Source of the DNA: a virus
Direction: 5' to 3' (one strand)
IMG/VR virus record: IMGVR_UViG_3300032213_001151
Span: 1-60,484 of that record
DNA: 60,484 nt
Part shown: piece by piece, positions 1 to 60,484 of the stretch
Layout: every line of letters starts with the position of its first letter
Numbering within the stretch: the first letter of the stretch is position 1
Translations under genes and position numbers: made by a program
Notes under the pieces: generated by a model
Databases searched by the model: none
Seen by the model: only the letters and a program-made list of their open reading frames with translations
Told to the model about the DNA's origin: nothing

Positions 1-123
1 CCTTGCGTATCTCGTCACTTGTCTTGCCCTTTACGCCTACAGTCACGTGACCCCCACAGCGTCTGTCAGCAGGGCTGTAGCGTGAGTCAATTATCTTCTC
101 AGCCTGCACGAACAAGTCATAGA
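1..123. repeat. Terminal direct repeat, left copy (circular contig join)
   Basis: Bases 1-123 are identical to 60362-60484. A gene reads through the duplication in one frame, so this is most simply an assembly overlap of a circular or circularly permuted genome of about 60,361 bp. A true short terminal repeat cannot be excluded from sequence alone. Confidence 0.95.
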
Positions 124-475
124 CCTTGTTGCGCCATTTGCCTTCGGGCAGCAGGGGTAAGATGTGGGTCACTGCCTCGTATCCGCATGAGCCGTCACGT
201 TCAAACCCGCAGAACAGTGGGTATTCCTTCACAGCACCTCTGTGTAGTACGTTCTTCTCAACTTCAAAACCGATTGTGAACTTGCTCTCATGCACACCAC
301 CCTCGGTAAGGATTGCGTGCCTGCGCTGCATGGGCTTCAATCCAATCACGTCAACCGTGTAAGGGGTCTTGCTGTGATTCAATGGGCTTGGCTTGCCGTG
401 ATAACTCTGTACAGTGCCTCTTCTTTCGTCACCCGTGTTAGTGTAGGCGATTCCGTTTAAAAAATTGTTCGTCAT
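1..475 (-). CDS. Amidoligase (COOH-NH2 ligase type), N-terminal part; gene continues at 60361
   Basis: This is the 5' part of a 337-codon gene that starts with ATG at 475 on the minus strand, runs off base 1 and continues from 60361 down to 59823. Seen: a GFEVE motif at residues 69-73, then ERDGSCGYEAVTHILPL (about 92-108) and a CGGH motif near 140-143. In the glutamine-synthetase-fold amidoligase family, the family that uses ATP to join carboxylates to amines, these match the conserved G-x-E-x-E, D-G-S...G-x-E and C-G-x-H elements. It is the second gene of the minus arm, after a palindromic hairpin at 498-523. The substrate is unknown; a link with the amidotransferase/cyclotransferase fusion at 56156 is inferred from known gene associations of this family. 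Confidence 0.78.
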   Translation of the reverse strand, partial: MTNNFLNGIAYTNTGDERRGTVQSYHGKPSPLNHSKTPYTVDVIGLKPMQRRHAILTEGGVHESKFTIGFEVEKNVLHRGAVKEYPLFCGFERDGSCGYEAVTHILPLLPEGKWRNKVYDLFVQAEKIIDSRYSPADRRCGGHVTVGVKGKTSDEIRK

Positions 476-497
476 AGTGGTAGTGTTGGTTTAGTAT

Positions 498-523
498 GGG
501 TAGTGTCCTCAAAGACACTACCC
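498..523. repeat. Dispersed palindrome copy 1, with GGGTA/TACCC clamp
   Basis: The core GTGTCCTCAAAGACAC lies at 503-518 and is flanked by matching arms GGGTA and TACCC, giving a 26-base hairpin between the gene ending at 537 and the amidoligase start at 475. No U-tract follows, so it is not a classic intrinsic terminator. Confidence 0.85.
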
Positions 524-536
524 GTGTTGTTGTTGG

Positions 537-1205
537 TTAATTTTCACCCCCTCTGTTGGCAAGTGCTGCCTTCAGGAACTCAAGTGCAAAGTTTAGCTCT
601 TCGTCACTGTTCTGCGTGGTCACAGTGCCGTTGGTGTCTACCCTCACAGCTACGTTTCTGCCAAGGTCCAAGTCAGCAGCCTTGAAAGACATTATGAAGA
701 CTGTCGCAGTGCGCACTTCCACTTCGGGGGTGCTGTCTTCGCCTTCCTCATTTCCACTGCCTTCACCCTCACCTTTTCCGCTGCCTGCGGTCTCTGCTGC
801 TGCACGTGCAAACTTCAATAAGCCCTCAAGTGTTCTGTTAGGCTCTTGCCCTTCTGCCTCTGCCTCGTCACACTTGGTGTTGAACAAGTTAATTGTTTCT
901 TGTGGCAGTTTGCCTGCCTTCAACACTTTGTAGAAGTAGCTTTTTTGCCACCCGAAAACTTTCTTTCCAAACTCTTCGTTGGACCAAGAAACGCCTTCCT
1001 CGCGGAAAACTGCCTTGCCTTCGTCAGACGAAAACCATTCGTGTGCCTTCAACACCAACTTGCTCAAGGCAATTGTGTTGGTGAACTTGCTCTTTTGTGC
1101 GTTGGTGAGAGTGCGCTGCACCTTGCGAATCTCTGTGATGTTCAAACCTGCCTTCACTTGTGGTAAGGCTAAAAGTGCGGTCTCGATTGTTAGTAACTGT
1201 GTCAT
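537..1205 (-). CDS. Conserved phage protein of unknown function, first gene of the minus arm
   Basis: 222 residues, ATG start. The N-terminal two thirds is helical and basic, with a W/F-rich stretch around residues 55-95 (EWFSSDEGK, SWSNEEFG, GWQKSYFYKV). Then comes a low-complexity G/E/S linker near 142-160 and a more ordered C-terminal segment. I do not recognise a named family. Being first behind the promoter at 1258-1289 and next to the divergent region, it may be an early regulator or DNA-binding protein; this is inference from position only. Confidence 0.8.
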   Translation of the reverse strand: MTQLLTIETALLALPQVKAGLNITEIRKVQRTLTNAQKSKFTNTIALSKLVLKAHEWFSSDEGKAVFREEGVSWSNEEFGKKVFGWQKSYFYKVLKAGKLPQETINLFNTKCDEAEAEGQEPNRTLEGLLKFARAAAETAGSGKGEGEGSGNEEGEDSTPEVEVRTATVFIMSFKAADLDLGRNVAVRVDTNGTVTTQNSDEELNFALEFLKAALANRGGEN

Positions 1206-1257
1206 ATTTAATTAGTTAAGTGGTTTTTTCGTGTTGCCGCCTCGTTCATTGGCGGTA

Positions 1258-1289
1258 CAAACATAGTATATAGTTTGTATATTACCATA
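1258..1289 (-). promoter_or_regulatory. Bacteroidota-type promoter for the minus arm
   Basis: On the minus strand the -7 box TATGTTTG (1258-1265) is followed downstream by TACC. 20 bases upstream is TATG (1286-1289), a 3/4 match to the -33 TTTG. The sequence around it (ATATACAAACTATATACTA) nearly duplicates the promoter at 58542-58573. Confidence 0.6.
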
Positions 1290-1469
1290 CATTGAGCAAA
1301 AATTTTTTAGTTTTTTTATTCATTGCCATATTCAGTGCGTCCGCTTTCCCTTGTCCCGCTTGCGTTTGCGCTTGGTACATTGCCCGTAAAAAAATTATAA
1401 AGTTTTTTTGTGGCACATGGGCTAAGCAAGGCTTACCCTTGTGTAGCAAGGGTTTGAGGCTCGTTTGTA

Positions 1470-1485
1470 GTGTCTTTGAGGACAC
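1470..1485. repeat. Dispersed palindrome copy 2
   Basis: GTGTCTTTGAGGACAC in the divergent intergenic region; no extended arms. Confidence 0.85.
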
Positions 1486-1529
1486 AAAACGTATGCAGAC
1501 AGTGCGCATACTGTATGTATCAGGTATGA

Positions 1530-1648
1530 AAGGCAAGCAGGCAGGCAGCAAGGCAGGGCAAGCAAGCAGGCAAGGCAGGAACAAGGCAGCGCAAGCAGGT
1601 ATGCAAGGCAGGCATGAGCACTATGCAGGCAGGCAGGCAGGGCTGCCA
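1530..1648. repeat. GGCAGGCA/GGCAAGCA short-repeat tract
   Basis: About 120 bases built from overlapping 4-8 bp units (GGCA, AGGC, AAGCAGGC, CAAGGCAGG) in direct orientation. It ends in an imperfect inverted repeat (GGCAGGGCTGCC). The units are irregular, so these are not clean iterons. Possible origin or protein-binding array; a polymerase-slippage product is an alternative. Confidence 0.7.
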
Positions 1649-1703
1649 TAGAAAAAGCCAAAAAGTTTGCAGTGCGCAGCGCAAAGGGTGACCCCCACCC
1701 CTT

Positions 1704-1753
1704 GGGCAGGGGGGTGCTTCCGCAGGGGGGGCGCTTGGCGCAGGACGGGGGGG
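1704..1753 (+). other. G-quadruplex-capable tract
   Basis: Plus-strand G-runs at 1704-1706, 1709-1714, 1725-1731 and 1747-1753 are separated by 2, 10 and 15 bases, with extra CACCCC/GGGGTG hairpin potential at its left edge. Folding is inferred. Confidence 0.45.
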
Positions 1754-1787
1754 AACCCTAATAGTCAGCATATCTAATAAAAAGTTG

Positions 1788-1795
1788 TACCTTTG
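1788..1795 (+). promoter_or_regulatory. -7 box for the first plus-arm gene
   Basis: TACCTTTG lies 4 bases before the ATG at 1800. No TTTG is present 19-21 bases upstream. A transcript starting about 7 bases downstream would be nearly leaderless. Confidence 0.4.
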
Positions 1796-1799
1796 TTAT

Positions 1800-2015
1800 A
1801 TGAAAAAGGGAATTGGAAAGATGAGCATAATGGGTCAGCCGGGGTTGACTGTAAGAAATGGTCGATTGATTAACAATCTTCCTGATGGCACGATGGGTAT
1901 TCAAGCAGCAGCAGATGCGAGGAAGTTGAGAAGGAAAGAGGAGAAGATTGAGATGATGGTTGAAGCTGATGTACGTGCGAGTATGAGAGAAAAGTTGCTT
2001 GGGTTGGAAAGTTAA
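1800..2015 (+). CDS. Small phage protein, unknown function
   Basis: 71 residues from ATG at 1800 (a second possible ATG at 1821 gives MSIMGQPG). Seen: an ordered N-terminal part containing GLTVRNGRLINNLPDGTMG (about residues 15-33) and then a charged helix rich in K/R/E. I do not recognise a family. It is a single-gene unit with its own -7 box and a strong intrinsic terminator at 2048-2074, which separates it from the chaperonin genes. Confidence 0.65.
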   Translation: MKKGIGKMSIMGQPGLTVRNGRLINNLPDGTMGIQAAADARKLRRKEEKIEMMVEADVRASMREKLLGLES

Positions 2016-2047
2016 CCCGCTTCATATATTTTGTTGTTTGTTACAGA

Positions 2048-2074
2048 GAGGGTAGAGATACCCTCTTTTTTTTT
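2048..2074 (+). terminator. Intrinsic terminator
   Basis: Stem GAGGGTA/TACCCTC (7 bp) with loop GAGA, followed by nine T residues. It closes the unit of the small gene at 1800-2015. Confidence 0.85.
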
Positions 2075-2170
2075 AGTGTCGTTTTAAAAATTCTTTTGTT
2101 AATGGTTGGCTATTAGATTGGTCTTTCTAAGAGTTTTAGTATTTGTATTATTAGTATCTATAAATATCTA

Positions 2171-2212
2171 TTGATATTATTTTGTCATTAGAATGACTAT
2201 TTTAATGTCAAT
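2171..2212. promoter_or_regulatory. Inverted repeat, candidate operator for the chaperonin genes
   Basis: The core GTCATTAGAATGAC (2184-2197) is a perfect 6+2+6 palindrome. The flanks extend the symmetry imperfectly, from TTGATATTA on the left to TAATGTCAA on the right. Operator function is inferred. Confidence 0.4.
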
Positions 2213-2344
2213 AATAAATAGATAAGTTATTGATTAATAATAGTTCTGTCGAAAATGTTAAAAATAAGAGAAGTTTCTAACTATAAAAAAAAATAATATA
2301 AAGGAGGAGAGAGAGAGAGAATAGGGGGAGATAAAAATCACACA

Positions 2345-2376
2345 TTGCATATTTGGTGTTAAAGGATATATCTTTG
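2345..2376 (+). promoter_or_regulatory. Putative groEL promoter
   Basis: -7 box TATCTTTG at 2369-2376, with TTG at 2345-2347, 21 bases upstream. It lies 22 bases before the groEL ATG. The -33 match is weak. Confidence 0.45.
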
Positions 2377-2398
2377 CCACAATCAAATTAAATCAATC

Positions 2399-4018
2399 AT
2401 GATAGACAATGGCATGGGGTATTCCCCGAAGGACCTTCAGTTTGGAGAAGAGGGTCGTAAGAAACTAATCAGTGGTATTTCAAAAATTGCAACTGCAGTC
2501 AAGAGCACATTAGGACCGAGGGGTAACACTGTGTTGATTGAGTCGCCATCACACACGAGCAGTATAACTGTGACCAAGGATGGTGTGACGGTAGCCAAGT
2601 CAATTGACTTGATGGACCCTGTAGAGAACCTTGCGGTAAGGATGATGAAGGAGGCAGCAGACAAGACTGCCAACTCAGCGGGTGATGGTACGACAACTGC
2701 CATTGTGTTGACTGAGGCTATTGTCAAAGCGGGTGACGAGTTGATGGACAGTGACACGAACAGGACGCTTGTGTTGCGAGAGATTGTGGAGATGGGCAAC
2801 AAGATAGTGGAGAAGCTTGCGCAAAAGAACGTGAAGCTAACCGAGCACACCTTGTTGGATGTAGCTAAAATCTCTGCGAACAATGACAAGACTATTGGTG
2901 AGACCATTGCCAAGGTATACAAAGAGATTGGTGAGAATGGTATTGTGACAGTAGAGAAGTCGCAGACCACTGAGACATATGCTGAGTCAACGCACGGGTT
3001 CAAGGTACAGAGAGGGTACTACTCACCGCTGTTCATCAATGACCAAAAGAAGGACGAGTGCATCTATGAGGATGTGATGGTGCTAATCAGTGACGCTGAG
3101 ATACACAACTTGCTGCAGATTGAGCCGGTGCTGAAACCAATTATCCAAGAGGGTAAGAAGCTTCTGATTATTGCTCCGTGCTCAGTGAACGTGGTGAACA
3201 CATTGGCTGCGAATGTGGTGAAGAACAACCTGAAGGTATGTGCGATTGAGCCACCATCATTCGGGTATAAGAAGCATGAGCTGATGCAAGACATTGCCTT
3301 GGCTGTGGGTGCTAAGTATTTCTCAGAGAAGACAGGTGACGACTTGAGCCTAATCTCGTATGCTGACCTTGGTCATGCTGCAAAGATTATCATTGACTCG
3401 AAGAGCACTGTGATAATCAACTCTGAGTTCAGAACAGACTTTGAGGAGATTGACAACAGGGTTGCTCAGTTGTGGGAGGCGCACAAGGCTGCCAACAAGA
3501 AGCATGAGAAGGAGTTCATCCTCTCAAGGATAGCATCACTGACAGGTGGCGTTGGTGTCATCTACGTAGGTGGTACAACTGACATAGAGCAGAAGGAGCT
3601 GTATGACCGTGTCGATGACGCAGTGTGTGCAGTACGTTCAGCATTAGAGGAGGGCATCCTTCCCGGTGCAGGCAAAGCGTTATTCGAGGAGGCACTTGCT
3701 ATTGTTGGCGAGGCTAATGACAGCAAGGAGAGAACTATTGCCAAGAAGATTCTTCACACCGCACTTCAGATACCGCTGATGCAGATACTGCTGAACGCAG
3801 GCATGAACGGGCATGAGGTGTATGCTGATGCGAATATGCGTCAGTCAGGTCGTGGGTACAATGTGGTGACAGGGACCTATGGTGACCTGATTGAGATGGG
3901 TGTGATTGACCCGGTGAAGGTGACAAGGTCAGCCCTGCAGAATGCAATCAGTGTGGCAACAACAATCCTATCAACCAACGCCATCATCACAATGGCGAGA
4001 ACATACGATACAAAATGA
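2399..4018 (+). CDS. groEL: Phage chaperonin GroEL (Cpn60)
   Basis: 539 residues, close to the usual 540-550. Known role: a double-ring ATP-driven folding chamber; here probably for phage virion or replication proteins in the host cytoplasm. Seen: TLGPRGN (37-43), DGVTVAK (61-67), the nucleotide-binding GDGTTT (95-100), GYYSPLFIND in the apical region, RIASLTGGVGVIYVGG and RVDDAV (404-409, containing the catalytic Asp region), ILPGAG near 420, and YNVVTGTYGDLIEMGVIDP. The C-terminal GGM tail of bacterial GroEL is missing; it ends MARTYDTK. The apical domain is the most diverged part. Its stop overlaps the groES start (ATGA), implying coupled translation. Confidence 0.97.
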   Translation: MIDNGMGYSPKDLQFGEEGRKKLISGISKIATAVKSTLGPRGNTVLIESPSHTSSITVTKDGVTVAKSIDLMDPVENLAVRMMKEAADKTANSAGDGTTTAIVLTEAIVKAGDELMDSDTNRTLVLREIVEMGNKIVEKLAQKNVKLTEHTLLDVAKISANNDKTIGETIAKVYKEIGENGIVTVEKSQTTETYAESTHGFKVQRGYYSPLFINDQKKDECIYEDVMVLISDAEIHNLLQIEPVLKPIIQEGKKLLIIAPCSVNVVNTLAANVVKNNLKVCAIEPPSFGYKKHELMQDIALAVGAKYFSEKTGDDLSLISYADLGHAAKIIIDSKSTVIINSEFRTDFEEIDNRVAQLWEAHKAANKKHEKEFILSRIASLTGGVGVIYVGGTTDIEQKELYDRVDDAVCAVRSALEEGILPGAGKALFEEALAIVGEANDSKERTIAKKILHTALQIPLMQILLNAGMNGHEVYADANMRQSGRGYNVVTGTYGDLIEMGVIDPVKVTRSALQNAISVATTILSTNAIITMARTYDTK

Positions 4019-4290
4019 TAGCAATAGGCAAAAACATAATTGTCAACGACATTGACGAGGAGATTAAAACTGAGTCAGGGTTGTTGCTATCCGCAGAGGA
4101 TGCACGTGGGTTCAGATACAAGAAGGCAACTGTGGTTGTTCCGGGTACTGAGGTGTCTGTGATAAACGCAGGCGATGAGATATACTACGACAAGTCGCAC
4201 TCCTACACAATGGTGATAGGCGATAAGCCATACACGATTATTCAGGAACGTGATGTCGTTGTTGTTTCAGATAGGCATTCATCTCTTTGA
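4015..4290 (+). CDS. groES: Phage co-chaperonin GroES (Cpn10)
   Basis: 91 residues, near the usual 95-97. It would cap the GroEL ring encoded immediately upstream (4-base overlap). Seen: an N-terminal strand (IAIGKNIIV), a mobile-loop-like segment with SGLLLSAED at 21-29 matching the GGIVL loop of GroES, then a GDEIYYD strand and a C-terminal IIQERDVVVV strand that fits the family's closing beta-strand. The last 53 bases overlap, antisense, the 3' end of the regulator gene at 4238-4699. Confidence 0.85.
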   Translation: MIAIGKNIIVNDIDEEIKTESGLLLSAEDARGFRYKKATVVVPGTEVSVINAGDEIYYDKSHSYTMVIGDKPYTIIQERDVVVVSDRHSSL

Positions 4291-4699
4291 TGAACTCTCT
4301 GTAACGCTTATCCATGTAAGATACATTCTTTGCGAAGATTGGATTATTTGACTGACTAACGGGGATTTCTTCCCCGTTTAGTTTTTTATACATGGATGAG
4401 ATTACACGCTTACCCTTGTATGAGATTTCATACAGAGCCTTCTGTTTCTTCTTTTGGTCATAGTCCCTGAACTTTGAAATCCAACCATCTCTCAAAAGTT
4501 TATCGAATCGGTTCTCATCCCAAGACATGAGCTTATTGAACTCATCGAACTTCTCCTTCGGGAAGTATTTCTCTGAGTAGAGGAACAGCAGCATATCAAG
4601 TTCACACTGAGTTAACCCATACTTGGCTTTCATGAAATACCTGATGACTCTCCAAAACTTTAGGTAGTCGCTTGTGGGGGTGTATCCGTTATATGACAT
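4238..4699 (-). CDS. Winged-helix (MarR-like) transcriptional regulator
   Basis: 153 residues from ATG at 4699; upstream in-frame codons run into the opposing promoter and gene, so I reject them. Seen: a winged-helix pattern at about residues 27-112, with YGLTQCELDMLLFLY as an early helix, FDKLLRDGWISKFRD as the recognition-helix end, then the wing and LYEISYKGKRVISSMY. It is the only minus-strand gene inside the plus arm. It is convergent with groES (53-base overlap) and divergent from the basic-protein block, with face-to-face -7 boxes. It probably controls one or both. MarR assignment is by pattern only. Confidence 0.72.
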   Translation of the reverse strand: MSYNGYTPTSDYLKFWRVIRYFMKAKYGLTQCELDMLLFLYSEKYFPKEKFDEFNKLMSWDENRFDKLLRDGWISKFRDYDQKKKQKALYEISYKGKRVISSMYKKLNGEEIPVSQSNNPIFAKNVSYMDKRYREFIKEMNAYLKQQRHHVPE

Positions 4700-4713
4700 T
4701 AGATTTAATTTAT

Positions 4714-4731
4714 TACTTTTGTACAAAGTTA
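4714..4731. promoter_or_regulatory. Face-to-face -7 boxes of divergent promoters
   Basis: TACTTTTG on the plus strand (4714-4721) and TAACTTTG on the minus strand (4724-4731) are separated by 2 bases. RNA polymerase could occupy only one at a time. The plus box precedes the ATG at 4737; the minus box precedes the regulator start at 4699. Confidence 0.5.
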
Positions 4732-4736
4732 CCATA

Positions 4737-5027
4737 ATGGCAGATAAAAGTAAAATGAAGTGTAACGTGCCCCGTACTTCTGACCGTGCAGGTAAGAAGA
4801 TGATGGTAAAGGCGTGTGCAGGTGGCAAAGAAAAGCTACTTCACTTCGGAGCCAAGGGTTATGGTCACAATTATTCCCCTGCTGCACGTAAAAGCTTCAA
4901 GGCTCGTCACAGTTGTGACACCGCAACCGATAAATTGACCCCAAGATATTGGGCTTGCAAGAAATTATGGGCAGGTCCGGGTGGCTCAACACAGTCATCA
5001 CCAAAAAGTAGGAGAGGAAAGTACTGA
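4737..5027 (+). CDS. Small basic protein 1
   Basis: 96 residues from ATG at 4737. Very basic, with three central Cys (CNVPR, KACAGG, HSCDT) plus a later ACKKLW. The motif GYGHNYSPAARKSFKARH (about 39-56) is conserved-looking. It is the first of seven short Lys/Arg-rich genes. It may bind nucleic acid and could be packaged; no named family recognised. Its TGA overlaps the next ATG by one base. Confidence 0.75.
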   Translation: MADKSKMKCNVPRTSDRAGKKMMVKACAGGKEKLLHFGAKGYGHNYSPAARKSFKARHSCDTATDKLTPRYWACKKLWAGPGGSTQSSPKSRRGKY

Positions 5028-5221
5028 TGAAGAAGGAAAATGTGTCTTGGAAGAGCAAAGGTCACTACCTAAAGGACGGAACAGAGTGGATGGGTGCACA
5101 ACACGCACACAAAAACAAAGTTATGACCGGGAAATCCCACACTGCTACAAGCAAACCGCTATTCCACTTCATGGAATTGGGTTCAGTTGCCAAGAAAAAG
5201 GTCTTATCTAAGAAAAAGTAA
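5027..5221 (+). CDS. Small basic protein 2
   Basis: 64 residues, with many Lys and His, ending in KKKVLSKKK. Segments DGTEWMGAQHAHKNKVMTGK and LFHFMELGSVAKKK are visible. Function unknown. It sits in the translationally coupled basic-protein block. Confidence 0.7.
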   Translation: MKKENVSWKSKGHYLKDGTEWMGAQHAHKNKVMTGKSHTATSKPLFHFMELGSVAKKKVLSKKK

Positions 5222-5226
5222 CGACA

Positions 5227-5574
5227 ATGAAGGATGCCTGCTACAAAAAAGTGAAAGCACAGTACAATATATTCCCATCTGCACGTGCATCACAGGCTAT
5301 TGCCAAGTGTCGCAAGGAATCGGGCAGTGTTCGCAAGGGTGAGGCAGGCACATCACTGAAAAGATGGCAGAATGAGAAGTGGGTTGACACCAAATCAGGC
5401 AAACCATGTGGTGCAGGTGGCAAGAATGAGTACTGTCGTCCATCAAAGAGAGTGTCTTCAAAGACACCCGTGACGAAATCGGAGTTGAGTTCGTCAAAGC
5501 TTGCAGCAAAGAAAGCAGAGAAGTCAAGAGTGGGTATGGGAAATCGTGTCTCAAACATTAATAAAAAAAAATAG
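5227..5574 (+). CDS. Small basic Cys-containing protein 3 (DUF5872-like C-terminal motif)
   Basis: 115 residues. Seen: CYKKVKAQYNIFPSARASQA near the N-terminus, then LKRWQNEKWVDTKSGKPCG and EYCRPSKRVSSKTP, a pattern shared with small basic proteins of phages and large DNA viruses; the family name is from memory and unverified. Palindrome copy 3 (5452-5467) lies inside the gene and encodes VSSKT without breaking the frame, exactly within the conserved-looking stretch. Confidence 0.75.
   Translation: MKDACYKKVKAQYNIFPSARASQAIAKCRKESGSVRKGEAGTSLKRWQNEKWVDTKSGKPCGAGGKNEYCRPSKRVSSKTPVTKSELSSSKLAAKKAEKSRVGMGNRVSNINKKK
5452..5467. repeat. Dispersed palindrome copy 3 (intragenic)
   Basis: GTGTCTTCAAAGACAC inside the gene at 5227-5574, read in the V-S-S-K-T frame; no extended arms. 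Confidence 0.85.
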
Positions 5575-5575
5575 A

Positions 5576-5583
5576 TAACTTTG
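5576..5583 (+). promoter_or_regulatory. -7-like box before small basic protein 4
   Basis: TAACTTTG, 4 bases before the ATG at 5588, preceded by an A-tract. No -33 TTTG at the usual distance. Confidence 0.35.
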
Positions 5584-5587
5584 CATC

Positions 5588-5761
5588 ATGGCTAAGGCAA
5601 GTAAGTTTGAAAAACTGAGCAACAAGATTGCAGAGAAGCAAGGTATATCAAAGAAAGCAGCAAATGCTATAACTGCTTCCATTGGTCGTAAGAAATACGG
5701 GAACGCTGCCTTCCAAAAAATGGCAGCCAAAGGAAAAGCAAAATCAAAAAACAAAAAATAA
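5588..5761 (+). CDS. Small basic protein 4
   Basis: 57 residues. Seen: KFEKLSNKIAEKQGISKKAA and ASIGRKKYGNAAFQKMAAKG, a Lys/Ala pattern common among small tailed-phage proteins. A helical, highly positive protein, probably a nucleic-acid binder. Function is not established. Confidence 0.75.
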   Translation: MAKASKFEKLSNKIAEKQGISKKAANAITASIGRKKYGNAAFQKMAAKGKAKSKNKK

Positions 5762-5762
5762 C

Positions 5763-5921
5763 ATGAAAAAGATGATGACCCCCGGTGTTATGAACTCAAT
5801 CAGTAACCCAAAGAAAGCAGCAGTTAAGAAAGCTGTAGTAAAAGCTGTGGCTAAGAAAGCTGTAGGCAAAGCAGTTGCTAAAAAAGCAATGGGCAAAGCT
5901 GCATCAAAGAAAATGTGCTAA
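5763..5921 (+). CDS. Histone-H1-like Lys/Ala repeat protein
   Basis: 52 residues from ATG at 5763. After a short N-terminus it is almost entirely K-K-A-V / K-A-V-A repeats (about residues 17-50), like the tail of linker histones or bacterial H1-like DNA-condensing proteins, ending in MC. Only a base separates it from the preceding stop. DNA condensation in the capsid or of the host nucleoid is an inference. Confidence 0.7.
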   Translation: MKKMMTPGVMNSISNPKKAAVKKAVVKAVAKKAVGKAVAKKAMGKAASKKMC

Positions 5922-5937
5922 TTCTAAATCATTAACA

Positions 5938-6123
5938 ATGATGAAGGTTAACGGCATTGGCGTGACTCTTAGCAAAGACATTGCTAAGAACAAGTCTAAC
6001 GTGATGAATAAGATGGGCAATAAGAAAGCCCTGATGAAGCGTTCAGATTGCAAAGGGTTGAATGACCCATGCATCATGAACGGAACTGTAGGAAAGCAGT
6101 TGAGCAAACTAATTTCTAAGTAA
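5938..6123 (+). CDS. Small basic protein 6
   Basis: 61 residues; two adjacent ATGs (5938 and 5941) are possible starts. Lys/Asn-rich, with DCKGLNDPC as a two-Cys motif. No family recognised. Same block and direction as its neighbours. Confidence 0.65.
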   Translation: MMKVNGIGVTLSKDIAKNKSNVMNKMGNKKALMKRSDCKGLNDPCIMNGTVGKQLSKLISK

Positions 6124-6130
6124 ACAAAGT

Positions 6131-6301
6131 ATGAAGCTAAGCGAGGAAAGCCAAGGTCTTGGAGATACCATTGAGAAGATTACCACTGTAACAGGGGTAA
6201 AGAAAGTCGTTGACACTGTATCGAATGCAGTGAAGAAGGACTGTGGTTGCAAAGCAAGAAAGGATGCGCTTAATCGTATGTTTCCGTATCAGAAAAAATA
6301 A
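6131..6301 (+). CDS. Small conserved phage protein with CGC motif
   Basis: 56 residues. Seen: LGDTIEKITTVTGVKKVVDT followed by DCGCKARKDALNRMFPY. The CGC...R...LN..FPY ending is shared by short proteins encoded near structural genes of many Bacteroidota phages (recalled, not searched). Possibly a minor virion component. Confidence 0.75.
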   Translation: MKLSEESQGLGDTIEKITTVTGVKKVVDTVSNAVKKDCGCKARKDALNRMFPYQKK

Positions 6302-6315
6302 AACAAACAAAAGCA

Positions 6316-6582
6316 ATGGCGTATCAAAAACTTCAGGCGTATAGAGCTGCAGCAGTAACACCGAGCAACACGAATGACATACCGAGTGTTTCCAACCAAG
6401 ATGGTACGGGGAACAATGGTTGTGTTATTTATATTGGCGGTGCAGGTAACCTTGATGTTACAACTGCGGGTGGTGACCGTGTAACATTCACAGGATTGTT
6501 AGCCGGTCAATTCGTGCCTGTTCAAGTTGTAAGGGTTTGGGCATCAGGAACAACAGCAACTAACATTTTAGCTCTTTGGTAA
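6316..6582 (+). CDS. Small Gly/Val-rich structural-type protein
   Basis: 88 residues, beta-rich. MAYQKLQAYRAAAVTPSNTN is followed by NNGCVIYIGGAGNLDVTTAG, then VPVQVVRVWASGTT...ILALW. This layout is common in small proteins next to phage tail-fibre genes. A small capsid or tail decoration protein is likely; role not proven. Confidence 0.75.
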   Translation: MAYQKLQAYRAAAVTPSNTNDIPSVSNQDGTGNNGCVIYIGGAGNLDVTTAGGDRVTFTGLLAGQFVPVQVVRVWASGTTATNILALW

Positions 6583-6583
6583 G

Positions 6584-6742
6584 ATGACAGGATTGCTTAT
6601 TTCTATAGGTAACCTTATCGGAGGTAGCATTATGGGGGGTGGTACTCCACCACCTGTTGTTACTTATTTCTTGCTTTGGAAGACACCAACCGATAGAATG
6701 TTGATTAGTGCATCAGGTTCAGACAAACTCGTTTGGAGATAA
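6584..6742 (+). CDS. Small tail-region protein
   Basis: 52 residues. Seen: LLISIGNLIGGSIMGGG, then YFLLWKTPTDRMLISASGSD and a terminal KLVWR. The repeating L-L-x-x-S/T short strands resemble small beta proteins found beside fibre genes. It starts one base after the previous stop and ends 12 bases before the fibre gene. Confidence 0.65.
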   Translation: MTGLLISIGNLIGGSIMGGGTPPPVVTYFLLWKTPTDRMLISASGSDKLVWR

Positions 6743-6754
6743 AAATAAAAAAGA

Positions 6755-8428
6755 ATGGCAGATTTAACCATATTTCAACTCACGCAAATCCTTCCCGGTG
6801 CTGTAGACAGTGCTGCTGATTTAATTCCATTGTGGGATAATAGTGCGACTGAGACAAAGAAAATCACAATAGATGATTTAAAGACAGTCATAGGATTGCC
6901 TTCGCTAACAAGTGGACAGGTATGGGTAGGCTCTGCAACAAATGTAGCCACTGCACGTACTTTAACATTGAGTGCAACGGGTGGTGCATTTGCATTATCC
7001 AATACAGGTGTATTTACATTCCCTGATGCTAATGGTACAACACGTGGTTTGTTGACAGCAACAGATTGGACTACGTTCAATGGAAAGCAAAGTGCTATAA
7101 CATTAACAACAACAGGTACAAGTGGTGCTGCTACCTTTGTAGGTAATATACTAAATATTCCAAACTATGCAGGTGGAGCTACGAATTGGTCTGAGACATT
7201 TGCTTCAGGCACACAGGCTTCATCACAATGGACACCGAACAATGCAGCAGCTAACGTAAATGCTGTCATAACTCCAAAGGGAACAGGTGCTTTAGTGACT
7301 GACTTTCCTGATGGGACGGCTACAGGTGGTAATGCTCGTGGTGCATATGCAGTTGACCTACAGCATCAAAGAAGTGCTGCTACACAAATTGCATCAGCAG
7401 CTAACAGTGCTATACTTAGTGGATTGAATAACTCTTCACTATCAGCAAGAAGTGTAGTAGTTGGTGGTAGCACAAATACCATAATCGCAGGAGATAGTTC
7501 TGTTATTGTGGGTGGTGTATCTAATACTGTCAACTCAGGAGCAACAGGTCTATCATTCATTGGTGGTGGTACATTAAACTCAATGACAGGAACATATGGG
7601 TTTATTGGTGGTGGTGATTCAAATACTAACGCAGGAGTATATAATGCTATTGGTGGTGGTCAGCAAAACAGCATTATTGCAATTCAATGGGGCTTTATTG
7701 GCGGTGGATTCTCAAACACCATAACAGGTAATGGCAATATAGTTGTTGGTGGTTATGATAATACCGGTAATGGAACATATAGTTTTGTAGGTGGTGGTGA
7801 ACAAAATAGTATATCATCAGGGTCATATGCAGTTTTAGTTGGTGGTCAAACTAACTTGGTAAGTGCGAATTGGGGATTCCTTGGTGGAGGTTTATCAAAC
7901 CAACTGAATGAACAATTCACATCTATTGCAGGTGGTAGACAGGCAAATGCTTACCTATATGGTATGCAGGCATATTCAGCAGGTCAGTTCTCTGCACTTG
8001 CTGATGCACAGATGGCTACACTTCAAATGAGAGCAGCTATAACAGGTACAGCTATTGCTGACCTATGGCTTGATGGCTCAAGTGTAAGACCAATTCTTGC
8101 AGGAACGAATACATTATGGGCTGCAAGAGTTCAGCTTGTTGCTGTATGTACAGCAGCAGGTAATGGTACTACTGCTGTTGGTGCTATGTATGCTGCTGAA
8201 AGACAGCTTGCTATCAAGAGATTGAATACTACTACATCATTGGTTGGTGCTGTTGGTACAATTGGTGCTAACTTATCTGATACATCAATGAGTACTGCTG
8301 CTGTTACAATCACTGCTGATGATACAAACGAAGCTTTGAGAGTACAGTTCACTCCACCCTCAACTGCAGGAACAACAACAACATTCAGAGTCGTTGCTAC
8401 GATTCAATTAACACAAGTTAAATACTAA
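6755..8428 (+). CDS. Tail fibre/spike with YadA-like head repeats
   Basis: 557 residues. The N-terminus (LIPLWDNSATETKKITIDDL) is a likely virion-attachment domain shared with the second fibre at 11029. Residues about 210-400 contain many repeats of the form GGGxxNxI...G-x-Y-x-F-I/V/A-GGG-x-x-N, the left-handed parallel beta-roll pattern of YadA/Hia-type trimeric adhesins. The C-terminal part is beta-rich and ends TTFRVVATIQLTQVKY. Likely a trimeric host-recognition protein on the virion surface. Confidence 0.85.
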   Translation: MADLTIFQLTQILPGAVDSAADLIPLWDNSATETKKITIDDLKTVIGLPSLTSGQVWVGSATNVATARTLTLSATGGAFALSNTGVFTFPDANGTTRGLLTATDWTTFNGKQSAITLTTTGTSGAATFVGNILNIPNYAGGATNWSETFASGTQASSQWTPNNAAANVNAVITPKGTGALVTDFPDGTATGGNARGAYAVDLQHQRSAATQIASAANSAILSGLNNSSLSARSVVVGGSTNTIIAGDSSVIVGGVSNTVNSGATGLSFIGGGTLNSMTGTYGFIGGGDSNTNAGVYNAIGGGQQNSIIAIQWGFIGGGFSNTITGNGNIVVGGYDNTGNGTYSFVGGGEQNSISSGSYAVLVGGQTNLVSANWGFLGGGLSNQLNEQFTSIAGGRQANAYLYGMQAYSAGQFSALADAQMATLQMRAAITGTAIADLWLDGSSVRPILAGTNTLWAARVQLVAVCTAAGNGTTAVGAMYAAERQLAIKRLNTTTSLVGAVGTIGANLSDTSMSTAAVTITADDTNEALRVQFTPPSTAGTTTTFRVVATIQLTQVKY

Positions 8429-8432
8429 GAAA

Positions 8433-8741
8433 ATGGCTATACAAATTAATGCAACTATAGAAACCGCTGAAGGTTTTAGCATTCAACCATTCTGCTATCT
8501 GTTGATTCAGATTTACTCACCCAATGATTCAAAGTCTGTGCTTCAGTACTATAAGTCTGAGCAAGACTATATTGATGGTAAGTCATCAATCAATCTTCCA
8601 ACACTACCATCTTTGGTAAACTTGGGGTTGACGGGTTCTGAGTTTTGGGGTCCTGATTTAGCAACACTAATTCACAACAAATGCATAACTGCTATTGAAG
8701 AAGTAACAGGTGCAGACACTTGTGACATAGCTACTCTTTAA
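8433..8741 (+). CDS. Hypothetical protein next to tail fibre
   Basis: 102 residues. Acidic/neutral, with INATIETAEGFSIQPFCYLL at the N-terminus and a C-terminal EEVTGADTCDIATL. No family recognised. Its position just after the fibre suggests a fibre-associated or chaperone role (inference). Confidence 0.7.
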   Translation: MAIQINATIETAEGFSIQPFCYLLIQIYSPNDSKSVLQYYKSEQDYIDGKSSINLPTLPSLVNLGLTGSEFWGPDLATLIHNKCITAIEEVTGADTCDIATL

Positions 8742-8745
8742 TGAG

Positions 8746-9051
8746 ATGAAAGATTTTCTAATTAGCATAGGTTTAAACGTAGGATTGGCAGTAAGCGGAT
8801 TCTTTGGCTCCCTACTTCTTGTAGGCAAGCAAAAGAACCACAGCTTGCGTGAGCAGATATTCTCCGTGATTGGTGGTACGATGAGTGCTAACTATCTCAC
8901 TCCTGTTGTTGTCAATATTATTGGCGTAAAGGAAGAGTCTCTGAGATATGGGTTTGCTTTCGTCATAGGCTTTGGAGGACTGAAGATAGTTGAGGTGCTT
9001 TATGAAAAGTATATCTCTAAATTAAAATCAGGAAAAAATGGTAATCCTTAA
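8746..9051 (+). CDS. Putative holin
   Basis: 101 residues with about three hydrophobic segments (roughly 5-27, 38-62 and 68-88) and a basic C-terminal tail (KYISKLKSGKNGNP). Holins form inner-membrane pores that release the endolysin. It sits in the lysis block, followed by a second membrane protein, a basic protein and the amidase. Confidence 0.6.
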   Translation: MKDFLISIGLNVGLAVSGFFGSLLLVGKQKNHSLREQIFSVIGGTMSANYLTPVVVNIIGVKEESLRYGFAFVIGFGGLKIVEVLYEKYISKLKSGKNGNP

Positions 9052-9328
9052 TCTGATAGCCAATATCATACTGACATTGTCCGGTATGATTTTTCTTCTG
9101 CAGTTGTATGGAAGAGAATCTTCAGTAGTACATAGTTGGAGTTTGATTTCACATTGGAGTCTAAAGGGTGGATTGGCTGCTTTTGTTGCAGGTTCTCTAT
9201 TGAATGTGCTCACACTTTCACATCCATCATTTACTCAGGTGCTTTCTAATCTTGGGCTTGCTGCTATCTTCTCATGGGCAGTAATGTTCCACCATAAGAT
9301 ATTCTCAAGTCATGGCAAAGAAGAGTAA
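9038..9328 (+). CDS. Small membrane protein, holin- or antiholin-like
   Basis: 96 residues with three hydrophobic stretches (about 3-23, 43-62 and 68-85) and a short charged C-terminus. It overlaps the putative holin by 14 bases and the next gene by 17. Two adjacent small membrane proteins before an endolysin fit a holin/antiholin pair; which is which cannot be told. Confidence 0.6.
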   Translation: MVILNLIANIILTLSGMIFLLQLYGRESSVVHSWSLISHWSLKGGLAAFVAGSLLNVLTLSHPSFTQVLSNLGLAAIFSWAVMFHHKIFSSHGKEE

Positions 9329-9458
9329 AGTATCTGAGATTAATTCTTTCAAGGCAAAGCCTAAAAAGACTCGTAAAGGCGTTCACGCAAAAACAAAAAC
9401 AAGTAAAACAAAAGGTAGTGACAACTACAAGAAACCTTATAACAAGCAAGGAAAATGA
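9312..9458 (+). CDS. Small Lys-rich protein in the lysis block
   Basis: 48 residues. Starts MAKKSKVSEINSFKAKPKK and continues with HAKTKTSKTKGSDNYKKPY then NKQGK. The AKTK-S-K...NYKK-Y...GQG/KQGK pattern recurs in short proteins of Bacteroidota phages (recalled). It overlaps the amidase start by 4 bases (ATGA). Confidence 0.7.
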   Translation: MAKKSKVSEINSFKAKPKKTRKGVHAKTKTSKTKGSDNYKKPYNKQGK

Positions 9459-10183
9459 ACATTAAACAAGTAAGCTTCGGTGCTGCTCACTATTTCAATC
9501 AAGAGAAACCGAAAAGACAAATCTATTTGCACCACACTGCAGGTAATGACAATGCAGCGGGTGTGTTTAAATATTGGGAACAGACAACTGACCGTGTTGC
9601 AACCTGTGTTGTGATAGGCTCTAACGGAGAAATCGTTCAGGGATTCCCATCAAACAAGTGGGCTTATCACTTGGGTCTAAGTGTAAAGACCTTCAATGCT
9701 CATGGTTTGAAGTATCAGCCTTTGGACGAGATGTCAATCGGTATTGAGCTTTGCAGTTGGGGAGCTTTGACTGAAGTTGTTGATGGCGATGATGTGAAGT
9801 ATCTGAACTACGTAGGGCGTGAGGTTCCGTTGGACCAAGTAATAAAGTTAGATACCCCATACAAGGGCTATCAGTTTTGGCATAGCTACACTGATGCTCA
9901 GATTGAAGCAGTAAAAGAACTACTACTACTTTGGAATGACAAATATCAAATCCCCTTGGAATATAACGATGACATATGGTCAGTATGCTCTCGTGCCCTA
10001 TCTGCACAGCCCGGTGTGTACACTCACAATTCCGTTAGGAAAGACAAGACTGATGTATATCCTCATCCCAAATTGATTGAGATGTTGAAGTCATTGACTG
10101 CAAAGGAGCCTATTGTAGTTGGAGAGAAGAAGTCTCCTGCAAAGGAAACAAAGCCTAAGAGCAGTGAGAAAGCCAAAAAATAG
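9455..10183 (+). CDS. N-acetylmuramoyl-L-alanine amidase (endolysin, amidase_2 type)
   Basis: 242 residues. Cleaves the amide between MurNAc and L-Ala of peptidoglycan at the end of infection. Seen: YLHHTAG (24-30, first zinc His), a region with VVIGSNGEIVQGFP and WAYHLG (69-74), MSIGIELCSWG near 100, and HSYTDAQ near 148, fitting the PGRP/amidase_2 zinc fold. The C-terminal 30 residues are Lys/Pro-rich and may bind the wall. No signal peptide, so export would need the neighbouring holin. Confidence 0.9.
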   Translation: MNIKQVSFGAAHYFNQEKPKRQIYLHHTAGNDNAAGVFKYWEQTTDRVATCVVIGSNGEIVQGFPSNKWAYHLGLSVKTFNAHGLKYQPLDEMSIGIELCSWGALTEVVDGDDVKYLNYVGREVPLDQVIKLDTPYKGYQFWHSYTDAQIEAVKELLLLWNDKYQIPLEYNDDIWSVCSRALSAQPGVYTHNSVRKDKTDVYPHPKLIEMLKSLTAKEPIVVGEKKSPAKETKPKSSEKAKK

Positions 10184-10736
10184 ATTACTGTTTTTTCTCA
10201 TCGGTTCGATTGCAACATGGTTCCTACTAAGGCAGTGTTCATCTCCTGTCCCCCCAACAGTTAAGTATGTTACGGGGGACTTGGTCCCATATGCTGTATT
10301 CAAAGGGGTCCCTACTCCTTATGCAGTTTATCGTACAGACACAATACCACCATATGATACTGTTTGGCAGGCAGGTGATACGCAGTATGTCTTAATGCCT
10401 ATTGATACTATGGCTATTTTGAGAGACTACTACTCTAAGGTAAAGTATATTGATACGGTGAAGAATGACAGCAGCGCATTGATTGTGCTTAACGAGACCA
10501 TCTTCAAGAATAGAATATCAAACCGAGAGGTTATCTTTCAGAACAGAGTACGAACTGCAATCATAGAAGAACGAACTAAAGCTGTGGTGTTGGGGATAGG
10601 TGGAACAGTCAATGGATTGGATGCATCGATAGGGTATAGGCAGGATAGAAACGTATTCAACCTGACCTATTCAAGTCTTGGATTCGGTGTCAGATACCAA
10701 CGAGAGATAGGTTGGAATAAATCATCAGAAAAATAA
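10164..10736 (+). CDS. Membrane-anchored periplasmic protein, spanin-like
   Basis: 190 residues from GTG at 10164 (TTG at 10119 would add 15). It overlaps the amidase by 20 bases. Seen: one N-terminal membrane anchor (LLFFLIGSIATWFLL) ending in a Cys, then a Pro/Thr/Tyr-rich periplasmic segment with DTIPPYDTVWQ and a predicted coiled region, and a beta-rich C-terminus. Position after holin and endolysin fits an inner-membrane spanin, but the beta-rich end is unusual, so this is tentative. Confidence 0.55.
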   Translation: MRKPKNRLLFFLIGSIATWFLLRQCSSPVPPTVKYVTGDLVPYAVFKGVPTPYAVYRTDTIPPYDTVWQAGDTQYVLMPIDTMAILRDYYSKVKYIDTVKNDSSALIVLNETIFKNRISNREVIFQNRVRTAIIEERTKAVVLGIGGTVNGLDASIGYRQDRNVFNLTYSSLGFGVRYQREIGWNKSSEK

Positions 10737-10737
10737 T

Positions 10738-10745
10738 TACCTTTG
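10738..10745 (+). promoter_or_regulatory. -7 box after the lysis block
   Basis: TACCTTTG 24 bases before the ATG at 10770. TTG at 10712-10714 is 23 bases upstream, longer than the usual 19-21. Confidence 0.4.
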
Positions 10746-10769
10746 TAACACACATAATAATTAAATTCA

Positions 10770-11036
10770 ATGAAAACAGTAGAAATGTTTCCGGGAGGAA
10801 AAGAGTTTTTGGAACAAGAAGAGTTGACTAAGACTCAAGAAATGCACAATGAGTTCAACAAGTTGAAGGCTCATCTTGCTGATGTATCTTTACAGAAGCA
10901 CGGTATCCTGAAGCAGATTGATATGTTGCGTGACAGTTTTGCTGCATACGAGAACGGTCTAATATCCAAGTATGGTGTTGATGCTATCATCAATGTCCAA
11001 ACAGGAGAGATAACAAGAAAACAAAAAGATGGCTAA
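10770..11036 (+). CDS. Small coiled-coil protein
   Basis: 88 residues, mostly helical with heptad-like Leu spacing (FNKLKAHLADVSLQKHGILK). The C-terminus VDAIINVQTGEITRKQKDG looks like a short beta hairpin seen in small phage proteins. It overlaps the second fibre gene by 8 bases. Function unknown. Confidence 0.75.
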   Translation: MKTVEMFPGGKEFLEQEELTKTQEMHNEFNKLKAHLADVSLQKHGILKQIDMLRDSFAAYENGLISKYGVDAIINVQTGEITRKQKDG

Positions 11037-11838
11037 GATTAGTACATACCCAAATGATACAAATGTCACCCTAAGCGATAGGCTGATTGGTACTGACAAC
11101 GAGAATAATAATGAGACCAAGAATTTTACCATTGGTTCATTATTGAGTCTTGCTAATGACCCAACTGTATTAACAGGTTTTGTTCCATATACAGGAGCTG
11201 ATGACAATGTTGACTTAGGTTCTAATACTCTTGAATCAGCAGGAGTTATACTTAATGGTCCATTGACAGAACCTGTGAATGGTGATGGAGTATTGAATCA
11301 AATTTTAACATCTCAAGGACCGGGAGTTGCACCAAAATGGTTGGCTCCTGCAGCAGTTCTTGATGCATACAAAGGTTCTTTTTACGATAGTATAACTCAG
11401 ACTCTAACCGGTGGTGCAAATGTAGCAGTACCTGTTATACTTAGACAAACAGATGTTGATGCTACTAATGGCATCTCTGTTGTCACTGATGGTACAAATC
11501 TGACAAGAATTACTGTAGCTCATACAGGTGTTTATAATCTATTATTCTCAGCTCAGTTGACAAACTCAGGTGGTACAGGTCAGACAGTTGATTTTTGGTT
11601 ACGTAAAAATGGCTCAACTGCTGCTCAAAATATTGCTGATACTAATGGTAAGGTTCATTTGCAAAGTAATGCTGCTTTTCTTATGGCTGCTTGGAATTAT
11701 TTTGTAAAATTGAATGCAGGTGATTATATTCAATTAATGTGGACCGCTACGTCTACCAATATTACTATGGTGTCAGAAGTTGCAAATGGAGTTCATCCTG
11801 CTACACCAAGTATTATTGTCACATTAAATAAAGTTTAA
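11029..11838 (+). CDS. Second tail fibre with C1q/TNF-like jelly-roll C-terminus
   Basis: 269 residues. N-terminus IGTDNENNNETKNFTIGSL parallels the attachment motif of the first fibre. The middle carries GFVPYTGADDNVDLGSNTL, common in phage fibre shafts. Residues about 125-269 (YNLLFSAQLTN, FWLRKNGS, YIQLMWTATSTNIT) match a C1q/TNF-type trimer fold used for receptor binding. Likely a host-binding fibre. Confidence 0.8.
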   Translation: MAKISTYPNDTNVTLSDRLIGTDNENNNETKNFTIGSLLSLANDPTVLTGFVPYTGADDNVDLGSNTLESAGVILNGPLTEPVNGDGVLNQILTSQGPGVAPKWLAPAAVLDAYKGSFYDSITQTLTGGANVAVPVILRQTDVDATNGISVVTDGTNLTRITVAHTGVYNLLFSAQLTNSGGTGQTVDFWLRKNGSTAAQNIADTNGKVHLQSNAAFLMAAWNYFVKLNAGDYIQLMWTATSTNITMVSEVANGVHPATPSIIVTLNKV

Positions 11839-12065
11839 TGGATATTAGAAAGATTTCTGTTGGTCCCGACTACAAGAATGGGGCAATGCATTATATAGTT
11901 GGACAGAAGGTTCTTAACGAAACTCAAGAGATACATCTTATCAAGTACGATGATGTAAAAAAGTCTATCAAGATTTATATCATCAACGAAAAGGATGAGG
12001 TTGTTCTTTGGAAAGAGTTCAATGATACTGTTCCAATCTCTATTGAGTACAATATCAATATCTAA
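11838..12065 (+). CDS. Small conserved hypothetical protein
   Basis: 75 residues, alternating beta strands, with VGPDYKNGAMHYIVGQ and ending ISIEYNINI. It shares one base with both neighbours, so it is probably translated with the fibre and the GroES-like protein. No known domain. Confidence 0.75.
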   Translation: MDIRKISVGPDYKNGAMHYIVGQKVLNETQEIHLIKYDDVKKSIKIYIINEKDEVVLWKEFNDTVPISIEYNINI

Positions 12066-12628
12066 TGCAGTCTCCGTTCTACTTTATAGCAAGACCAATT
12101 GACGGCAAGAGATACGACAACACCAAGAAGATAGAAGGTATTGACATCATATTCAATACATCTGAAGAAGACCATCGTTTCTCGAACCGAAAAGCAGAGG
12201 TAATTGAATTGCCATTAGGGTATAGTGGTCCCATTGAAAAGGGAGATACTCTTCTTGTGCATCACAATACATTCAAGTTTTACAACGACATTAAGGGCAG
12301 GCGCAAGAGTGGTAAGAGCTTCTTCAAGGAAGACTTATTCTTTATTGAGGCTGACCAATTCTTTTTGTACAACAAGGGTGGTAATTGGAATGCATATGAT
12401 AGGTACTGCTTTGTGAAGCCTATCCCACCTGAAGAGTCATACGTAAAGAAGCCAACTACTCATGAGCCACTCATGGGGATTATGGTGTATCCAAATGAAA
12501 CGCTATTGTCGTATGGAGTAAACCCCGGAGACAAAGTGTGCTTTCAGCCTGAAAGCGAATATGAGTTTTATGTCGATGGAGAAAAGCTCTATCGTATGTT
12601 CGACCACCAAATAACAATCAAATTATGA
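12065..12628 (+). CDS. Tandem GroES-like beta-barrel protein (tentative)
   Basis: 187 residues. Two halves each look like a Cpn10 barrel. Residues 1-105 hold a mobile-loop-like stretch and IEKGDTLLVHH; residues 110-187 hold EPLMGIMVYPN, GVNPGDKVCF and a final YVDGEKLYRMFDHQITIKL that parallels the GroES ending (VGD-V, I-idgee-, -dI-). Its place between fibre genes and the terminase suggests a folding helper for fibres or capsid, distinct from the GroES at 4015. The fold call is by motif spacing only. Confidence 0.5.
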   Translation: MQSPFYFIARPIDGKRYDNTKKIEGIDIIFNTSEEDHRFSNRKAEVIELPLGYSGPIEKGDTLLVHHNTFKFYNDIKGRRKSGKSFFKEDLFFIEADQFFLYNKGGNWNAYDRYCFVKPIPPEESYVKKPTTHEPLMGIMVYPNETLLSYGVNPGDKVCFQPESEYEFYVDGEKLYRMFDHQITIKL

Positions 12629-13122
12629 ATCTAATCGTATTGGACAATGTGTTGATAGACCCTTCAGGGTATGTGCGTGATGCATTGTCTTATGGCTTTG
12701 AAGAGGTCTTTGATTCTGACAAAGTATTCAAAGGCATACAGCCAAGGAGTGATGATGAGTTTCAGCACTTCATTGAAAACTACTTATCGTTTAAGTACGA
12801 GACAGTTTACAACTTCATCAGGCAGTCTCCTGAGAAACAGGACGAGCCAAACTTTGTGCACACTGATGAGAACATGGGCGACTTGCTTGCGCTATTGTAT
12901 CTAAATGAATCCCATCCTGATACTGACGGGACTATCATCTATGACAACGATGGTGGCAAGATGTGCTCAGTGCATATGAAATTCAATCGAGCAGTTATCT
13001 TTGGAACCCGGTTCCCACATTCTCGTGCGCTGTTTGAGAACTTTGGGAATGGTGATGACTCACGACTTGTTCAAGTGTTATTCTTAAAAGTTCGCAAAGA
13101 TGGACCCGAAGGAACTGCGTGA
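12625..13122 (+). CDS. 2-oxoglutarate/Fe(II) dioxygenase-like protein (DUF6445-like)
   Basis: 165 residues. Seen: FVHTDENMGDLLALLYLNE (about 77-95), with HTD as the H-x-D iron-binding pair, GTIIYDNDGG, then FGTRFPHSRALFENFG, with the distal His and a following Arg that could hold 2-oxoglutarate. This is the double-stranded beta-helix arrangement. Overlaps both neighbours. Phage relatives may hydroxylate proteins or nucleic acid; the substrate here is unknown. Confidence 0.6.
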   Translation: MNLIVLDNVLIDPSGYVRDALSYGFEEVFDSDKVFKGIQPRSDDEFQHFIENYLSFKYETVYNFIRQSPEKQDEPNFVHTDENMGDLLALLYLNESHPDTDGTIIYDNDGGKMCSVHMKFNRAVIFGTRFPHSRALFENFGNGDDSRLVQVLFLKVRKDGPEGTA

Positions 13123-13384
13123 GAAGATTATTGCTGCGGGATACGTGGCTGTTGAGCAACTGATAAAGGTTGCAAAGGAAGACATCATTAAAGGCGACTT
13201 AGATGAAGATATAGCTGCAGACAGATTGAAGAATGCTGCTGCAACAAAAAGGTTAGCTATCTTTGATGCTTTCGAGATTCTTACACGAATAGAAAACGAG
13301 AAGAATATTTTAGAAGGGAATGACGATGGAGATGGAAAGCCTCAACCAAAACAAGGGTTTGCAGAACGAAGGTCAAGAAAATAG
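13100..13384 (+). CDS. Possible terminase small subunit
   Basis: 94 residues, helical, acidic middle and basic tail (QPKQGFAERRSRK). It overlaps the large terminase by 65 bases in another frame, and the position immediately upstream of the large subunit is the usual one for the small subunit. No helix-turn-helix is obvious, so the assignment is from position. Confidence 0.5.
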   Translation: MDPKELREKIIAAGYVAVEQLIKVAKEDIIKGDLDEDIAADRLKNAAATKRLAIFDAFEILTRIENEKNILEGNDDGDGKPQPKQGFAERRSRK

Positions 13385-15608
13385 TCTTTACTATGTAGTT
13401 GAGGACTATATTCCTAAGAAAACAATTTCGACTAAGAACCGCAATCGTAGTTGGGTATATGGATATGACCCACAGCACGATGTTGTCGTTATATCTAAGA
13501 CAGGTCAGATTGGAGATGTTCTGAATATCAGGGGTCTTCACATAGCATTACCTGCTGCTCCGGAAAAGTGTCTTCAAAGACACACTAAAGCATCTGAGCA
13601 ATATTGGGAAAGAGAAGAACTTCCTGTTCCTTTATCCAAAATCAATTCAATCTTTCAGTGGAATGAGATGCCCAATCAGTTTAAGAATAGTTGGGTGGAC
13701 TACATTGAGGAACAGTTTGATAGAAGAGAGCAAGGGCTATGGTTCATGAACAATGGACAGCCAACATATATCACGGGAGCACACTATATGTATCTGCAGT
13801 GGTCCAAGATTGATGTAGGATACCCTGACTTCAGAGAGGCAAATAGAATACTGTACATCTTTTGGGAAGCCTGTAAAGCTGACATTCGTTCTTTCGGAAT
13901 GATATATCTTAAGATAAGGCGTTCAGGATTCTCCTTTATGTCATCATCTGAATGCGTAAACATTGCAACCCTTGCAAGAGATGCTCGCATAGGTATATTG
14001 TCTAAGACGGGAGCAGACGCTAAGAAGATGTTCACCGACAAGGTGGTCCCTATCAGTACGAACCTTCCATTCTTTTTCAAGCCTGTGCAAGATGGTATGG
14101 ATAAGCCAAAGACAGAGTTGGCATATCGTGTACCTGCTTCTAAGATTACCAAGAAGAATATGTCTGAGACATCGAATGATGAGATGGATGGCTTGGATAC
14201 CACAATCGATTGGAAGAATACAGAGGACAACTCATATGATGGTGAGAAGCTATTGTTCTTAGCACATGATGAAAGTGGGAAGTGGGTGAAGCCCGTAAAC
14301 ATCCTGAACAATTGGCGTGTTACTAAAACGTGTCTGCGTCTTGGTAGCAAGATTATTGGTAAGTGCATGATGGGTTCAACATCAAACGCATTGTCAAAGG
14401 GTGGTGACAACTTCAAGAAGATGTATGAGGACTCACGTGTATCCTCAAGAAATGCCAACGGTCAAACAAAGTCAGGTCTATACGCACTGTTCATTCCTAT
14501 GGAGTGGAACATGGAAGGCTTTATAGATAGGTATGGTATGCCTGTGCTACGTAAGCCGACTCAGCCTGTTCGTGGAGTTGACGACAATTGGATTATGAAT
14601 GGGGCTATTGACTATTGGGAAGCTGAAGTAGAATCTCTGAAGTCTGATGCAGATGCATTGAACGAATTCTATCGTCAGTTCCCAAGAACAGAGTCCCATG
14701 CTTTCAGAGATGAGAGCAAAGCTGCACTATTCAATCTAACAAAGATTTATCAGCAGATAGATTATAATGACTCGTTGATTCAAGAGCACCACATGACTCG
14801 TGGTTCTTTCCATTGGAAAGATGGGATAAAGGACTCAAAGGTTATATGGTCCCCTGACTCACGTGGCAGGTTCTTGGTGTCTTGGATACCCGGAAAGAAT
14901 TATCAAAACAGAGTTATTGACCGCAATGGAATGAAGTTTCCCGGCAATGACCACATGGGCGCATTCGGTTGTGACTCATATGACATATCAGGTGTTGTTG
15001 TTGGCAAAGGTTCCAATGGTGCATTGCATGGATTGACAGGATACCATGTTGATGAGGGACCTATAAATACTTTCTTCCTTGAATACATTGCTCGTCCACA
15101 GACTGCAGAGATATTCTTTGAAGAAGTGTTGATGGCAATAGCATTTTATGGAATGCCTATCTTGGTGGAGAACAACAAGCCAAGACTTTTGTATCATTTA
15201 AAGAATAGAGGATACAGAGGGTTCTGTCTCAATCGTCCTGACAAGCCATACACCAAGCTGTCTAAGACTGAACGTGAGCTTGGTGGTATACCAAACTCAT
15301 CAGAAGATGTTAAGCAGGCACACGCAGCAGCGATTGAGTCTTACATTGAGAAGCATATCGGTCTTGACTTAGAAGGAAAGTATAGGGACCCTGAAGAGAT
15401 GGGCACTATGCCATTCGTGCGCACATTGGAAGATTGGGCTAAATTTGACATAAACAATCGTACAATGTTTGACGCATCTATCAGTTCGGGGTTGGCAATT
15501 ATGGCAACTCAAAAACATCTGTATCAACCTGAGAAAACACAATCAAAAATTAGCATTAACTTTGCTACATATAACAATAAGGGGACTATAAGCCAAATCA
15601 ATAGATGA
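13320..15608 (+). CDS. terL: Terminase large subunit
   Basis: 762 residues. The packaging motor that cuts and pumps DNA. Seen: an N-terminal module with WVYGYDPQHDVVVISKTGQI typical of Bacteroidota phage terminases; a modified Walker A near 198 (KIRRSGFSF); a Walker B-like LLFLAHDESGKW near 309-320; and an RNase-H-fold nuclease with acidic residues around GCDSYDISG (about 549), GYHVDEG and VENNKPRLLYHL. Two further ATGs within 13 bases are alternative starts. Palindrome copy 4 lies inside (13568-13583), read as C-L-Q-R-H-T. Confidence 0.9.
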   Translation: MTMEMESLNQNKGLQNEGQENSLYYVVEDYIPKKTISTKNRNRSWVYGYDPQHDVVVISKTGQIGDVLNIRGLHIALPAAPEKCLQRHTKASEQYWEREELPVPLSKINSIFQWNEMPNQFKNSWVDYIEEQFDRREQGLWFMNNGQPTYITGAHYMYLQWSKIDVGYPDFREANRILYIFWEACKADIRSFGMIYLKIRRSGFSFMSSSECVNIATLARDARIGILSKTGADAKKMFTDKVVPISTNLPFFFKPVQDGMDKPKTELAYRVPASKITKKNMSETSNDEMDGLDTTIDWKNTEDNSYDGEKLLFLAHDESGKWVKPVNILNNWRVTKTCLRLGSKIIGKCMMGSTSNALSKGGDNFKKMYEDSRVSSRNANGQTKSGLYALFIPMEWNMEGFIDRYGMPVLRKPTQPVRGVDDNWIMNGAIDYWEAEVESLKSDADALNEFYRQFPRTESHAFRDESKAALFNLTKIYQQIDYNDSLIQEHHMTRGSFHWKDGIKDSKVIWSPDSRGRFLVSWIPGKNYQNRVIDRNGMKFPGNDHMGAFGCDSYDISGVVVGKGSNGALHGLTGYHVDEGPINTFFLEYIARPQTAEIFFEEVLMAIAFYGMPILVENNKPRLLYHLKNRGYRGFCLNRPDKPYTKLSKTERELGGIPNSSEDVKQAHAAAIESYIEKHIGLDLEGKYRDPEEMGTMPFVRTLEDWAKFDINNRTMFDASISSGLAIMATQKHLYQPEKTQSKISINFATYNNKGTISQINR
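13568..13583. repeat. Dispersed palindrome copy 4 (intragenic)
   Basis: GTGTCTTCAAAGACAC inside terL in a different frame (C-L-Q-R-H-T) from copy 3; no extended arms. Confidence 0.85.
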
Positions 15609-18040
15609 AAGATGTCAAGATAGATATATCGTCTGTAGGATTCCCAAGTCAATTCGTGTCCGATGCCGAGAAGAACACGGAGCAATTCGGGCTACAGATA
15701 GGACAAGCCATTCAGTATGAGTGGTTTCGTAAAGATGGGAATCAATGCAGGTATTATAGTCAGTGGAGAGATTTCCATAGGCTACGTTTGTACGCACGAG
15801 GCGAGCAACCAACTCAGAAGTACAAGGATGAGCTTGCAATAAACGGAGACCTTTCATATCTAAACTTGGATTGGACACCTGTTCCTATCATACCCAAGTT
15901 CGTTGACATTGTGGTAAACGGTATGACTGACCGCTTGTTCAAGGTGAAGGCATATGCTCAAGATGCTATGTCTCAAGCCAAGAGAAGCAAGTATCAGGAT
16001 ATGGTGGAAGGACAGATGGTTGCCAAGGACCTTCTTCAAAACATTCAGGAGCAGACAGGTGTGAATCCATTCACAATGAATCCTGATGAACTACCAACTT
16101 CGGATGAGGAGTTGTCATTGTATATGCAGCTCAACTATAAGCCGGCAATTGAGATAGCAGAAGAGGAAGCAATCAATACCATTCTTGATGAGAATAACTA
16201 TGAGTACACCAAGCAGCAGTCAAACTATGACTTGATGACCATAGGTATATCTGTTCAGAAGCATGAGTTTCTTCCCGGTGCAGGCGTTCAAATATCATAT
16301 GTTGACCCTGCCAATGTTGTATACAGTTATACAGAGGACCCTTACTTCAGAGACTGTTTCTATTGGGGTGAGATTAAAACATTGCCAATGACTGAGCTTA
16401 TGAAGATTGACCAATCTCTTACTAAAGAGGACTTGGAAGAAATCTCTAAGTACAGTCAGAGTTGGTATGATTACTACAATGTAGCTCAATACTATGAGAA
16501 TAGCATTTTTTATCGTGATACTTGTACTCTCCTTTACTTTAACTATAAGACTACAAAGAAGATTGTCTACAAGAAGAAGATTTTAGACAATGGCGCAACT
16601 CGCATGGTGGAGAAAGATGATACTTTCAACCCACCTGTAGAGATGATGGAAGATGGTCGCTTTGAGAAAGTAGAGAAGACTATTGATGTATGGTACAATG
16701 GGATTATGGTTATGGGAACCAACATCCTATTGAAGTGGGAGTTGGCTGAGAACATGGTTCGTCCTAAGTCAGCATCACAACACGCATTGCCAAACTATGT
16801 AGCTGTGGCTCCAAGGATGTACAAGGGTGTGATTGAGTCATTGGTTAGAAGGATGATTCCTTTTGCTGACTTGATTCAGATGACCCATTTGAAACTGCAG
16901 CAGGTTATTGCAAGAGTTGTTCCTGATGGTGTATTCATCGATGCAGATGGGCTTAATGAGGTTGACTTGGGAACAGGCAACGCATATAACCCTGAAGATG
17001 CATTGAGGTTGTACTTCCAAACAGGTAGTGTTATTGGTAGGTCCTATACTCAGGACGGTGAGTTCAATAATGCCCGTGTTCCAATCACGGAGTTGAACAG
17101 TAGCTCAGGAGCATCTAAGGCACAAATGCTTATCAGTAACTACAACCATTACATGGATATGATTCGTTCCGTTACAGGATTGAATGAAGCTCGTGATGGT
17201 TCTGACCCGGACCCGCATTCTTTGGTTGGTGTTCAGAAGTTGGCTGCACTTAACTCTAATACCGCTACACGCCATATCCTTGATGGAAGTCTATTCCTGT
17301 ATAAGTCTATTGCAGAAGCATTGACATACAGAGTATCTGACATCCTTGAGTATGCTGACTTCAAAGATGACTTTGCTAATAAGATAGGCAAGTACAATGT
17401 GAGCATTTTGAATGACATAAAGGACTTGTACATCTATGACTTCGGAATCTTTATCGATATATCACCTGATGAAGAGCAGAAAGCACAGCTTGAGCAGAAC
17501 ATTCAGATTGCTTTGCAGAAGGGTGACATCAATCTTGAGGATGCAATTGACATACGTGAGTTGAAAAACATGAAGCTTGCTAATCAGTTGCTCAAGTTGA
17601 AGCGTGTCAAGAAGCAGGAACGTGAGGAGAAGATGATGATGCAGAAGCAAGCTATGACTGCTCAACAACAATTGAAGTCTCAAGAGATGGCTGCTCAATT
17701 GGCTGTTCAGAAAATCGAAATGGAGACCCGTCAGAAGATGCAGTTGAAGCAAGCAGAGATTGCATTCGAGATGGAGAAGATGAACAACGAAGCCAATCTG
17801 AAGAGCAAGCTTATGTCTGAGGAGTTCAACTACAACATTCAGTTAGCTAAGATGAATGGTGGCGAATTGTCAAGGAGAGAGATGGCGAAAGAAGAAGCCA
17901 AATCAAAACGCATAAGCCAACAAAACACTGAGCAGTCGCAGTTGATTAATCAGCGCAAGTTGAATTTGCCACCACAGAATTTCGAATCAAACGAGGATTC
18001 ACTTGATGGTTTTGACTTGGCTGAATTCTCTCCTCGATAA
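15605..18040 (+). CDS. Portal protein
   Basis: 811 residues, larger than many portals but typical of crAss-like phages. Forms the dodecameric DNA gate at the capsid vertex. Seen: FGLQIGQAIQYEWF near 28-41, WTPVPIIPKFVDIVVNGM near 90, a central region with NYVAVAPRMYKG, and a C-terminal Gln/Lys/Glu-rich coiled coil (about 640-770). Overlaps terL by 4 bases; order terL-portal-scaffold-capsid supports the call. Confidence 0.88.
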   Translation: MKDVKIDISSVGFPSQFVSDAEKNTEQFGLQIGQAIQYEWFRKDGNQCRYYSQWRDFHRLRLYARGEQPTQKYKDELAINGDLSYLNLDWTPVPIIPKFVDIVVNGMTDRLFKVKAYAQDAMSQAKRSKYQDMVEGQMVAKDLLQNIQEQTGVNPFTMNPDELPTSDEELSLYMQLNYKPAIEIAEEEAINTILDENNYEYTKQQSNYDLMTIGISVQKHEFLPGAGVQISYVDPANVVYSYTEDPYFRDCFYWGEIKTLPMTELMKIDQSLTKEDLEEISKYSQSWYDYYNVAQYYENSIFYRDTCTLLYFNYKTTKKIVYKKKILDNGATRMVEKDDTFNPPVEMMEDGRFEKVEKTIDVWYNGIMVMGTNILLKWELAENMVRPKSASQHALPNYVAVAPRMYKGVIESLVRRMIPFADLIQMTHLKLQQVIARVVPDGVFIDADGLNEVDLGTGNAYNPEDALRLYFQTGSVIGRSYTQDGEFNNARVPITELNSSSGASKAQMLISNYNHYMDMIRSVTGLNEARDGSDPDPHSLVGVQKLAALNSNTATRHILDGSLFLYKSIAEALTYRVSDILEYADFKDDFANKIGKYNVSILNDIKDLYIYDFGIFIDISPDEEQKAQLEQNIQIALQKGDINLEDAIDIRELKNMKLANQLLKLKRVKKQEREEKMMMQKQAMTAQQQLKSQEMAAQLAVQKIEMETRQKMQLKQAEIAFEMEKMNNEANLKSKLMSEEFNYNIQLAKMNGGELSRREMAKEEAKSKRISQQNTEQSQLINQRKLNLPPQNFESNEDSLDGFDLAEFSPR

Positions 18041-18059
18041 GTATAAAAAATTTTTCTAT

Positions 18060-18067
18060 TAACTTTG
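18060..18067 (+). promoter_or_regulatory. -7-like box before the scaffold gene
   Basis: TAACTTTG, 17 bases before the ATG at 18085, preceded by a stretch of A and T. No -33 box at 19-21 bases. Confidence 0.4.
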
Positions 18068-18084
18068 CATAAAAATCATATCAA

Positions 18085-19182
18085 ATGGAATTTAAAGTAA
18101 GAGAAGTAACCGGAGAAGAAAAGGGCATTGCTGAAAAAGAACAAGAGTTGCTCGACAAGCACGAGCAGAACTTGAACGGTAATGAAGGTAAAGCAGAAGA
18201 AGATGGTATTCAAGTTGAATTGCCACCTGCTGTAGAAACCGAAAAGCCTGCAAGCCTAAAGGAAGAGGACGTTCTTTCATATATTAAAGAGAGGTACAAC
18301 AAGGACATCAGCTCATTCGATGAGTTGATTGCTGCACGTAACAGCAACGAAGAGTTGCCTGAAGATGTGTCAGCATTCTTGAAGTACAAAAAAGAAACGG
18401 GTCGTGGAATCCAAGACTTCTTGAAATTGCAAGAGGACTTCGATACTATGGACCCTGACCAAATGCTAAAGCAGTATTTCTTGGCAACTGAGGATGGTCT
18501 TGATGAAGATGATATTGAGGCTATGATGGAAGACTTCAGTTACAATGAAGACTTGGATGACGAGTCAGATGTCAAGAGAGCTAAATTGGCGAAGAAAAAA
18601 GCTATTGCTAAGGCTAAGACTTATTTCACGGAGCAACAGGAAAAGTACAAACAACCCCTTGAGTCAAGAACGGTTGGTATCCCTGAAGCCGAGAAGGAAG
18701 AGTATGAGGCTTACAAGCAATATGTAAAACAGGCTAACACTGCAAGTGAGGAGCAAGAGAGAAAACGTGAGTGGTTCCAACAGAAAACTGACGAAGTATT
18801 CAGTCAAGAGTTCAAAGGTTTTGAGTTCGATGTAAATGACAGAAAACTTGTTTTTTCTCCCGGTGATGCCACTGAGTTGAAGAAGGTCCAATCAACTCCA
18901 ATGAACTTTATCAATAAGTACTTGGATGAGAGTGGTCTTATGAAAGACGCAGTAGGTTATCATAAGTCGTTAGCCATCGCAATGAACCCCGAAAAATTTG
19001 CCAAGTTCTTTTATGAGCAGGGCATGGCAGATGCCACAGAAGATGTGACACGTAAGATAAAGAATGTTAATATGTCGGAACGTAAAGCACCTGAAGCGGT
19101 AAATAAGGGGGGAGTGCAAATACGAGAAGTAAACGCAGGCTCAGGTCGTGGGTTGAAAATCAAAAGCGCAAAAAGAATATAA
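18085..19182 (+). CDS. Head scaffolding protein
   Basis: 365 residues, highly charged and helical, strongly acidic in the first 170 (LDEDDIEAMMEDFSYNEDLD), with coiled-coil segments in the middle and a basic C-terminus (GRGLKIKSAKRI) suited to contacting the capsid protein. Position between portal and major capsid gene is standard for a scaffold. No protease domain seen. Confidence 0.75.
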   Translation: MEFKVREVTGEEKGIAEKEQELLDKHEQNLNGNEGKAEEDGIQVELPPAVETEKPASLKEEDVLSYIKERYNKDISSFDELIAARNSNEELPEDVSAFLKYKKETGRGIQDFLKLQEDFDTMDPDQMLKQYFLATEDGLDEDDIEAMMEDFSYNEDLDDESDVKRAKLAKKKAIAKAKTYFTEQQEKYKQPLESRTVGIPEAEKEEYEAYKQYVKQANTASEEQERKREWFQQKTDEVFSQEFKGFEFDVNDRKLVFSPGDATELKKVQSTPMNFINKYLDESGLMKDAVGYHKSLAIAMNPEKFAKFFYEQGMADATEDVTRKIKNVNMSERKAPEAVNKGGVQIREVNAGSGRGLKIKSAKRI

Positions 19183-19205
19183 ACCCTTAAAATAAACAAA
19201 AAACA

Positions 19206-20654
19206 ATGGCAGTTCTATCAACTCCCGGATTTCAGTTGCAGCCCTCAGCAGAGCAGGTTGCCTTGTCCACCAACTACATTACCAACTTCAACTTCTTGAA
19301 TCAGTATCTTCCTGATACCTATGAGAAAGAATTTGAACGCTATGGTAACCGCACCGTAGCATCCTTCCTTCGTATGGTAGGTGCTGAAATGCCTTCTAAC
19401 TCTGACCAAATCAAATGGGCAGAACAAGGTCGTCTTCACACCAAGTACGTGGATGTTACCACTACTGTTTTGACCAACGCAGACAGTGCCACTTTCACAG
19501 TCAATGACTTGAACGTATCAGGCATCGCAATTCGTCCCGGTCAGACCGTTATGATTACCCCTAACGTAGCAGGTCCTACTCAAAACAAAGGTATCGTTAC
19601 CGCAGTTAACACTACGGCTGATACTTTTGATGTAGCCTTCTACGAAGCAAGTGGTATCACCAACGCTTCAGCAGCAAACAAATTCACCGTATTCGTTTAC
19701 GGTTCTGAATTCAAAAAAGGTACTTCAGGAATGGTTGGCTCTTTGGAAGCAGAAGATGAAATCTTCAGCAACTCTCCAATCATCATCAAAGACAAGTATG
19801 CCGTATCAGGTTCTGACATGGCTCAGATTGGATGGGTTGAAGTAACCACCGAGAATGGTGCTACAGGTTACTTGTGGTACTTGAAGTCAGAGCACGAGAC
19901 TCGTCTTCGTTTCGAAGATTACCTTGAGACCGCTATGTTGGAAGCTGTTCCTGCAGAAACAGGTTCAGGTGTTGCTAACGCATCACTCAACCCAACCTAT
20001 GGTAACAAAGGTTCTGAGGGCGTATTCTACGTGGTTAACTCACGTGGTAACGTGTGGGGTGCAGGTAACCCAACTACCTTGGCTGACTTTGATACTATCG
20101 TTACTCGTCTTGACAAGCAGGGTGCTATCGAAGAGAATGTTCTTTTCGTTAACCGTGACTTCTCTTTCGACATTGACGATATGTTGGCTACCTTGAACGG
20201 CTTCAGCTCTTCAGGTTCTGCAAACGCAGCGTCATTCGGTTTGTTCGACAACGATACTGACATGGCTTTGAATCTTGGCTTCAGCGGATTCCGCAGAGGT
20301 TATGACTTCTACAAGTCTGATTGGAAGTATTTGAACGACCCAACTTTGCGTGGTGGTTTGACCCTGTCTACTTCAGGTGCTACTACCGCAAACGTAATTA
20401 CCGGTATGCTTGTTCCTGCAGGTTCAACTACTGTGTATGACCAAATCCTTGGTAAAAATGCGAAGCGTCCTTTCCTTCACGTGCGTTACCGTGCGTCTGA
20501 AACTGAGGACCGCAGATACAAAACTTGGATTACAGGTTCTGCAGGTGGTGCTCAGACAAGCGACCTTGATGCAATGGAAGTTCACTTCCTCTCTGAACGT
20601 GCCGTGTGCACATTGGGAGCTAACAACTTCTTCTTGTTCCGCTACGGAGCATAA
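19206..20654 (+). CDS. Major capsid protein
   Basis: 482 residues, HK97-fold expected. Seen: FLNQYLPDTYEKEFERYGN (about 35-53), RTVASFLRMVGAEMP, WAEQGRLHTKY, and a C-terminal HFLSERAVCTLGANNFFLFRYG. These match the crAss-like capsid pattern I recall. Codon use is unusually biased (many ACC, AAC, GGT) relative to neighbours, as in a highly expressed gene. A clamped hairpin follows at 20672-20697. Confidence 0.9.
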   Translation: MAVLSTPGFQLQPSAEQVALSTNYITNFNFLNQYLPDTYEKEFERYGNRTVASFLRMVGAEMPSNSDQIKWAEQGRLHTKYVDVTTTVLTNADSATFTVNDLNVSGIAIRPGQTVMITPNVAGPTQNKGIVTAVNTTADTFDVAFYEASGITNASAANKFTVFVYGSEFKKGTSGMVGSLEAEDEIFSNSPIIIKDKYAVSGSDMAQIGWVEVTTENGATGYLWYLKSEHETRLRFEDYLETAMLEAVPAETGSGVANASLNPTYGNKGSEGVFYVVNSRGNVWGAGNPTTLADFDTIVTRLDKQGAIEENVLFVNRDFSFDIDDMLATLNGFSSSGSANAASFGLFDNDTDMALNLGFSGFRRGYDFYKSDWKYLNDPTLRGGLTLSTSGATTANVITGMLVPAGSTTVYDQILGKNAKRPFLHVRYRASETEDRRYKTWITGSAGGAQTSDLDAMEVHFLSERAVCTLGANNFFLFRYGA

Positions 20655-20671
20655 TCGTAGAAAACTAAATT

Positions 20672-20697
20672 GGGGAGTGTCTTCAAAGACACTCCCC
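20672..20697 (+). terminator. Palindrome copy 5 with GGGGA/TCCCC clamp, terminator-like
   Basis: Core GTGTCTTCAAAGACAC (20677-20692) flanked by GGGGA and TCCCC makes a 13-bp-arm hairpin just after the capsid gene, followed by TATTTTAAA rather than a pure U-run. Transcription attenuation or mRNA 3' protection is plausible. Confidence 0.7.
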
Positions 20698-20728
20698 TAT
20701 TTTAAATTCAAATTATATCTTATCAAAA

Positions 20729-21484
20729 ATGAAAAAAGTAAAATTAGAGCCGAAGGACAGGTACTACCGCCTTCGCAACGAACTCGCACCGCTATCTTAC
20801 ACAATTGCTACACGCAATTCCCGTAGATACCCTCTCCTTTGGTATGATGAAGAGAAGAACCAAAACCGTCCTCTTCGTTATGCAATCAACCAAAAGTCCC
20901 CATTCGAGGACGAGCAGGATGGCAATGCCATCATTGAGCCAATCACATTTGACAGAGGCTTCTTATTTGTTCCAAGAACTAACCCTGTACTTCAAGAGTT
21001 CCTGTATTACCATCCTCAAGCAAATGTGGTATTTGAAGAGGTTGACAGTGAACGTGACGCACAGCAAGTTGTTGAGGAGCTTACTGCAGAAGTAGATGCA
21101 TTGATTGCTGCACGTGAGATGACCATTGAGCAACTTGAGACAGTTGGTCGTGTGCTCTTCCAACGTGACACCACCAAAGTAACTACTGCTGAGTTGAAGC
21201 GTGACATCTTGGTGTATGCTCGCAACTATCCTAAGCAGTTCCTTGATGCTCTTGAGGACCCAATGCTGAAGCTTCAATCAAGTGTCCATATCTTCTTTGA
21301 TAAGGGCTTGTTGGGATTCCGCAACGGGAACAAAGAGGTGTGGTACAACACTCCAACCAACAAGAAGAAGATGCTTACAGTACCATATGGCGAAGACGCA
21401 TATGTGTTGGTAGCACTCTACTTGAAGTCTGATGAGGGAATCGAAGCTCTGAAGATGTTGGAATTCCACCTGAACGGAGAGTAA
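20729..21484 (+). CDS. Capsid-neighbour structural protein
   Basis: 251 residues. N-terminal part beta-rich (LAPLSYTIATRN, PLLWYDEEKNQNRPLRYA), then a helical region rich in E/V/A. Likely a head vertex or accessory protein given its place between the capsid and connector genes. No family recognised. A strong terminator follows. Confidence 0.75.
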   Translation: MKKVKLEPKDRYYRLRNELAPLSYTIATRNSRRYPLLWYDEEKNQNRPLRYAINQKSPFEDEQDGNAIIEPITFDRGFLFVPRTNPVLQEFLYYHPQANVVFEEVDSERDAQQVVEELTAEVDALIAAREMTIEQLETVGRVLFQRDTTKVTTAELKRDILVYARNYPKQFLDALEDPMLKLQSSVHIFFDKGLLGFRNGNKEVWYNTPTNKKKMLTVPYGEDAYVLVALYLKSDEGIEALKMLEFHLNGE

Positions 21485-21505
21485 CCATAAACCATGTTAA
21501 ATAAG

Positions 21506-21532
21506 AGAGGGGAATTACCCCTCTTTTTTTTT
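21506..21532 (+). terminator. Intrinsic terminator
   Basis: Stem AGAGGGG/CCCCTCT, loop AATTA, followed by a T-run. Ends the head gene unit after 21484. Confidence 0.9.
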
Positions 21533-21535
21533 ACG

Positions 21536-21543
21536 TATCTTTG
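21536..21543 (+). promoter_or_regulatory. -7 box for the connector-tail unit
   Basis: TATCTTTG right behind the terminator, 15 bases before the ATG at 21559. The -33 position falls inside the terminator hairpin and shows no TTTG. Confidence 0.5.
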
Positions 21544-21558
21544 TAGAAAGAGAAAAGG

Positions 21559-22497
21559 ATGATTAATTCAGTTAGAAATACTGTGCTTTCCGTAGTTAAC
21601 AAGAACAACTTCGGGTATATATCTCCTTCAGATTTCAATCTGTACGCACAGCAGGCACAGATGGAATTGTTCGAGGGGTACTTTGAGGAGTACAATACGC
21701 TTGTAAATAAAGAGAATGCAAGAGTTTCAGGAACCGGCTATGCTGACTTGAAGCAAGCTGTAGAAGAAATGATTGATACGTTCTCTGTGACAAACTTCCT
21801 AAAACACAACGCATCAAATACATACTTCCTCCCATCATTGACAACTACAGGTGATGAGTACTTCACCATCAATAAGCTATTGTGCTATCCTGTGATACTT
21901 GCTCAGGGTCAGAGTACAAATAACTTGTTGTCTTCATTGGAAGATTCAACTGCAAACTTTATTGCTGATGGTGTAGCTGTTGGTGACATAGTTGCCAATA
22001 CCTCTACCGGGACGCAGGCTACTGTTGTTACAGTAGTATCTGCAACAGTGTTACTATTGTCTTCAAACATATTCACTGCATTCCCTGAAGACTATGCGGT
22101 GTATGACAAGAGTATAGTAAATCAAGTTGAGAAAGTAAGCCATAGCAAAATCACTTTGCTGAACAATTCATTGCTTACTGCTCCATCAAATACTTATCCT
22201 GCATACACTCAAGACGGGTTATCTCTTACGATATATCCTGAGACTGTTGCAAAGCAGGGTCAGATAGTGAGCCAATACATACGCTATCCTAAAGCTCCGA
22301 AGTGGACATATGTTACACTTACCAACGGTGAGCCATCATTTGACCAATCACAACCTGACTACCAAGACTTCGAGCTTCCACTTGAGGATGAGTTCAAGTT
22401 GGTGCACAAGATTCTTCAGTACGCAGGTATATCTATCCGTGAGACAGAGGTGTATCAGTTTGCAAAGGTTGAGGAAAGAGGAATGCCACAACAATAA
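21559..22497 (+). CDS. Head-tail connector (ring-type) protein
   Basis: 312 residues. N-terminus VRNTVLSVVNKNNFGYISP and FNLYAQQAQMELFEGYFEEY, a pattern I recall from connector proteins of crAss-like phages. The middle is a beta-rich insert and the C-terminus FELPLEDEFKLVHKILQYAG is helical. Located directly upstream of the tubular protein, it probably joins portal and tail. Confidence 0.65.
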   Translation: MINSVRNTVLSVVNKNNFGYISPSDFNLYAQQAQMELFEGYFEEYNTLVNKENARVSGTGYADLKQAVEEMIDTFSVTNFLKHNASNTYFLPSLTTTGDEYFTINKLLCYPVILAQGQSTNNLLSSLEDSTANFIADGVAVGDIVANTSTGTQATVVTVVSATVLLLSSNIFTAFPEDYAVYDKSIVNQVEKVSHSKITLLNNSLLTAPSNTYPAYTQDGLSLTIYPETVAKQGQIVSQYIRYPKAPKWTYVTLTNGEPSFDQSQPDYQDFELPLEDEFKLVHKILQYAGISIRETEVYQFAKVEERGMPQQ

Positions 22498-22509
22498 TAA
22501 TAGACAACT

Positions 22510-23415
22510 ATGGCTTATATCTCACAGTTCGACTATTATGACAACCAAGATAATTGGGGGTCATATCAATACGTTAGCCTATATGACATCGTCAACAATT
22601 TCATGTTGATGTATGCCGGTAATCATTCTTTGATTAATAACGAGGAACGCTTCAAGATTTTATTCCATGCTAAGAGAGCTGTGCAGGAATTGAACTATGA
22701 CGCATTCAAAGAAGTTAAGATTTTAGAGTTGTCAGTTACTGACAGCCTGAGATTCATTCTCCCATCTGACTACGTGAATTGGGTTCGCATATCCTTGTAC
22801 AAGGATGGATACTTGCGTCCTCTTACTGAGAACATTCAGACACTATCCTCAGATGCATATCTTCAAGACAACAATGGTAACATTCTGTTTGACCAAAACG
22901 GTAATGTCCTGAAGCCACAGTATTCTGAGATTGACTATGACCGTATCAAAGGGACCAAGAAGAGCATCTACCTAAATGAAGGTAATCAGTATCATGGGCA
23001 GATGGGTTGGAATGTTGATGGGATGTGGTACTTCGACTATGCCATCGGTGCACGTTTTGGTTTGAACACTGAGACCGCAAACTTCAATCCTACTTTTAAC
23101 ATTGATAAGAAGGCAGGAGTGATTAACTTTGACTCGTCAATGTCAGGAGAGCTATGCATACTTGAGTACATATCTGATGGTATGGAGAATGGTGATGACT
23201 CTCGCATTTCTGTAAACAAGCTATTCGAGAAGTACGTGTATGCGTATATCGAATATGAAATCCTTAGCCACAAGCTTGGCGTTCAGGAATACATTATTGC
23301 TCGTGCAAGAAAAGAAAAGACAGCGTTGTTGCGCAATGCAAAAATTCGTTTGAGTAATATTCACCCCGGACGATTGTTGATGAATCTTCGTGGTAGAGAT
23401 AAGTGGATAAAGTAA
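22510..23415 (+). CDS. Tail tubular protein A-like connector
   Basis: 301 residues. Seen: FKILFHAKRAVQELNYDAFK (about 56-75), VLEL-like strand ILELSVTDSLRFILPSDYVN and WVRISLY, then EYISDGMENGDDS and a C-terminal ARARKEKTALLRNAKIRLSN. These fit the T7 gp11-like tail tube adaptor of crAss-like podoviruses. Next gene starts 2 bases after its stop. Confidence 0.7.
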   Translation: MAYISQFDYYDNQDNWGSYQYVSLYDIVNNFMLMYAGNHSLINNEERFKILFHAKRAVQELNYDAFKEVKILELSVTDSLRFILPSDYVNWVRISLYKDGYLRPLTENIQTLSSDAYLQDNNGNILFDQNGNVLKPQYSEIDYDRIKGTKKSIYLNEGNQYHGQMGWNVDGMWYFDYAIGARFGLNTETANFNPTFNIDKKAGVINFDSSMSGELCILEYISDGMENGDDSRISVNKLFEKYVYAYIEYEILSHKLGVQEYIIARARKEKTALLRNAKIRLSNIHPGRLLMNLRGRDKWIK

Positions 23416-23416
23416 T

Positions 23417-26400
23417 ATGGCAAATATCTCAAGAAACTTTGTAGCAGGTAAAATGAATAAGGCTGTCGATGAACGCCTTATTCCTAATGGAGAATATATC
23501 GATGCACTTAACTGCAGATTGGGTTCAAGTGAAGAGTCTGAGATTGGTGCTATAGAGAATGCAAGGGGTAATCTTCCTTTGACATCTCTGTTGTATCCAC
23601 CAACAGGCACACTTCTTAGTGCAAGTGCTAAGTGTATTGGTGCTTATCAGGATGGAGCCAATGAGACTCTTTATTGGTTTGTGCATGACCCGAACTTCCC
23701 CGAAGGTGCTACAGGAAAGCTTGACCTGATTGTCTCTTTTAATACTGAGACAAACACATTGACATACCATGTTGTCAGCATAGATGTAGATGGCACAAAT
23801 ACTACGTTAAACTTCAATCCTCAGTATTTGATAACAGGTGTAAACCTTGTTGACTCAAATGAAGAGGGGTTGTTGTTTTGGACTGATGACTATAATCAGC
23901 CAAGATGTATAAATATCAGAAGAACATATCCTCAGCCATCAGGTTTTTTAGATGGATTTACCGAAGAGGAGATATTGGTAATTAAAAGACCACCTATTGA
24001 GCCAATTTTAGTTCAGCCATTGACTACAGGTGGTCAACAGAACTTTTTAGAAGAAAGGTTCCTTTGCTTTGCATATCGCTATCGTTATGCTGATGGTGAG
24101 TACTCTGCTACTTCTCAGTTCACTGCTCCTGTATTTGTACCAAATCCATTTGAGTTTAGCATTAATAGCTTTCTAAATGAGGGTATGGTTAACTTGGCTA
24201 ATTCTGTTCGACTCTCATTTTGGTCAGGTGGTTCACTTGTAAAAGGTATTGACTTATTATTCAAAGAGGCAGGCAGTAACACCATAAAGGTAATTGAGAA
24301 AATAGACAAAGCTATTTCAGGTGTTCCTGATGGAACGTATTACCCATATACGTTCACGAATAGTAAGATATTCACTGTGCTTCCTGAATCTGAGTTGCTC
24401 CGTCTTTATGACAATGTACCGCTACTTGCTAATGCGCAGACCATTATGGGGAATCGTCTTGTGTATGGTAACTATGTTGAAGGATACAATCTAATTGACA
24501 AGTTTGATAATCCACTTAGTCTTACATATGTTTCATCATTAGTATCAAATGAAATAAATAATGACGAATTAACAGATGATACTGATAGTGGTAGCTATAC
24601 AATAAATGGTTCTCAAACTATACCTCAAGCAACATTTACTGTTGACCTTGACTCTGTAGCGGGAGAGTTAAATGCAGGAGCACAATTAAACATAGCTATA
24701 CGTGTAACACACGCATTGTTTACAGGTAGTACTCCTGTTCCAACAGAACAGACTCAGAGTGTTCAAATTGATTGGTCATTTACTTTGCTGAATAGTTATG
24801 CATCTGTGTATGAGATGGCTACAAGTAATGAATTTATTGAGGCTGTTGGTACTGCTGCTAACATAAAACCTGTATATGACCCAACACCGGGTAACCCAAC
24901 TTCTTGTGATGGGTTTACTCTTACAGATATATTTAACTGTGCGCTTCCAAATACCTTAAATGGTTCTACACCTGTTACGAAATATGCAAGTGGTATATCT
25001 GCACCGGGTCAGCCATTTGTAATAGTAACAAGCCCTTCAAGTAATGTAATTGGATTCCAAGTCCCTGCAATGAACTATGTAGGTGACTTGAATAATCCTA
25101 CTGCATTTAGTGTTTATGAATACTACAACGTATCATATGGAGAGGCATTTTGGTCAGGCATAGCAACTCCAAAAAGCTTGCACAGTAACAGAGGTTATGA
25201 GGTTGGAATTGTATACATGGATGAGTATTTACGTGCATCAACTGCATTGGTTAGTACTAATAATGCAGTACACGTTCCATGTGAGTATTGTGATAGACAG
25301 AACCAAATTCGCATAACAATACCTACTACTCAACGTGCTCCGTATTGGGCTACAAGCTATAAGTTTGTAATTAAAGCGGATAGAGAGAACTACGAGACTG
25401 TATACGCAAGTATATTCTTCAGGGACCCTAATACCAATAATGTTTATATTCTATTGGAAGGGGAGAACTCTCGTAAGGTTGAGACGGGTGATAGGTTAAT
25501 TGTTAAGGCAGATACTGCAGGTCCTGCTAAAAGTTGCTTATACACTACAGTACTTGAGAAAGAATCAAAGCAGCGTGGCTTCTTAGAAATACCAAGTTCA
25601 TTAGACCCTAATGTGAACTTAGAGGTTCCTTCAGGAGTGTACATGAAAATAAACCCAAGCAACTTGACATTGGTTCAAGATGAGTTGTCATATATAACTG
25701 CTTCAGGCGAGGATATTGCAAGTGGCGCAGGTCGCTATCCAATAACAGAGGTATTGGTAAATAGATTCGATACTGCAACAAGTGCATATGTAGATTATGA
25801 TATTCCCGCAGGAAGTAGAGTATCATTAAACTTTGAATTCGAAAGAAGGGGTAGCGGTGATGGTAACAATGCTTGCGAAAAGCGTATCTATACATTAAAC
25901 AAAACTCTTATTGCATCTGCTGATTACAACAACTTTAAAGATTGGTTCGATGGTGACAATGTAGAAATTGTATTGAATCAAGGCATACAAGATGTAGGAG
26001 CAGGTGGATGTGATATTGGTAATGTATATAACCCAATATTGTTTTCAGGTTCAATGGCAGGTGCAGTTAATCCTGACTATTGTAATAACCAATATAGATT
26101 CAGAAGAAATGGATTTAATAATGCTCTGTATTTAGTTGCAAGTGGAACAAGAGCTTGTGGTACATCTCAGAATAAAAAATCTAAAGTAACATTAAAGATA
26201 GAGGTATTCCGTGCAGAAAGTACATTGATATTTGAGACTGAGCCACAGGATACACTTCCTGATGTTTTCTATGAAAACAATTTATTCTTGCCTATAGGTC
26301 CTGATGGGGAGCACTATGGTAACATACAGAATCAGGACTTTGCATTAAACCAATCAGCAATAATAGACACTGAGTTCTTCAACTGTTTTGCTTATGGCAA

Positions 26401-28075
26401 TGGGGCTGAGTCCTATAAAATTAGAGACTCTATTACGGGAAAGTCATTTAACTTGGGTAACCGGGTTACATCAGTTTCTACTCAAGACTATACTCAGGCT
26501 GATAGATTTGCTGACCTTACATATAGTGGTATCTATAATGATGAGAGCAATCTAAATAGACTCAACGAGTTTAATCTTGGTTTGCTAAACTTTAAAGCAC
26601 TTGAAGATTCATTCGGTCCAATCACTTTGATTGATGGTCGTGAGACTGACATACTTGTTCTACAAGAGGATAAAATATCATATGTATTGGCAGGCAAGAA
26701 TCTTTTGTCAGATTCCGCTGCGGGTGGTGCTATCACATCTGTGCCTGAAGTATTGGGTACTCAGATTGCACGTATTGAAAACTTTGGTAACAGCTTTCAT
26801 CCTGAGAGTTATGCTAAGTGGGGTGAGGACAAGTTCTTTACCGATGCAAAGCGTGGTGCTGTCATCCAATTAAAAGGTGACTCATATAGCAATGAGAGAT
26901 TAGGCGTTATATCTGAAGCAGGAATGCGTCCTTGGTTTAGGGACCTGTTCATAGAATCTTTGACTACTCAGAAGCTTGGTGGTTACGACCCATACATGAC
27001 TGAGTATGTTCTAACGAACAATGACATTCCAACTCCAATGCCTGAAGAATGTATTGGATGTGGAACACAACAGGTATTTACATTTACAGCAGTAACACCA
27101 ATCACATATTGCATTGATGTAGGGACCTTAGTTGGACCGTTTGATGTAATATGGAACCCTGAGTCTATCAATCCGGGAGATGGATTTATTGTTCAGGTGA
27201 CTTATGATGGGTCTACCACTTCTTCAGGAGTTGAATCAACAGCAGGAAGCTTAACAATACAAAAGAACTCTATAAGCCCAACCATAGCTTATATTGAGTT
27301 AATACCTATTGGTACTGAAATTACTCTTAGAGTTGAAGTTGCTTGTCCTGTTCCAAGTCCACTTGTAATAGTAGAGATTGTTATAAGCAATGATGCTGAT
27401 GGTGGTAAGTATACACACGCTGAGTATAAGTATACAGATACGCCATACATAAGCCCAACTACATCAAGATTGGTACAGCTATCTTCAGGAACAGCTAATC
27501 CATTGGTATCGTTCTACAATCAAGTATATGGCTATCAAGGTTCAGGAAGTTTCCCATTGAATGGAACTACTGTATCTATGATTTCAAATAAGATAGGGTT
27601 TGATGACTTTGACTTTGACCCTGCTTTCAATAAGTTCATGTGGTTGAGGACTGATTCATACTATGATGATGACCCAACGAATATAGCAACATTGCTATCA
27701 CTTGCTAATACTGCAACACCAATACTTGGTGCATCTCCAACATATATGGCAGATTTCACAATGCCAACATCAAACCAAGAGTATCTATACTTGATATGGA
27801 ATCTTAGAAAGCCTGTTGAAACTGAGCTATGCTACTCTGATGTTGATGTGTTTGATGCTTGCTGCGGATGTGAGCAATGTGCAGAGTTGTGTTCTTACTA
27901 CGACATATACTCCTCTACAGGTGGTGCTTTTGAATACACTGACTGCTACACTTCAGAGATTGTTGAGACAGATATTGGAATAGATGCAACAATAAGCGTG
28001 TGCTCATCAACTATTCCTGTTGTTTTGACAGGCACTGTAGATGTTACATTTAATCAGTGCGGATGCCCAACATAA
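23417..28075 (+). CDS. Tail stabilisation / tubular protein B-like (nozzle) protein
   Basis: 1552 residues. The first 40 residues contain FVAGKMNKAVDERLIPNGEY, the hallmark start of large tail proteins related to T7 gp12. A beta-propeller-like body follows, and there is a long beta-rich middle. The last 90 residues carry a Cys-rich module (ACCGCEQCAELC ... NQCGC) that recurs twice in the next gene. Probably forms the tail nozzle and joins the terminal Cys-rich protein. Confidence 0.78.
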   Translation: MANISRNFVAGKMNKAVDERLIPNGEYIDALNCRLGSSEESEIGAIENARGNLPLTSLLYPPTGTLLSASAKCIGAYQDGANETLYWFVHDPNFPEGATGKLDLIVSFNTETNTLTYHVVSIDVDGTNTTLNFNPQYLITGVNLVDSNEEGLLFWTDDYNQPRCINIRRTYPQPSGFLDGFTEEEILVIKRPPIEPILVQPLTTGGQQNFLEERFLCFAYRYRYADGEYSATSQFTAPVFVPNPFEFSINSFLNEGMVNLANSVRLSFWSGGSLVKGIDLLFKEAGSNTIKVIEKIDKAISGVPDGTYYPYTFTNSKIFTVLPESELLRLYDNVPLLANAQTIMGNRLVYGNYVEGYNLIDKFDNPLSLTYVSSLVSNEINNDELTDDTDSGSYTINGSQTIPQATFTVDLDSVAGELNAGAQLNIAIRVTHALFTGSTPVPTEQTQSVQIDWSFTLLNSYASVYEMATSNEFIEAVGTAANIKPVYDPTPGNPTSCDGFTLTDIFNCALPNTLNGSTPVTKYASGISAPGQPFVIVTSPSSNVIGFQVPAMNYVGDLNNPTAFSVYEYYNVSYGEAFWSGIATPKSLHSNRGYEVGIVYMDEYLRASTALVSTNNAVHVPCEYCDRQNQIRITIPTTQRAPYWATSYKFVIKADRENYETVYASIFFRDPNTNNVYILLEGENSRKVETGDRLIVKADTAGPAKSCLYTTVLEKESKQRGFLEIPSSLDPNVNLEVPSGVYMKINPSNLTLVQDELSYITASGEDIASGAGRYPITEVLVNRFDTATSAYVDYDIPAGSRVSLNFEFERRGSGDGNNACEKRIYTLNKTLIASADYNNFKDWFDGDNVEIVLNQGIQDVGAGGCDIGNVYNPILFSGSMAGAVNPDYCNNQYRFRRNGFNNALYLVASGTRACGTSQNKKSKVTLKIEVFRAESTLIFETEPQDTLPDVFYENNLFLPIGPDGEHYGNIQNQDFALNQSAIIDTEFFNCFAYGNGAESYKIRDSITGKSFNLGNRVTSVSTQDYTQADRFADLTYSGIYNDESNLNRLNEFNLGLLNFKALEDSFGPITLIDGRETDILVLQEDKISYVLAGKNLLSDSAAGGAITSVPEVLGTQIARIENFGNSFHPESYAKWGEDKFFTDAKRGAVIQLKGDSYSNERLGVISEAGMRPWFRDLFIESLTTQKLGGYDPYMTEYVLTNNDIPTPMPEECIGCGTQQVFTFTAVTPITYCIDVGTLVGPFDVIWNPESINPGDGFIVQVTYDGSTTSSGVESTAGSLTIQKNSISPTIAYIELIPIGTEITLRVEVACPVPSPLVIVEIVISNDADGGKYTHAEYKYTDTPYISPTTSRLVQLSSGTANPLVSFYNQVYGYQGSGSFPLNGTTVSMISNKIGFDDFDFDPAFNKFMWLRTDSYYDDDPTNIATLLSLANTATPILGASPTYMADFTMPTSNQEYLYLIWNLRKPVETELCYSDVDVFDACCGCEQCAELCSYYDIYSSTGGAFEYTDCYTSEIVETDIGIDATISVCSSTIPVVLTGTVDVTFNQCGCPT

Positions 28076-28084
28076 TACAAAACT

Positions 28085-29770
28085 ATGGCTACAAGCGGAA
28101 CATATTACTTAAACGGTCCTACACTATCAAGCTCAACAGCAGTATTCACTGATGATATATTGAGCACTTGTGCTCCTGATGGATTTTATTCTGAAGGCTC
28201 AATAGTTAGAGAGCAGGTAGACTGCGTACTATTGCCACCTGTTGTTTGTCCATCATGCGCTGCTCCTTGTAATACCCCAATATCAGGTACGGGCGGTCCG
28301 GGTGTGTATTATGTAGATACCAATACAGGTACAGCTACAGGTGCTATTATTGTTAAGTTCAATGCCTTCTCAGTACCTGACGGGATATTGGCTCAGCTTG
28401 GTCCAAGTCTATACAATGGTATGTCTTCACAATATTTTGGTTGGCTTGAGGGAACTTCAGGTCTACCAACTTATGTTGGAGAAGCAGCAAGTGACTGTGG
28501 ATTGGTAGCAGGCTCTCCGTATTCAGGTGTTATTGAGTATGAATATCAAAGTGGTGCTTTTGTTGATAGTGGGAATACTACGAGTGTTACTGTTATTTCA
28601 GGTCAATTAGATTTGACTACATCAAATGCAGGCGTGTGCACTATGGTGATACCAAAAACATCAAATGCATACAGCGTTCTAAGTACACAGATATTTAGTC
28701 TTTGCCCTGCTACAAGCTTTAGCATTGAGATAGAATGTCCTGAAGCACTTAGCACATGGACAGGAAGCGCATTGGCTGCTTCAGGCTCAGGAGCCTGCGT
28801 ATTGAATGCAGCTACTACATACTACTACGTTCACGTGAATGGTGTAGGTGGCGTTCTTGGACTATACGATATGGTGTTCTCAGATGCAAATGGCGAGTTC
28901 CCATTGGCAGCAGGATACTACAACACAGGCTCAATGAGTCCATCTTATGATTGGATTCAGGTAGATGCATATGGTGTTGTTATAAGCTTTGGTGTTTGTA
29001 CAGCTCCAATAAACTACATTGTAGAGAAGTGCTATACCAATGAGCAATTGATTGTAACTGTACCTGCATTGCTTTCACCCGGAGAACGTGTGTTGGTGGT
29101 TGGTCATCCCGGCTGTATTTGGGAAGTGGTAAGCAGCACAGTTTCACCATCTAACGCTACATTCCTTAGCATTACTACTGACCCATGCACAGCTCAGTGC
29201 TCATCTTGGATACTAACCAATTCATTGGCGATAGACATATCTTTTGATTTTGTGGATTGTGATGGAGCTACTGTGACATTCTCTTTGGGGGGTGGTCAGA
29301 CCATCACTCTATGTGCTCGTGAGATATTGACCACTCCAACAGGGCTTGGTGTTTCAATAGATGATTGTGAGTGCGAACCACAAACTGATGTTTGGGAACT
29401 AAACGGATGTTGCGCTAACGACACGGTGATTGCTATTTCAAACATACCTATCAATATCGGTGACCTTGTGAAAGTATCTGACACAAGCATTGATGATTGT
29501 TGGTATGAGGTAATTGGATTGAGTGGGTCAACGCCAACTACAACAATAATATTGAGCAACTTAGGTGCTTATGGATGTGATGCTGTTTGCTGTGATTATG
29601 AAGTGTGCAACCCTGATACAGTAAACCCACACTCTATTGACTACATAAACTGTGATGGCATACCAAGCAATCTCACTTTGCCACCATTGACTTGTGCTAA
29701 TGTTTGCGCAAGGTCAGGTAGCTTCGGACCTTCAGTATTGACAGTATCATTTAATAGTTGCACTTGCTAA
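28085..29770 (+). CDS. Cysteine-rich modular tail-tip protein
   Basis: 561 residues with about 31 Cys. Two alternating modules are visible. Module A has D/N-C-D-G ... L-C-A ... C-x-C (around residues 380-440 and 500-561), and is also at the C-terminus of the previous gene. Module B has C-x-N ... G-x-x-V/L ... C-I/W-W/Y-E-V ... C-x-A-x-C (around 315-380 and 440-500). No signal peptide, so the Cys may be disulphide-bonded after release or bind metal. Location fits an exposed adhesion protein. Confidence 0.65.
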   Translation: MATSGTYYLNGPTLSSSTAVFTDDILSTCAPDGFYSEGSIVREQVDCVLLPPVVCPSCAAPCNTPISGTGGPGVYYVDTNTGTATGAIIVKFNAFSVPDGILAQLGPSLYNGMSSQYFGWLEGTSGLPTYVGEAASDCGLVAGSPYSGVIEYEYQSGAFVDSGNTTSVTVISGQLDLTTSNAGVCTMVIPKTSNAYSVLSTQIFSLCPATSFSIEIECPEALSTWTGSALAASGSGACVLNAATTYYYVHVNGVGGVLGLYDMVFSDANGEFPLAAGYYNTGSMSPSYDWIQVDAYGVVISFGVCTAPINYIVEKCYTNEQLIVTVPALLSPGERVLVVGHPGCIWEVVSSTVSPSNATFLSITTDPCTAQCSSWILTNSLAIDISFDFVDCDGATVTFSLGGGQTITLCAREILTTPTGLGVSIDDCECEPQTDVWELNGCCANDTVIAISNIPINIGDLVKVSDTSIDDCWYEVIGLSGSTPTTTIILSNLGAYGCDAVCCDYEVCNPDTVNPHSIDYINCDGIPSNLTLPPLTCANVCARSGSFGPSVLTVSFNSCTC

Positions 29771-29776
29771 AAGTAT

Positions 29777-30583
29777 ATGGCTAATTACACACTAACATAT
29801 GATGATGGAGTAGCGGGATGGACATCCTTCTTCTCCTTTTATCCTGATTGGATGATAGGCATGAATCAGTTCTTCTACACCTTCAAGGGTGGGAACCTGT
29901 ATCGTCACAACGTGAACCCTGTCAGGAACAACTTCTATGGTGTTCAATACACATCTCGTATTCAGAGTGTGTTCAATGACGCACCGTTGGAGAATAAGCT
30001 GTTCAAGACTTTGAACTTAGAGGGGGACCATGCATGGGAAGCAGACATGGAGACGGACCTTCAGACTACAGGCTTCATCAATAAGACATGGTTTGAAAGG
30101 AAAGAGGCATCATGGTATGCGTTTGTCCGTAACTCAGGAACGACTCCTGCGACTCCCGGTCAAGAGTATCCACTAAGGTCTTTGAATGGTATAGGCAGAA
30201 GCTTGTCAATAAACACATCGGTCCCTGCAGCGGTGGTTATCAACTTCTCGATAAACCCACTAATCTCTATTGGTAATATTGTGAGTGTCGGTGACAATCT
30301 ATACAATGCGCCACCACCATACACCACTCCTGTGTTCATCGGTAAGATTGTGGATGTCGTGCAGAATTATCCTGCAGGTAGCAACTACATTGTCGTTGAC
30401 ACTACTGTTCCATCAGGTTCATTACCTACGATTGCAAATGCATACTACCTGTTTATAAAGAACTCGATTGCTGAATCTCATGGAGTATTGGGTCACTACT
30501 GTGTGTTCACACTTGAGAATGACAACACCAATAAAACAGAGCTATTTGCGGTGGAATCAGATGTGATGAAAAGTTATCCATAA
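29777..30583 (+). CDS. Tail-associated structural protein
   Basis: 268 residues. N-terminus YTLTYDDGVAGWTSFFSFYP, DWMIGMNQFFYTFKGGNLY, then NPVRNNFYGVQY; this run is familiar from tail genes of crAss-like phages. Beta-rich, no catalytic motif. It probably completes the tail assembly with the two preceding proteins. Confidence 0.72.
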   Translation: MANYTLTYDDGVAGWTSFFSFYPDWMIGMNQFFYTFKGGNLYRHNVNPVRNNFYGVQYTSRIQSVFNDAPLENKLFKTLNLEGDHAWEADMETDLQTTGFINKTWFERKEASWYAFVRNSGTTPATPGQEYPLRSLNGIGRSLSINTSVPAAVVINFSINPLISIGNIVSVGDNLYNAPPPYTTPVFIGKIVDVVQNYPAGSNYIVVDTTVPSGSLPTIANAYYLFIKNSIAESHGVLGHYCVFTLENDNTNKTELFAVESDVMKSYP

Positions 30584-30593
30584 AAAAAACAAG

Positions 30594-30601
30594 TATCTTT
30601 G
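30594..30601 (+). promoter_or_regulatory. -7 box for the GNAT/internal-protein unit
   Basis: TATCTTTG 6 bases before the ATG at 30608, behind an eight-A tract. No -33 TTTG at the usual distance. Confidence 0.45.
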
Positions 30602-30607
30602 TAGTAC

Positions 30608-31018
30608 ATGGTATTCAGAATTGAGCCAATAAAAGAAACCGATTACGATGACTTTCTCGTAGGATGGTGGGAATCATGGGGGTGGGAGCCACCACACAGA
30701 GATTTCCTTCCTGATAATGGGACGGGTGGAGTTTGTGTCTTTGAAGACACTACTCCTATTTGTGCGGGATTTCTTTATACCACCAACAGTGGTGTAGCTT
30801 GGGTCGATTGGGTAGTGTCAAGTAAAGAGTACAGAAAGAAGCCACAACGCCAACAGGCAATTGGCTTACTTGTTGAGACTCTTACAAACATTGCAAAGAG
30901 AACCGGACATAAATACACTTATGCCCTGATAAAGCATAGAGGTCTTATTGAGACATATAAATCTCTTGGCTACATCGAGGGTGATAAGTACACAACAGAA
31001 ATGATAAAAGTATTTTAA
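30608..31018 (+). CDS. GNAT-family acetyltransferase
   Basis: 136 residues. Seen: the N-terminal strand FRIEPIKETDYDDF, a core strand VAWVDWVVSSKEYR, then the acetyl-CoA-binding region QQAIGLLVETLTNIAKRTGH and the closing HRGLIETYKSLGYIEGD, matching motifs A and B of GNATs, although the usual R/Q-x-x-G-x-G loop is altered (KKPQRQQA). Substrate unknown. Palindrome copy 6 is inside, read as C-V-F-E-D-T. Confidence 0.75.
   Translation: MVFRIEPIKETDYDDFLVGWWESWGWEPPHRDFLPDNGTGGVCVFEDTTPICAGFLYTTNSGVAWVDWVVSSKEYRKKPQRQQAIGLLVETLTNIAKRTGHKYTYALIKHRGLIETYKSLGYIEGDKYTTEMIKVF
30735..30750. repeat. Dispersed palindrome copy 6 (intragenic)
   Basis: GTGTCTTTGAAGACAC inside the GNAT gene, with short imperfect outer arms GGAGT and ACTCC. 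Confidence 0.85.
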
Positions 31019-31019
31019 A

Positions 31020-31952
31020 ATGGCAGCATTTACAACTATAGCAGCAGGGGTGGGATTAGCAACAACCGCTGCAACAACAGGGATGTCTTTTGCTCAGGCT
31101 CGTAAGCAAAGAAAGCTACAGCAGCAAGCAGAGGATAAAGCGTCAGAGATGATGGCTGAGGCTCGTAAGAAGCTTGAGGTGAACTTCTATGACCAATTGG
31201 CTATACAGAAGGAGCCATATGAGTTGGAACGTGAGGCTTTGATAGCTGCCGGGGCACAAGCCATTGAGGCAGGTAAAGAGAGTGAACGTGGTGCAGCAGC
31301 AGTTGCAGGTCGTGTTCAGATGGCACAGCAACAAGGTCAGCGTGAGATTGCAACAGCGATGGGGCAAGAGATGATGGGTCTTGAGAAGTTGTCTGCACAA
31401 GAAGATGCAAGGTTGCGTGATTCTTTGGTGCAGTTAGACTTGGGTGAAATAGAGGGTGCTCAATTAGCAGCAGCGCAAGCAGCAGAAGCTAAGAATATAG
31501 CTACACAGCAGGGCATACAAGGTGTTATTAGTTTAGTAGGACAAGGAGCATCATTGGTCCCATTATACCAAAAGCAAAAAGGCATTGACCCGCTGACAGG
31601 ATTACCTATTGTACCTGCCACTACAACTGCTCCAACTGTAACTAACACTCCGCTTAGCACTAATCAAGTTGGTCAAATGAATCCTCAAGATATGACTAAG
31701 CTATTCCCGAACTTGACCACTGAGCAGAAGATGCAGTTGTTCAATGACCCTAAGTTTATGGCACAGTTTCAAGGTATGTCTAAGATGCCTCAAGGTAATT
31801 TATCTCAAATTGGGAGTGACTACCTGAAGCTTGGTGGTATTGATAATGGCAAGTCATATGTTAACCCATACAATTTAAGTGCAGACCAACGAGCAAAATT
31901 ATTTGGCATCCAAAACATAGATGCAAATTTCATGAACCCTTTCTCTTTCTAA
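31020..31952 (+). CDS. Internal virion protein (T7 gp14-like role)
   Basis: 310 residues. A Gly/Ala-rich hydrophobic N-terminus (IAAGVGLATTAATTGMSFAQ) that could insert in a membrane, then a long Q/A/E-rich helix (about 28-165), then a Pro/Thr-rich tail ending in a short ordered part. This fits small internal virion proteins that help form the DNA ejection channel. Assigned by composition and order. Confidence 0.65.
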   Translation: MAAFTTIAAGVGLATTAATTGMSFAQARKQRKLQQQAEDKASEMMAEARKKLEVNFYDQLAIQKEPYELEREALIAAGAQAIEAGKESERGAAAVAGRVQMAQQQGQREIATAMGQEMMGLEKLSAQEDARLRDSLVQLDLGEIEGAQLAAAQAAEAKNIATQQGIQGVISLVGQGASLVPLYQKQKGIDPLTGLPIVPATTTAPTVTNTPLSTNQVGQMNPQDMTKLFPNLTTEQKMQLFNDPKFMAQFQGMSKMPQGNLSQIGSDYLKLGGIDNGKSYVNPYNLSADQRAKLFGIQNIDANFMNPFSF

Positions 31953-31955
31953 GGC

Positions 31956-33842
31956 ATGGCAACATACTATAAATACGCTGAACGGAATATAGACTCTCAG
32001 ATAAATTGGTCTGAGGTTGGGAAGAACATGGTCGATATGCTCCGTGAAGAGGATAGACTACGTGAAGAAAAGAAAGATGCAATTGATAAAGCATCGAGAG
32101 AGTTTGGTGAAACATTGGCTAATGCGCCTACCGGTGATTTCAAATCTGCAAATGAATGGATATTGGGATATGCAGCAGATGCATCTCAAGCTCGATTGCT
32201 ACAGGATAGATTGCTGAAAAGCGGTATGCTTAAATTAAAAGACTACACCATTGCTCGTCAGAACTTGAACGATGGGACCAATCAAATGTTCCAAGTTGCA
32301 AAAGAGTATCAGGATAAGGCAGGTGAAGCTATGCAGCGATACCAATCAGGACAGTCTCAGGATACTGAGGCTTGGTTGATGGAACAGGTTCAGGGCTTGA
32401 GTAATTTCAAGGATACCAAGGCGTATATCAACCCAACCAATTATACTGTGAGCCTTGCGCCAATGATAAAGAAAGTCGTTGACGGTAAAGAGGTGATGGT
32501 TATGGACCCTAACCCTGACAAGTATCTTACCACAAACCAACTCAGAAACAGAATGAATGTTCGGTTGGATAGGTTTGACTATGTGGGTTCTGTTGATAGA
32601 GAGGTAAGCGCATTGGGTGAATTCCAAACTGCATCAATATCAAAAGTAAAAGGGCTGTACAAGATGGCAAATATTACTGAGGCATTGGACCCAACACAAA
32701 GAGGACGGCTATCAGATGAGGATAATAAGACTATTACTGCTTATCAAGAGTGGGAGAAGAATTCTATAAATGCCCAACTGTCAAACCCATATAATCAGTT
32801 GAGTATATTGACTGATGCTATTGACAAGGTTCCGGGTACTCAGGACTTCTATGAGCCTACATTTGACCCTGAGTTAGCAAAGACAAATTCTAAATATATA
32901 TTGTTAACAGATGATGGCTCAGGTATGCCAAGACCTGAGTTTACAGAGGAGCAAAACAAAGCAGCTACTGAGTTCCTACGTTCTCAAACACGTAATGCCC
33001 TTGATAGAAAGACCAACATTCAAGTAACTCAAGAGGCGCAAATGCAATATGCTCCTCAATATGTTTACGAGGCAGGACAAAGCAAAACCAAAGATGTTGG
33101 TGCTGCTAACATGATTGGTGCTTTGTACTATGGTAATGAAGCAGAAATAGAATCTGCTCTTCAGTATTTCCGTGACACTGTTCCTGATTTAAAAAGTATA
33201 TCAAGAGGGAATGATTTTGTACAACTCACATTTAATGATGGAACTCAAAGAAAGCTTTCATTAAGAGAAAACTCATATGGCGTAAATACTGAGGTTGGAT
33301 TAGAAACATTTATAAAGGGGGCATCACCATTATTAGCAAATATATCTGATATTAATACAGCATTAAAGAGTGGTGGGTTTAAGAAAAATAAGGAATTGTA
33401 TACTATCGAAAATACAATAGTTAAAGATGTAAAGTCTGCAACCGAACCAACAAAAAAAGAAACACCTATTAAGCAAGCATCAAATTATGTGAACTCAAAA
33501 CTTAATTCAAGTATGCTTAAACAAGAACAAAGTGTAGCTGTGCCTCAAATTAGTTCTATTGTGCAGAGGCTTGGATTTGTTGCTGAAGCAACAGGGGGTG
33601 GTTTAGTTGGAAGCTTTGTGACGCTAACTGCTCCTGATGGTAAAACTAAAAAAGAATTCTCATTGAATGATTCAGATGAAGAAGTAAAAGCAACATTAGT
33701 AGATATGAAGGCTTTTATTGATGGGAATTTAGATGCTACAAAAGCTGCCAATGCAGTAGCTGCAGGAACTATAGCGTTGGATGTTGAGTCTGCTCCTACG
33801 CCTAAACCTAAAACTACCCCCGGTAAAGGTAAATATGATTGA
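31956..33842 (+). CDS. Internal virion/structural protein
   Basis: 628 residues, charged and largely helical. Starts TYYKYAERNIDSQINWSEVG and ends in a Pro/Lys-rich tail (PTPKPKTTPGKGKYD). Starts 3 bases after the previous stop. No enzymatic motif seen. Placed between the small internal protein and the giant protein, it likely belongs to the ejected core. Confidence 0.65.
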   Translation: MATYYKYAERNIDSQINWSEVGKNMVDMLREEDRLREEKKDAIDKASREFGETLANAPTGDFKSANEWILGYAADASQARLLQDRLLKSGMLKLKDYTIARQNLNDGTNQMFQVAKEYQDKAGEAMQRYQSGQSQDTEAWLMEQVQGLSNFKDTKAYINPTNYTVSLAPMIKKVVDGKEVMVMDPNPDKYLTTNQLRNRMNVRLDRFDYVGSVDREVSALGEFQTASISKVKGLYKMANITEALDPTQRGRLSDEDNKTITAYQEWEKNSINAQLSNPYNQLSILTDAIDKVPGTQDFYEPTFDPELAKTNSKYILLTDDGSGMPRPEFTEEQNKAATEFLRSQTRNALDRKTNIQVTQEAQMQYAPQYVYEAGQSKTKDVGAANMIGALYYGNEAEIESALQYFRDTVPDLKSISRGNDFVQLTFNDGTQRKLSLRENSYGVNTEVGLETFIKGASPLLANISDINTALKSGGFKKNKELYTIENTIVKDVKSATEPTKKETPIKQASNYVNSKLNSSMLKQEQSVAVPQISSIVQRLGFVAEATGGGLVGSFVTLTAPDGKTKKEFSLNDSDEEVKATLVDMKAFIDGNLDATKAANAVAAGTIALDVESAPTPKPKTTPGKGKYD

Positions 33843-33855
33843 TAAATAAAATCCA

Positions 33856-33863
33856 TAACTTTG
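33856..33863 (+). promoter_or_regulatory. -7 box before the giant gene
   Basis: TAACTTTG, 4 bases before the ATG at 33868, behind an AT-rich stretch; no -33 box at 19-21 bases. Confidence 0.45.
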
Positions 33864-33867
33864 TGGT

Positions 33868-36800
33868 ATGGATGAATTGAAGAAGCTGTATGATGGTCTT
33901 GTAGAAGATGGAAGTTATACGAAGACTTTCGAGGAATTTCAAAAACAATTCCAAGACGCATCATATCGTGATAGACTATACAATGGTCTTGTGACGGATG
34001 GGCTGTATACAAAATCAAAAGATGAATTTCTTAGAAAGTATGCGGTTGGTCCATCTAAGTCAATCATCGAACCTGTAAAAAAAAAAGAGACTCCGGCTCC
34101 CATTTCAGGGTCGGAATTCTTATCGGGAATTGGTTCATCGGAATCATCAGACACAGAAGCGTATAAGTTTAATCCTGCAGCTAAGCCTGCAGCTAAGCCC
34201 CCTGTAACACCTGCAGAGGATTTCATTTCATCAAGAGCACCTAAGCCTACTAAGGATTATGTGTATACACCTACCATTACTCTTCCTGAAGGATATGTCC
34301 CGGCTCCTGAAACTCCTGAAGTAGTTGCACGTGATAATACACGTATCGTTGCTACTGATTTTGGTGCACCACAAGCTTTAGAAAAGCATGAGGCTTTTAT
34401 TGCTGAGACAAATAAACTCAAAGAGCAAGCTAAAAAAATAGAGAGAGCAAAGGCTCAGGAAGAAGAGCAGCTTATAAAAAGCAGAAATGCTGCTGCTAAT
34501 CAAGATGCTCAGTTTCAAGAATACCTACAAGGCATAGATGCAAATCTAATTGATAAGGTAGAAGAAGATGTTGTACCTGAACTAAATAAAAAATTCAACC
34601 CATATGGCTTCCATTTTGAAGAAGCTGTAGCAGGTGGGGATGCAATGTATGTTCGTACTGCTGATGGCAAGCATGAGCTTCTGATTCCACTTGACCCATT
34701 TACCACATCTCAGGAAGTAGCTACATCTAAACAGTTGCGTGACTTCCTTACACAATATGCTCAAGGTCGTGAAGAGGTGAAGTCTGAGGACTACATAAAT
34801 AAAGCTCTTCGTGCTCAGAACATGAGAGATGTTGGTATGCGCAATGATGACGGCACATATTCAACTGTAAAGTTCACATCATTCGAAGAGAATGGTAAGT
34901 ACTTTGTGGTCCCTACATTGTTTCCGAAAGACCCCAATGCTACCTATACTACCAACAAGAGTGATTGGATAGAGCTTCCATTCGAGCAGGCTGTAGCTGA
35001 GGCACGTAAGCGTGGAGAGATATTCCAATTCGATAGCGACCAAGAGGCAAAGGGATTTGCTCAAGGAGATTGGAAAGGCATTAATGCATTTGATGTTGAA
35101 GGTCAGGCGTTCTATAAAGAAAAGGGCTTAGACTATTACGCTGAGAAAAAGAAGTACGAAAACTACACCAAGCTGCAAGATGAGCTTGACTTTCTTGATA
35201 ATATACTTGGCGGTGGTATTACACCACAACAGGATAAGATAGACAATCCTGAATACTTTGCACCGGATGGAAGAGGGCTATATACCAAAGAAGAACTTGA
35301 GCAAAAAAGAGCAGAGGTATTAAAGAAGAAAGACAGCCTTCTTGAGCAGGTATATGATATAGAGGTAATGGGCGTTGGTGATGGACCCGTTCAAAAAACG
35401 CGTGAAGACTTTGATGTAGTACTGAATAAGCGTCAGAATGAGATTGCAGGTGAAGCTATAAAGATGAATGCTGCAGCCACTGATGAATACAAAGCTTTGG
35501 ATGAGACATCTATGGCATTGTATAATGTGCCTATTGAGAAGATTGGAACTATCATCCCAAAGACTGCGAAGGATGCAGAGAACATCAAGAATCTTACTGC
35601 TCAATTGGTAAAAGTAAATGCTGCTAAAAAAGATGCAGCATTAAGATTTGAGACAGCAAAGACATACTACGATGCCAAGTGGAACAAGGCTGCAAGCTCT
35701 GAGTATGAGGAGAATTGGGCAGGATTCACAACATCAGTTGCCGATGCATGGAACAATGGTCAAGCAGCAGAGCAGATTATGCTTTTGACATTGGGTGTAA
35801 AAAATGCAGAGGATATAAAAGATAGACAAGAAGCTGCAAGAATTATAGCAGAGAATCTTCTTGATGTATCAGGCAAACAATCAAGAGCACTTACAAGACT
35901 AAACTTAGCTCGTGATGGTGAATGGTCTAAAACATTATTAGCAGACCCATTTGAGGCAACAGCAACATTTGTTGCATCAAGTCTTACTCAGATGCTTCCA
36001 TATGCATCATACATTGTCCCAAGTGCAACAGCAGCAGGAGCTGCAACGGGAGCTGTAGCAGGTTTAATGGGTGGTCCATTTGCTGAAGTAACTGTTCCGG
36101 GTGGTGCTATTGCAGGAGCTACACAAGGTTTAAGACTTGGTATGACTGCAGTTTCATTTGGTACTGAATATACCAACTCAATACTTGATGTAATGAGAGA
36201 GAAGGGTTATGACTTATTGGACCCTAAGCAAGTAGAAGCTGCTCTCTCTGATGAATCTGTATGGGCAGAAGGTAGCCAATTGGGTATATCAAGGGGCATA
36301 CCTATTGCTGTAGTAGATTATTTGTCATCAGGTCTTGCAGGTAGAGTATTCAAAACAAGCAAGCTTGCATCAATGCCCGTGAAGCTTGGTGCTATGGCTG
36401 CTGAACGTGCTGTGTTTGACCCTGCAGCAGAAGCGTTAGGCGAATATGCAGCGCAAACAGTAGCAGGTCAGGACATAAATTTTAAAGAAATTGCTTATGA
36501 GGCATTGGGTGGTTTGGGGAATAATACGTCTCATATGGCTGTCAACCTATATCGTGAGGCTCGTAATAACTCTAATGCGGATTTGGCTTATGAGTTAACA
36601 GACATCAATACTGTAGCTAATGAAAGAGTTAGTGATGAAAAAATTTCATCATGGGCTAACAATATGCATAAGCTTGGAAAGATTGATGCTGATGTGAACC
36701 AACGTATACAGGAGAACGTAGGTCTTAGAAGAGAAGCACGTGACCTTACATCAGTTGGAACCACAAGTAGATTGATTGGTGATGGCAAGAAAGTAGAAGC

Positions 36801-39800
36801 ACGTGTAATGCAATTGCTATCTGCAAGGAATGAGTTGTCTTCTACACAGAACAGAAAAGAGATAAATGGTGATAAGATACGTGCAATCAACAAAGAGATT
36901 GCAACTATCTCCGAGACCAAGAAACTTCTTCCTGATAACAAAGATGTTGCCGGTGATGGTGTAACCACTGCTGTGAATCTTGACGCAATTATTGGAACAG
37001 AAAGGCAAGGTGTATCACTGTATAAGATAGGTGGTAAGACATTCACCCGTGAACAATTCTTGAGTGAATTGGACAAAATGAAAAACAGAAGGCTTCTTCG
37101 TGCTCGTGTGGATATAAAGAACGATGAGGAAGCTATAAAGATTTACAATAATAAATTAAACAATGCCATTCAAAAGCAAAGCCCAAGTGCGATTTCTATT
37201 CAGTCAGAAACCGGAGTTAGCAAAACGGTGGAGGAAGGAAAACCCCAAACAGAACTTGAAGTCACTACCGAAGAAACTCAAGTCACAGTCCCAAAAGAAG
37301 AAGTAGCAAAAGCAGAAGAAGATTTAGTGTCTTCAAAGACACGGCTTGATGAGCTTGCTGATGCTATACCACAGCGTATTGACTACACTGAGGATGACCT
37401 AACAAACTTTGATGCATTAGAGCAGCAGAAAGCTGATGGTGTTATAACCGCATTGGCTGAGAAAGTTGCTGAAGGGACCAAGCTATCAACTACTGAGAAG
37501 CAGGTGTATAATGCGAACAAAGAAAAGGTTGATGGCGTATCCCAATTGGTTGCAGAGAAAACTTCAATCGAGGAAGAGGTTGCTGACCTTGAGGCTATGC
37601 TAAAGCCAAGAGCAGAGTTCCGTGCTGAAGAAAGAGTTGTTCCTGCTAAGATTGAAAATGCTATAACTGAAGATGGAGAGGTTGATTTCGAAGCAGAAGA
37701 CCAAGTCCGTAAAATTGCAAATGAAAGGAACATCGGTATTACAAGAGACCGTGAGATTGCTTATGTGGCACGTGATGAACAAGGCAATGTAGTCGGTGGT
37801 GCTTTTACTTCATATGACAATCAGACAGGAAAATATACTTTTGATGTAGTTGTAACCAAAGAAGCTGAGGGAAAAGGCATAGGCAGCAAGCTATTGGATG
37901 CTGTTCAAAATATCCCTTCAGATATAGCTGAAATGAATCCCGATGCTACTGTAGAGGTTGATGTCGTAAACCCACAGATGCAGCGTATGTTGTCTAAAAG
38001 AGGGTTTGAAGTTTCTGAAAAAATAGGAGAGGAACGTGTACTTATGGTTCCCGGAAAGAAATCAAAGACAGAGTTCCGTGCTGAAGAGACAACTGCAGAA
38101 GCACCTATCGATGAAGTCGAGGCAATAACTGATGCCATCAATCAGATTGTATCAGGTAATGTATCAACTGAGCTTGCACCTGAATCTACTGAAGGGACCG
38201 TTGATGTTACTGACCTTAGTAAAAGAACAGGTCAAGCTGTACCAACTGTTAGCTTTAAAATTGTAGAAGGTGTTCCGGTTATCTTCACCATCTCTGACCA
38301 ACTTACCACAGGAGAGATTGTAAATCCACAAACAGGAAGAGCTATAGGTAACTTGATGGGTGGTATAGGATTCAACTTCATGAATCAAAATGCTGCTTGG
38401 GCATATACCACTGAGAAGAAAGCATCAGAATCCTTAAAAAAAGCCAAAAAAGTTTACAAAGAGAATAAGCAAACAATAGAGGAGTTTTGGAAAAACAATC
38501 CCGAATACAATGGTCTTGTTCCAATGATGGTTGTGAAGATGGGAGAAGGCTCAATACTATCAAATGAAGCTACAGCCCGTGTCCTTTCAGACAACATACA
38601 AGAATTTCCTGAAGCTAATCGAAAAAGAGCATTAGCTGTTCTTCAGAAAGAACTTACTAATGAGATAAAGTCTCTTACTAAAAGAGCAGATGCTGCAAAA
38701 AGCGTACTTACAAAAAGGAACTATCAAAAAGAAGCAAGTGGGTATCAGAATATTCTTGACCTTATAGCCAAGAACAATATTCAAACGATTGAGCAATTGC
38801 TTGCTCCTGAAGTTTTCACTCAGATAGAGAACCTTAATGCACGTAAGGATATTGTGAATATGATTGGCTATGGCAAACCTAATCTTCCTCGTGAGAAGAA
38901 GGCAATGTCAAAGCCAACCAAGAACTCATTGGTTGCTCGTGCTATCATTGGCATACCGGCTAATCAAGAGGTGAAAGACATTAATCCAAACAAGAGATAT
39001 GAGCTTTTAAACTTAGGAGAAGTAACCAATACGATTACTGAGTCAACAATTGCCGACATATCTAATCGCAGTATCGTGAGCATAGTGGGTGTAGATGTAT
39101 TGAATCCTCGTATTTTGAATACAGAGAATGGTGATTTCAACCATCCAAACTATCAGTATGGATTGGCAGGAAAGTCAATAGGTATTCTACAGGAGCCAAT
39201 TTCAATCGTGAAAGCATACCCTGAAGCGTATAATCTTGCGCTGAAAGGTCTAATAAAAGAAGAATCAAAATTTGTAAAACCAATAAAAGATGGCAAAAAA
39301 ATTGTTAAGCCCGGCAACAGACTCTTCAATCAGTCTATCCCGGAAGCTTCGGAAATTGCGGATAGATATTATGAAAGAACCTATGGGCGAAAGCGTCCTC
39401 GGTACTATGGCTCAAGGTCAATCGACAAAGCAAGAGCCAAAAGAATAGCGGATTCATTCGCTAAGATGGCAGACAATCCGACTGCCCCTGATGTGAAAAA
39501 AGCTTATGAGGCTATGGCACGAGAAACCCTTGAGCAGTATAAATATATGCTTGATGCGGGTTATGTTGTTGAGATAAACAACAATGAGCCATATGGCAAT
39601 TCACGTGAGATGGTTGATGACTTGCGTAATAACAAGCGCATGAAAATCTTCTCTACTGAATCAGGGTTTGGAGATGAAAAGATTACACCTGAACAACGAG
39701 AAAAGAATGTACTACTTCGTGAATCAGGATTCTACGATATTAACGGTGAGACATTGTTGGTTAATGATGTATTCCGTGCTGTCCATGATTTCTTTGGTCA

Positions 39801-42800
39801 TTCTGAATTAGGTAATTCTTTTGGTGCAATAGGAGAAGAGAATGCTTGGAATGTACACGCACGTATGTATAGCCCATTGGCACGACAAGCAATGACTACT
39901 GAGACACGTGGTCAAAACTCATATGTTAACTTCTCAGGAGTCAATGAGAGAGTTGATGCTATGCGTCAAGAAGCTGCTGTGTTGAGAGACCAAGGTAAAA
40001 TAAAAGAAGCAGAGGCTATTGTCAATAAGATATATGAAGAAATATCTTTTGCAGAGCAGAAGCAAGGTATTCTTCCAAAAGAATTTTCTGATGTTGACCT
40101 TAATGATACAGGAGACAAAGAGTTTCAACCTGCATCTGTTGAGTCAATACTAACAAAAGCTGTTGGTGTTCAGAATGGATTAACACAAGGCGAGTTCATT
40201 GCTGCTGTAGCTGAGGGAGATATATCAAATGCAACAAAACTTGCAAACTTCCTGAGCCTTTCATTCCCAAGTGTAACTGTTTCTACAGATAAGGTTTCGT
40301 TTAACAATGTGATGTCTCAGGTTGGAACTGAGGCGTATATGGTTGGGGACCAAATCATCTATGGTGTAACTGTTGATGGTGACATATACATCAATCCTGA
40401 TGTGCACAATACAGAGTCATCACTATTCAATACCACTATCCATGAGTTTGGACACGTATGGACTGATTATCTTCAGACATCAAAGAAGGGTAAGCAGTTG
40501 TATGAACGTGGCGTACAGTTGGTTGAGGAAGGAATAGCAAATGATGCCAAGGTAAAAGAGATATTCGATGCTCAGATGAAGAAGTATCCGGGAGACCGGG
40601 CACGAGCTATCAATGAGACGATGGCTATTCTTATTGGCAACAAAGGTGAGGTGATTACCAATGCAGCAATCAAATCAAAGTTCAAGGAATGGTTGCTTGG
40701 AATGTGGAGATATGTTAAGGAAACATTCAAGATGTCAAAAGACTTGTCTGTTGAAGAGATTCAGAATCTTACCCTTGACCAATTCATAGGAACAGCATTG
40801 GCTGATATATTCAGTGGAGAGGAAATAAAACTTTCTGAAGCTCAGCAAAAGCAACTGAAGAATCCTGATGCCATGTTCAGTAGCACACAGTCTATGCAGT
40901 CGATTATCCAACAGGCGAGAGCTAATGGATTCTCTGATGCTGCCATCAAGCAAGTGTTGTTGAATCGTGGATTTAAAGCATCTGATATAAACAATGCTCT
41001 TGTTATTCCCATAGATGTAGATACAAATCTTCCAAGAGAGTTTGCAGATATTGACGGTGGTGTACAGAAAGGGCTTCAGCTATTCAATGATGTGCGCATT
41101 GAATTGCAGAGGTTTGCTCATATGGGACCTCGTGGTGGTATTCGTAAAGAGGTAACAAAAACAATGGCTCAGATTCGTGAGAAGGCTATAGAGCTATTGA
41201 AATCTCATCCGATATATCAAGCACAGTCTGATACCGTTCAGATGGAATTGATAAGCGCATTTGACAGAACCCTTGGAACTGCAGCAAATGCTAATGTTAC
41301 CCGTCAGATAACAGCAATAAGAAACAACTTGCGTCAGCGCAAGATTGGAGCAAGAGAATTACAGCAGGCTAAGATTGCGGTAAAGAACATGATACGTTCT
41401 GTTCTTCCTAAGTCTGATACATATTCTCAGGCTCAGATAAATAGGCTTATCTCTATCATCGCTAATTCTACAGAGGATACCATCCTTGCTGATACTGACA
41501 AGGTGATGAAGATAGTTGAGCAGCAGAGGGCAAAGATGAAGACATCCGTTCTTAAACAGATGTTGGAGTTAGTTAATAAAAAAGCCAAGGCTGCTATGAC
41601 TACCACCGGTAAGCGTAGAAGCAAAGGTCTCGACCCTGAAGGTCAGGCATTCTTTGCTCAAGTGAAACCAATCCTAAGAGCAGTCATCAATAATGACATT
41701 GAGTTCATGATTAAGTTGGCTGATGAATTGGCAAAGGCTGATGCTGATGGTTCAATCAATGATGCTCTTATAAAGCAGAATCGTGGAGAACAGTTGACTG
41801 TTCAAGAACAAGCATTGCTAAATAAGGCATATGCGTTTGATACGTTTGGTGACTTGATGAGCATGGAATTAGAGGATGTACAGCAATTGCTTGACGAACT
41901 CGTAGATGCTCGTGCAGAATCAATCAAGAGACTGAATACACGTAGAGAAGTACGTGCATTAAAGTATGCAGCATTGAATGCAGAGGCTTCTGCTCAGGTA
42001 TCTGAGTTGAACCCTGAGTTATTTGTCGAAGAGATTGATGCAAACGGAAACGTAACTGTTAGACCAAAGACCCGTAATGAACTTGTACAAGACCGTGCTG
42101 CTATCCGAAAAGCTTTTCAAGGCGGTAAGATATGGTCAGGGTTTAAACAGTTGGTAGCTCGTTGGGACTATACTACTATCACAGGCATAAAAGACTTCAT
42201 GCGTAAGCGCATCCTTCACTTGGGTTCATTGATGAATCTATTTGATAACGATGCAAAAGGCATGGCATTTTTTAGGGACAATATCTATAGACCTCTTAAT
42301 AGAATGGATGAGAAGTCTAAGCTTGGGTATTTCCTTGAGATGCAGAACTTAGACTCTATTGCTAACAGTATCCCCGGAATAACAAAAGGGTACAAGCAAA
42401 TCCGTAATATGCTTCAGACGGGTATCCATGAGTTCACTATCAATGGCAAGACTGATATATATAATGCAGACAAACTGCTAAGAATATATGCATTGTCTCT
42501 CAACGATGTTCAGCGTGAGAAGCTCAGAAAGATGGGTTGGGATGATGCTCAGATACAGAAGATTAAAGACATCGTTGGTCCTGAGCCGATAGCTTTTGCT
42601 GAGAAGTTGGTTGACTATTTTAGCAATGATTACTATGAATCAGTAAACAATGTATACTCAAATGTAAATGATGTAAACCTTGGGTATGTACCTAACTACT
42701 TCCCAACTATTACTCAGGCTCAGAAAGTAGGCTCAAAGCTTTTAGAAGATGGAGACTTTAATGGAATCTTCAATGCTGAGACAGCTCCTGCACTGAAAGA

Positions 42801-44430
42801 ACGTACTGATGTATTGGGTGAAATTGAATTGAACTATGATTTCTCAGATGTAGTCGAGAGTCATTTCGTTACAATGGAGAAGTACAAAGCATATGCAGCA
42901 GGTGTTAAAGAGCTTAATGCTATATTCCAAAATCCTGCATTCAATGTTCTTCTTGAAGAGTCAGGGCTGAAGTCAGTTGTAAAGCGTTCAGTAAACTTTG
43001 CGATTACGCCAAATGCAGGACAGCAAGAAGAGCAAACCGCACTTGGTAAACTGATGACTAAGTTCACAGGGTTTGCCCTTGCGTTTAAAGCCATTCAGAT
43101 TGTAAAGCAAGCAACTTCTTTCATCAACGCATATGAGGATTACAGCTACTTCCCTGCTGACTCTAAGCTACCGGGGATTGTAAAGGGACCTGTTGACTTA
43201 ATGATGTTCATGGTTGATAGCGCAAAAGTTATTGCCACTCTTCCAAAGCAAATTCGCAAAGCATATGGTATGTCTGCTAACGTAAGAGACCGTATGCTAA
43301 AAGGTATTGAGGGGGATGTATATGGTCTTGAGTCAGGCTCAAGCGTATTCTCTTCTATAGATAAGCGAACAGATATATGGGCACGTGCAGTACGTGCGTT
43401 TAAGACGGGAGCTGCGGGACCAACTGTGCTTGGTGACATACTCGGTGTTATGGGATACATGGTTAACTATAACCGTAACATTGCAAATGGCATGAGTCCT
43501 GATGCTGCATTAGAAGCGTTCAACAACTACAACGCAACAGCACAAAGCCGAAGGGGTACAGAGAAGTCATCCATTCAGCAGAACAGTTCTGAGTTGGCAC
43601 GTGCATTCACAATGTTCGGAAGCACAACATTCCTACAGATAAATAAAGTTCTCGAAGCACAGACAAATATATTCCGTGCATTGAAGGAAGGCAAGATGCC
43701 AAATGCAAAAGACATTCGTGCTTTCGCTATTAACCTTGGTCTCACCAACGCATTGTTCGTTGGCACTGCAAACATTGCTAAGTTCATTAAGGGTGATGAT
43801 GATGACCGTGAAGAAGCATTGAGACAAATGAAGAGGGCGTTGGTTGGTCTTAACCTAATTGAGTCTATACCTTTAGTTGGAGCAGCAGTTGAGACAGCTC
43901 TTGCTCACATTGAAGGAGAGAAGAAGAGAGGTGGAGATGCTGTTGTAAATCCATATATGCAGGTATACAATAAGATTCGCAAAGCATCAGAGGATGGTAT
44001 TGGATTCAAATCATTACAGCCAATAGCTGAGATAGTTATAGGTGCTCAGCTTGACCCATTCATAGGTTTGTATAATGGTGTTGCAGATGGGTTTGATGAA
44101 GAGGCAGTATATGACCTTCTCGGTATCAGCAAATCATATCGTCCAACAGAGGAGAAAGACACCAAGTCAAGTGCTCCAAAGGATATGACCAAGGAAGATA
44201 TGAAGCGATACTTCCCTGAGATGTACGAGCAAATGTATGGTCCCGGCTCTCCACTATATGATTATGAGCAGGAGATGAGAGACATGGAGAAGATGGAAAG
44301 AGAGCAGCTACAGCAGGAGAAAGACTTGATATATGGCTACGATGAAGATGCATCCAAATCAGATGGCACTGTATGGAGCAAGAAGAAGTCAACCAATAAG
44401 AAAGAATCAGGTACAGTTTGGGGTAAATAA
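33868..44430 (+). CDS. Giant multidomain polyvalent (probably ejected) virion protein
   Basis: 3520 residues, 17 percent of the genome. In order: two short repeats at about 5-54 (LYDGLVEDGSYTK / LYNGLVTDGLYTK); coiled, charged region; a Gly/Ala-rich membrane-like segment near 700-765; a GNAT acetyltransferase domain near 1290-1395 (VVVTKEAEGKGIGSKLLDAV); a domain near 1829-2026 with VHDFFGHSE; a zinc-metallopeptidase-like HEFGH at 2192-2196; helical regions near 2420-2620; and a conserved block with YVPNYFPTI near 2942 and later helices. Such proteins in other phages are packaged and injected with DNA to counter host defences (known theme). Palindrome copy 7 lies inside (L-V-S-S-K-T-R). Roles of most domains are unknown. 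Confidence 0.82.
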   Translation: MDELKKLYDGLVEDGSYTKTFEEFQKQFQDASYRDRLYNGLVTDGLYTKSKDEFLRKYAVGPSKSIIEPVKKKETPAPISGSEFLSGIGSSESSDTEAYKFNPAAKPAAKPPVTPAEDFISSRAPKPTKDYVYTPTITLPEGYVPAPETPEVVARDNTRIVATDFGAPQALEKHEAFIAETNKLKEQAKKIERAKAQEEEQLIKSRNAAANQDAQFQEYLQGIDANLIDKVEEDVVPELNKKFNPYGFHFEEAVAGGDAMYVRTADGKHELLIPLDPFTTSQEVATSKQLRDFLTQYAQGREEVKSEDYINKALRAQNMRDVGMRNDDGTYSTVKFTSFEENGKYFVVPTLFPKDPNATYTTNKSDWIELPFEQAVAEARKRGEIFQFDSDQEAKGFAQGDWKGINAFDVEGQAFYKEKGLDYYAEKKKYENYTKLQDELDFLDNILGGGITPQQDKIDNPEYFAPDGRGLYTKEELEQKRAEVLKKKDSLLEQVYDIEVMGVGDGPVQKTREDFDVVLNKRQNEIAGEAIKMNAAATDEYKALDETSMALYNVPIEKIGTIIPKTAKDAENIKNLTAQLVKVNAAKKDAALRFETAKTYYDAKWNKAASSEYEENWAGFTTSVADAWNNGQAAEQIMLLTLGVKNAEDIKDRQEAARIIAENLLDVSGKQSRALTRLNLARDGEWSKTLLADPFEATATFVASSLTQMLPYASYIVPSATAAGAATGAVAGLMGGPFAEVTVPGGAIAGATQGLRLGMTAVSFGTEYTNSILDVMREKGYDLLDPKQVEAALSDESVWAEGSQLGISRGIPIAVVDYLSSGLAGRVFKTSKLASMPVKLGAMAAERAVFDPAAEALGEYAAQTVAGQDINFKEIAYEALGGLGNNTSHMAVNLYREARNNSNADLAYELTDINTVANERVSDEKISSWANNMHKLGKIDADVNQRIQENVGLRREARDLTSVGTTSRLIGDGKKVEARVMQLLSARNELSSTQNRKEINGDKIRAINKEIATISETKKLLPDNKDVAGDGVTTAVNLDAIIGTERQGVSLYKIGGKTFTREQFLSELDKMKNRRLLRARVDIKNDEEAIKIYNNKLNNAIQKQSPSAISIQSETGVSKTVEEGKPQTELEVTTEETQVTVPKEEVAKAEEDLVSSKTRLDELADAIPQRIDYTEDDLTNFDALEQQKADGVITALAEKVAEGTKLSTTEKQVYNANKEKVDGVSQLVAEKTSIEEEVADLEAMLKPRAEFRAEERVVPAKIENAITEDGEVDFEAEDQVRKIANERNIGITRDREIAYVARDEQGNVVGGAFTSYDNQTGKYTFDVVVTKEAEGKGIGSKLLDAVQNIPSDIAEMNPDATVEVDVVNPQMQRMLSKRGFEVSEKIGEERVLMVPGKKSKTEFRAEETTAEAPIDEVEAITDAINQIVSGNVSTELAPESTEGTVDVTDLSKRTGQAVPTVSFKIVEGVPVIFTISDQLTTGEIVNPQTGRAIGNLMGGIGFNFMNQNAAWAYTTEKKASESLKKAKKVYKENKQTIEEFWKNNPEYNGLVPMMVVKMGEGSILSNEATARVLSDNIQEFPEANRKRALAVLQKELTNEIKSLTKRADAAKSVLTKRNYQKEASGYQNILDLIAKNNIQTIEQLLAPEVFTQIENLNARKDIVNMIGYGKPNLPREKKAMSKPTKNSLVARAIIGIPANQEVKDINPNKRYELLNLGEVTNTITESTIADISNRSIVSIVGVDVLNPRILNTENGDFNHPNYQYGLAGKSIGILQEPISIVKAYPEAYNLALKGLIKEESKFVKPIKDGKKIVKPGNRLFNQSIPEASEIADRYYERTYGRKRPRYYGSRSIDKARAKRIADSFAKMADNPTAPDVKKAYEAMARETLEQYKYMLDAGYVVEINNNEPYGNSREMVDDLRNNKRMKIFSTESGFGDEKITPEQREKNVLLRESGFYDINGETLLVNDVFRAVHDFFGHSELGNSFGAIGEENAWNVHARMYSPLARQAMTTETRGQNSYVNFSGVNERVDAMRQEAAVLRDQGKIKEAEAIVNKIYEEISFAEQKQGILPKEFSDVDLNDTGDKEFQPASVESILTKAVGVQNGLTQGEFIAAVAEGDISNATKLANFLSLSFPSVTVSTDKVSFNNVMSQVGTEAYMVGDQIIYGVTVDGDIYINPDVHNTESSLFNTTIHEFGHVWTDYLQTSKKGKQLYERGVQLVEEGIANDAKVKEIFDAQMKKYPGDRARAINETMAILIGNKGEVITNAAIKSKFKEWLLGMWRYVKETFKMSKDLSVEEIQNLTLDQFIGTALADIFSGEEIKLSEAQQKQLKNPDAMFSSTQSMQSIIQQARANGFSDAAIKQVLLNRGFKASDINNALVIPIDVDTNLPREFADIDGGVQKGLQLFNDVRIELQRFAHMGPRGGIRKEVTKTMAQIREKAIELLKSHPIYQAQSDTVQMELISAFDRTLGTAANANVTRQITAIRNNLRQRKIGARELQQAKIAVKNMIRSVLPKSDTYSQAQINRLISIIANSTEDTILADTDKVMKIVEQQRAKMKTSVLKQMLELVNKKAKAAMTTTGKRRSKGLDPEGQAFFAQVKPILRAVINNDIEFMIKLADELAKADADGSINDALIKQNRGEQLTVQEQALLNKAYAFDTFGDLMSMELEDVQQLLDELVDARAESIKRLNTRREVRALKYAALNAEASAQVSELNPELFVEEIDANGNVTVRPKTRNELVQDRAAIRKAFQGGKIWSGFKQLVARWDYTTITGIKDFMRKRILHLGSLMNLFDNDAKGMAFFRDNIYRPLNRMDEKSKLGYFLEMQNLDSIANSIPGITKGYKQIRNMLQTGIHEFTINGKTDIYNADKLLRIYALSLNDVQREKLRKMGWDDAQIQKIKDIVGPEPIAFAEKLVDYFSNDYYESVNNVYSNVNDVNLGYVPNYFPTITQAQKVGSKLLEDGDFNGIFNAETAPALKERTDVLGEIELNYDFSDVVESHFVTMEKYKAYAAGVKELNAIFQNPAFNVLLEESGLKSVVKRSVNFAITPNAGQQEEQTALGKLMTKFTGFALAFKAIQIVKQATSFINAYEDYSYFPADSKLPGIVKGPVDLMMFMVDSAKVIATLPKQIRKAYGMSANVRDRMLKGIEGDVYGLESGSSVFSSIDKRTDIWARAVRAFKTGAAGPTVLGDILGVMGYMVNYNRNIANGMSPDAALEAFNNYNATAQSRRGTEKSSIQQNSSELARAFTMFGSTTFLQINKVLEAQTNIFRALKEGKMPNAKDIRAFAINLGLTNALFVGTANIAKFIKGDDDDREEALRQMKRALVGLNLIESIPLVGAAVETALAHIEGEKKRGGDAVVNPYMQVYNKIRKASEDGIGFKSLQPIAEIVIGAQLDPFIGLYNGVADGFDEEAVYDLLGISKSYRPTEEKDTKSSAPKDMTKEDMKRYFPEMYEQMYGPGSPLYDYEQEMRDMEKMEREQLQQEKDLIYGYDEDASKSDGTVWSKKKSTNKKESGTVWGK
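37327..37342. repeat. Dispersed palindrome copy 7 (intragenic)
   Basis: GTGTCTTCAAAGACAC inside the giant gene, read V-S-S-K-T; no extended arms. Confidence 0.85.
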
Positions 44431-44433
44431 AAA

Positions 44434-44457
44434 GTGAGTGTCTTTGAGGACACTCAC
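44434..44457. terminator. Palindrome copy 8, bidirectional hairpin at the arm convergence
   Basis: GTGA + GTGTCTTTGAGGACAC + TCAC gives a 24-base hairpin exactly between the convergent stops at 44430 and 44454. On the plus strand it follows AAATAAAAA; there is no U-run after it. A bidirectional terminator role is likely. Confidence 0.75.
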
Positions 44458-44876
44458 ACATACCTTATATACTTCAAGGCTTTCTGCTTATCGTAATATA
44501 CCATTAGCTCTACATCATAGAGTGCTCCTTCTCGTGGGGTACGACCACCTACTCTCAGAGTTCCTTGTAAATCTTTTAGCTTACCATAGATGATGCCATC
44601 ATCACAAGCCCATATCACTGTTGGGTTCAGCATCTTGCTCCAAAGTTTGAATACTTTCTGTACCGATATGGGTAGAGGGTAGGCTTGAGCCATGTTCTTG
44701 AGCCTACCCTTTACCTCAACGTATGCGATTAATGTATTGTCCTTGTCGAATATCCTGAAGTCTATGTCATCAGGGCTGAGCTTCTCAAACCTGCATTTGA
44801 ATACTGATGTGAATCTTTCAATGGCTTTCCTCTCACGGATTAAATCCTGCTCTGTCTCAAAACTTTTTGTCTCCAT
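44454..44876 (-). CDS. PD-(D/E)XK nuclease-like protein
   Basis: 140 residues. Seen: an early Glu (ERKAIERF), DDIDFRIFD near 36-44, and AYVEVKGR at 51-58, giving the D...E-x-K catalytic pattern. Then a helix and strands ending in a Lys-rich tail. The last gene of the minus arm; overlaps the previous gene by 20 bases. Could be a Holliday-junction or DNA-repair nuclease, or a degenerate one. Confidence 0.65.
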   Translation of the reverse strand: METKSFETEQDLIRERKAIERFTSVFKCRFEKLSPDDIDFRIFDKDNTLIAYVEVKGRLKNMAQAYPLPISVQKVFKLWSKMLNPTVIWACDDGIIYGKLKDLQGTLRVGGRTPREGALYDVELMVYYDKQKALKYIRYV

Positions 44877-45105
44877 TGTCTCTTAATGATTCAAGATATT
44901 CAATTGCTGTATCGACCTCATCCTTGAAGTCTTGGTATTCCCTATCGACAAGGTGCTCATAGATATTGTTAACGCATTGATGAATCCTATTCGTATACGC
45001 CAATATGTCGCCTGCACGTTTCACTTCTCGTGCTCTTGACTCTGATTCCGGAACGCTTGTTACGAAAACCAATATCAACTGATTCGGATTCTTTTTAGCT
45101 TTCAC
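44857..45105 (-). CDS. Small helical protein, unknown
   Basis: 82 residues from a GTG start that overlaps the VRR-NUC stop (GTGA). An early hydrophobic strand (QLILVFVTSV) is followed by charged helices. No family recognised; probably co-translated with the flanking nucleases. Confidence 0.7.
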   Translation of the reverse strand: MKAKKNPNQLILVFVTSVPESESRAREVKRAGDILAYTNRIHQCVNNIYEHLVDREYQDFKDEVDTAIEYLESLRDNGDKKF

Positions 45106-45341
45106 CCTCGATGAACATCAACTTTAACCCCATGATTTTCGATTTCCATAATACGGTATTTTTGTAGAGGAGAGAGCTTTCCCTTCTCAGACTTCACTTC
45201 TATGAATAGAACATCAGAGTCTTTCGGGATAGCTATTAAGTCAGGGATTCCGTTCTTGTTGGTCTTCGTCAGTTTGATAACGTAGTAGCCTTGGTCCTCA
45301 AGCTCCTTAATCTTCTTGGATTGTATCTGCTGTTCAGTCAT
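45102..45341 (-). CDS. VRR-NUC family nuclease
   Basis: 79 residues, a minimal VRR-NUC domain. Seen: GIPDLIAIP (31-39), FIEVKSEKGKLSPLQ (47-61) and a final GVKVDVHRG. The PD...E-V-K with S-P-L-Q signature identifies the family, known to act on branched DNA. It sits next to the SF2 helicase. Confidence 0.88.
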   Translation of the reverse strand: MTEQQIQSKKIKELEDQGYYVIKLTKTNKNGIPDLIAIPKDSDVLFIEVKSEKGKLSPLQKYRIMEIENHGVKVDVHRG

Positions 45342-45357
45342 GATAGTTGAGAACCGA

Positions 45358-46836
45358 TTACAATATTAGCAAATCTCTTTTAAAGTGAGAAACAGTGTAG
45401 TCCTTTTTCTTGGACACAGCCTTATGTATCAGGTCCTCAATGCCACCGTTTGAGAATATCCAATACACCTCATTCTCAAGCCTGTCCTTGGTTGTCATCC
45501 TATCACGGCTCTGCCAATAGCTCGTGGCACTGAAGTCAATGTTGTAGTACACGAGACACTCAGCCTTCTTCAATGATATACCTTCTCTGCCTGAGACAAT
45601 CTGCAATGCTATGCTCTTGTCGGTGTCTTCAAAGACACTTAGCTCGGTGGTCAATGAGTCTCCGAATACCTGCTGCAATGCATTGAGTTCTTCTTTGAAC
45701 TTGTAGAAGATACCAATCTTGCGGTACTTGAACCGTTCCTTTATGTACTTTGCTTTGCTCAGGTCAACCACCATTGACTTACCACTCTCAAACTTTATGG
45801 TCCCGCTGTACAGTTGGTGAAGCTTGCTCATGAGTTTCACCGGTGTATCACCCAATATCACCTCTGACTTACCACTGATGACCAAGTCCTTCTTCAATCT
45901 TGAAATCAACTTATAGGTTGATTCCTCTAAGTCTACCCGCAGAATCTCCTCGGTTGTCTTTACTACAAACCCTGAGTCCTGCTGCGACCACCTGATTGTG
46001 TATGGAAGCATCGCATCAATGATGGTCTGATGCCCATTTGAGTAGTCGTTCACAATCATCCCGTTTATTTTCTTCTGCGTTTTATTAACGTAGTCATCAG
46101 CAAAACGGTAGAAGTTGCTGTACTTCTTAAATGGATTACTTCCAATGCCATAGACTTGATGAAACATTTGAGAGTATGACTCAGGGGTTGGTGTACCTGA
46201 CAGCAGTATCACTCTGCTGTTTGAGTCTCTCACCAAGTCTCTAACTTGCATAGCTCTAAGACTTGGCTTTGGGAAAGCTCCCATGCTGTGCGCCTCATCG
46301 CATATGATGACATCCCACTTTACTTGAGGCAGCTTGTGTATGCTCTCGTAGTTCATAACGAACAATGCATATGACGGGCATAGCTTGTCTGCGTCTTGTG
46401 TGATTGAGCTGATGGCTTTCTTCTTGGTCAGGAACAGAACGTGCTCTACGTTTGGTAGGTTGTCGCAGATGCTAAGGCTCGTCAAAGTCTTACCTGTTCT
46501 GACTTCCATCGCAAGGTATACAAATCCATGTTCGTTAATTATTTCTGATGCTTTTGAGACGATACTCTTTTGGTAGTCTCTTAATTCAATTTGATTATTC
46601 ATTTCGTGTTCGTGTAATTTTTTATAGTACTCTATACTTCTCTCCAATCTATCTACTACATCTTTGGCTACATTATGCTTTAGGACCCTCTCTGTTAAAC
46701 TTTTATTACCCCTGCGTACCTTCACCTCTCTCGTGTCCATAATAATGCCGTAGAGGACCTCGCATCGCTTTAGCATATCAAGGTTAGAGTACGCAGGGAT
46801 TCTTTCAATAAGGTCCATGCCTTTGTAGTCCATCAT
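45358..46836 (-). CDS. SF2 DNA helicase/translocase (SNF2-like)
   Basis: 492 residues. Seen: a Q-motif-like RDYQ (86-89), Walker A EVRTGKT (111-117), DEAH (180-183), SGTP (213-216), and a motif VI-like QSRDRMTTKDR near 440. ATP-driven remodelling of DNA or protein-DNA complexes during replication is expected. Overlaps the primase stop by 4 bases. Palindrome copy 9 lies inside, read S-V-F-E-D-T-D. Confidence 0.88.
   Translation of the reverse strand: MMDYKGMDLIERIPAYSNLDMLKRCEVLYGIIMDTREVKVRRGNKSLTERVLKHNVAKDVVDRLERSIEYYKKLHEHEMNNQIELRDYQKSIVSKASEIINEHGFVYLAMEVRTGKTLTSLSICDNLPNVEHVLFLTKKKAISSITQDADKLCPSYALFVMNYESIHKLPQVKWDVIICDEAHSMGAFPKPSLRAMQVRDLVRDSNSRVILLSGTPTPESYSQMFHQVYGIGSNPFKKYSNFYRFADDYVNKTQKKINGMIVNDYSNGHQTIIDAMLPYTIRWSQQDSGFVVKTTEEILRVDLEESTYKLISRLKKDLVISGKSEVILGDTPVKLMSKLHQLYSGTIKFESGKSMVVDLSKAKYIKERFKYRKIGIFYKFKEELNALQQVFGDSLTTELSVFEDTDKSIALQIVSGREGISLKKAECLVYYNIDFSATSYWQSRDRMTTKDRLENEVYWIFSNGGIEDLIHKAVSKKKDYTVSHFKRDLLIL
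45623..45638. repeat. Dispersed palindrome copy 9 (intragenic)
   Basis: GTGTCTTCAAAGACAC in the helicase gene; on the coding (minus) strand it reads GTGTCTTTGAAGACAC. No extended arms. Confidence 0.85.
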
Positions 46837-49253
46837 ATGTCAATGGTCTGTTGGTAGTCCAACTCTGTTCTTCTGCGGATACGAATCCATCTTCCTTGTT
46901 GGTCTCGTCCCTCTTCAGGTGGTACACCTTCCTTGAACATTGCATATGATATGAGCCATTTGTAGAATCGGGTACGGCTGATGGTCATCTTAGCCTTTGG
47001 TCCGTAGTCAGGATACTCAGTGATGAACTCCATGTAAAGGTCCTGCTTGTACCTTCTTTCCCCCGGCTCAAGCATACGGTTAGGCTCAGCGTTGTCTACC
47101 AATCCACACCATTCAATAAAGTCATGGCAAGTCTCTGCGGATAGTTGGCGAATCTTCAGGTTCACGAACTTAGACTTCACAAGACCTGTGTTCAGGTATC
47201 CTTGCAGGCAACCAATCATGTAGTTGTCGAACTGACACCACTCCTCATCATCCCAATCACCGAACATCAACTTACCAAACTCATCCAATGGCGTGAAGTT
47301 CTTGGAGTAGTATTGGTGTAGCTCAAGCTCCCACTTCCTACGTGCGAATGAATTACCTGCACCCTTGATAGCATAGTTGGTGGTGATGGCAATCTTCGGT
47401 GACTTACTGAATGGTATCTTGATTGCGTCCTTGTTCTTCTTCTCAAGAGTAAGACCCTCAGTAACCACACTGAACAATCGTTCAAAGTCAAAGTGCTTCT
47501 TCACATCATCGAAGACAAGTATCTGTGTATCGGCACTAACCAATTGGTATGCGAATGACCTCTCAAAAGTGAATGACTTACCGTCAATTGTAACGACCTT
47601 TTTCATTTGGCTCAGTGCATTCATGAACAGACCTTTACCCGTACCGCCTTCAGGGTTGTCGCTGATTACCTCATCATTGAGTATCACTGCGGGGCAGTAG
47701 GACAAGTTCTTGTGTGCGTGTAGCAGGAACCCAATCGTTGACTCCATCGAGTGCACACGTGTCATGTCACCACCACATACGTTCTTCACGAATACTCTGA
47801 AGTTACATCTGTCGGTCACTGTGCATCCCGTGAAGTTCCTATCTATCACGTGGTCTTTCCACACGTAACCACCAAGGTCAAGGTAGTCGATTGGTGTTAT
47901 CTCATCCTTGCTAATCTTCACCGCACAGTTTCTGTAGTACAGATAGGACGAGTTCTTTGTATCCTCGATGAAGTAAATATCGATTGTGTTCAGCATCGAT
48001 AGGAACTCTTCTTTGAAGAACCTTGTGTTGTCAGCGAAGTAGTTGTACACTGAAGGGTCATCCAACTCCATCAGGTGACTCAGGACGAAGTCCTTGATTT
48101 CTTTCTCTGATGTATGGTCTATCAGGTTATTGGTAACCTTAACGAACACGTAGTTCTTACCACCTTCAGGGCAGTACTTGTAGAAGCCATTGTCTTCTAA
48201 GAAGTGCTTGAAGAGTATGTGCTCAACCTTTACGACACCCTTATCGTTCTTTGTCCAAAAGGTTTTCTTTGCATTGTCCTCTTCGATTTTATTCAGGACC
48301 GCTTCAATTGTATCGGAATCCAAGTCTGAGTCCTGCAACTGACTCCGAACTTCCTTTTTTGATACGCCTCTTCTGAGCTTTGCTCTTATCGAATTCACAC
48401 GTTCCTCGTCCTCATAGTACTTGGTCCCGAAGTTGTGTGTTCTTGAGTAGGCTGAGTCAATCGTTCTCTGTATCTCGGTGAGTGAGAAGTCATCGCTTAC
48501 GTACTGATTGAGTATGTATGCAGCAAGGCTCTTGTTCACACCGAAGTCATTGAATGCAGATGCAAGAATGAATACGTTTGCATTGCGTTGACCATCTACC
48601 ATTGGGTACTTCTTTGTCCACCACCTTACAAGAATCTCCACTATCTTATTCTCGTCTGTGATTGGAATCGTAGGTGAGTCTCTGTGTTTAACCACCTCAT
48701 TGTACTCTGCCTCTTCAATGGTGTCCCATACTGATGAGTTCTCGTTGATGTAAATCAGTGGGTCAAATGATTCGTAGCACACCCGGCTGATGTTCTTTGA
48801 TGTCTTGTCAAAGTATGGTGAGTTGAAGTACTTATCAAGGCTGTTGAAATAGTTGGTGTGCCCATCTATATCTTCGGGTATCTTTACCAATACCTTTAGC
48901 CCATTGCCCGAAGGGCTGATGAATACTGAGTACACATACTTGTTCTTGGTGAGCATCTCTTTGTCTTGAAGCAATTCCTTTTGGCGTTCATAGCCATCAA
49001 AGTCTAAGCATATCAAACCTGAGTGCTCGATGATTGCATTGTCTGCTCTCTTGTTGAATGTCCCACTAAAGCAAATAGCAGGCAGGTCTTTCTTCAGTTC
49101 GTTCCTTTCTTGCTTACGCTTCTCAGAACGAATCTTCTTTACAAGGTCTTTGGACGCACCGTCCTTAATCCTCTCAAGGATTTTGATTACTTCACGATGG
49201 AAGGGAGTACTTGTCTCCTTAATGTTTTGGAATATTGTTATTTTGTTTGGCAT
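46833..49253 (-). CDS. Primase-helicase (BT4734/VirE-type N-terminus plus D5-like SF3 helicase)
   Basis: 806 residues from ATG at 49253 (an in-frame ATG at 49316 lies in the structured leader and is less likely). Seen: an N-terminal primase-like domain with GLICLDFDG (about 79-87) and YVYSVFISPSGNGLKVLVKI, a middle linker, and a C-terminal helicase with Walker A NPEGGTGKG near 535, a Walker B-like ILVFDDV and IAITTNYAIKG (sensor). Such proteins unwind and prime at phage origins. With no polymerase gene, replication must borrow the host enzyme. Confidence 0.85.
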   Translation of the reverse strand: MPNKITIFQNIKETSTPFHREVIKILERIKDGASKDLVKKIRSEKRKQERNELKKDLPAICFSGTFNKRADNAIIEHSGLICLDFDGYERQKELLQDKEMLTKNKYVYSVFISPSGNGLKVLVKIPEDIDGHTNYFNSLDKYFNSPYFDKTSKNISRVCYESFDPLIYINENSSVWDTIEEAEYNEVVKHRDSPTIPITDENKIVEILVRWWTKKYPMVDGQRNANVFILASAFNDFGVNKSLAAYILNQYVSDDFSLTEIQRTIDSAYSRTHNFGTKYYEDEERVNSIRAKLRRGVSKKEVRSQLQDSDLDSDTIEAVLNKIEEDNAKKTFWTKNDKGVVKVEHILFKHFLEDNGFYKYCPEGGKNYVFVKVTNNLIDHTSEKEIKDFVLSHLMELDDPSVYNYFADNTRFFKEEFLSMLNTIDIYFIEDTKNSSYLYYRNCAVKISKDEITPIDYLDLGGYVWKDHVIDRNFTGCTVTDRCNFRVFVKNVCGGDMTRVHSMESTIGFLLHAHKNLSYCPAVILNDEVISDNPEGGTGKGLFMNALSQMKKVVTIDGKSFTFERSFAYQLVSADTQILVFDDVKKHFDFERLFSVVTEGLTLEKKNKDAIKIPFSKSPKIAITTNYAIKGAGNSFARRKWELELHQYYSKNFTPLDEFGKLMFGDWDDEEWCQFDNYMIGCLQGYLNTGLVKSKFVNLKIRQLSAETCHDFIEWCGLVDNAEPNRMLEPGERRYKQDLYMEFITEYPDYGPKAKMTISRTRFYKWLISYAMFKEGVPPEEGRDQQGRWIRIRRRTELDYQQTIDI

Positions 49254-49476
49254 ATCTGTGTCGTTTTGTTGTCGATTTAAGCTTCGCAAGCTACTGATAA
49301 ATAAGGACTGTGTCAATTATGTCAATTATTTTTTTCTCTTATAATAAATAAAAAAATAATAATAATAGAATATATATATATATATAGATAGGGGGATATT
49401 CAATTGTCATTCTGTCACAGTTAGATGGTAAAAAAAGGGGAGCACGTACTCCCCTTTCATTTACGCAGATGTTTTC
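49254..49476 (-). other. Intergenic leader upstream of the primase-helicase
   Basis: 223 bp without a gene. It holds a terminator after the SSB-like gene, a long A/T tract including (TA)n at 49371-49385, tandem TGTCAATTAT units at 49312-49330 (two TTGACA boxes on the minus strand), and a small hairpin (AGCTT/AAGCT) near 49277-49290. No TAnnTTTG box, so a separate promoter type or readthrough is likely. Confidence 0.5.
49430..49457 (-). terminator. Intrinsic terminator after the SSB-like gene
   Basis: On the minus strand GGGGAG/CTCCCC with a 6-base loop is followed by CC-free U7. It separates the SSB-like gene from the primase-helicase. Confidence 0.8.
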
Positions 49477-49767
49477 TTAGAATGGTATGTCATCATTATC
49501 CGCAGCTTTCGGTGGCTGAGGAGCAGATTGAGGAGCATTGCTGCTGTTACCATTCTTTGGTTCATAGGTATCCAACTCCATGTATGGATTGCCTGAACGA
49601 CCATAGAGAATGTTTAGGTTTACCCAACCGGCTTTCTCGTAGGTCTTTAAGAAGGTGATGGCTTCATCTACCTTGATTGACATTCTGCCCACTACAAACT
49701 CAGGGGCGTTTTCTCTCCGTTCAAAACGGAAACCTTCAGCGAAGATTTTTTCTTTTTGATTTGACAT
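49477..49767 (-). CDS. Single-stranded-DNA-binding-like protein
   Basis: 96 residues from ATG at 49767. Seen: FAEGFRFERRENAPEFVVG, MSIKVDEAITFLKTYEKAGW, then VNLNILYGRSGNPYMELDTY and a Pro/Ala-rich linker ending DNDDIPF, the acidic tip used by SSBs to recruit partners. Smaller than bacterial SSB. Placement beside the primase and recombination genes fits. Confidence 0.72.
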   Translation of the reverse strand: MSNQKEKIFAEGFRFERRENAPEFVVGRMSIKVDEAITFLKTYEKAGWVNLNILYGRSGNPYMELDTYEPKNGNSSNAPQSAPQPPKAADNDDIPF

Positions 49768-49786
49768 ATGTTTTTTGTTTAGGGTT

Positions 49787-50095
49787 TTATTCTTGTTCAA
49801 GTATATCCAACATCTTACGCAGGCATCCAAGTTGTGCTTTTTCTTGTGAGCTAAACTCTTCAACTTCCAAAGAGAACTCATAGAACGGAGTCATCATATC
49901 TCGTCCATAGATTCTATAGGTCCAATGTGTCTCGTCATCTATGAATACAACCATGCATATCAAGCCATGATTTTTCAGTATCCAATTGAATGCTTGCTGA
50001 TACAGTGGTCTGTGGTAGTATGGTATCAATGGACCATCGTACTTCAGCAGCACGAGCCTTGCATACTCTTTCTTAGGTACAAAGTATTCATTCAT
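49787..50095 (-). CDS. Hypothetical early protein
   Basis: 102 residues. YHRPLYQQAFNWILKNHG and VVFIDDETHWTYRIYG look like a compact alpha/beta fold. Overlaps the upstream gene by 4 bases. No family recognised. Confidence 0.7.
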   Translation of the reverse strand: MNEYFVPKKEYARLVLLKYDGPLIPYYHRPLYQQAFNWILKNHGLICMVVFIDDETHWTYRIYGRDMMTPFYEFSLEVEEFSSQEKAQLGCLRKMLDILEQE

Positions 50096-51135
50096 TTCGG
50101 TAGGTCCCCTTTGTATGGTGCTACTTTAGAGCAGAACAATGTGCTCATATGAATTTTATTGTGTCCTATGCGCCTGATTTCAAATGGGAACTTTACCATA
50201 GTACCACTATGAAACTTCACGAAGTTGCACAGCAGCCACCCCATGTGCTCATTGTAGGCAAGGATGGTTTCACCCTCGTGTGGCATATATACAGGCTTAC
50301 TAATGTCATACTGTTGAGGCTTGTGAAACAATGATGGAGCATCATCAACGTAATTGTATCTGCCATCTTTCATGAATGCTTTGTTCTGTTCACCGATTGT
50401 GCACTTGATAGGATATAAGTCATCAGTTATAGCACGTATTGTACCTATTCCACCGAATGCAAATACCTCTTGCCCTACTTCGAATCCCATGTCACAGTTC
50501 TTGGTCCACTGTGTTGATGATTGCTTGTTGTCTTCTTTTGGTTTCATATCGTTTTGTGTTTCTTGTTTAGCTTGCCATTTAGCACCTTTTATAAAATGAT
50601 TTTTTTTATCAACCTCTACATTACCTATACCACCTAAAGCAAATGGATATAATCTTTCAGCAGCTTCTTCTAATGTTTCTTGTTTAGCTTGCACTTGTGG
50701 TATTAGGATTTTGTATTGGTTAATAATCTCATAATAGTTACCTCCTGTTATTTCATCTACATAAACTTCATTAGTTTTTTTGAAAGTATCTACTTTTTCA
50801 ATCTTAACTTCATCGCACGTTGGGTTATTGACAAACCATTCCAAGAAGCTATGACCAATACCTTGAACACCATCTTTGATTAAGTCTTGGTCTGTGGTTA
50901 GAATGATTTTCTTGCAAAAATGAAATCCATTATTATCTGTTCCAATAACTTTAGATTTATACACTTCTTTATGCTTTGTTAAATACCAATCTCCTTGTCT
51001 AATCTGTTCGTCAGAAGTAATGTAAATATGATAGCTCCTGAAGTTTTTTTGTGAAATTGGGTGATAGTGGTATTGACCACCAAATTCATACAGCACACTT
51101 AGCTTGGAAGTTATTAATAAATGTAGGTTCTTCAT
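50092..51135 (-). CDS. Two-part early protein, apparently chimeric
   Basis: 347 residues from ATG at 51135. The N-terminal half (about 1-200) has SYHIYITSDEQIRQGDWYL, CKKIILTTDQDLIKDGVQ and SFLEWFVNNPTCDEVKIE, and AKQETLEEAAERLYPFA ... FIKGAKWQAKQE, a layout I recall from Flavobacterium phages. The C-terminal half (GFEVGQEVFAFGGIGTIRAI ...) is different. The first half is more AT-rich than the second. A long hairpin lies in its leader (51153-51194). Confidence 0.65.
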   Translation of the reverse strand: MKNLHLLITSKLSVLYEFGGQYHYHPISQKNFRSYHIYITSDEQIRQGDWYLTKHKEVYKSKVIGTDNNGFHFCKKIILTTDQDLIKDGVQGIGHSFLEWFVNNPTCDEVKIEKVDTFKKTNEVYVDEITGGNYYEIINQYKILIPQVQAKQETLEEAAERLYPFALGGIGNVEVDKKNHFIKGAKWQAKQETQNDMKPKEDNKQSSTQWTKNCDMGFEVGQEVFAFGGIGTIRAITDDLYPIKCTIGEQNKAFMKDGRYNYVDDAPSLFHKPQQYDISKPVYMPHEGETILAYNEHMGWLLCNFVKFHSGTMVKFPFEIRRIGHNKIHMSTLFCSKVAPYKGDLPK

Positions 51136-51338
51136 GTTGTTGTTTGTTTCTACCACCGCAACCCCGCACAAACTGAATTGTACGGGGTGGGTGGACTTGT
51201 CTTTCCAAGCTGTCACTATTTTTTTACGCTTCCTTCAGTTATTGTTTAACCGAGTTCGACCCGTAGCGTATGGGTTTGGCAACCACCGGTGCAACCTTGC
51301 CAACACTTCTGATGCTGCACTTGGTACGGTCTTGATGA
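51136..51338 (-). other. Structured leader of the two-part gene
   Basis: 203 bp without a supported gene. Contains a strong hairpin at 51153-51194 (CCACC...ACCCCGCACAA paired with TTGTACGGGGT...GGTGG), smaller stems near 51252-51300 (CGAG/CGGG-type, GGTTGC/GCAACC), and no TAnnTTTG box. It could be a regulatory 5' RNA; I found no known ribozyme or riboswitch core. Confidence 0.5.
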
Positions 51339-51617
51339 TTATTTGGTATCGCTTATGTCTTGGTACTTCTCTATGATAATCAAGCAAGTGTCACCAACCT
51401 TCCATCTGCCATCGTATTCAAATGGTATTGAGACTTCTCTTGTATGCTTAGCTGTTTGCACCCATATCTTAGGAAGAGTTCTGTACCTTGAGCCTATATA
51501 TCCACTTTGTGTTGCTGAGATTTTACCATCGATAACTTCCATGCCAATGTACTGTAGATTGTCAGAACATGACAGCAGAAAGATTGATAGGAACAGTGTC
51601 TTCAAAGACACACTCAT
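51339..51617 (-). CDS. Small lipoprotein
   Basis: 92 residues from ATG at 51617. Signal peptide MSVSLKTLFLSIFLLSC with lipobox LLSC, then a mature part of about 75 residues with IGSRYRTLPKIWVQTAKHT and VGDTCLIIIEKY. An exported phage lipoprotein could block superinfecting phage (known theme; untested here). Palindrome copy 10 (51596-51611) encodes the V-S-L-K-T of the signal peptide. Confidence 0.72.
   Translation of the reverse strand: MSVSLKTLFLSIFLLSCSDNLQYIGMEVIDGKISATQSGYIGSRYRTLPKIWVQTAKHTREVSIPFEYDGRWKVGDTCLIIIEKYQDISDTK
51596..51611. repeat. Dispersed palindrome copy 10 (in signal-peptide codons)
   Basis: GTGTCTTCAAAGACAC overlapping codons 3-8 of the lipoprotein, 6 bases from its ATG. 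Confidence 0.85.
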
Positions 51618-51618
51618 G

Positions 51619-52359
51619 TTACAAAAGCACCTCATCGATGTAGTGGTTTTCAATATCCTCTGTAGGATTCGGACCAAAGTACTTGTTCCATACCTGCAAT
51701 GCACGTTCAACCTTATCTCTACCACCCATGATGAATGGCTCTGATGGACGGAAGATACCGAGCTGCCCTGTCGCTTTGTCAATTACGTAGAACACCAATG
51801 GTTTGTTGAACAAGGTTTGGTAGATGTAACACTGCGAGTCGTAGTTGTACTTCTTAGCTGAGTACCTGAATCCATTGATGTCTGATGTTGTCTTCAGGTC
51901 AATCAATATATCTATACCATCGCTGACAATGTCTGCCTTGCCTTTGAATTTGTGACCAAGAATATCACCCACCATTGGAACCTCATACTTATTCCCATTC
52001 ATGTAGATGTCGTCATAGAACTGAATATTACCACTCATGCGCTTGGTCAATTCTTTTATGTCCTCTACCTCTTTGGTGAGCAGGCAGAACGATAGACCAT
52101 TGTCATCAAGGAAGTCCTTGTAGATTTTGGTAGTGCGAGTAGATGCATCTACACTCAGCACATCCTTTGCTTTGTCCGGCTCAAGGAGTAGCTGATGGAA
52201 TAGTCTTCCCTCAGCTAACGCCTTGTCGTCCTCACGAACTTTGCCATAGTCCTTCGGGTTGTTAAGCAGTACCCCAATGTCTGAATTGGATAGATACTTT
52301 CTGCCTTCACCACGATAGTACTCATCATCATTCTTCAGGAGTTCAATTATGTCTGACAT
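51619..52359 (-). CDS. Exonuclease, PD-(D/E)XK (RecE/DUF3799-like)
   Basis: 246 residues. Seen: YLSNSDIGVLLNNP (22-35), AEGRLFHQLLLEP (49-61, His), GKADIV (140-145), ILIDLKTT (151-158) and a downstream QCYIYQ (176-181, Q...Y). These are the ordered motifs of phage recombination exonucleases. It is coupled (one-base overlap) to the annealing protein, the classic two-part phage recombination pair. Confidence 0.85.
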   Translation of the reverse strand: MSDIIELLKNDDEYYRGEGRKYLSNSDIGVLLNNPKDYGKVREDDKALAEGRLFHQLLLEPDKAKDVLSVDASTRTTKIYKDFLDDNGLSFCLLTKEVEDIKELTKRMSGNIQFYDDIYMNGNKYEVPMVGDILGHKFKGKADIVSDGIDILIDLKTTSDINGFRYSAKKYNYDSQCYIYQTLFNKPLVFYVIDKATGQLGIFRPSEPFIMGGRDKVERALQVWNKYFGPNPTEDIENHYIDEVLL

Positions 52360-53021
52360 TATTCTTCCTCCTTAATGATAGCAGCAATCTCTTTCTTCAA
52401 CTCAGGGCTGATGGAATACTTTCTCACCAACTGAACGCCAATCTTTTCTATGCCCAATCCCTTGTTGGCTTTGACATATTTTATAACGGCTTCCCAATTA
52501 GAATCACCCTTCACAAGTTCAACAAGCCCGTCACCTTCTGCCTTCTTAGAGGCTGCTTTCTTTGTTGTAGCAGGTGTCTCAGTAGTTGCTGTTGTCTGCT
52601 CAGGCAAGTCCTCTCCTGCATAGATGTAGATACCCAATCCGAACATCGCCAAGTTCTTTACCAAGCAGCGCATGATTGTCTTGTTGATGTCGAATGTAGT
52701 GGCAGCCTCAACTTGCTTGTCACCGTATCGTGTGGCATAGCTGTAAGCTACCTTCTTCATTGACTTGTTCTTGCCATCCATCACGGGCAACCACATCTCC
52801 AATGTCTCGCCTTCAATTGTTACGGTGGTGTGGCACATGAAGCCAAGTGCCTCATCGTACTCTGTCTCCAAGATTTTGTACGTAGCATCGGGGCAAGCTC
52901 TCTTTGTCTCTGACCAAGCCCAAGCCCAAGATAGGTACGTTAGATTGTCTTTCTTTTCAACGTGCTCGTTTACGTTGATTGCTGATAGTCTTTCGAAGAC
53001 TGTTTGTTTTTGATTTGTCAT
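52359..53021 (-). CDS. Single-strand annealing protein (SAK3/DUF1071-like)
   Basis: 220 residues. Seen: LTYLSWAWAWSETKRACPDA (about 27-46), VTIEGETLEMWLPVMDG, then MKKVAYSYATRYGDKQVE and IMRCLVKNLAMFGLGIYIY, all matching the DUF1071 core. The C-terminal third is a linker plus a helical domain. Works with the neighbouring exonuclease to anneal DNA, and may help start replication without a phage polymerase. Confidence 0.85.
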   Translation of the reverse strand: MTNQKQTVFERLSAINVNEHVEKKDNLTYLSWAWAWSETKRACPDATYKILETEYDEALGFMCHTTVTIEGETLEMWLPVMDGKNKSMKKVAYSYATRYGDKQVEAATTFDINKTIMRCLVKNLAMFGLGIYIYAGEDLPEQTTATTETPATTKKAASKKAEGDGLVELVKGDSNWEAVIKYVKANKGLGIEKIGVQLVRKYSISPELKKEIAAIIKEEE

Positions 53022-53031
53022 TTGTATTTGA

Positions 53032-53340
53032 TTAGATTTTTACTGATTTGTTTAGCTCTTCTACGATTTTGCGATAGTCAGGGTCATCGCTGATGCGCTT
53101 GGTCACGACCTTGACACCATGAATAATTGGTGGGTGCTGTGTCTCATAGCCCTCTTCCTTCAGGAACTTCTGTATGTAGACTAACTTCATTGGTCTTGTG
53201 CTGCACATATAGTACAGCAAGTGCCTTGCGTCTACGATAGTTCTCTCTCTTGTCTTAGTCTTTACGAATAGGTCTTCTACACGTATACCAAACATTGCTG
53301 CGATTTTCTCTGCGTACTGATTGAATACTTCTTTTTTCAT
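53032..53340 (-). CDS. DnaA C-terminal-like DNA-binding protein
   Basis: 102 residues from ATG at 53340. Seen: RTIVDARHLLYYMCSTRPMK (about 33-52), IQKFLKEEGYETQHPPIIHG, which is the helix-turn-helix pattern of DnaA domain IV without the ATPase. It could mark a phage origin or load host initiation factors. Overlapping genes on both sides place it in the replication block. Confidence 0.75.
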   Translation of the reverse strand: MKKEVFNQYAEKIAAMFGIRVEDLFVKTKTRERTIVDARHLLYYMCSTRPMKLVYIQKFLKEEGYETQHPPIIHGVKVVTKRISDDPDYRKIVEELNKSVKI

Positions 53341-53341
53341 T

Positions 53342-53530
53342 TTAGTGGATTGGTTTGTCGAGAACTTCAGGGCGCATGATAGCACCAAGTTCTTCGAATA
53401 GATTGTTGAATGTGGCAGGCTTGCCTTGGCTGACTTCGTACTCGTGTTCAGTAGTGTCTTTGAAGACACGGTAGTCTACATCATCATGAGACTCCTGCTC
53501 ACGAATAGCTATGAATAATCTTTTTGACAT
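53342..53530 (-). CDS. Small early protein
   Basis: 62 residues. FIAIREQESHDDVDYRVFKD then FNNLFEELGAIMRPE. First gene behind the promoter at 53561-53592. Palindrome copy 11 lies inside, read V-F-K-D-T-T. Function unknown. Confidence 0.7.
   Translation of the reverse strand: MSKRLFIAIREQESHDDVDYRVFKDTTEHEYEVSQGKPATFNNLFEELGAIMRPEVLDKPIH
53454..53469. repeat. Dispersed palindrome copy 11 (intragenic)
   Basis: GTGTCTTTGAAGACAC inside the small gene at 53342-53530. Confidence 0.85.
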
Positions 53531-53560
53531 TTGATTTAATTAGATTTGATTTGATGGGTA

Positions 53561-53592
53561 CAAATATACTATACGTACATGAATCGTCCAAA
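53561..53592 (-). promoter_or_regulatory. Bacteroidota promoter for the recombination/replication genes
   Basis: On the minus strand: TTTG (53589-53592), 20-base spacer, TATATTTG (53561-53568), followed by TACCC. Drives 53342 and the genes downstream. Confidence 0.8.
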
Positions 53593-53605
53593 TAATGTTC
53601 AATAA

Positions 53606-53992
53606 TTATTTGATTAATTTTTGAACGTAGTTGCTCCAAATTTTTTCCTCTATCTCTTTCACATCTTTGGATATGTACTTGGTGCTCACCTCGTCTGACT
53701 CATGCGCATCGTTGGTGTCGAACATCCAATCACCTGATGGTAGAACCTGAATGCAGTACCCACCTGCGTAACGCATCACGTCCTTCACATCATGCATGAA
53801 GTAGTTGTGGTTTACGAACTCTTTCAGGTAGTACTCTTTGCTCATGAATCTGCCGGTGTTGACGAACTCTTCCTTGGTCATGTGCTCTTTGTCCATTAGC
53901 ATTTGTATGGACTGAATGAAGTGCTTGTCAGGGTTGGGACGCATCTTCTGAATTAGGATTTCTGTTGATAGGAAATTTGATAGTTTAGTCAT
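53606..53992 (-). CDS. Hypothetical early protein
   Basis: 128 residues. Helical N-terminus (MLMDKEHMTKEEFVNTGRFM), a middle YFMHDVKDVMRYAGGYCIQV and C-terminal helix. It overlaps the upstream membrane protein gene by 8 bases and ends just before the promoter of the next unit. No family recognised. Confidence 0.7.
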   Translation of the reverse strand: MTKLSNFLSTEILIQKMRPNPDKHFIQSIQMLMDKEHMTKEEFVNTGRFMSKEYYLKEFVNHNYFMHDVKDVMRYAGGYCIQVLPSGDWMFDTNDAHESDEVSTKYISKDVKEIEEKIWSNYVQKLIK

Positions 53993-54383
53993 TGTGTTTT
54001 GTTTCGTGTTTGATTAATTGATGAACGGTCATTCCTGCCATTACTGTTAACAGCAGCCAAATACCAAAGATGCTTATGCGGGTTGGTGTAGGTATCTCAC
54101 TATCTACATCTACCATAAACTTTACCATTATGATTGGAGTAATTGCTGCGTACAGTACGTAGACTAAGCACACTATGATAAGTGGCAGTGACATCTTCTT
54201 TATGATAGCCTCAGCAGGCTTCTCTCTCTTTGGCACTGCCCATTTCCACTCACTCTCCATGATGGTGTAGTCACAGTTGGTGCAGTTGTGTACGTACAAC
54301 CACCAAGGCTCTGTGTGTCTTACTTCTGCGTCTTGTTCTGCCTCACATACGGGGCAAACTATTTTTTCGATATGCGATTCCAT
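53985..54383 (-). CDS. Zinc-ribbon membrane protein
   Basis: 132 residues. A zinc ribbon of two C-x-x-C pairs (CPVC at 9-12, CTNC at about 34-37), then two membrane helices (about 66-88 and 103-121). A membrane-tethered regulator or host-takeover protein is possible; unproven. Confidence 0.72.
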   Translation of the reverse strand: MESHIEKIVCPVCEAEQDAEVRHTEPWWLYVHNCTNCDYTIMESEWKWAVPKREKPAEAIIKKMSLPLIIVCLVYVLYAAITPIIMVKFMVDVDSEIPTPTRISIFGIWLLLTVMAGMTVHQLIKHETKHND

Positions 54384-54398
54384 TTTGTTTTGATTTAA

Positions 54399-54686
54399 TT
54401 AATAGTCATCGTCCAACATTTCACCCGCATCAAGGTAGTCATAGTACGAATCCTTTCGGTATGGATAGTTGTTCTCATAACAGCTATCACACCAATAGCC
54501 CGTACTAAAACCGTATGCATCCTCTCTCTCGCAGGTATCCTCTGATTGGCATCCCTTGCATGGCACAATCTCTTGCACTGAGTAGATGTCTCTGTCGGCT
54601 ACTGACTCCAAGAACTCTTCAAGCTCATCCTCTGTATAGAACTCTATCTGTTCTTTGGTTTTGATGTGTGTTACTTTGTAGTACAT
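54399..54686 (-). CDS. Small zinc-binding-type early protein
   Basis: 95 residues. Acidic, with CKGC (43-46) and CDSC (66-69) pairs that could bind zinc, and an acidic C-terminus (YDYLDAGEMLDDDY). N-terminus alternates strands (YYKVTHIKTKEQIEFYTEDE). Family unknown. Confidence 0.7.
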   Translation of the reverse strand: MYYKVTHIKTKEQIEFYTEDELEEFLESVADRDIYSVQEIVPCKGCQSEDTCEREDAYGFSTGYWCDSCYENNYPYRKDSYYDYLDAGEMLDDDY

Positions 54687-54694
54687 AGTGTGTT

Positions 54695-55024
54695 TTACTT
54701 ACAGAATACAAGGTCTTTAAATCTCACATAGATATTACCCTCATGGGTTATCTTATCTGCTGCTGTCCAAGAGTCCTGAGTAACGAAGCCAAGACTGATG
54801 CTCTCTGATACTCTGCCTGCATATATGCATACACTTTTGTTGGTATTCAATGCATGGTTGAGACCTTCTTGTCCCTCAATCGGTGCTCTCATAAGCACAT
54901 CTTCCTCGTTATCCTTTCCCCATACTGCTTGAAGGTTGAATAGTCCCGCATCCAATACAGCTTGTGCTTTGTCGGTGACATCTATCCACAGATGCCCGTC
55001 TTGTGACTTGATTAGCTTTTCCAT
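54695..55024 (-). CDS. Hypothetical early protein
   Basis: 109 residues, alpha/beta, with WIDVTDKAQAVLDAGLFNLQ and SVCIYAGRVSESISLGFVTQ. No known motif. Short leader of AAATTTGAAACC before the ATG. Confidence 0.68.
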   Translation of the reverse strand: MEKLIKSQDGHLWIDVTDKAQAVLDAGLFNLQAVWGKDNEEDVLMRAPIEGQEGLNHALNTNKSVCIYAGRVSESISLGFVTQDSWTAADKITHEGNIYVRFKDLVFCK

Positions 55025-55043
55025 ATGGTTTCAAATTTAATTT

Positions 55044-55592
55044 TTATCCGTAAACTAATTCTCCTAAAGCAAGATATTGGAACACTGTGTCGCTTGTTGC
55101 TGCGTCACCATTCTCATCCAACTCCTTCAGCAAACTGTCTGAGGATTCACTCATGCACTTGTTAATCCTATATTGGAATGTCTTAATGCTAAGTTCTCCG
55201 ATAGGCTCATCGTCCTCGTTCTCTACATCATAGATTGGAACCACTACTCCCTTGTCATACACCGCCTCGAACACTCTCTCTGAGAATGCTTTGTCACCGT
55301 TTCTTGGGACAGCTTTATCTATGATGTCTATAGACTTTGCATTCATGTAGTACCAATAATTGCTACCTCCCTCAAGTGCAGTGATGAATATATTCTCCAA
55401 CACCTCTCTTGATACATCTAAACTTACTGTGATTTTCATTTTGTCTGTGTTAATTAGTTTGATTAATTGTTGTGCCCACTCTTCTGTTGAGAATCTACCT
55501 ACGACCTCACCGTTCAGGTAAACCCTCCACTCTTTTATGCCTGACACGGTGGCTTGCGTCAGATTTATTATATGCCCTTTCATTTGCTGCAT
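55044..55592 (-). CDS. Early protein, apparent fusion of two modules
   Basis: 182 residues. Residues 1-51 (VSGIKEWRVYLNGEVVGRFS, a small substrate-binding-like fold) precede an internal Met (residue 52, at 55439) that begins a second module: KITVSLDVSREVLENIFITA, then LEGGSNYWYYMNAKSIDIID. The second part is widespread as a separate phage protein (recalled). Either an in-frame fusion or two overlapping starts. Confidence 0.65.
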   Translation of the reverse strand: MQQMKGHIINLTQATVSGIKEWRVYLNGEVVGRFSTEEWAQQLIKLINTDKMKITVSLDVSREVLENIFITALEGGSNYWYYMNAKSIDIIDKAVPRNGDKAFSERVFEAVYDKGVVVPIYDVENEDDEPIGELSIKTFQYRINKCMSESSDSLLKELDENGDAATSDTVFQYLALGELVYG

Positions 55593-55801
55593 ACTTTGAT
55601 TGATGAGTAGTAGCAGATGTCCTCAAGTATTGCGTCCTTGGTCTGCTCATCCCGGCTCTCGTAGTATTCATTCTTGAGGCTGCTGTAGAACCCCTTTAGC
55701 TCGTCAGCATCTAACTCGTTCAGGACATAAGCAGCCTGCTCATGCAAGCCCTGACTCTTGAACACCTTGATTGCATTGAATCTTTGCTCAGTGGTTGCCA
55801 T
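55580..55801 (-). CDS. Small helical early protein
   Basis: 73 residues, all helical (TEQRFNAIKVFKSQGLHEQA ... YYESRDEQTKDAILEDICYY). Overlaps the next gene by 13 bases. Function unknown. Confidence 0.68.
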   Translation of the reverse strand: MATTEQRFNAIKVFKSQGLHEQAAYVLNELDADELKGFYSSLKNEYYESRDEQTKDAILEDICYYSSIKVCSK

Positions 55802-55802
55802 C

Positions 55803-56072
55803 TTAGTTGTTCTTCTTTAGGTAGTCGAGGAATGCTTCAGCCATAACTTCAGGACTCAGGTAGGTCTCGTACAGTTGGTGGGTTGCCAACAGTAGAATCT
55901 CGTTGTCGGTTAGCTTCTCCTGAATTAAATCTCCAAGCTTGCTTAGCTTCTTGTCTTCACCATCAGATAGGAATGCTTGAATGACTTCGAATACTTTTTT
56001 CTCCATGTCTTCTTTGTGGCATCCGAATGCTTTGATTGTTTCTTTTGCGGTGTGGTTTAATTGTAATTCCAT
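55803..56072 (-). CDS. Small helical early protein
   Basis: 89 residues; helices with ETIKAFGCHKEDMEKKVFEV and YETYLSPEVMAEAFLDYLKK. Its leader is the tRNA-like element at 56093-56136. Function unknown. Confidence 0.7.
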   Translation of the reverse strand: MELQLNHTAKETIKAFGCHKEDMEKKVFEVIQAFLSDGEDKKLSKLGDLIQEKLTDNEILLLATHQLYETYLSPEVMAEAFLDYLKKNN

Positions 56073-56092
56073 TTTGTTATTTGTTTAAGGGT

Positions 56093-56136
56093 TGGCAGGC
56101 GTGGGAGGAATCGAACCCCCCAATAACCATTCGCCT
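56093..56136 (-). ncRNA. tRNA-3'-half-like element (T-arm plus acceptor)
   Basis: On the minus strand: AGGCG ... GGGGG-TTCGATT-CCTCC ... CGCCT-G-CCA. It has a T-arm with the standard TTCGATT loop and an acceptor-like pairing (AGGCG/CGCCT) followed by CCA, but no D-arm or anticodon arm in the 44 bases. It lies in the leader of the gene at 55803-56072, after palindrome copy 12. Either a decayed tRNA or a structured leader that mimics tRNA. Confidence 0.55.
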
Positions 56137-56137
56137 T

Positions 56138-56153
56138 GTGTCTTTGAAGACAC
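56138..56153. repeat. Dispersed palindrome copy 12
   Basis: GTGTCTTTGAAGACAC, immediately after the stop of the GATase-GGCT gene and one base from the tRNA-like element. Confidence 0.85.
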
Positions 56154-56155
56154 TG

Positions 56156-57250
56156 TTACAGTAGGTTGTCTACATCATTCTGAGTATACCACTCGTTGCA
56201 TCCAACACAGCAGTAGTTCCCGAACCCGTCATGCTCAAGGTCTCTGTAGCATGAAGTGCAGTATGGTGTGTCAACTATCTCCTCGTCACACTCTTCCTCT
56301 ATGTCAGCAGGATAGTTGTCAAACTTGTCGAATGAACTGAAGTCAAGTTGCTTGTATGTGCTTGACGCAGTTGGCTCGAATGGGTGTGGGCGATATGGCT
56401 TCTGCTCGAAAGACTCATGCAGCGTATCAAAACTACTCACTCGCTTGGTTGGGTTGAAGTATATCCAAGCATTGACTACGTTGCCCCTTGCTGTCACGAT
56501 TGGAATCTTCTTACGGCAATACCAATTGGGGTGTCCCTCAAGTTGGTCTAACTTGGCAAGCACTGTGTCACTCACCTTGAACAAGTCAACCTTGACATTG
56601 TGCCCCACTCCCTTCTGTTCTATCATGTATGGTATGCCTTCAACGAGCATGGGATACTTGTCTTCTGTTTTGCCTGAGCCAATGTATCTTGAGTCGGTAA
56701 GGTATCTGTAGTAGTTGTTGTTGCCCTTCTTCAGTGTGCCATACACAGCGACAAGATTGTTCTGCAACACGTTGTCCTTTGAGTACCACACACCATCCTT
56801 GAAAGTCCAAAGGTCACGGTTGTATAGTTGGAATGTGCGGGTGCGCACGTTGATAGTGATGAACCTTACAAGTCTGTTCTTCTCCAAGGTATCCTTCCAC
56901 TTGTGCCTTGGCACTGAGTCCAATGACTCAGCTAATACCTTTGAGTCGCACGTGTTGTTGTCACCAAGCCCATGAATAGTACCGTTCATCATCAGGTACT
57001 CGTGACTGTTTGCACCACACCTGAATGGGTGTGTGTTTGACTTACCGACCTTGCCTACTGTGGCGTATCGGAAGTGTGCAATGAAAGGACGGTCAGTGTC
57101 GAGCACCTTCCACTGCTTTGATGTGTGATAGCTCACCTCAAATGTGTCGAGCCAAACTACACCTAACCCGTGTGGGTTGATGCGTGATGAGTTCTTGAGA
57201 ACCTCTTTAGGAATCTCAATGTTGCGTTGCTTTACGATTATGATACACAT
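56156..57250 (-). CDS. Class-II glutamine amidotransferase / gamma-glutamylcyclotransferase / zinc-ribbon fusion
   Basis: 364 residues. Residues 1-160: Ntn-type glutaminase with Cys2 exposed after Met removal, FIAHFRYATVG (56-66), NTHPF (72-76), MMNGTIHG (87-94) and DSKVLAESL (102-110). Residues 165-270: GGCT fold with VYGTLKKG (169-176) and QLEGHPNWYCRKKI (236-249), including the catalytic-type Glu. Residues 331-352: CTSC ... CCVGC zinc ribbon. Known family roles: releasing ammonia from glutamine, and cleaving gamma-glutamyl bonds. Both domains keep their key residues. Likely partner of the amidoligase in the same arm (inference). Confidence 0.82.
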   Translation of the reverse strand: MCIIIVKQRNIEIPKEVLKNSSRINPHGLGVVWLDTFEVSYHTSKQWKVLDTDRPFIAHFRYATVGKVGKSNTHPFRCGANSHEYLMMNGTIHGLGDNNTCDSKVLAESLDSVPRHKWKDTLEKNRLVRFITINVRTRTFQLYNRDLWTFKDGVWYSKDNVLQNNLVAVYGTLKKGNNNYYRYLTDSRYIGSGKTEDKYPMLVEGIPYMIEQKGVGHNVKVDLFKVSDTVLAKLDQLEGHPNWYCRKKIPIVTARGNVVNAWIYFNPTKRVSSFDTLHESFEQKPYRPHPFEPTASSTYKQLDFSSFDKFDNYPADIEEECDEEIVDTPYCTSCYRDLEHDGFGNYCCVGCNEWYTQNDVDNLL

Positions 57251-57272
57251 ATATTTGATTTGATTTTGGGCA

Positions 57273-57288
57273 GTGTCTTTGAAGACAC
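57273..57288. repeat. Dispersed palindrome copy 13
   Basis: GTGTCTTTGAAGACAC between the tRNA-like gene and the GATase-GGCT start, 22 bases upstream of that ATG. Confidence 0.85.
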
Positions 57289-57298
57289 AGAACCCGAT

Positions 57299-57372
57299 TG
57301 GCAGTCAGGGCAGGATTCGAACCTACACAATAGGGCATCGCCCATAGCGTTTACCAATTTCGCCACCTGACT
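57299..57372 (-). tRNA. tRNA-like gene with non-canonical anticodon arm
   Basis: 74 bases including encoded CCA. Seen: acceptor AGTCAGG/CCTGACT, D-arm GCG...GG...CGC, T-arm GTAGG-TTCGAAT-CCTGC. Between D- and T-arms there are only 20 bases. The best stem there (ATGGG/CCTAT) leaves a 6-base loop CGATGC without a U33, so no anticodon can be assigned. Behind a strong promoter. A decayed tRNA or a tRNA mimic. Confidence 0.5.
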
Positions 57373-57403
57373 ATTTGTATTACTATTGTGTACTGAACTG
57401 CTA

Positions 57404-57435
57404 CAAAGGTAATACATATTGTGAACATCACCAAA
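57404..57435 (-). promoter_or_regulatory. Bacteroidota promoter upstream of the tRNA-like gene
   Basis: TTTG (57432-57435), 20-base spacer, TACCTTTG (57404-57411). The -33 box overlaps the 3' end of the small gene at 57428-57583. Confidence 0.85.
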
Positions 57436-57583
57436 CTTTTTTTGCAATTAATTTTGCTCTGTCATGCTGCCAATTAGTTTGGTGCATGGCTCTCTCAATT
57501 GCCTCCCACTTTGTGCCTGCTGACACCCTCGCTACCACCATGCCCTTGTGATATACGTTCCACAGATAGTTGCTCTCCATCAT
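57428..57583 (-). CDS. Small early protein (short gene)
   Basis: 51 residues, start ATG at 57583 (or the adjacent 57580). NYLWNVYHKGMVVARVSAG, then TKWEAIERAMHQ and a Lys-rich end. 14 bases after the preceding stop. Its leader AATAACAAGTAAC matches that of the gene at 57598. The 3' end overlaps the tRNA-like promoter. Confidence 0.6.
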   Translation of the reverse strand: MMESNYLWNVYHKGMVVARVSAGTKWEAIERAMHQTNWQHDRAKLIAKKVW

Positions 57584-57597
57584 GTTACTTGTTATTT

Positions 57598-58233
57598 TCA
57601 GGTGTAAAGTAGGTTTGTTTGTACTGTCTCAACGTGTGAACTCACAATGTCTCTTGCCTTCTGAATATCTTTCGGACGCACGATAAGGTAATGATGCACA
57701 CAGAACACATTGCTTGACTCGCAGGTCATAAGCTTGGTCTGTATCTTTGCCTTGCTTAGTGCCTTCTTGACTGCTGTCAATTCAGCCTCAGCTATGTCGG
57801 ACCTGCATGGTGAATCGTCCCACATACCCGTGTCATTGGCTCCGCACACTGCATATGCAGGCTGCTCATATCCTCGCATCCCGTCAGTGCTTACCCATGA
57901 CTTGCTCATGTTCCATATATTGCCTGCTGCTTCCTCGTCCACAGTAGGTGGTGTTGATGTGTTTACTTTGGTCCATGTCCCATCCCACTCGTTGCCATTG
58001 AGGAACCATTTCCCCTTGCTTACTCTTATGTCAACTCCACGCAGTCCATTTAGCCTGTCTTTTGTGGTCTTGCTGAACCACCCTGCGTTGGTGATATACA
58101 GCCCTTCTGCACGGTGCTCTGCTATCAGGTTGTCGAAAAGATACAGTGCCTTACCATCAGTAAAACTGTTGGATTTACGTAGTGGTGTGCCACTCTGAAA
58201 TGCCTCAATGATTTCGCTTGTTATCTGTCTCAT
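57598..58233 (-). CDS. Conserved early phage protein
   Basis: 211 residues. Residues 12-75 carry TPLRKSNSFTDGKALYLFDN, IAEHRAEGLYITNAGWFSKT and a W-x-L-N-G-x-x-W segment (KWFLNGNEWDG), a layout frequent in phage proteins of unknown role. The C-terminal half is less conserved-looking. No catalytic motif. Confidence 0.72.
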   Translation of the reverse strand: MRQITSEIIEAFQSGTPLRKSNSFTDGKALYLFDNLIAEHRAEGLYITNAGWFSKTTKDRLNGLRGVDIRVSKGKWFLNGNEWDGTWTKVNTSTPPTVDEEAAGNIWNMSKSWVSTDGMRGYEQPAYAVCGANDTGMWDDSPCRSDIAEAELTAVKKALSKAKIQTKLMTCESSNVFCVHHYLIVRPKDIQKARDIVSSHVETVQTNLLYT

Positions 58234-58234
58234 G

Positions 58235-58513
58235 TTACTTGTAATTAAAGTACCTCTTTAGCTCGGTGATTTGGTCTTGCAGTTCACCGTTCTCTGCATC
58301 GTAGTAGAAGGTCTCTTCTACCCATCTGAAGAAGGCAGCCATCTGCCCTTGCATCCCCTCGGACAGCACATTGAACAGCTCCCTTGCCTGCGTGTGCTGC
58401 CCGTTGGCTCTGCTCTCCATGATGTACATGAAGAACTCCTCAACACTGTTGAATTCCAATTCAACGATTTTGTTTCTCAACTCTAAGTCCTTGTGCTCTG
58501 TTATTTGTATCAT
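58235..58513 (-). CDS. Hypothetical early protein
   Basis: 92 residues from ATG at 58513, because in-frame codons further upstream cross the promoter at 58542. Acidic helices (VEEFFMYIMESRANGQHTQA). Function unknown. Confidence 0.68.
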   Translation of the reverse strand: MIQITEHKDLELRNKIVELEFNSVEEFFMYIMESRANGQHTQARELFNVLSEGMQGQMAAFFRWVEETFYYDAENGELQDQITELKRYFNYK

Positions 58514-58541
58514 ATTGTTTGTTGTTTGTTTGTTTCGGGTA

Positions 58542-58573
58542 CAAAGGTAGTACATAGTTTGTATATATGCAAA
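58542..58573 (-). promoter_or_regulatory. Bacteroidota promoter, early genes
   Basis: TTTG (58570-58573), 20-base spacer, TACCTTTG (58542-58549), followed by TACCCG. Shares about 25 of 29 positions with the promoter at 1258-1289 (ATATACAAACTATRTACTA). Confidence 0.85.
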
Positions 58574-58783
58574 TTATTTTTCAACTTTTTTTTCATCGCT
58601 GTGAATCCTTACTGCGAGGACGGTTACGTTCTTTGCTGACACCTGACCCCACCCCGCTGAACCTTTGCGTATGTAGAACAGTCTGCCATCATGGCTAAGG
58701 CTTGCCCACTGCTCATATAGATGCAGTGGGAGCCTTGCTATTGGCTTGTCTATCCTTATCAGGTACACGTTTGTCTTTATCAT
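58574..58783 (-). CDS. Small early protein
   Basis: 69 residues. VYLIRIDKPIARLPLHLYEQ then YIRKGSAGWGQVSAKNVTVL; a compact beta-rich protein ending SDEKKVEK. 4-base overlap with the upstream gene. No family known. Confidence 0.68.
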   Translation of the reverse strand: MIKTNVYLIRIDKPIARLPLHLYEQWASLSHDGRLFYIRKGSAGWGQVSAKNVTVLAVRIHSDEKKVEK

Positions 58784-59061
58784 CTGCCACCCCCCTGCAA
58801 TAAGGTCTTGAACCCATTGTACACGTTGCGTTTGTACGCCTGACTTTGGTAGTCAAATTTGTTCGACATCAGTATGCTCGTGATGCTGCAAAATCTTATC
58901 TCAATTTGATGCAGCACCTCTTCGAAGGTCTTGCCGTCCATGAGATTCTTAATCACCTCATCACGTGTGCTCACGATAGGGTTGTCGAATGTGCCGTTGG
59001 CTTTTGCGTTGATGTGCGCATCAGCAATGGCTTTTACTTGTTTTGAAATGCGTGTTGTCAT
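58780..59061 (-). CDS. Small early protein behind hammerhead ribozyme 1
   Basis: 93 residues. KQVKAIADAHINAKANGTFD and VIKNLMDGKTFEEVLHQIEI; helical. Its ATG is 25 bases downstream of a hammerhead ribozyme, so its mRNA would get a processed 5' end. Function unknown. Confidence 0.68.
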   Translation of the reverse strand: MTTRISKQVKAIADAHINAKANGTFDNPIVSTRDEVIKNLMDGKTFEEVLHQIEIRFCSITSILMSNKFDYQSQAYKRNVYNGFKTLLQGGGR

Positions 59062-59086
59062 ATCTGTTTTTTGTTATTGGTTGTTT

Positions 59087-59135
59087 GTGTTTCGTCCTTT
59101 CGGACTCATCAGCCTGAGCACTCACTCAGGGACAC
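59087..59135 (-). ncRNA. Hammerhead ribozyme 1
   Basis: Read on the minus strand: stem III GUG, UC at the cleavage site, stem I CCUGAG-UGAGUG-CUCAGG, core CUGAUGA, stem II GUCC-GAAA-GGAC, core GAAA, stem III CAC. All conserved core bases of the family are present, and the open helix is stem III (type III topology). Predicted cut between the complements of 59131 and 59130. Stem III is only 3 bp, so folding strength is uncertain. Confidence 0.9.
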
Positions 59136-59141
59136 GGGGCA

Positions 59142-59157
59142 GTGTCTTTGAAGACAC
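59142..59157. repeat. Dispersed palindrome copy 14, hairpin 6 bases upstream of hammerhead 1
   Basis: GTGTCTTTGAAGACAC, with GGGG/CCCC outer arms in the RNA read from the minus strand. Confidence 0.85.
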
Positions 59158-59183
59158 CACCCCTACTCACTACCACATGAGTA

Positions 59184-59501
59184 TTATCTTTCAGGGAACA
59201 CGTGTGCCCATATTGAGTTGTCACTTACCCACTCATCAGCAGGAACGCGTGGTGCAAGCCAATTCAGTGCGTCAATTATCACCTGACTTGTTGTCGGGTC
59301 ACCCTCCCAATCGTTCATGTAGGTCTTGTCCTCAGACAGTTCGTCCCATATGTAGTTGTTCAGGTCGCAGTCATTGAGATTGCGTTGGTAGTACGTGGTG
59401 ATGTAGTGTTCACCGTTGTGGTGTAGGCTCGCTACTCCACCGTCTTCGGTAATGATGTCCAATGACTCATCAACTTGGCTTTGGATTACTCTGTATTTCA
59501 T
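59184..59501 (-). CDS. Hypothetical early protein
   Basis: 105 residues, acidic with many Asp and Tyr (DLNNYIWDELSEDKTYMNDW). Overlaps its upstream neighbour by 4 bases and ends 26 bases before palindrome 14. Function unknown. Confidence 0.68.
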   Translation of the reverse strand: MKYRVIQSQVDESLDIITEDGGVASLHHNGEHYITTYYQRNLNDCDLNNYIWDELSEDKTYMNDWEGDPTTSQVIIDALNWLAPRVPADEWVSDNSIWAHVFPER

Positions 59502-59701
59502 GCTGTTAGGTATGGTGTTGGGTTAATGTTGTAGGTCTTGCATAGGTTAACGATAACAGATGCTTGTTGTGTGTAGATGACAGCGTCAAACCTTTCGGCA
59601 GCCACTTCTATCCATTTTTGTGCGGTCTCATAGGTGTTGAACATCTTGATGTGAATCGTGTCCTCGTCTTGGTCAACGCAGGCGGTCCAATGTGTTGTCA
59701 T
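59498..59701 (-). CDS. Small early protein behind hammerhead ribozyme 2
   Basis: 67 residues. HWTACVDQDEDTIHIKMFN then YETAQKWIEVAAERFDAVIY; alpha/beta. ATG is 31 bases downstream of hammerhead 2. Function unknown. Confidence 0.68.
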   Translation of the reverse strand: MTTHWTACVDQDEDTIHIKMFNTYETAQKWIEVAAERFDAVIYTQQASVIVNLCKTYNINPTPYLTA

Positions 59702-59732
59702 ATTTGTGTGTTGTTTGTTGGTTTAGTCGGTT

Positions 59733-59783
59733 GCTGTTTCGTCCTTTTGGACTCGTCAGGGACAGTGCTCACTGTCCGACAGC
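59733..59783 (-). ncRNA. Hammerhead ribozyme 2
   Basis: Minus strand: stem III GCUG, UC at cleavage, stem I GGACAG-UGAGCA-CUGUCC, core CUGACGA (the family allows any base at position 7), stem II GUCC-AAAA-GGAC, core GAAA, stem III CAGC. Stems I and III differ from ribozyme 1 by paired changes that keep pairing, and stem I loops share UGAG. Predicted cut between the complements of 59778 and 59777. Confidence 0.9.
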
Positions 59784-59791
59784 GGGGGGAA

Positions 59792-59807
59792 GTGTCCTTG
59801 AAGACAC
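59792..59807. repeat. Dispersed palindrome copy 15, hairpin 8 bases upstream of hammerhead 2
   Basis: GTGTCCTTGAAGACAC with GGGGG/CCCCC-type outer arms; follows the amidoligase stop. Confidence 0.85.
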
Positions 59808-59822
59808 CCCCACCCCCTTGGT

Positions 59823-60484
59823 TTAAAATGGTGTTTCTCTGTCGTGGTTGTAGTGCCCCACCACTCGACCCCCCGTTACCTGCACTGTGTGCATCTCAGG
59901 GTGTCTGAAGTTCGGGTCAAGGAAGTGCGCCACCTCTTCGTCAATTTTCCCGTCCATTATGAACTTGCGATAGTGGCGTGCCTTCTGTAGCTTCTCTTCA
60001 GTCTTGGCTACATCACCCCCGTACATCGATAGAACTATAGGTCTGATGTGGGCAAGGAACTTCTCGTGTGTTACACCTGACACGTTGAATGCGAAGTCAA
60101 GCATGGCATAGAATAGCTCGTATCTGCGCATGGTTTGCTTCACTGACTCAAACTTGCTTGGGATACGGAACTCAACCACATACTCATTGTAGCCCACCTG
60201 CTTTAGAAGTGCCATTTTGTACCTGCTGCCACCTCTGTTGTTCGGTCCGTCAAAGTGGCTTCTCTCGGTCTCAGGCTGCATACGCAAGTTCCCGTTGCAG
60301 TACCCGTTTGAGATGCGACTCTCGTACAGGGCAAGTAGAATCCCACTCAGCGGACGCAAAGCCTTGCGTATCTCGTCACTTGTCTTGCCCTTTACGCCTA
60401 CAGTCACGTGACCCCCACAGCGTCTGTCAGCAGGGCTGTAGCGTGAGTCAATTATCTTCTCAGCCTGCACGAACAAGTCATAGA
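59823..60484 (-). CDS. Amidoligase, C-terminal part; gene begins at 475 across the join
   Basis: Continues the 337-codon gene described at 1-475; bases 60362-60484 repeat 1-123. After CGGHVTVGV it shows ISNGYCNGN and a Met/Glu-rich stretch, GGSRYKMALLKQ, VVEFRIP (an E-F-R that fits the family's catalytic end), then a helical tail. TAA at 59823-59825. Palindrome copy 15 and hammerhead 2 follow. Confidence 0.75.
   Translation of the reverse strand, partial: YDLFVQAEKIIDSRYSPADRRCGGHVTVGVKGKTSDEIRKALRPLSGILLALYESRISNGYCNGNLRMQPETERSHFDGPNNRGGSRYKMALLKQVGYNEYVVEFRIPSKFESVKQTMRRYELFYAMLDFAFNVSGVTHEKFLAHIRPIVLSMYGGDVAKTEEKLQKARHYRKFIMDGKIDEEVAHFLDPNFRHPEMHTVQVTGGRVVGHYNHDRETPF
60362..60484. repeat. 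Terminal direct repeat, right copy
   Basis: Exact copy of bases 1-123; see the left copy. Confidence 0.95.

What the first reader, a model, noticed from the sequence alone, without database searches (positions are those of the whole stretch)
59733..59783. Second hammerhead ribozyme with compensating changes
Copy 2 keeps core CUGACGA/GAAA and stem II, but stem I (GGACAG/CUGUCC versus CCUGAG/CUCAGG) and stem III (GCUG/CAGC versus GUG/CAC) differ on both strands. Such paired changes are strong evidence that the structure, not the sequence, is kept. Both stem I loops begin UGAG, which may be a tertiary contact.
Basis: seen in the sequence. Interest (0 to 1): 0.9.

Follow-up and report, generated by a model that had tools for sequence, protein, structure and literature searches.

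The report
Phage self-cutting RNAs between genes
This phage carries two real self-cutting RNAs (hammerhead ribozymes) between early genes, each placed right after a hairpin, and because relatives often have a miniature tRNA-like RNA at the same spot instead, the spot's job is most likely to cut one long phage message into separate ones.

Summary
The finding is real. On the minus strand, 59733-59783 and 59087-59135 are two complete type III hammerheads. Rfam RF00008 gives E about 1e-5, just under its cut-off. Across 118 phage relatives all six stem I pairs change on both sides and stay paired. One correction: copy 1 has core CUGAUGA, copy 2 CUGACGA.

The hammerhead is one part of a compact module: stop codon, hairpin, hammerhead, short open leader, start codon. 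A hairpin abuts 84% of 170 phage type III hammerheads (8% at shifted positions; 6% for type I). In a protein-based search, 64 of 80 homologues of the upstream gene (amidoligase-like fold) are followed by a type III hammerhead, while the downstream gene turns over.

Of the other 16, six to eight carry a miniature tRNA-like structure at that site: acceptor stem plus T arm with a D-loop-like GG. The window has one too (56097-56136), where relatives carry hairpin plus hammerhead.

This interchange argues that the site is selected for RNA cleavage: punctuation of the early polycistronic transcript, leaving a hairpin at the upstream 3' end. Cleavage itself is untested. Hammerheads, and arrays in prophages, are known. 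The hairpin, the fixed site and the tRNA-mimic swap appear to be new.

The parts
59733..59783 (-). Type III hammerhead, copy 2; predicted cleavage between 59778 and 59777
   Evidence: RF00008 41.6 bits, E 1.1e-5; family model 67.2 bits; covariation
59784..59816 (-). Hairpin directly 5' of copy 2; would be the 3' end of the upstream message after cleavage
   Evidence: Minimum free energy and centroid fold, no gap to stem III; hairpin present at all 39 orthologous sites
59087..59135 (-). Type III hammerhead, copy 1; predicted cleavage between 59131 and 59130
   Evidence: RF00008 41.4 bits, E 1.3e-5; family model 70.5 bits
59136..59163 (-). Hairpin directly 5' of copy 1
   Evidence: 12-bp stem, no gap to stem III
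59823..60476 (-). Upstream gene, amidoligase-like, N-terminus cut by the record end; relatives are about 300 aa
   Evidence: Alignment of 28 homologues; fold matches glutamine synthetase, YbdK and PafA weakly
59498..59701 (-). 67-aa ORF that starts 32 nt after copy 2; not conserved in relatives
59184..59501 (-). 105-aa ORF between the two hammerheads
58780..59061 (-). 93-aa ORF that starts 26 nt after copy 1
56097..56136 (-). Mini-tRNA-like element (acceptor stem, GG linker, T arm) at the site where relatives G002 and G006 carry a hammerhead
   Evidence: Strict scan; model R2 33.5 bits, E 1.3e-5, in its training set; orthologous sites
56138..56153 (-). Palindromic hairpin one nt before the mini-tRNA, just after the stop of the amidotransferase gene (56156-57250)
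57299..57372 (-). tRNA-like gene whose anticodon stem is closed by three nucleotides; probably another punctuation element
   Evidence: RF00005 44.8 bits; ARAGORN gives no anticodon identity; fold
57268..57295 (-). Hairpin between that tRNA-like gene and the start of the amidotransferase gene; also present in most relatives

Best explanation
Both elements are type III hammerhead ribozymes that work as transcript punctuation. The early region (minus strand) is transcribed as a polycistronic RNA. At each site the order is stop codon, hairpin, ribozyme, about 25-40 nt of open leader, start codon. The ribozyme cuts itself at C17, 5-6 nt after the hairpin. The upstream message is left with a hairpin near its 3' end (2',3'-cyclic phosphate), which should resist 3' exonucleases. 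The downstream message gets a 5'-OH end led by stems I and II, then an open leader for translation. Shown here: structure, covariation, hairpin, gene positions, and exchange of the hammerhead for a tRNA mimic (a presumed substrate of host RNase P or Z) at the same site. Inferred: that cleavage happens in the infected cell, that the ends are stabilised, and that RNase P or Z cuts the mini-tRNA.
For: Hammerhead structure with full covariation. Hairpin next to 84% of 170 type III hammerheads against 8% at shifted positions, 5% on the 3' flank and 6% for type I; 76% against 11% in 87 clustered representatives. In type I the ribozyme's own stem III hairpin already ends the upstream product, and in four loci the phage's repeated palindrome serves as the added hairpin of type III and as stem III of type I. 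Stop codon to hammerhead median 30 nt, hammerhead to ATG 22 nt. 64 of 80 homologues of the upstream gene, found by protein, have a type III hammerhead just after them, against 0.014 per 220 nt elsewhere; downstream genes are homologous in only 17 of 741 pairs. At the same site six to eight others carry a covarying mini-tRNA fold. In the window a mini-tRNA stands where relatives have hairpin plus hammerhead.
Against: No cleavage was measured. Rfam score is just below the curated cut-off. In the cultured phage elemoB the type III hammerhead sits in the leader of the first early gene without a hairpin, which fits a leader role better. In the mini-tRNAs after the gene in L425, L432 and L435 the clear hairpin lies 3' of the element, not 5'. 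The hairpin tip is also a dispersed genomic palindrome of unknown role.
Confidence: 0.72

Rival explanations
1. The hammerhead serves the downstream gene: it trims the 5' leader, removing a triphosphate or an inhibitory upstream structure, and so sets translation or decay of the gene after it.
For: Start codon is a median 22 nt downstream; in elemoB the hammerhead lies in the leader of the first gene of an operon; the leader after each copy is unstructured.
Against: The upstream gene is constant and the downstream gene turns over; the added hairpin is on the upstream side.
Confidence: 0.18
2. Two tandem hammerheads excise the 647-nt segment between them, which is ligated into a circular or otherwise stable RNA, as in retrozymes or viroid-like RNAs.
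For: Both copies are on one strand with cleavage sites 647 nt apart; type III hammerheads act in such RNAs (general knowledge).
Against: Many records have a single copy, spacing varies from 300 to 2600 nt, and segments are ordinary genes that are not conserved. Perreault et al. looked for circular or spliced products of phage arrays and found none.
Confidence: 0.04
3. The hairpin is a transcription terminator and the hammerhead next to it has little role.
For: GC-rich hairpin right after a stop codon.
Against: No T run follows; stem III starts at once. The hammerhead core is invariant in 118 relatives.
Confidence: 0.03
4. For the mini-tRNAs only: they are attP-like tRNA 3' halves left by integration, so the exchange says nothing about cleavage.
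For: Temperate phages often carry tRNA 3' halves at attP (general knowledge).
Against: They have their own covarying 5' acceptor strand and a GG linker, occur up to four times per genome in one operon, lie between stop and start codons, and are absent from late-region loci.
Confidence: 0.05

Closest known systems
Clustered hammerheads in prophages (Perreault et al. 2011, PMC3088659)
   Same: Several hammerheads on one strand flank single genes or short blocks in phage genomes; cutting of long phage RNAs into shorter mRNAs was proposed there, with cleavage shown in vitro and once in E. coli.
   Different: Adjoining 5' hairpin specific to type III, a fixed site behind one conserved gene, turnover of the downstream gene, and exchange with a mini-tRNA; the passages of that paper read here mention none of these.
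Rfam RF00008 Hammerhead_3
   Same: Same core, same topology, full-length alignment.
   Different: Shorter loops in stems I and II; scores fall just under or just over the curated cut-off.
tRNA punctuation of mitochondrial transcripts and plant mitochondrial t-elements (general knowledge)
   Same: tRNA or tRNA-like folds mark where a polycistronic RNA is cut by RNase P and RNase Z.
   Different: Here in phage genomes, without D stem and anticodon arm, and interchangeable with a ribozyme.
Small RNase P model substrates, acceptor stem plus T arm (general knowledge)
   Same: About 12-bp acceptor/T stack, nearly 7 + 5.
   Different: Natural, repeated and covarying; they add a D-loop-like GG linker; most do not encode CCA.
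HDV-like theta ribozymes next to tRNAs in gut phages (from memory, not retrieved)
   Same: Phage-encoded self-cleaving ribozymes linked to tRNA elements.
   Different: Different ribozyme class; as remembered, that ribozyme helps make a functional tRNA, while here ribozyme and tRNA mimic replace one another.

Membership tests
Hammerhead ribozyme, type III | Core CUGANGA and GAAA with UH before the cleavage site | tested here: met
   Both copies; invariant in 118 relatives
Hammerhead ribozyme, type III | Three stems, stems I and II closed by loops, stem III open | tested here: met
   all stems covary
Hammerhead ribozyme, type III | Score above the Rfam curated cut-off | tested here: inconclusive
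   41.6 and 41.4 bits against 48.5, E about 1e-5; relatives at the same site reach 49-50 bits
Hammerhead ribozyme, type III | Loop I to loop II tertiary contact | not testable with these tools
   Loop I UG[U/A]GUG and loop II mostly AAAA or GAAA are conserved, which is only suggestive
Hammerhead ribozyme, type III | Self-cleavage | not testable with these tools
   needs an in vitro assay
tRNA (for the 56097-56136 element) | Anticodon arm | tested here: not met
   Only 9 nt between acceptor and T stem; ARAGORN silent
RNase P substrate (works like) | Acceptor/T stack with T loop | tested here: met
   Covariation 0.83 against 0.25 or less when slid
RNase P substrate (works like) | Cleavage by RNase P | not testable with these tools
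   needs an in vitro assay
Intrinsic terminator (for the hairpin) | T run right after the hairpin | tested here: not met
   Hairpin continues directly into stem III

The most novel reading that the evidence does not exclude
A group of about 60-kb phages, probably of Bacteroidota, uses a standard cut-here slot in its early operon (stop codon, protective hairpin, cleavage device, open leader, start codon) into which unrelated devices are slotted interchangeably: type III or type I hammerheads, a type-P3 twister, or a miniature tRNA mimic cut by host RNase P or Z. The slot separates conserved genes from fast-changing cargo genes.
Probability: 0.55. Interest if true: 0.88.

Novelty: new variant of a known kind. 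Interest (0 to 1): 0.74.

Why it matters
What hammerheads do in phages and bacteria has been open since they were found there. Exchange with a tRNA mimic at the same site is a natural control: two devices with nothing in common but RNA cleavage serve the same slot. It makes the punctuation idea directly testable, in a cultured phage-host pair that carries such ribozymes (Flavobacterium phage elemoB on Flavobacterium sp. BAL314). It also adds a missing part, a hairpin that would cap the new 3' end, and a compact mini-tRNA that standard tRNA search does not report.

Tried and rejected
DNA-level relatives of the window end in the phage collection: none useful, only a 125-nt match in a Pseudomonas phage. 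Direct search for the 217-aa upstream ORF fragment in IMG/VR: nothing; the alignment of full-length relatives worked. A combined palindrome-plus-hammerhead pattern: no hits, too specific. Stem III length as a reason for the hairpin (coaxial stacking needed for short stem III): no difference, 5.19 bp with and without hairpin. Pfam and PHROGs for the flanking small proteins: no credible hit; the CENPU match of the 93-aa ORF is below its cut-off. Paper searches for the palindrome, hammerheads with Caudoviricetes, Patescibacteria hammerheads and phage tRNA-like punctuation listed no paper that appeared to describe this; the library is open-access only and most listed papers were judged by title and abstract.

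Full report
What was checked. Reading the minus strand gives a complete type III hammerhead at exactly these coordinates, and the first copy at 59135-59087. Rfam's Hammerhead_3 model aligns both end to end with 41.6 and 41.4 bits, E about 1e-5, below its gathering score of 48.5. Predicted cleavage follows C17, at 59778/59777 and 59131/59130.

Covariation. A second pattern, adding the stem I loop, gave more. From these, 118 distinct type III sequences of identical length were aligned without gaps. All six stem I pairs change on both sides and are always paired; stem II is paired in 99.8% of cells; five of six stem III pairs change on both sides. The covariation score is 0.79 against 0.08-0.12 when partners are slid. 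Both window copies score 67-70 bits with the family model, though they are in its training set.

A hairpin comes with it. The unconstrained fold of each intergenic region is a strong hairpin running without a gap into stem III, then the hammerhead, then an unstructured leader to the ATG. This is general: of 170 type III hammerheads, 84% have a stable hairpin ending within 4 nt of stem III, against 8% at shifted positions; the 3' flank shows 5%; 125 type I hammerheads show 6% on either flank. In 87 clustered representatives it is 76% against 11% shifted and 18% shuffled. The search patterns did not touch the flank, so this is not a selection effect. Topology offers a reason: type I cleavage leaves the ribozyme's own stem III hairpin at the 3' end of the upstream RNA, type III cleavage leaves only a short single strand, so a type III site needs an added hairpin. 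In several loci holding both types (L078, L205, L207, L212) the phage's own repeated palindrome is the added hairpin of the type III element and the stem III hairpin of the type I element; in both cases it would end up at the upstream 3' end.

Place in the genome. Stop codon to hammerhead is a median 30 nt, hammerhead to ATG 22 nt. Among 135 held loci 26 carry two or three type III hammerheads, always on one strand; in 30 records of 56-65 kb there are one to five each. Window relatives found through the terminase (77-80% identical) carry four (G002), three (G006), two (G008) and one (G013); G016 and MW202828 have none. In the window and in G002, G006, G008 and G013 a type III hammerhead follows the same gene, while the gene after it is mostly unrelated. 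In the wider set 39 of 138 sites have this gene upstream and all 39 have the hairpin, in 30 different sequences; only 17 of 741 pairs share a homologous downstream protein. The upstream protein (about 300 aa) is predicted with pLDDT 89 and matches glutamine synthetases, YbdK and PafA weakly; with the neighbouring glutamine amidotransferase/GGCT gene this suggests an amidoligase-type function.

An unbiased test, and the exchange. Because those sites were found through hammerheads, the gene itself was searched for by protein: 80 loci. The query alignment came from hammerhead-bearing loci, so the sample leans towards their relatives. In 64 a type III hammerhead lies within 220 nt after the matched protein end; the density elsewhere is 0.014 per 220 nt. 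Some loci are near-duplicates, so the 64 are not all independent. The other 16 are the informative ones. At the same site L410, L416, L425, L432, L435 and L462 carry a miniature tRNA-like fold and L419 and L463 a looser one. A strict scan for this fold (acceptor, 8-13 nt linker with GG, T arm with TTCGA loop) finds 23 in the 80 loci, 9 in the other hammerhead loci, none in reversed or shuffled sequence and none in 328 kb of terminase loci; a few of the nine look like chance or are parts of ordinary tRNAs. The 25 aligned examples share an invariant G in the linker and an invariant T loop; the acceptor and T stems covary (0.83 against 0.25 or less when slid), and the geometry is close to that of tRNA, 7 + 5 bp. 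ARAGORN reports none of the aligned ones as tRNA in the loci tested. Many stand one to five nt after a hairpin, just as the hammerheads do. The window has one at 56097-56136, one nt after hairpin 56138-56153, behind the amidotransferase gene, where G002 and G006 have hairpin plus a hammerhead-like fold with an unpaired 10.1/11.1 position. L441 has a type-P3 twister ribozyme above Rfam's cut-off just before its copy of the amidoligase-like gene. The window's only predicted tRNA (57299-57372) has an anticodon stem closed by three nucleotides and is also followed by a hairpin and a start codon.

Interpretation. A self-cleaving ribozyme and a substrate mimic of host tRNA-processing enzymes share neither sequence nor fold; what they share is that the RNA is cut there. 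Their exchange at one site, behind the same gene and often the same kind of hairpin, is the strongest argument that cleavage is the selected function. The resulting model is punctuation of the early polycistronic RNA, with the hairpin capping the new upstream 3' end. That RNAs are cut in infected cells, that the hairpin stabilises them, and that RNase P or Z acts on the mini-tRNA are inferences.

What is known. Perreault et al. 2011 described arrays of hammerheads in prophages, proposed that long phage RNAs are cut into shorter mRNAs, and showed cleavage in vitro and in one case in E. coli (PMC3088659). The elements here are members of that kind. The hairpin, the fixed site with downstream turnover and the tRNA-mimic exchange were not found in the papers searched; that library is open-access only, so absence is weak evidence.

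Limits. The hairpin tips often use a 16-nt palindrome that is itself dispersed over these genomes for an unknown reason, but its outer stem is extended mainly next to hammerheads (4.0 bp against 1.5 and 0.9 elsewhere). The host is inferred only from terminase relatives among Flavobacterium, Cellulophaga, Tenacibaculum and Maribacter phages. The cultured phage elemoB carries a type III hammerhead in the leader of its first early gene without the hairpin, and a type I hammerhead between two later genes, so the module is not universal.

Noticed in passing
window 503, 1470, 5452, 13568, 20677, 30735, 37327, 44438, 45623, 51596, 53454, 56138, 57273, 59142, 59792: Fifteen copies of a 16-nt near-palindrome GTGTCTTCAAAGACAC (0.95 expected for up to 3 mismatches), between and inside genes, in both orientations. 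Inside the terminase gene it sits at the same codons in 37 of 80 relatives and varies almost only at one loop base, so it is constrained at DNA or RNA level.
   Followed up: partly
L225/L226 (MW202828.1) 43745-55154: A related phage has no hammerhead but fourteen copies of a different palindrome, GTGTCGTTAACGACAC, many right after stop codons.
   Followed up: partly
L315-L379: Type III hammerheads of the same loop type in cellular genome assemblies, mostly Patescibacteria: 62 of 65 pattern hits are fully paired; no shared neighbour gene was found.
   Followed up: partly
window 57299-57372 (-): The only predicted tRNA has an anticodon stem closed by three nucleotides, so it probably cannot decode; it is followed by a hairpin and a start codon.
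   Followed up: partly
L441 1395-1472; L453 2417-2449; L447 705-739: A type-P3 twister ribozyme next to the amidoligase-like gene, and DUF805b RNA motifs near the same gene, all above Rfam cut-offs.
   Followed up: no
L449 and L461, just after the amidoligase-like gene: An unknown conserved fold, ACC..UCAGAAACGG..GGAUUUGGUGGUAGAAAC, at the site where others have a hammerhead or mini-tRNA; possibly another cleavage device.
   Followed up: no
L392 9145-9200, L393 (after the GATase gene), L047, L205, L039: Hammerhead-like folds in which the 10.1/11.1 pair is U-U or A-A instead of G-C; activity unclear.
   Followed up: no
L399 (MT497068.1) 19025-19079 (-) and about 17264 (-): The cultured Flavobacterium phage elemoB carries a type III hammerhead in the leader of its first early gene and a type I hammerhead between two later genes; a ready laboratory system.
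   Followed up: partly
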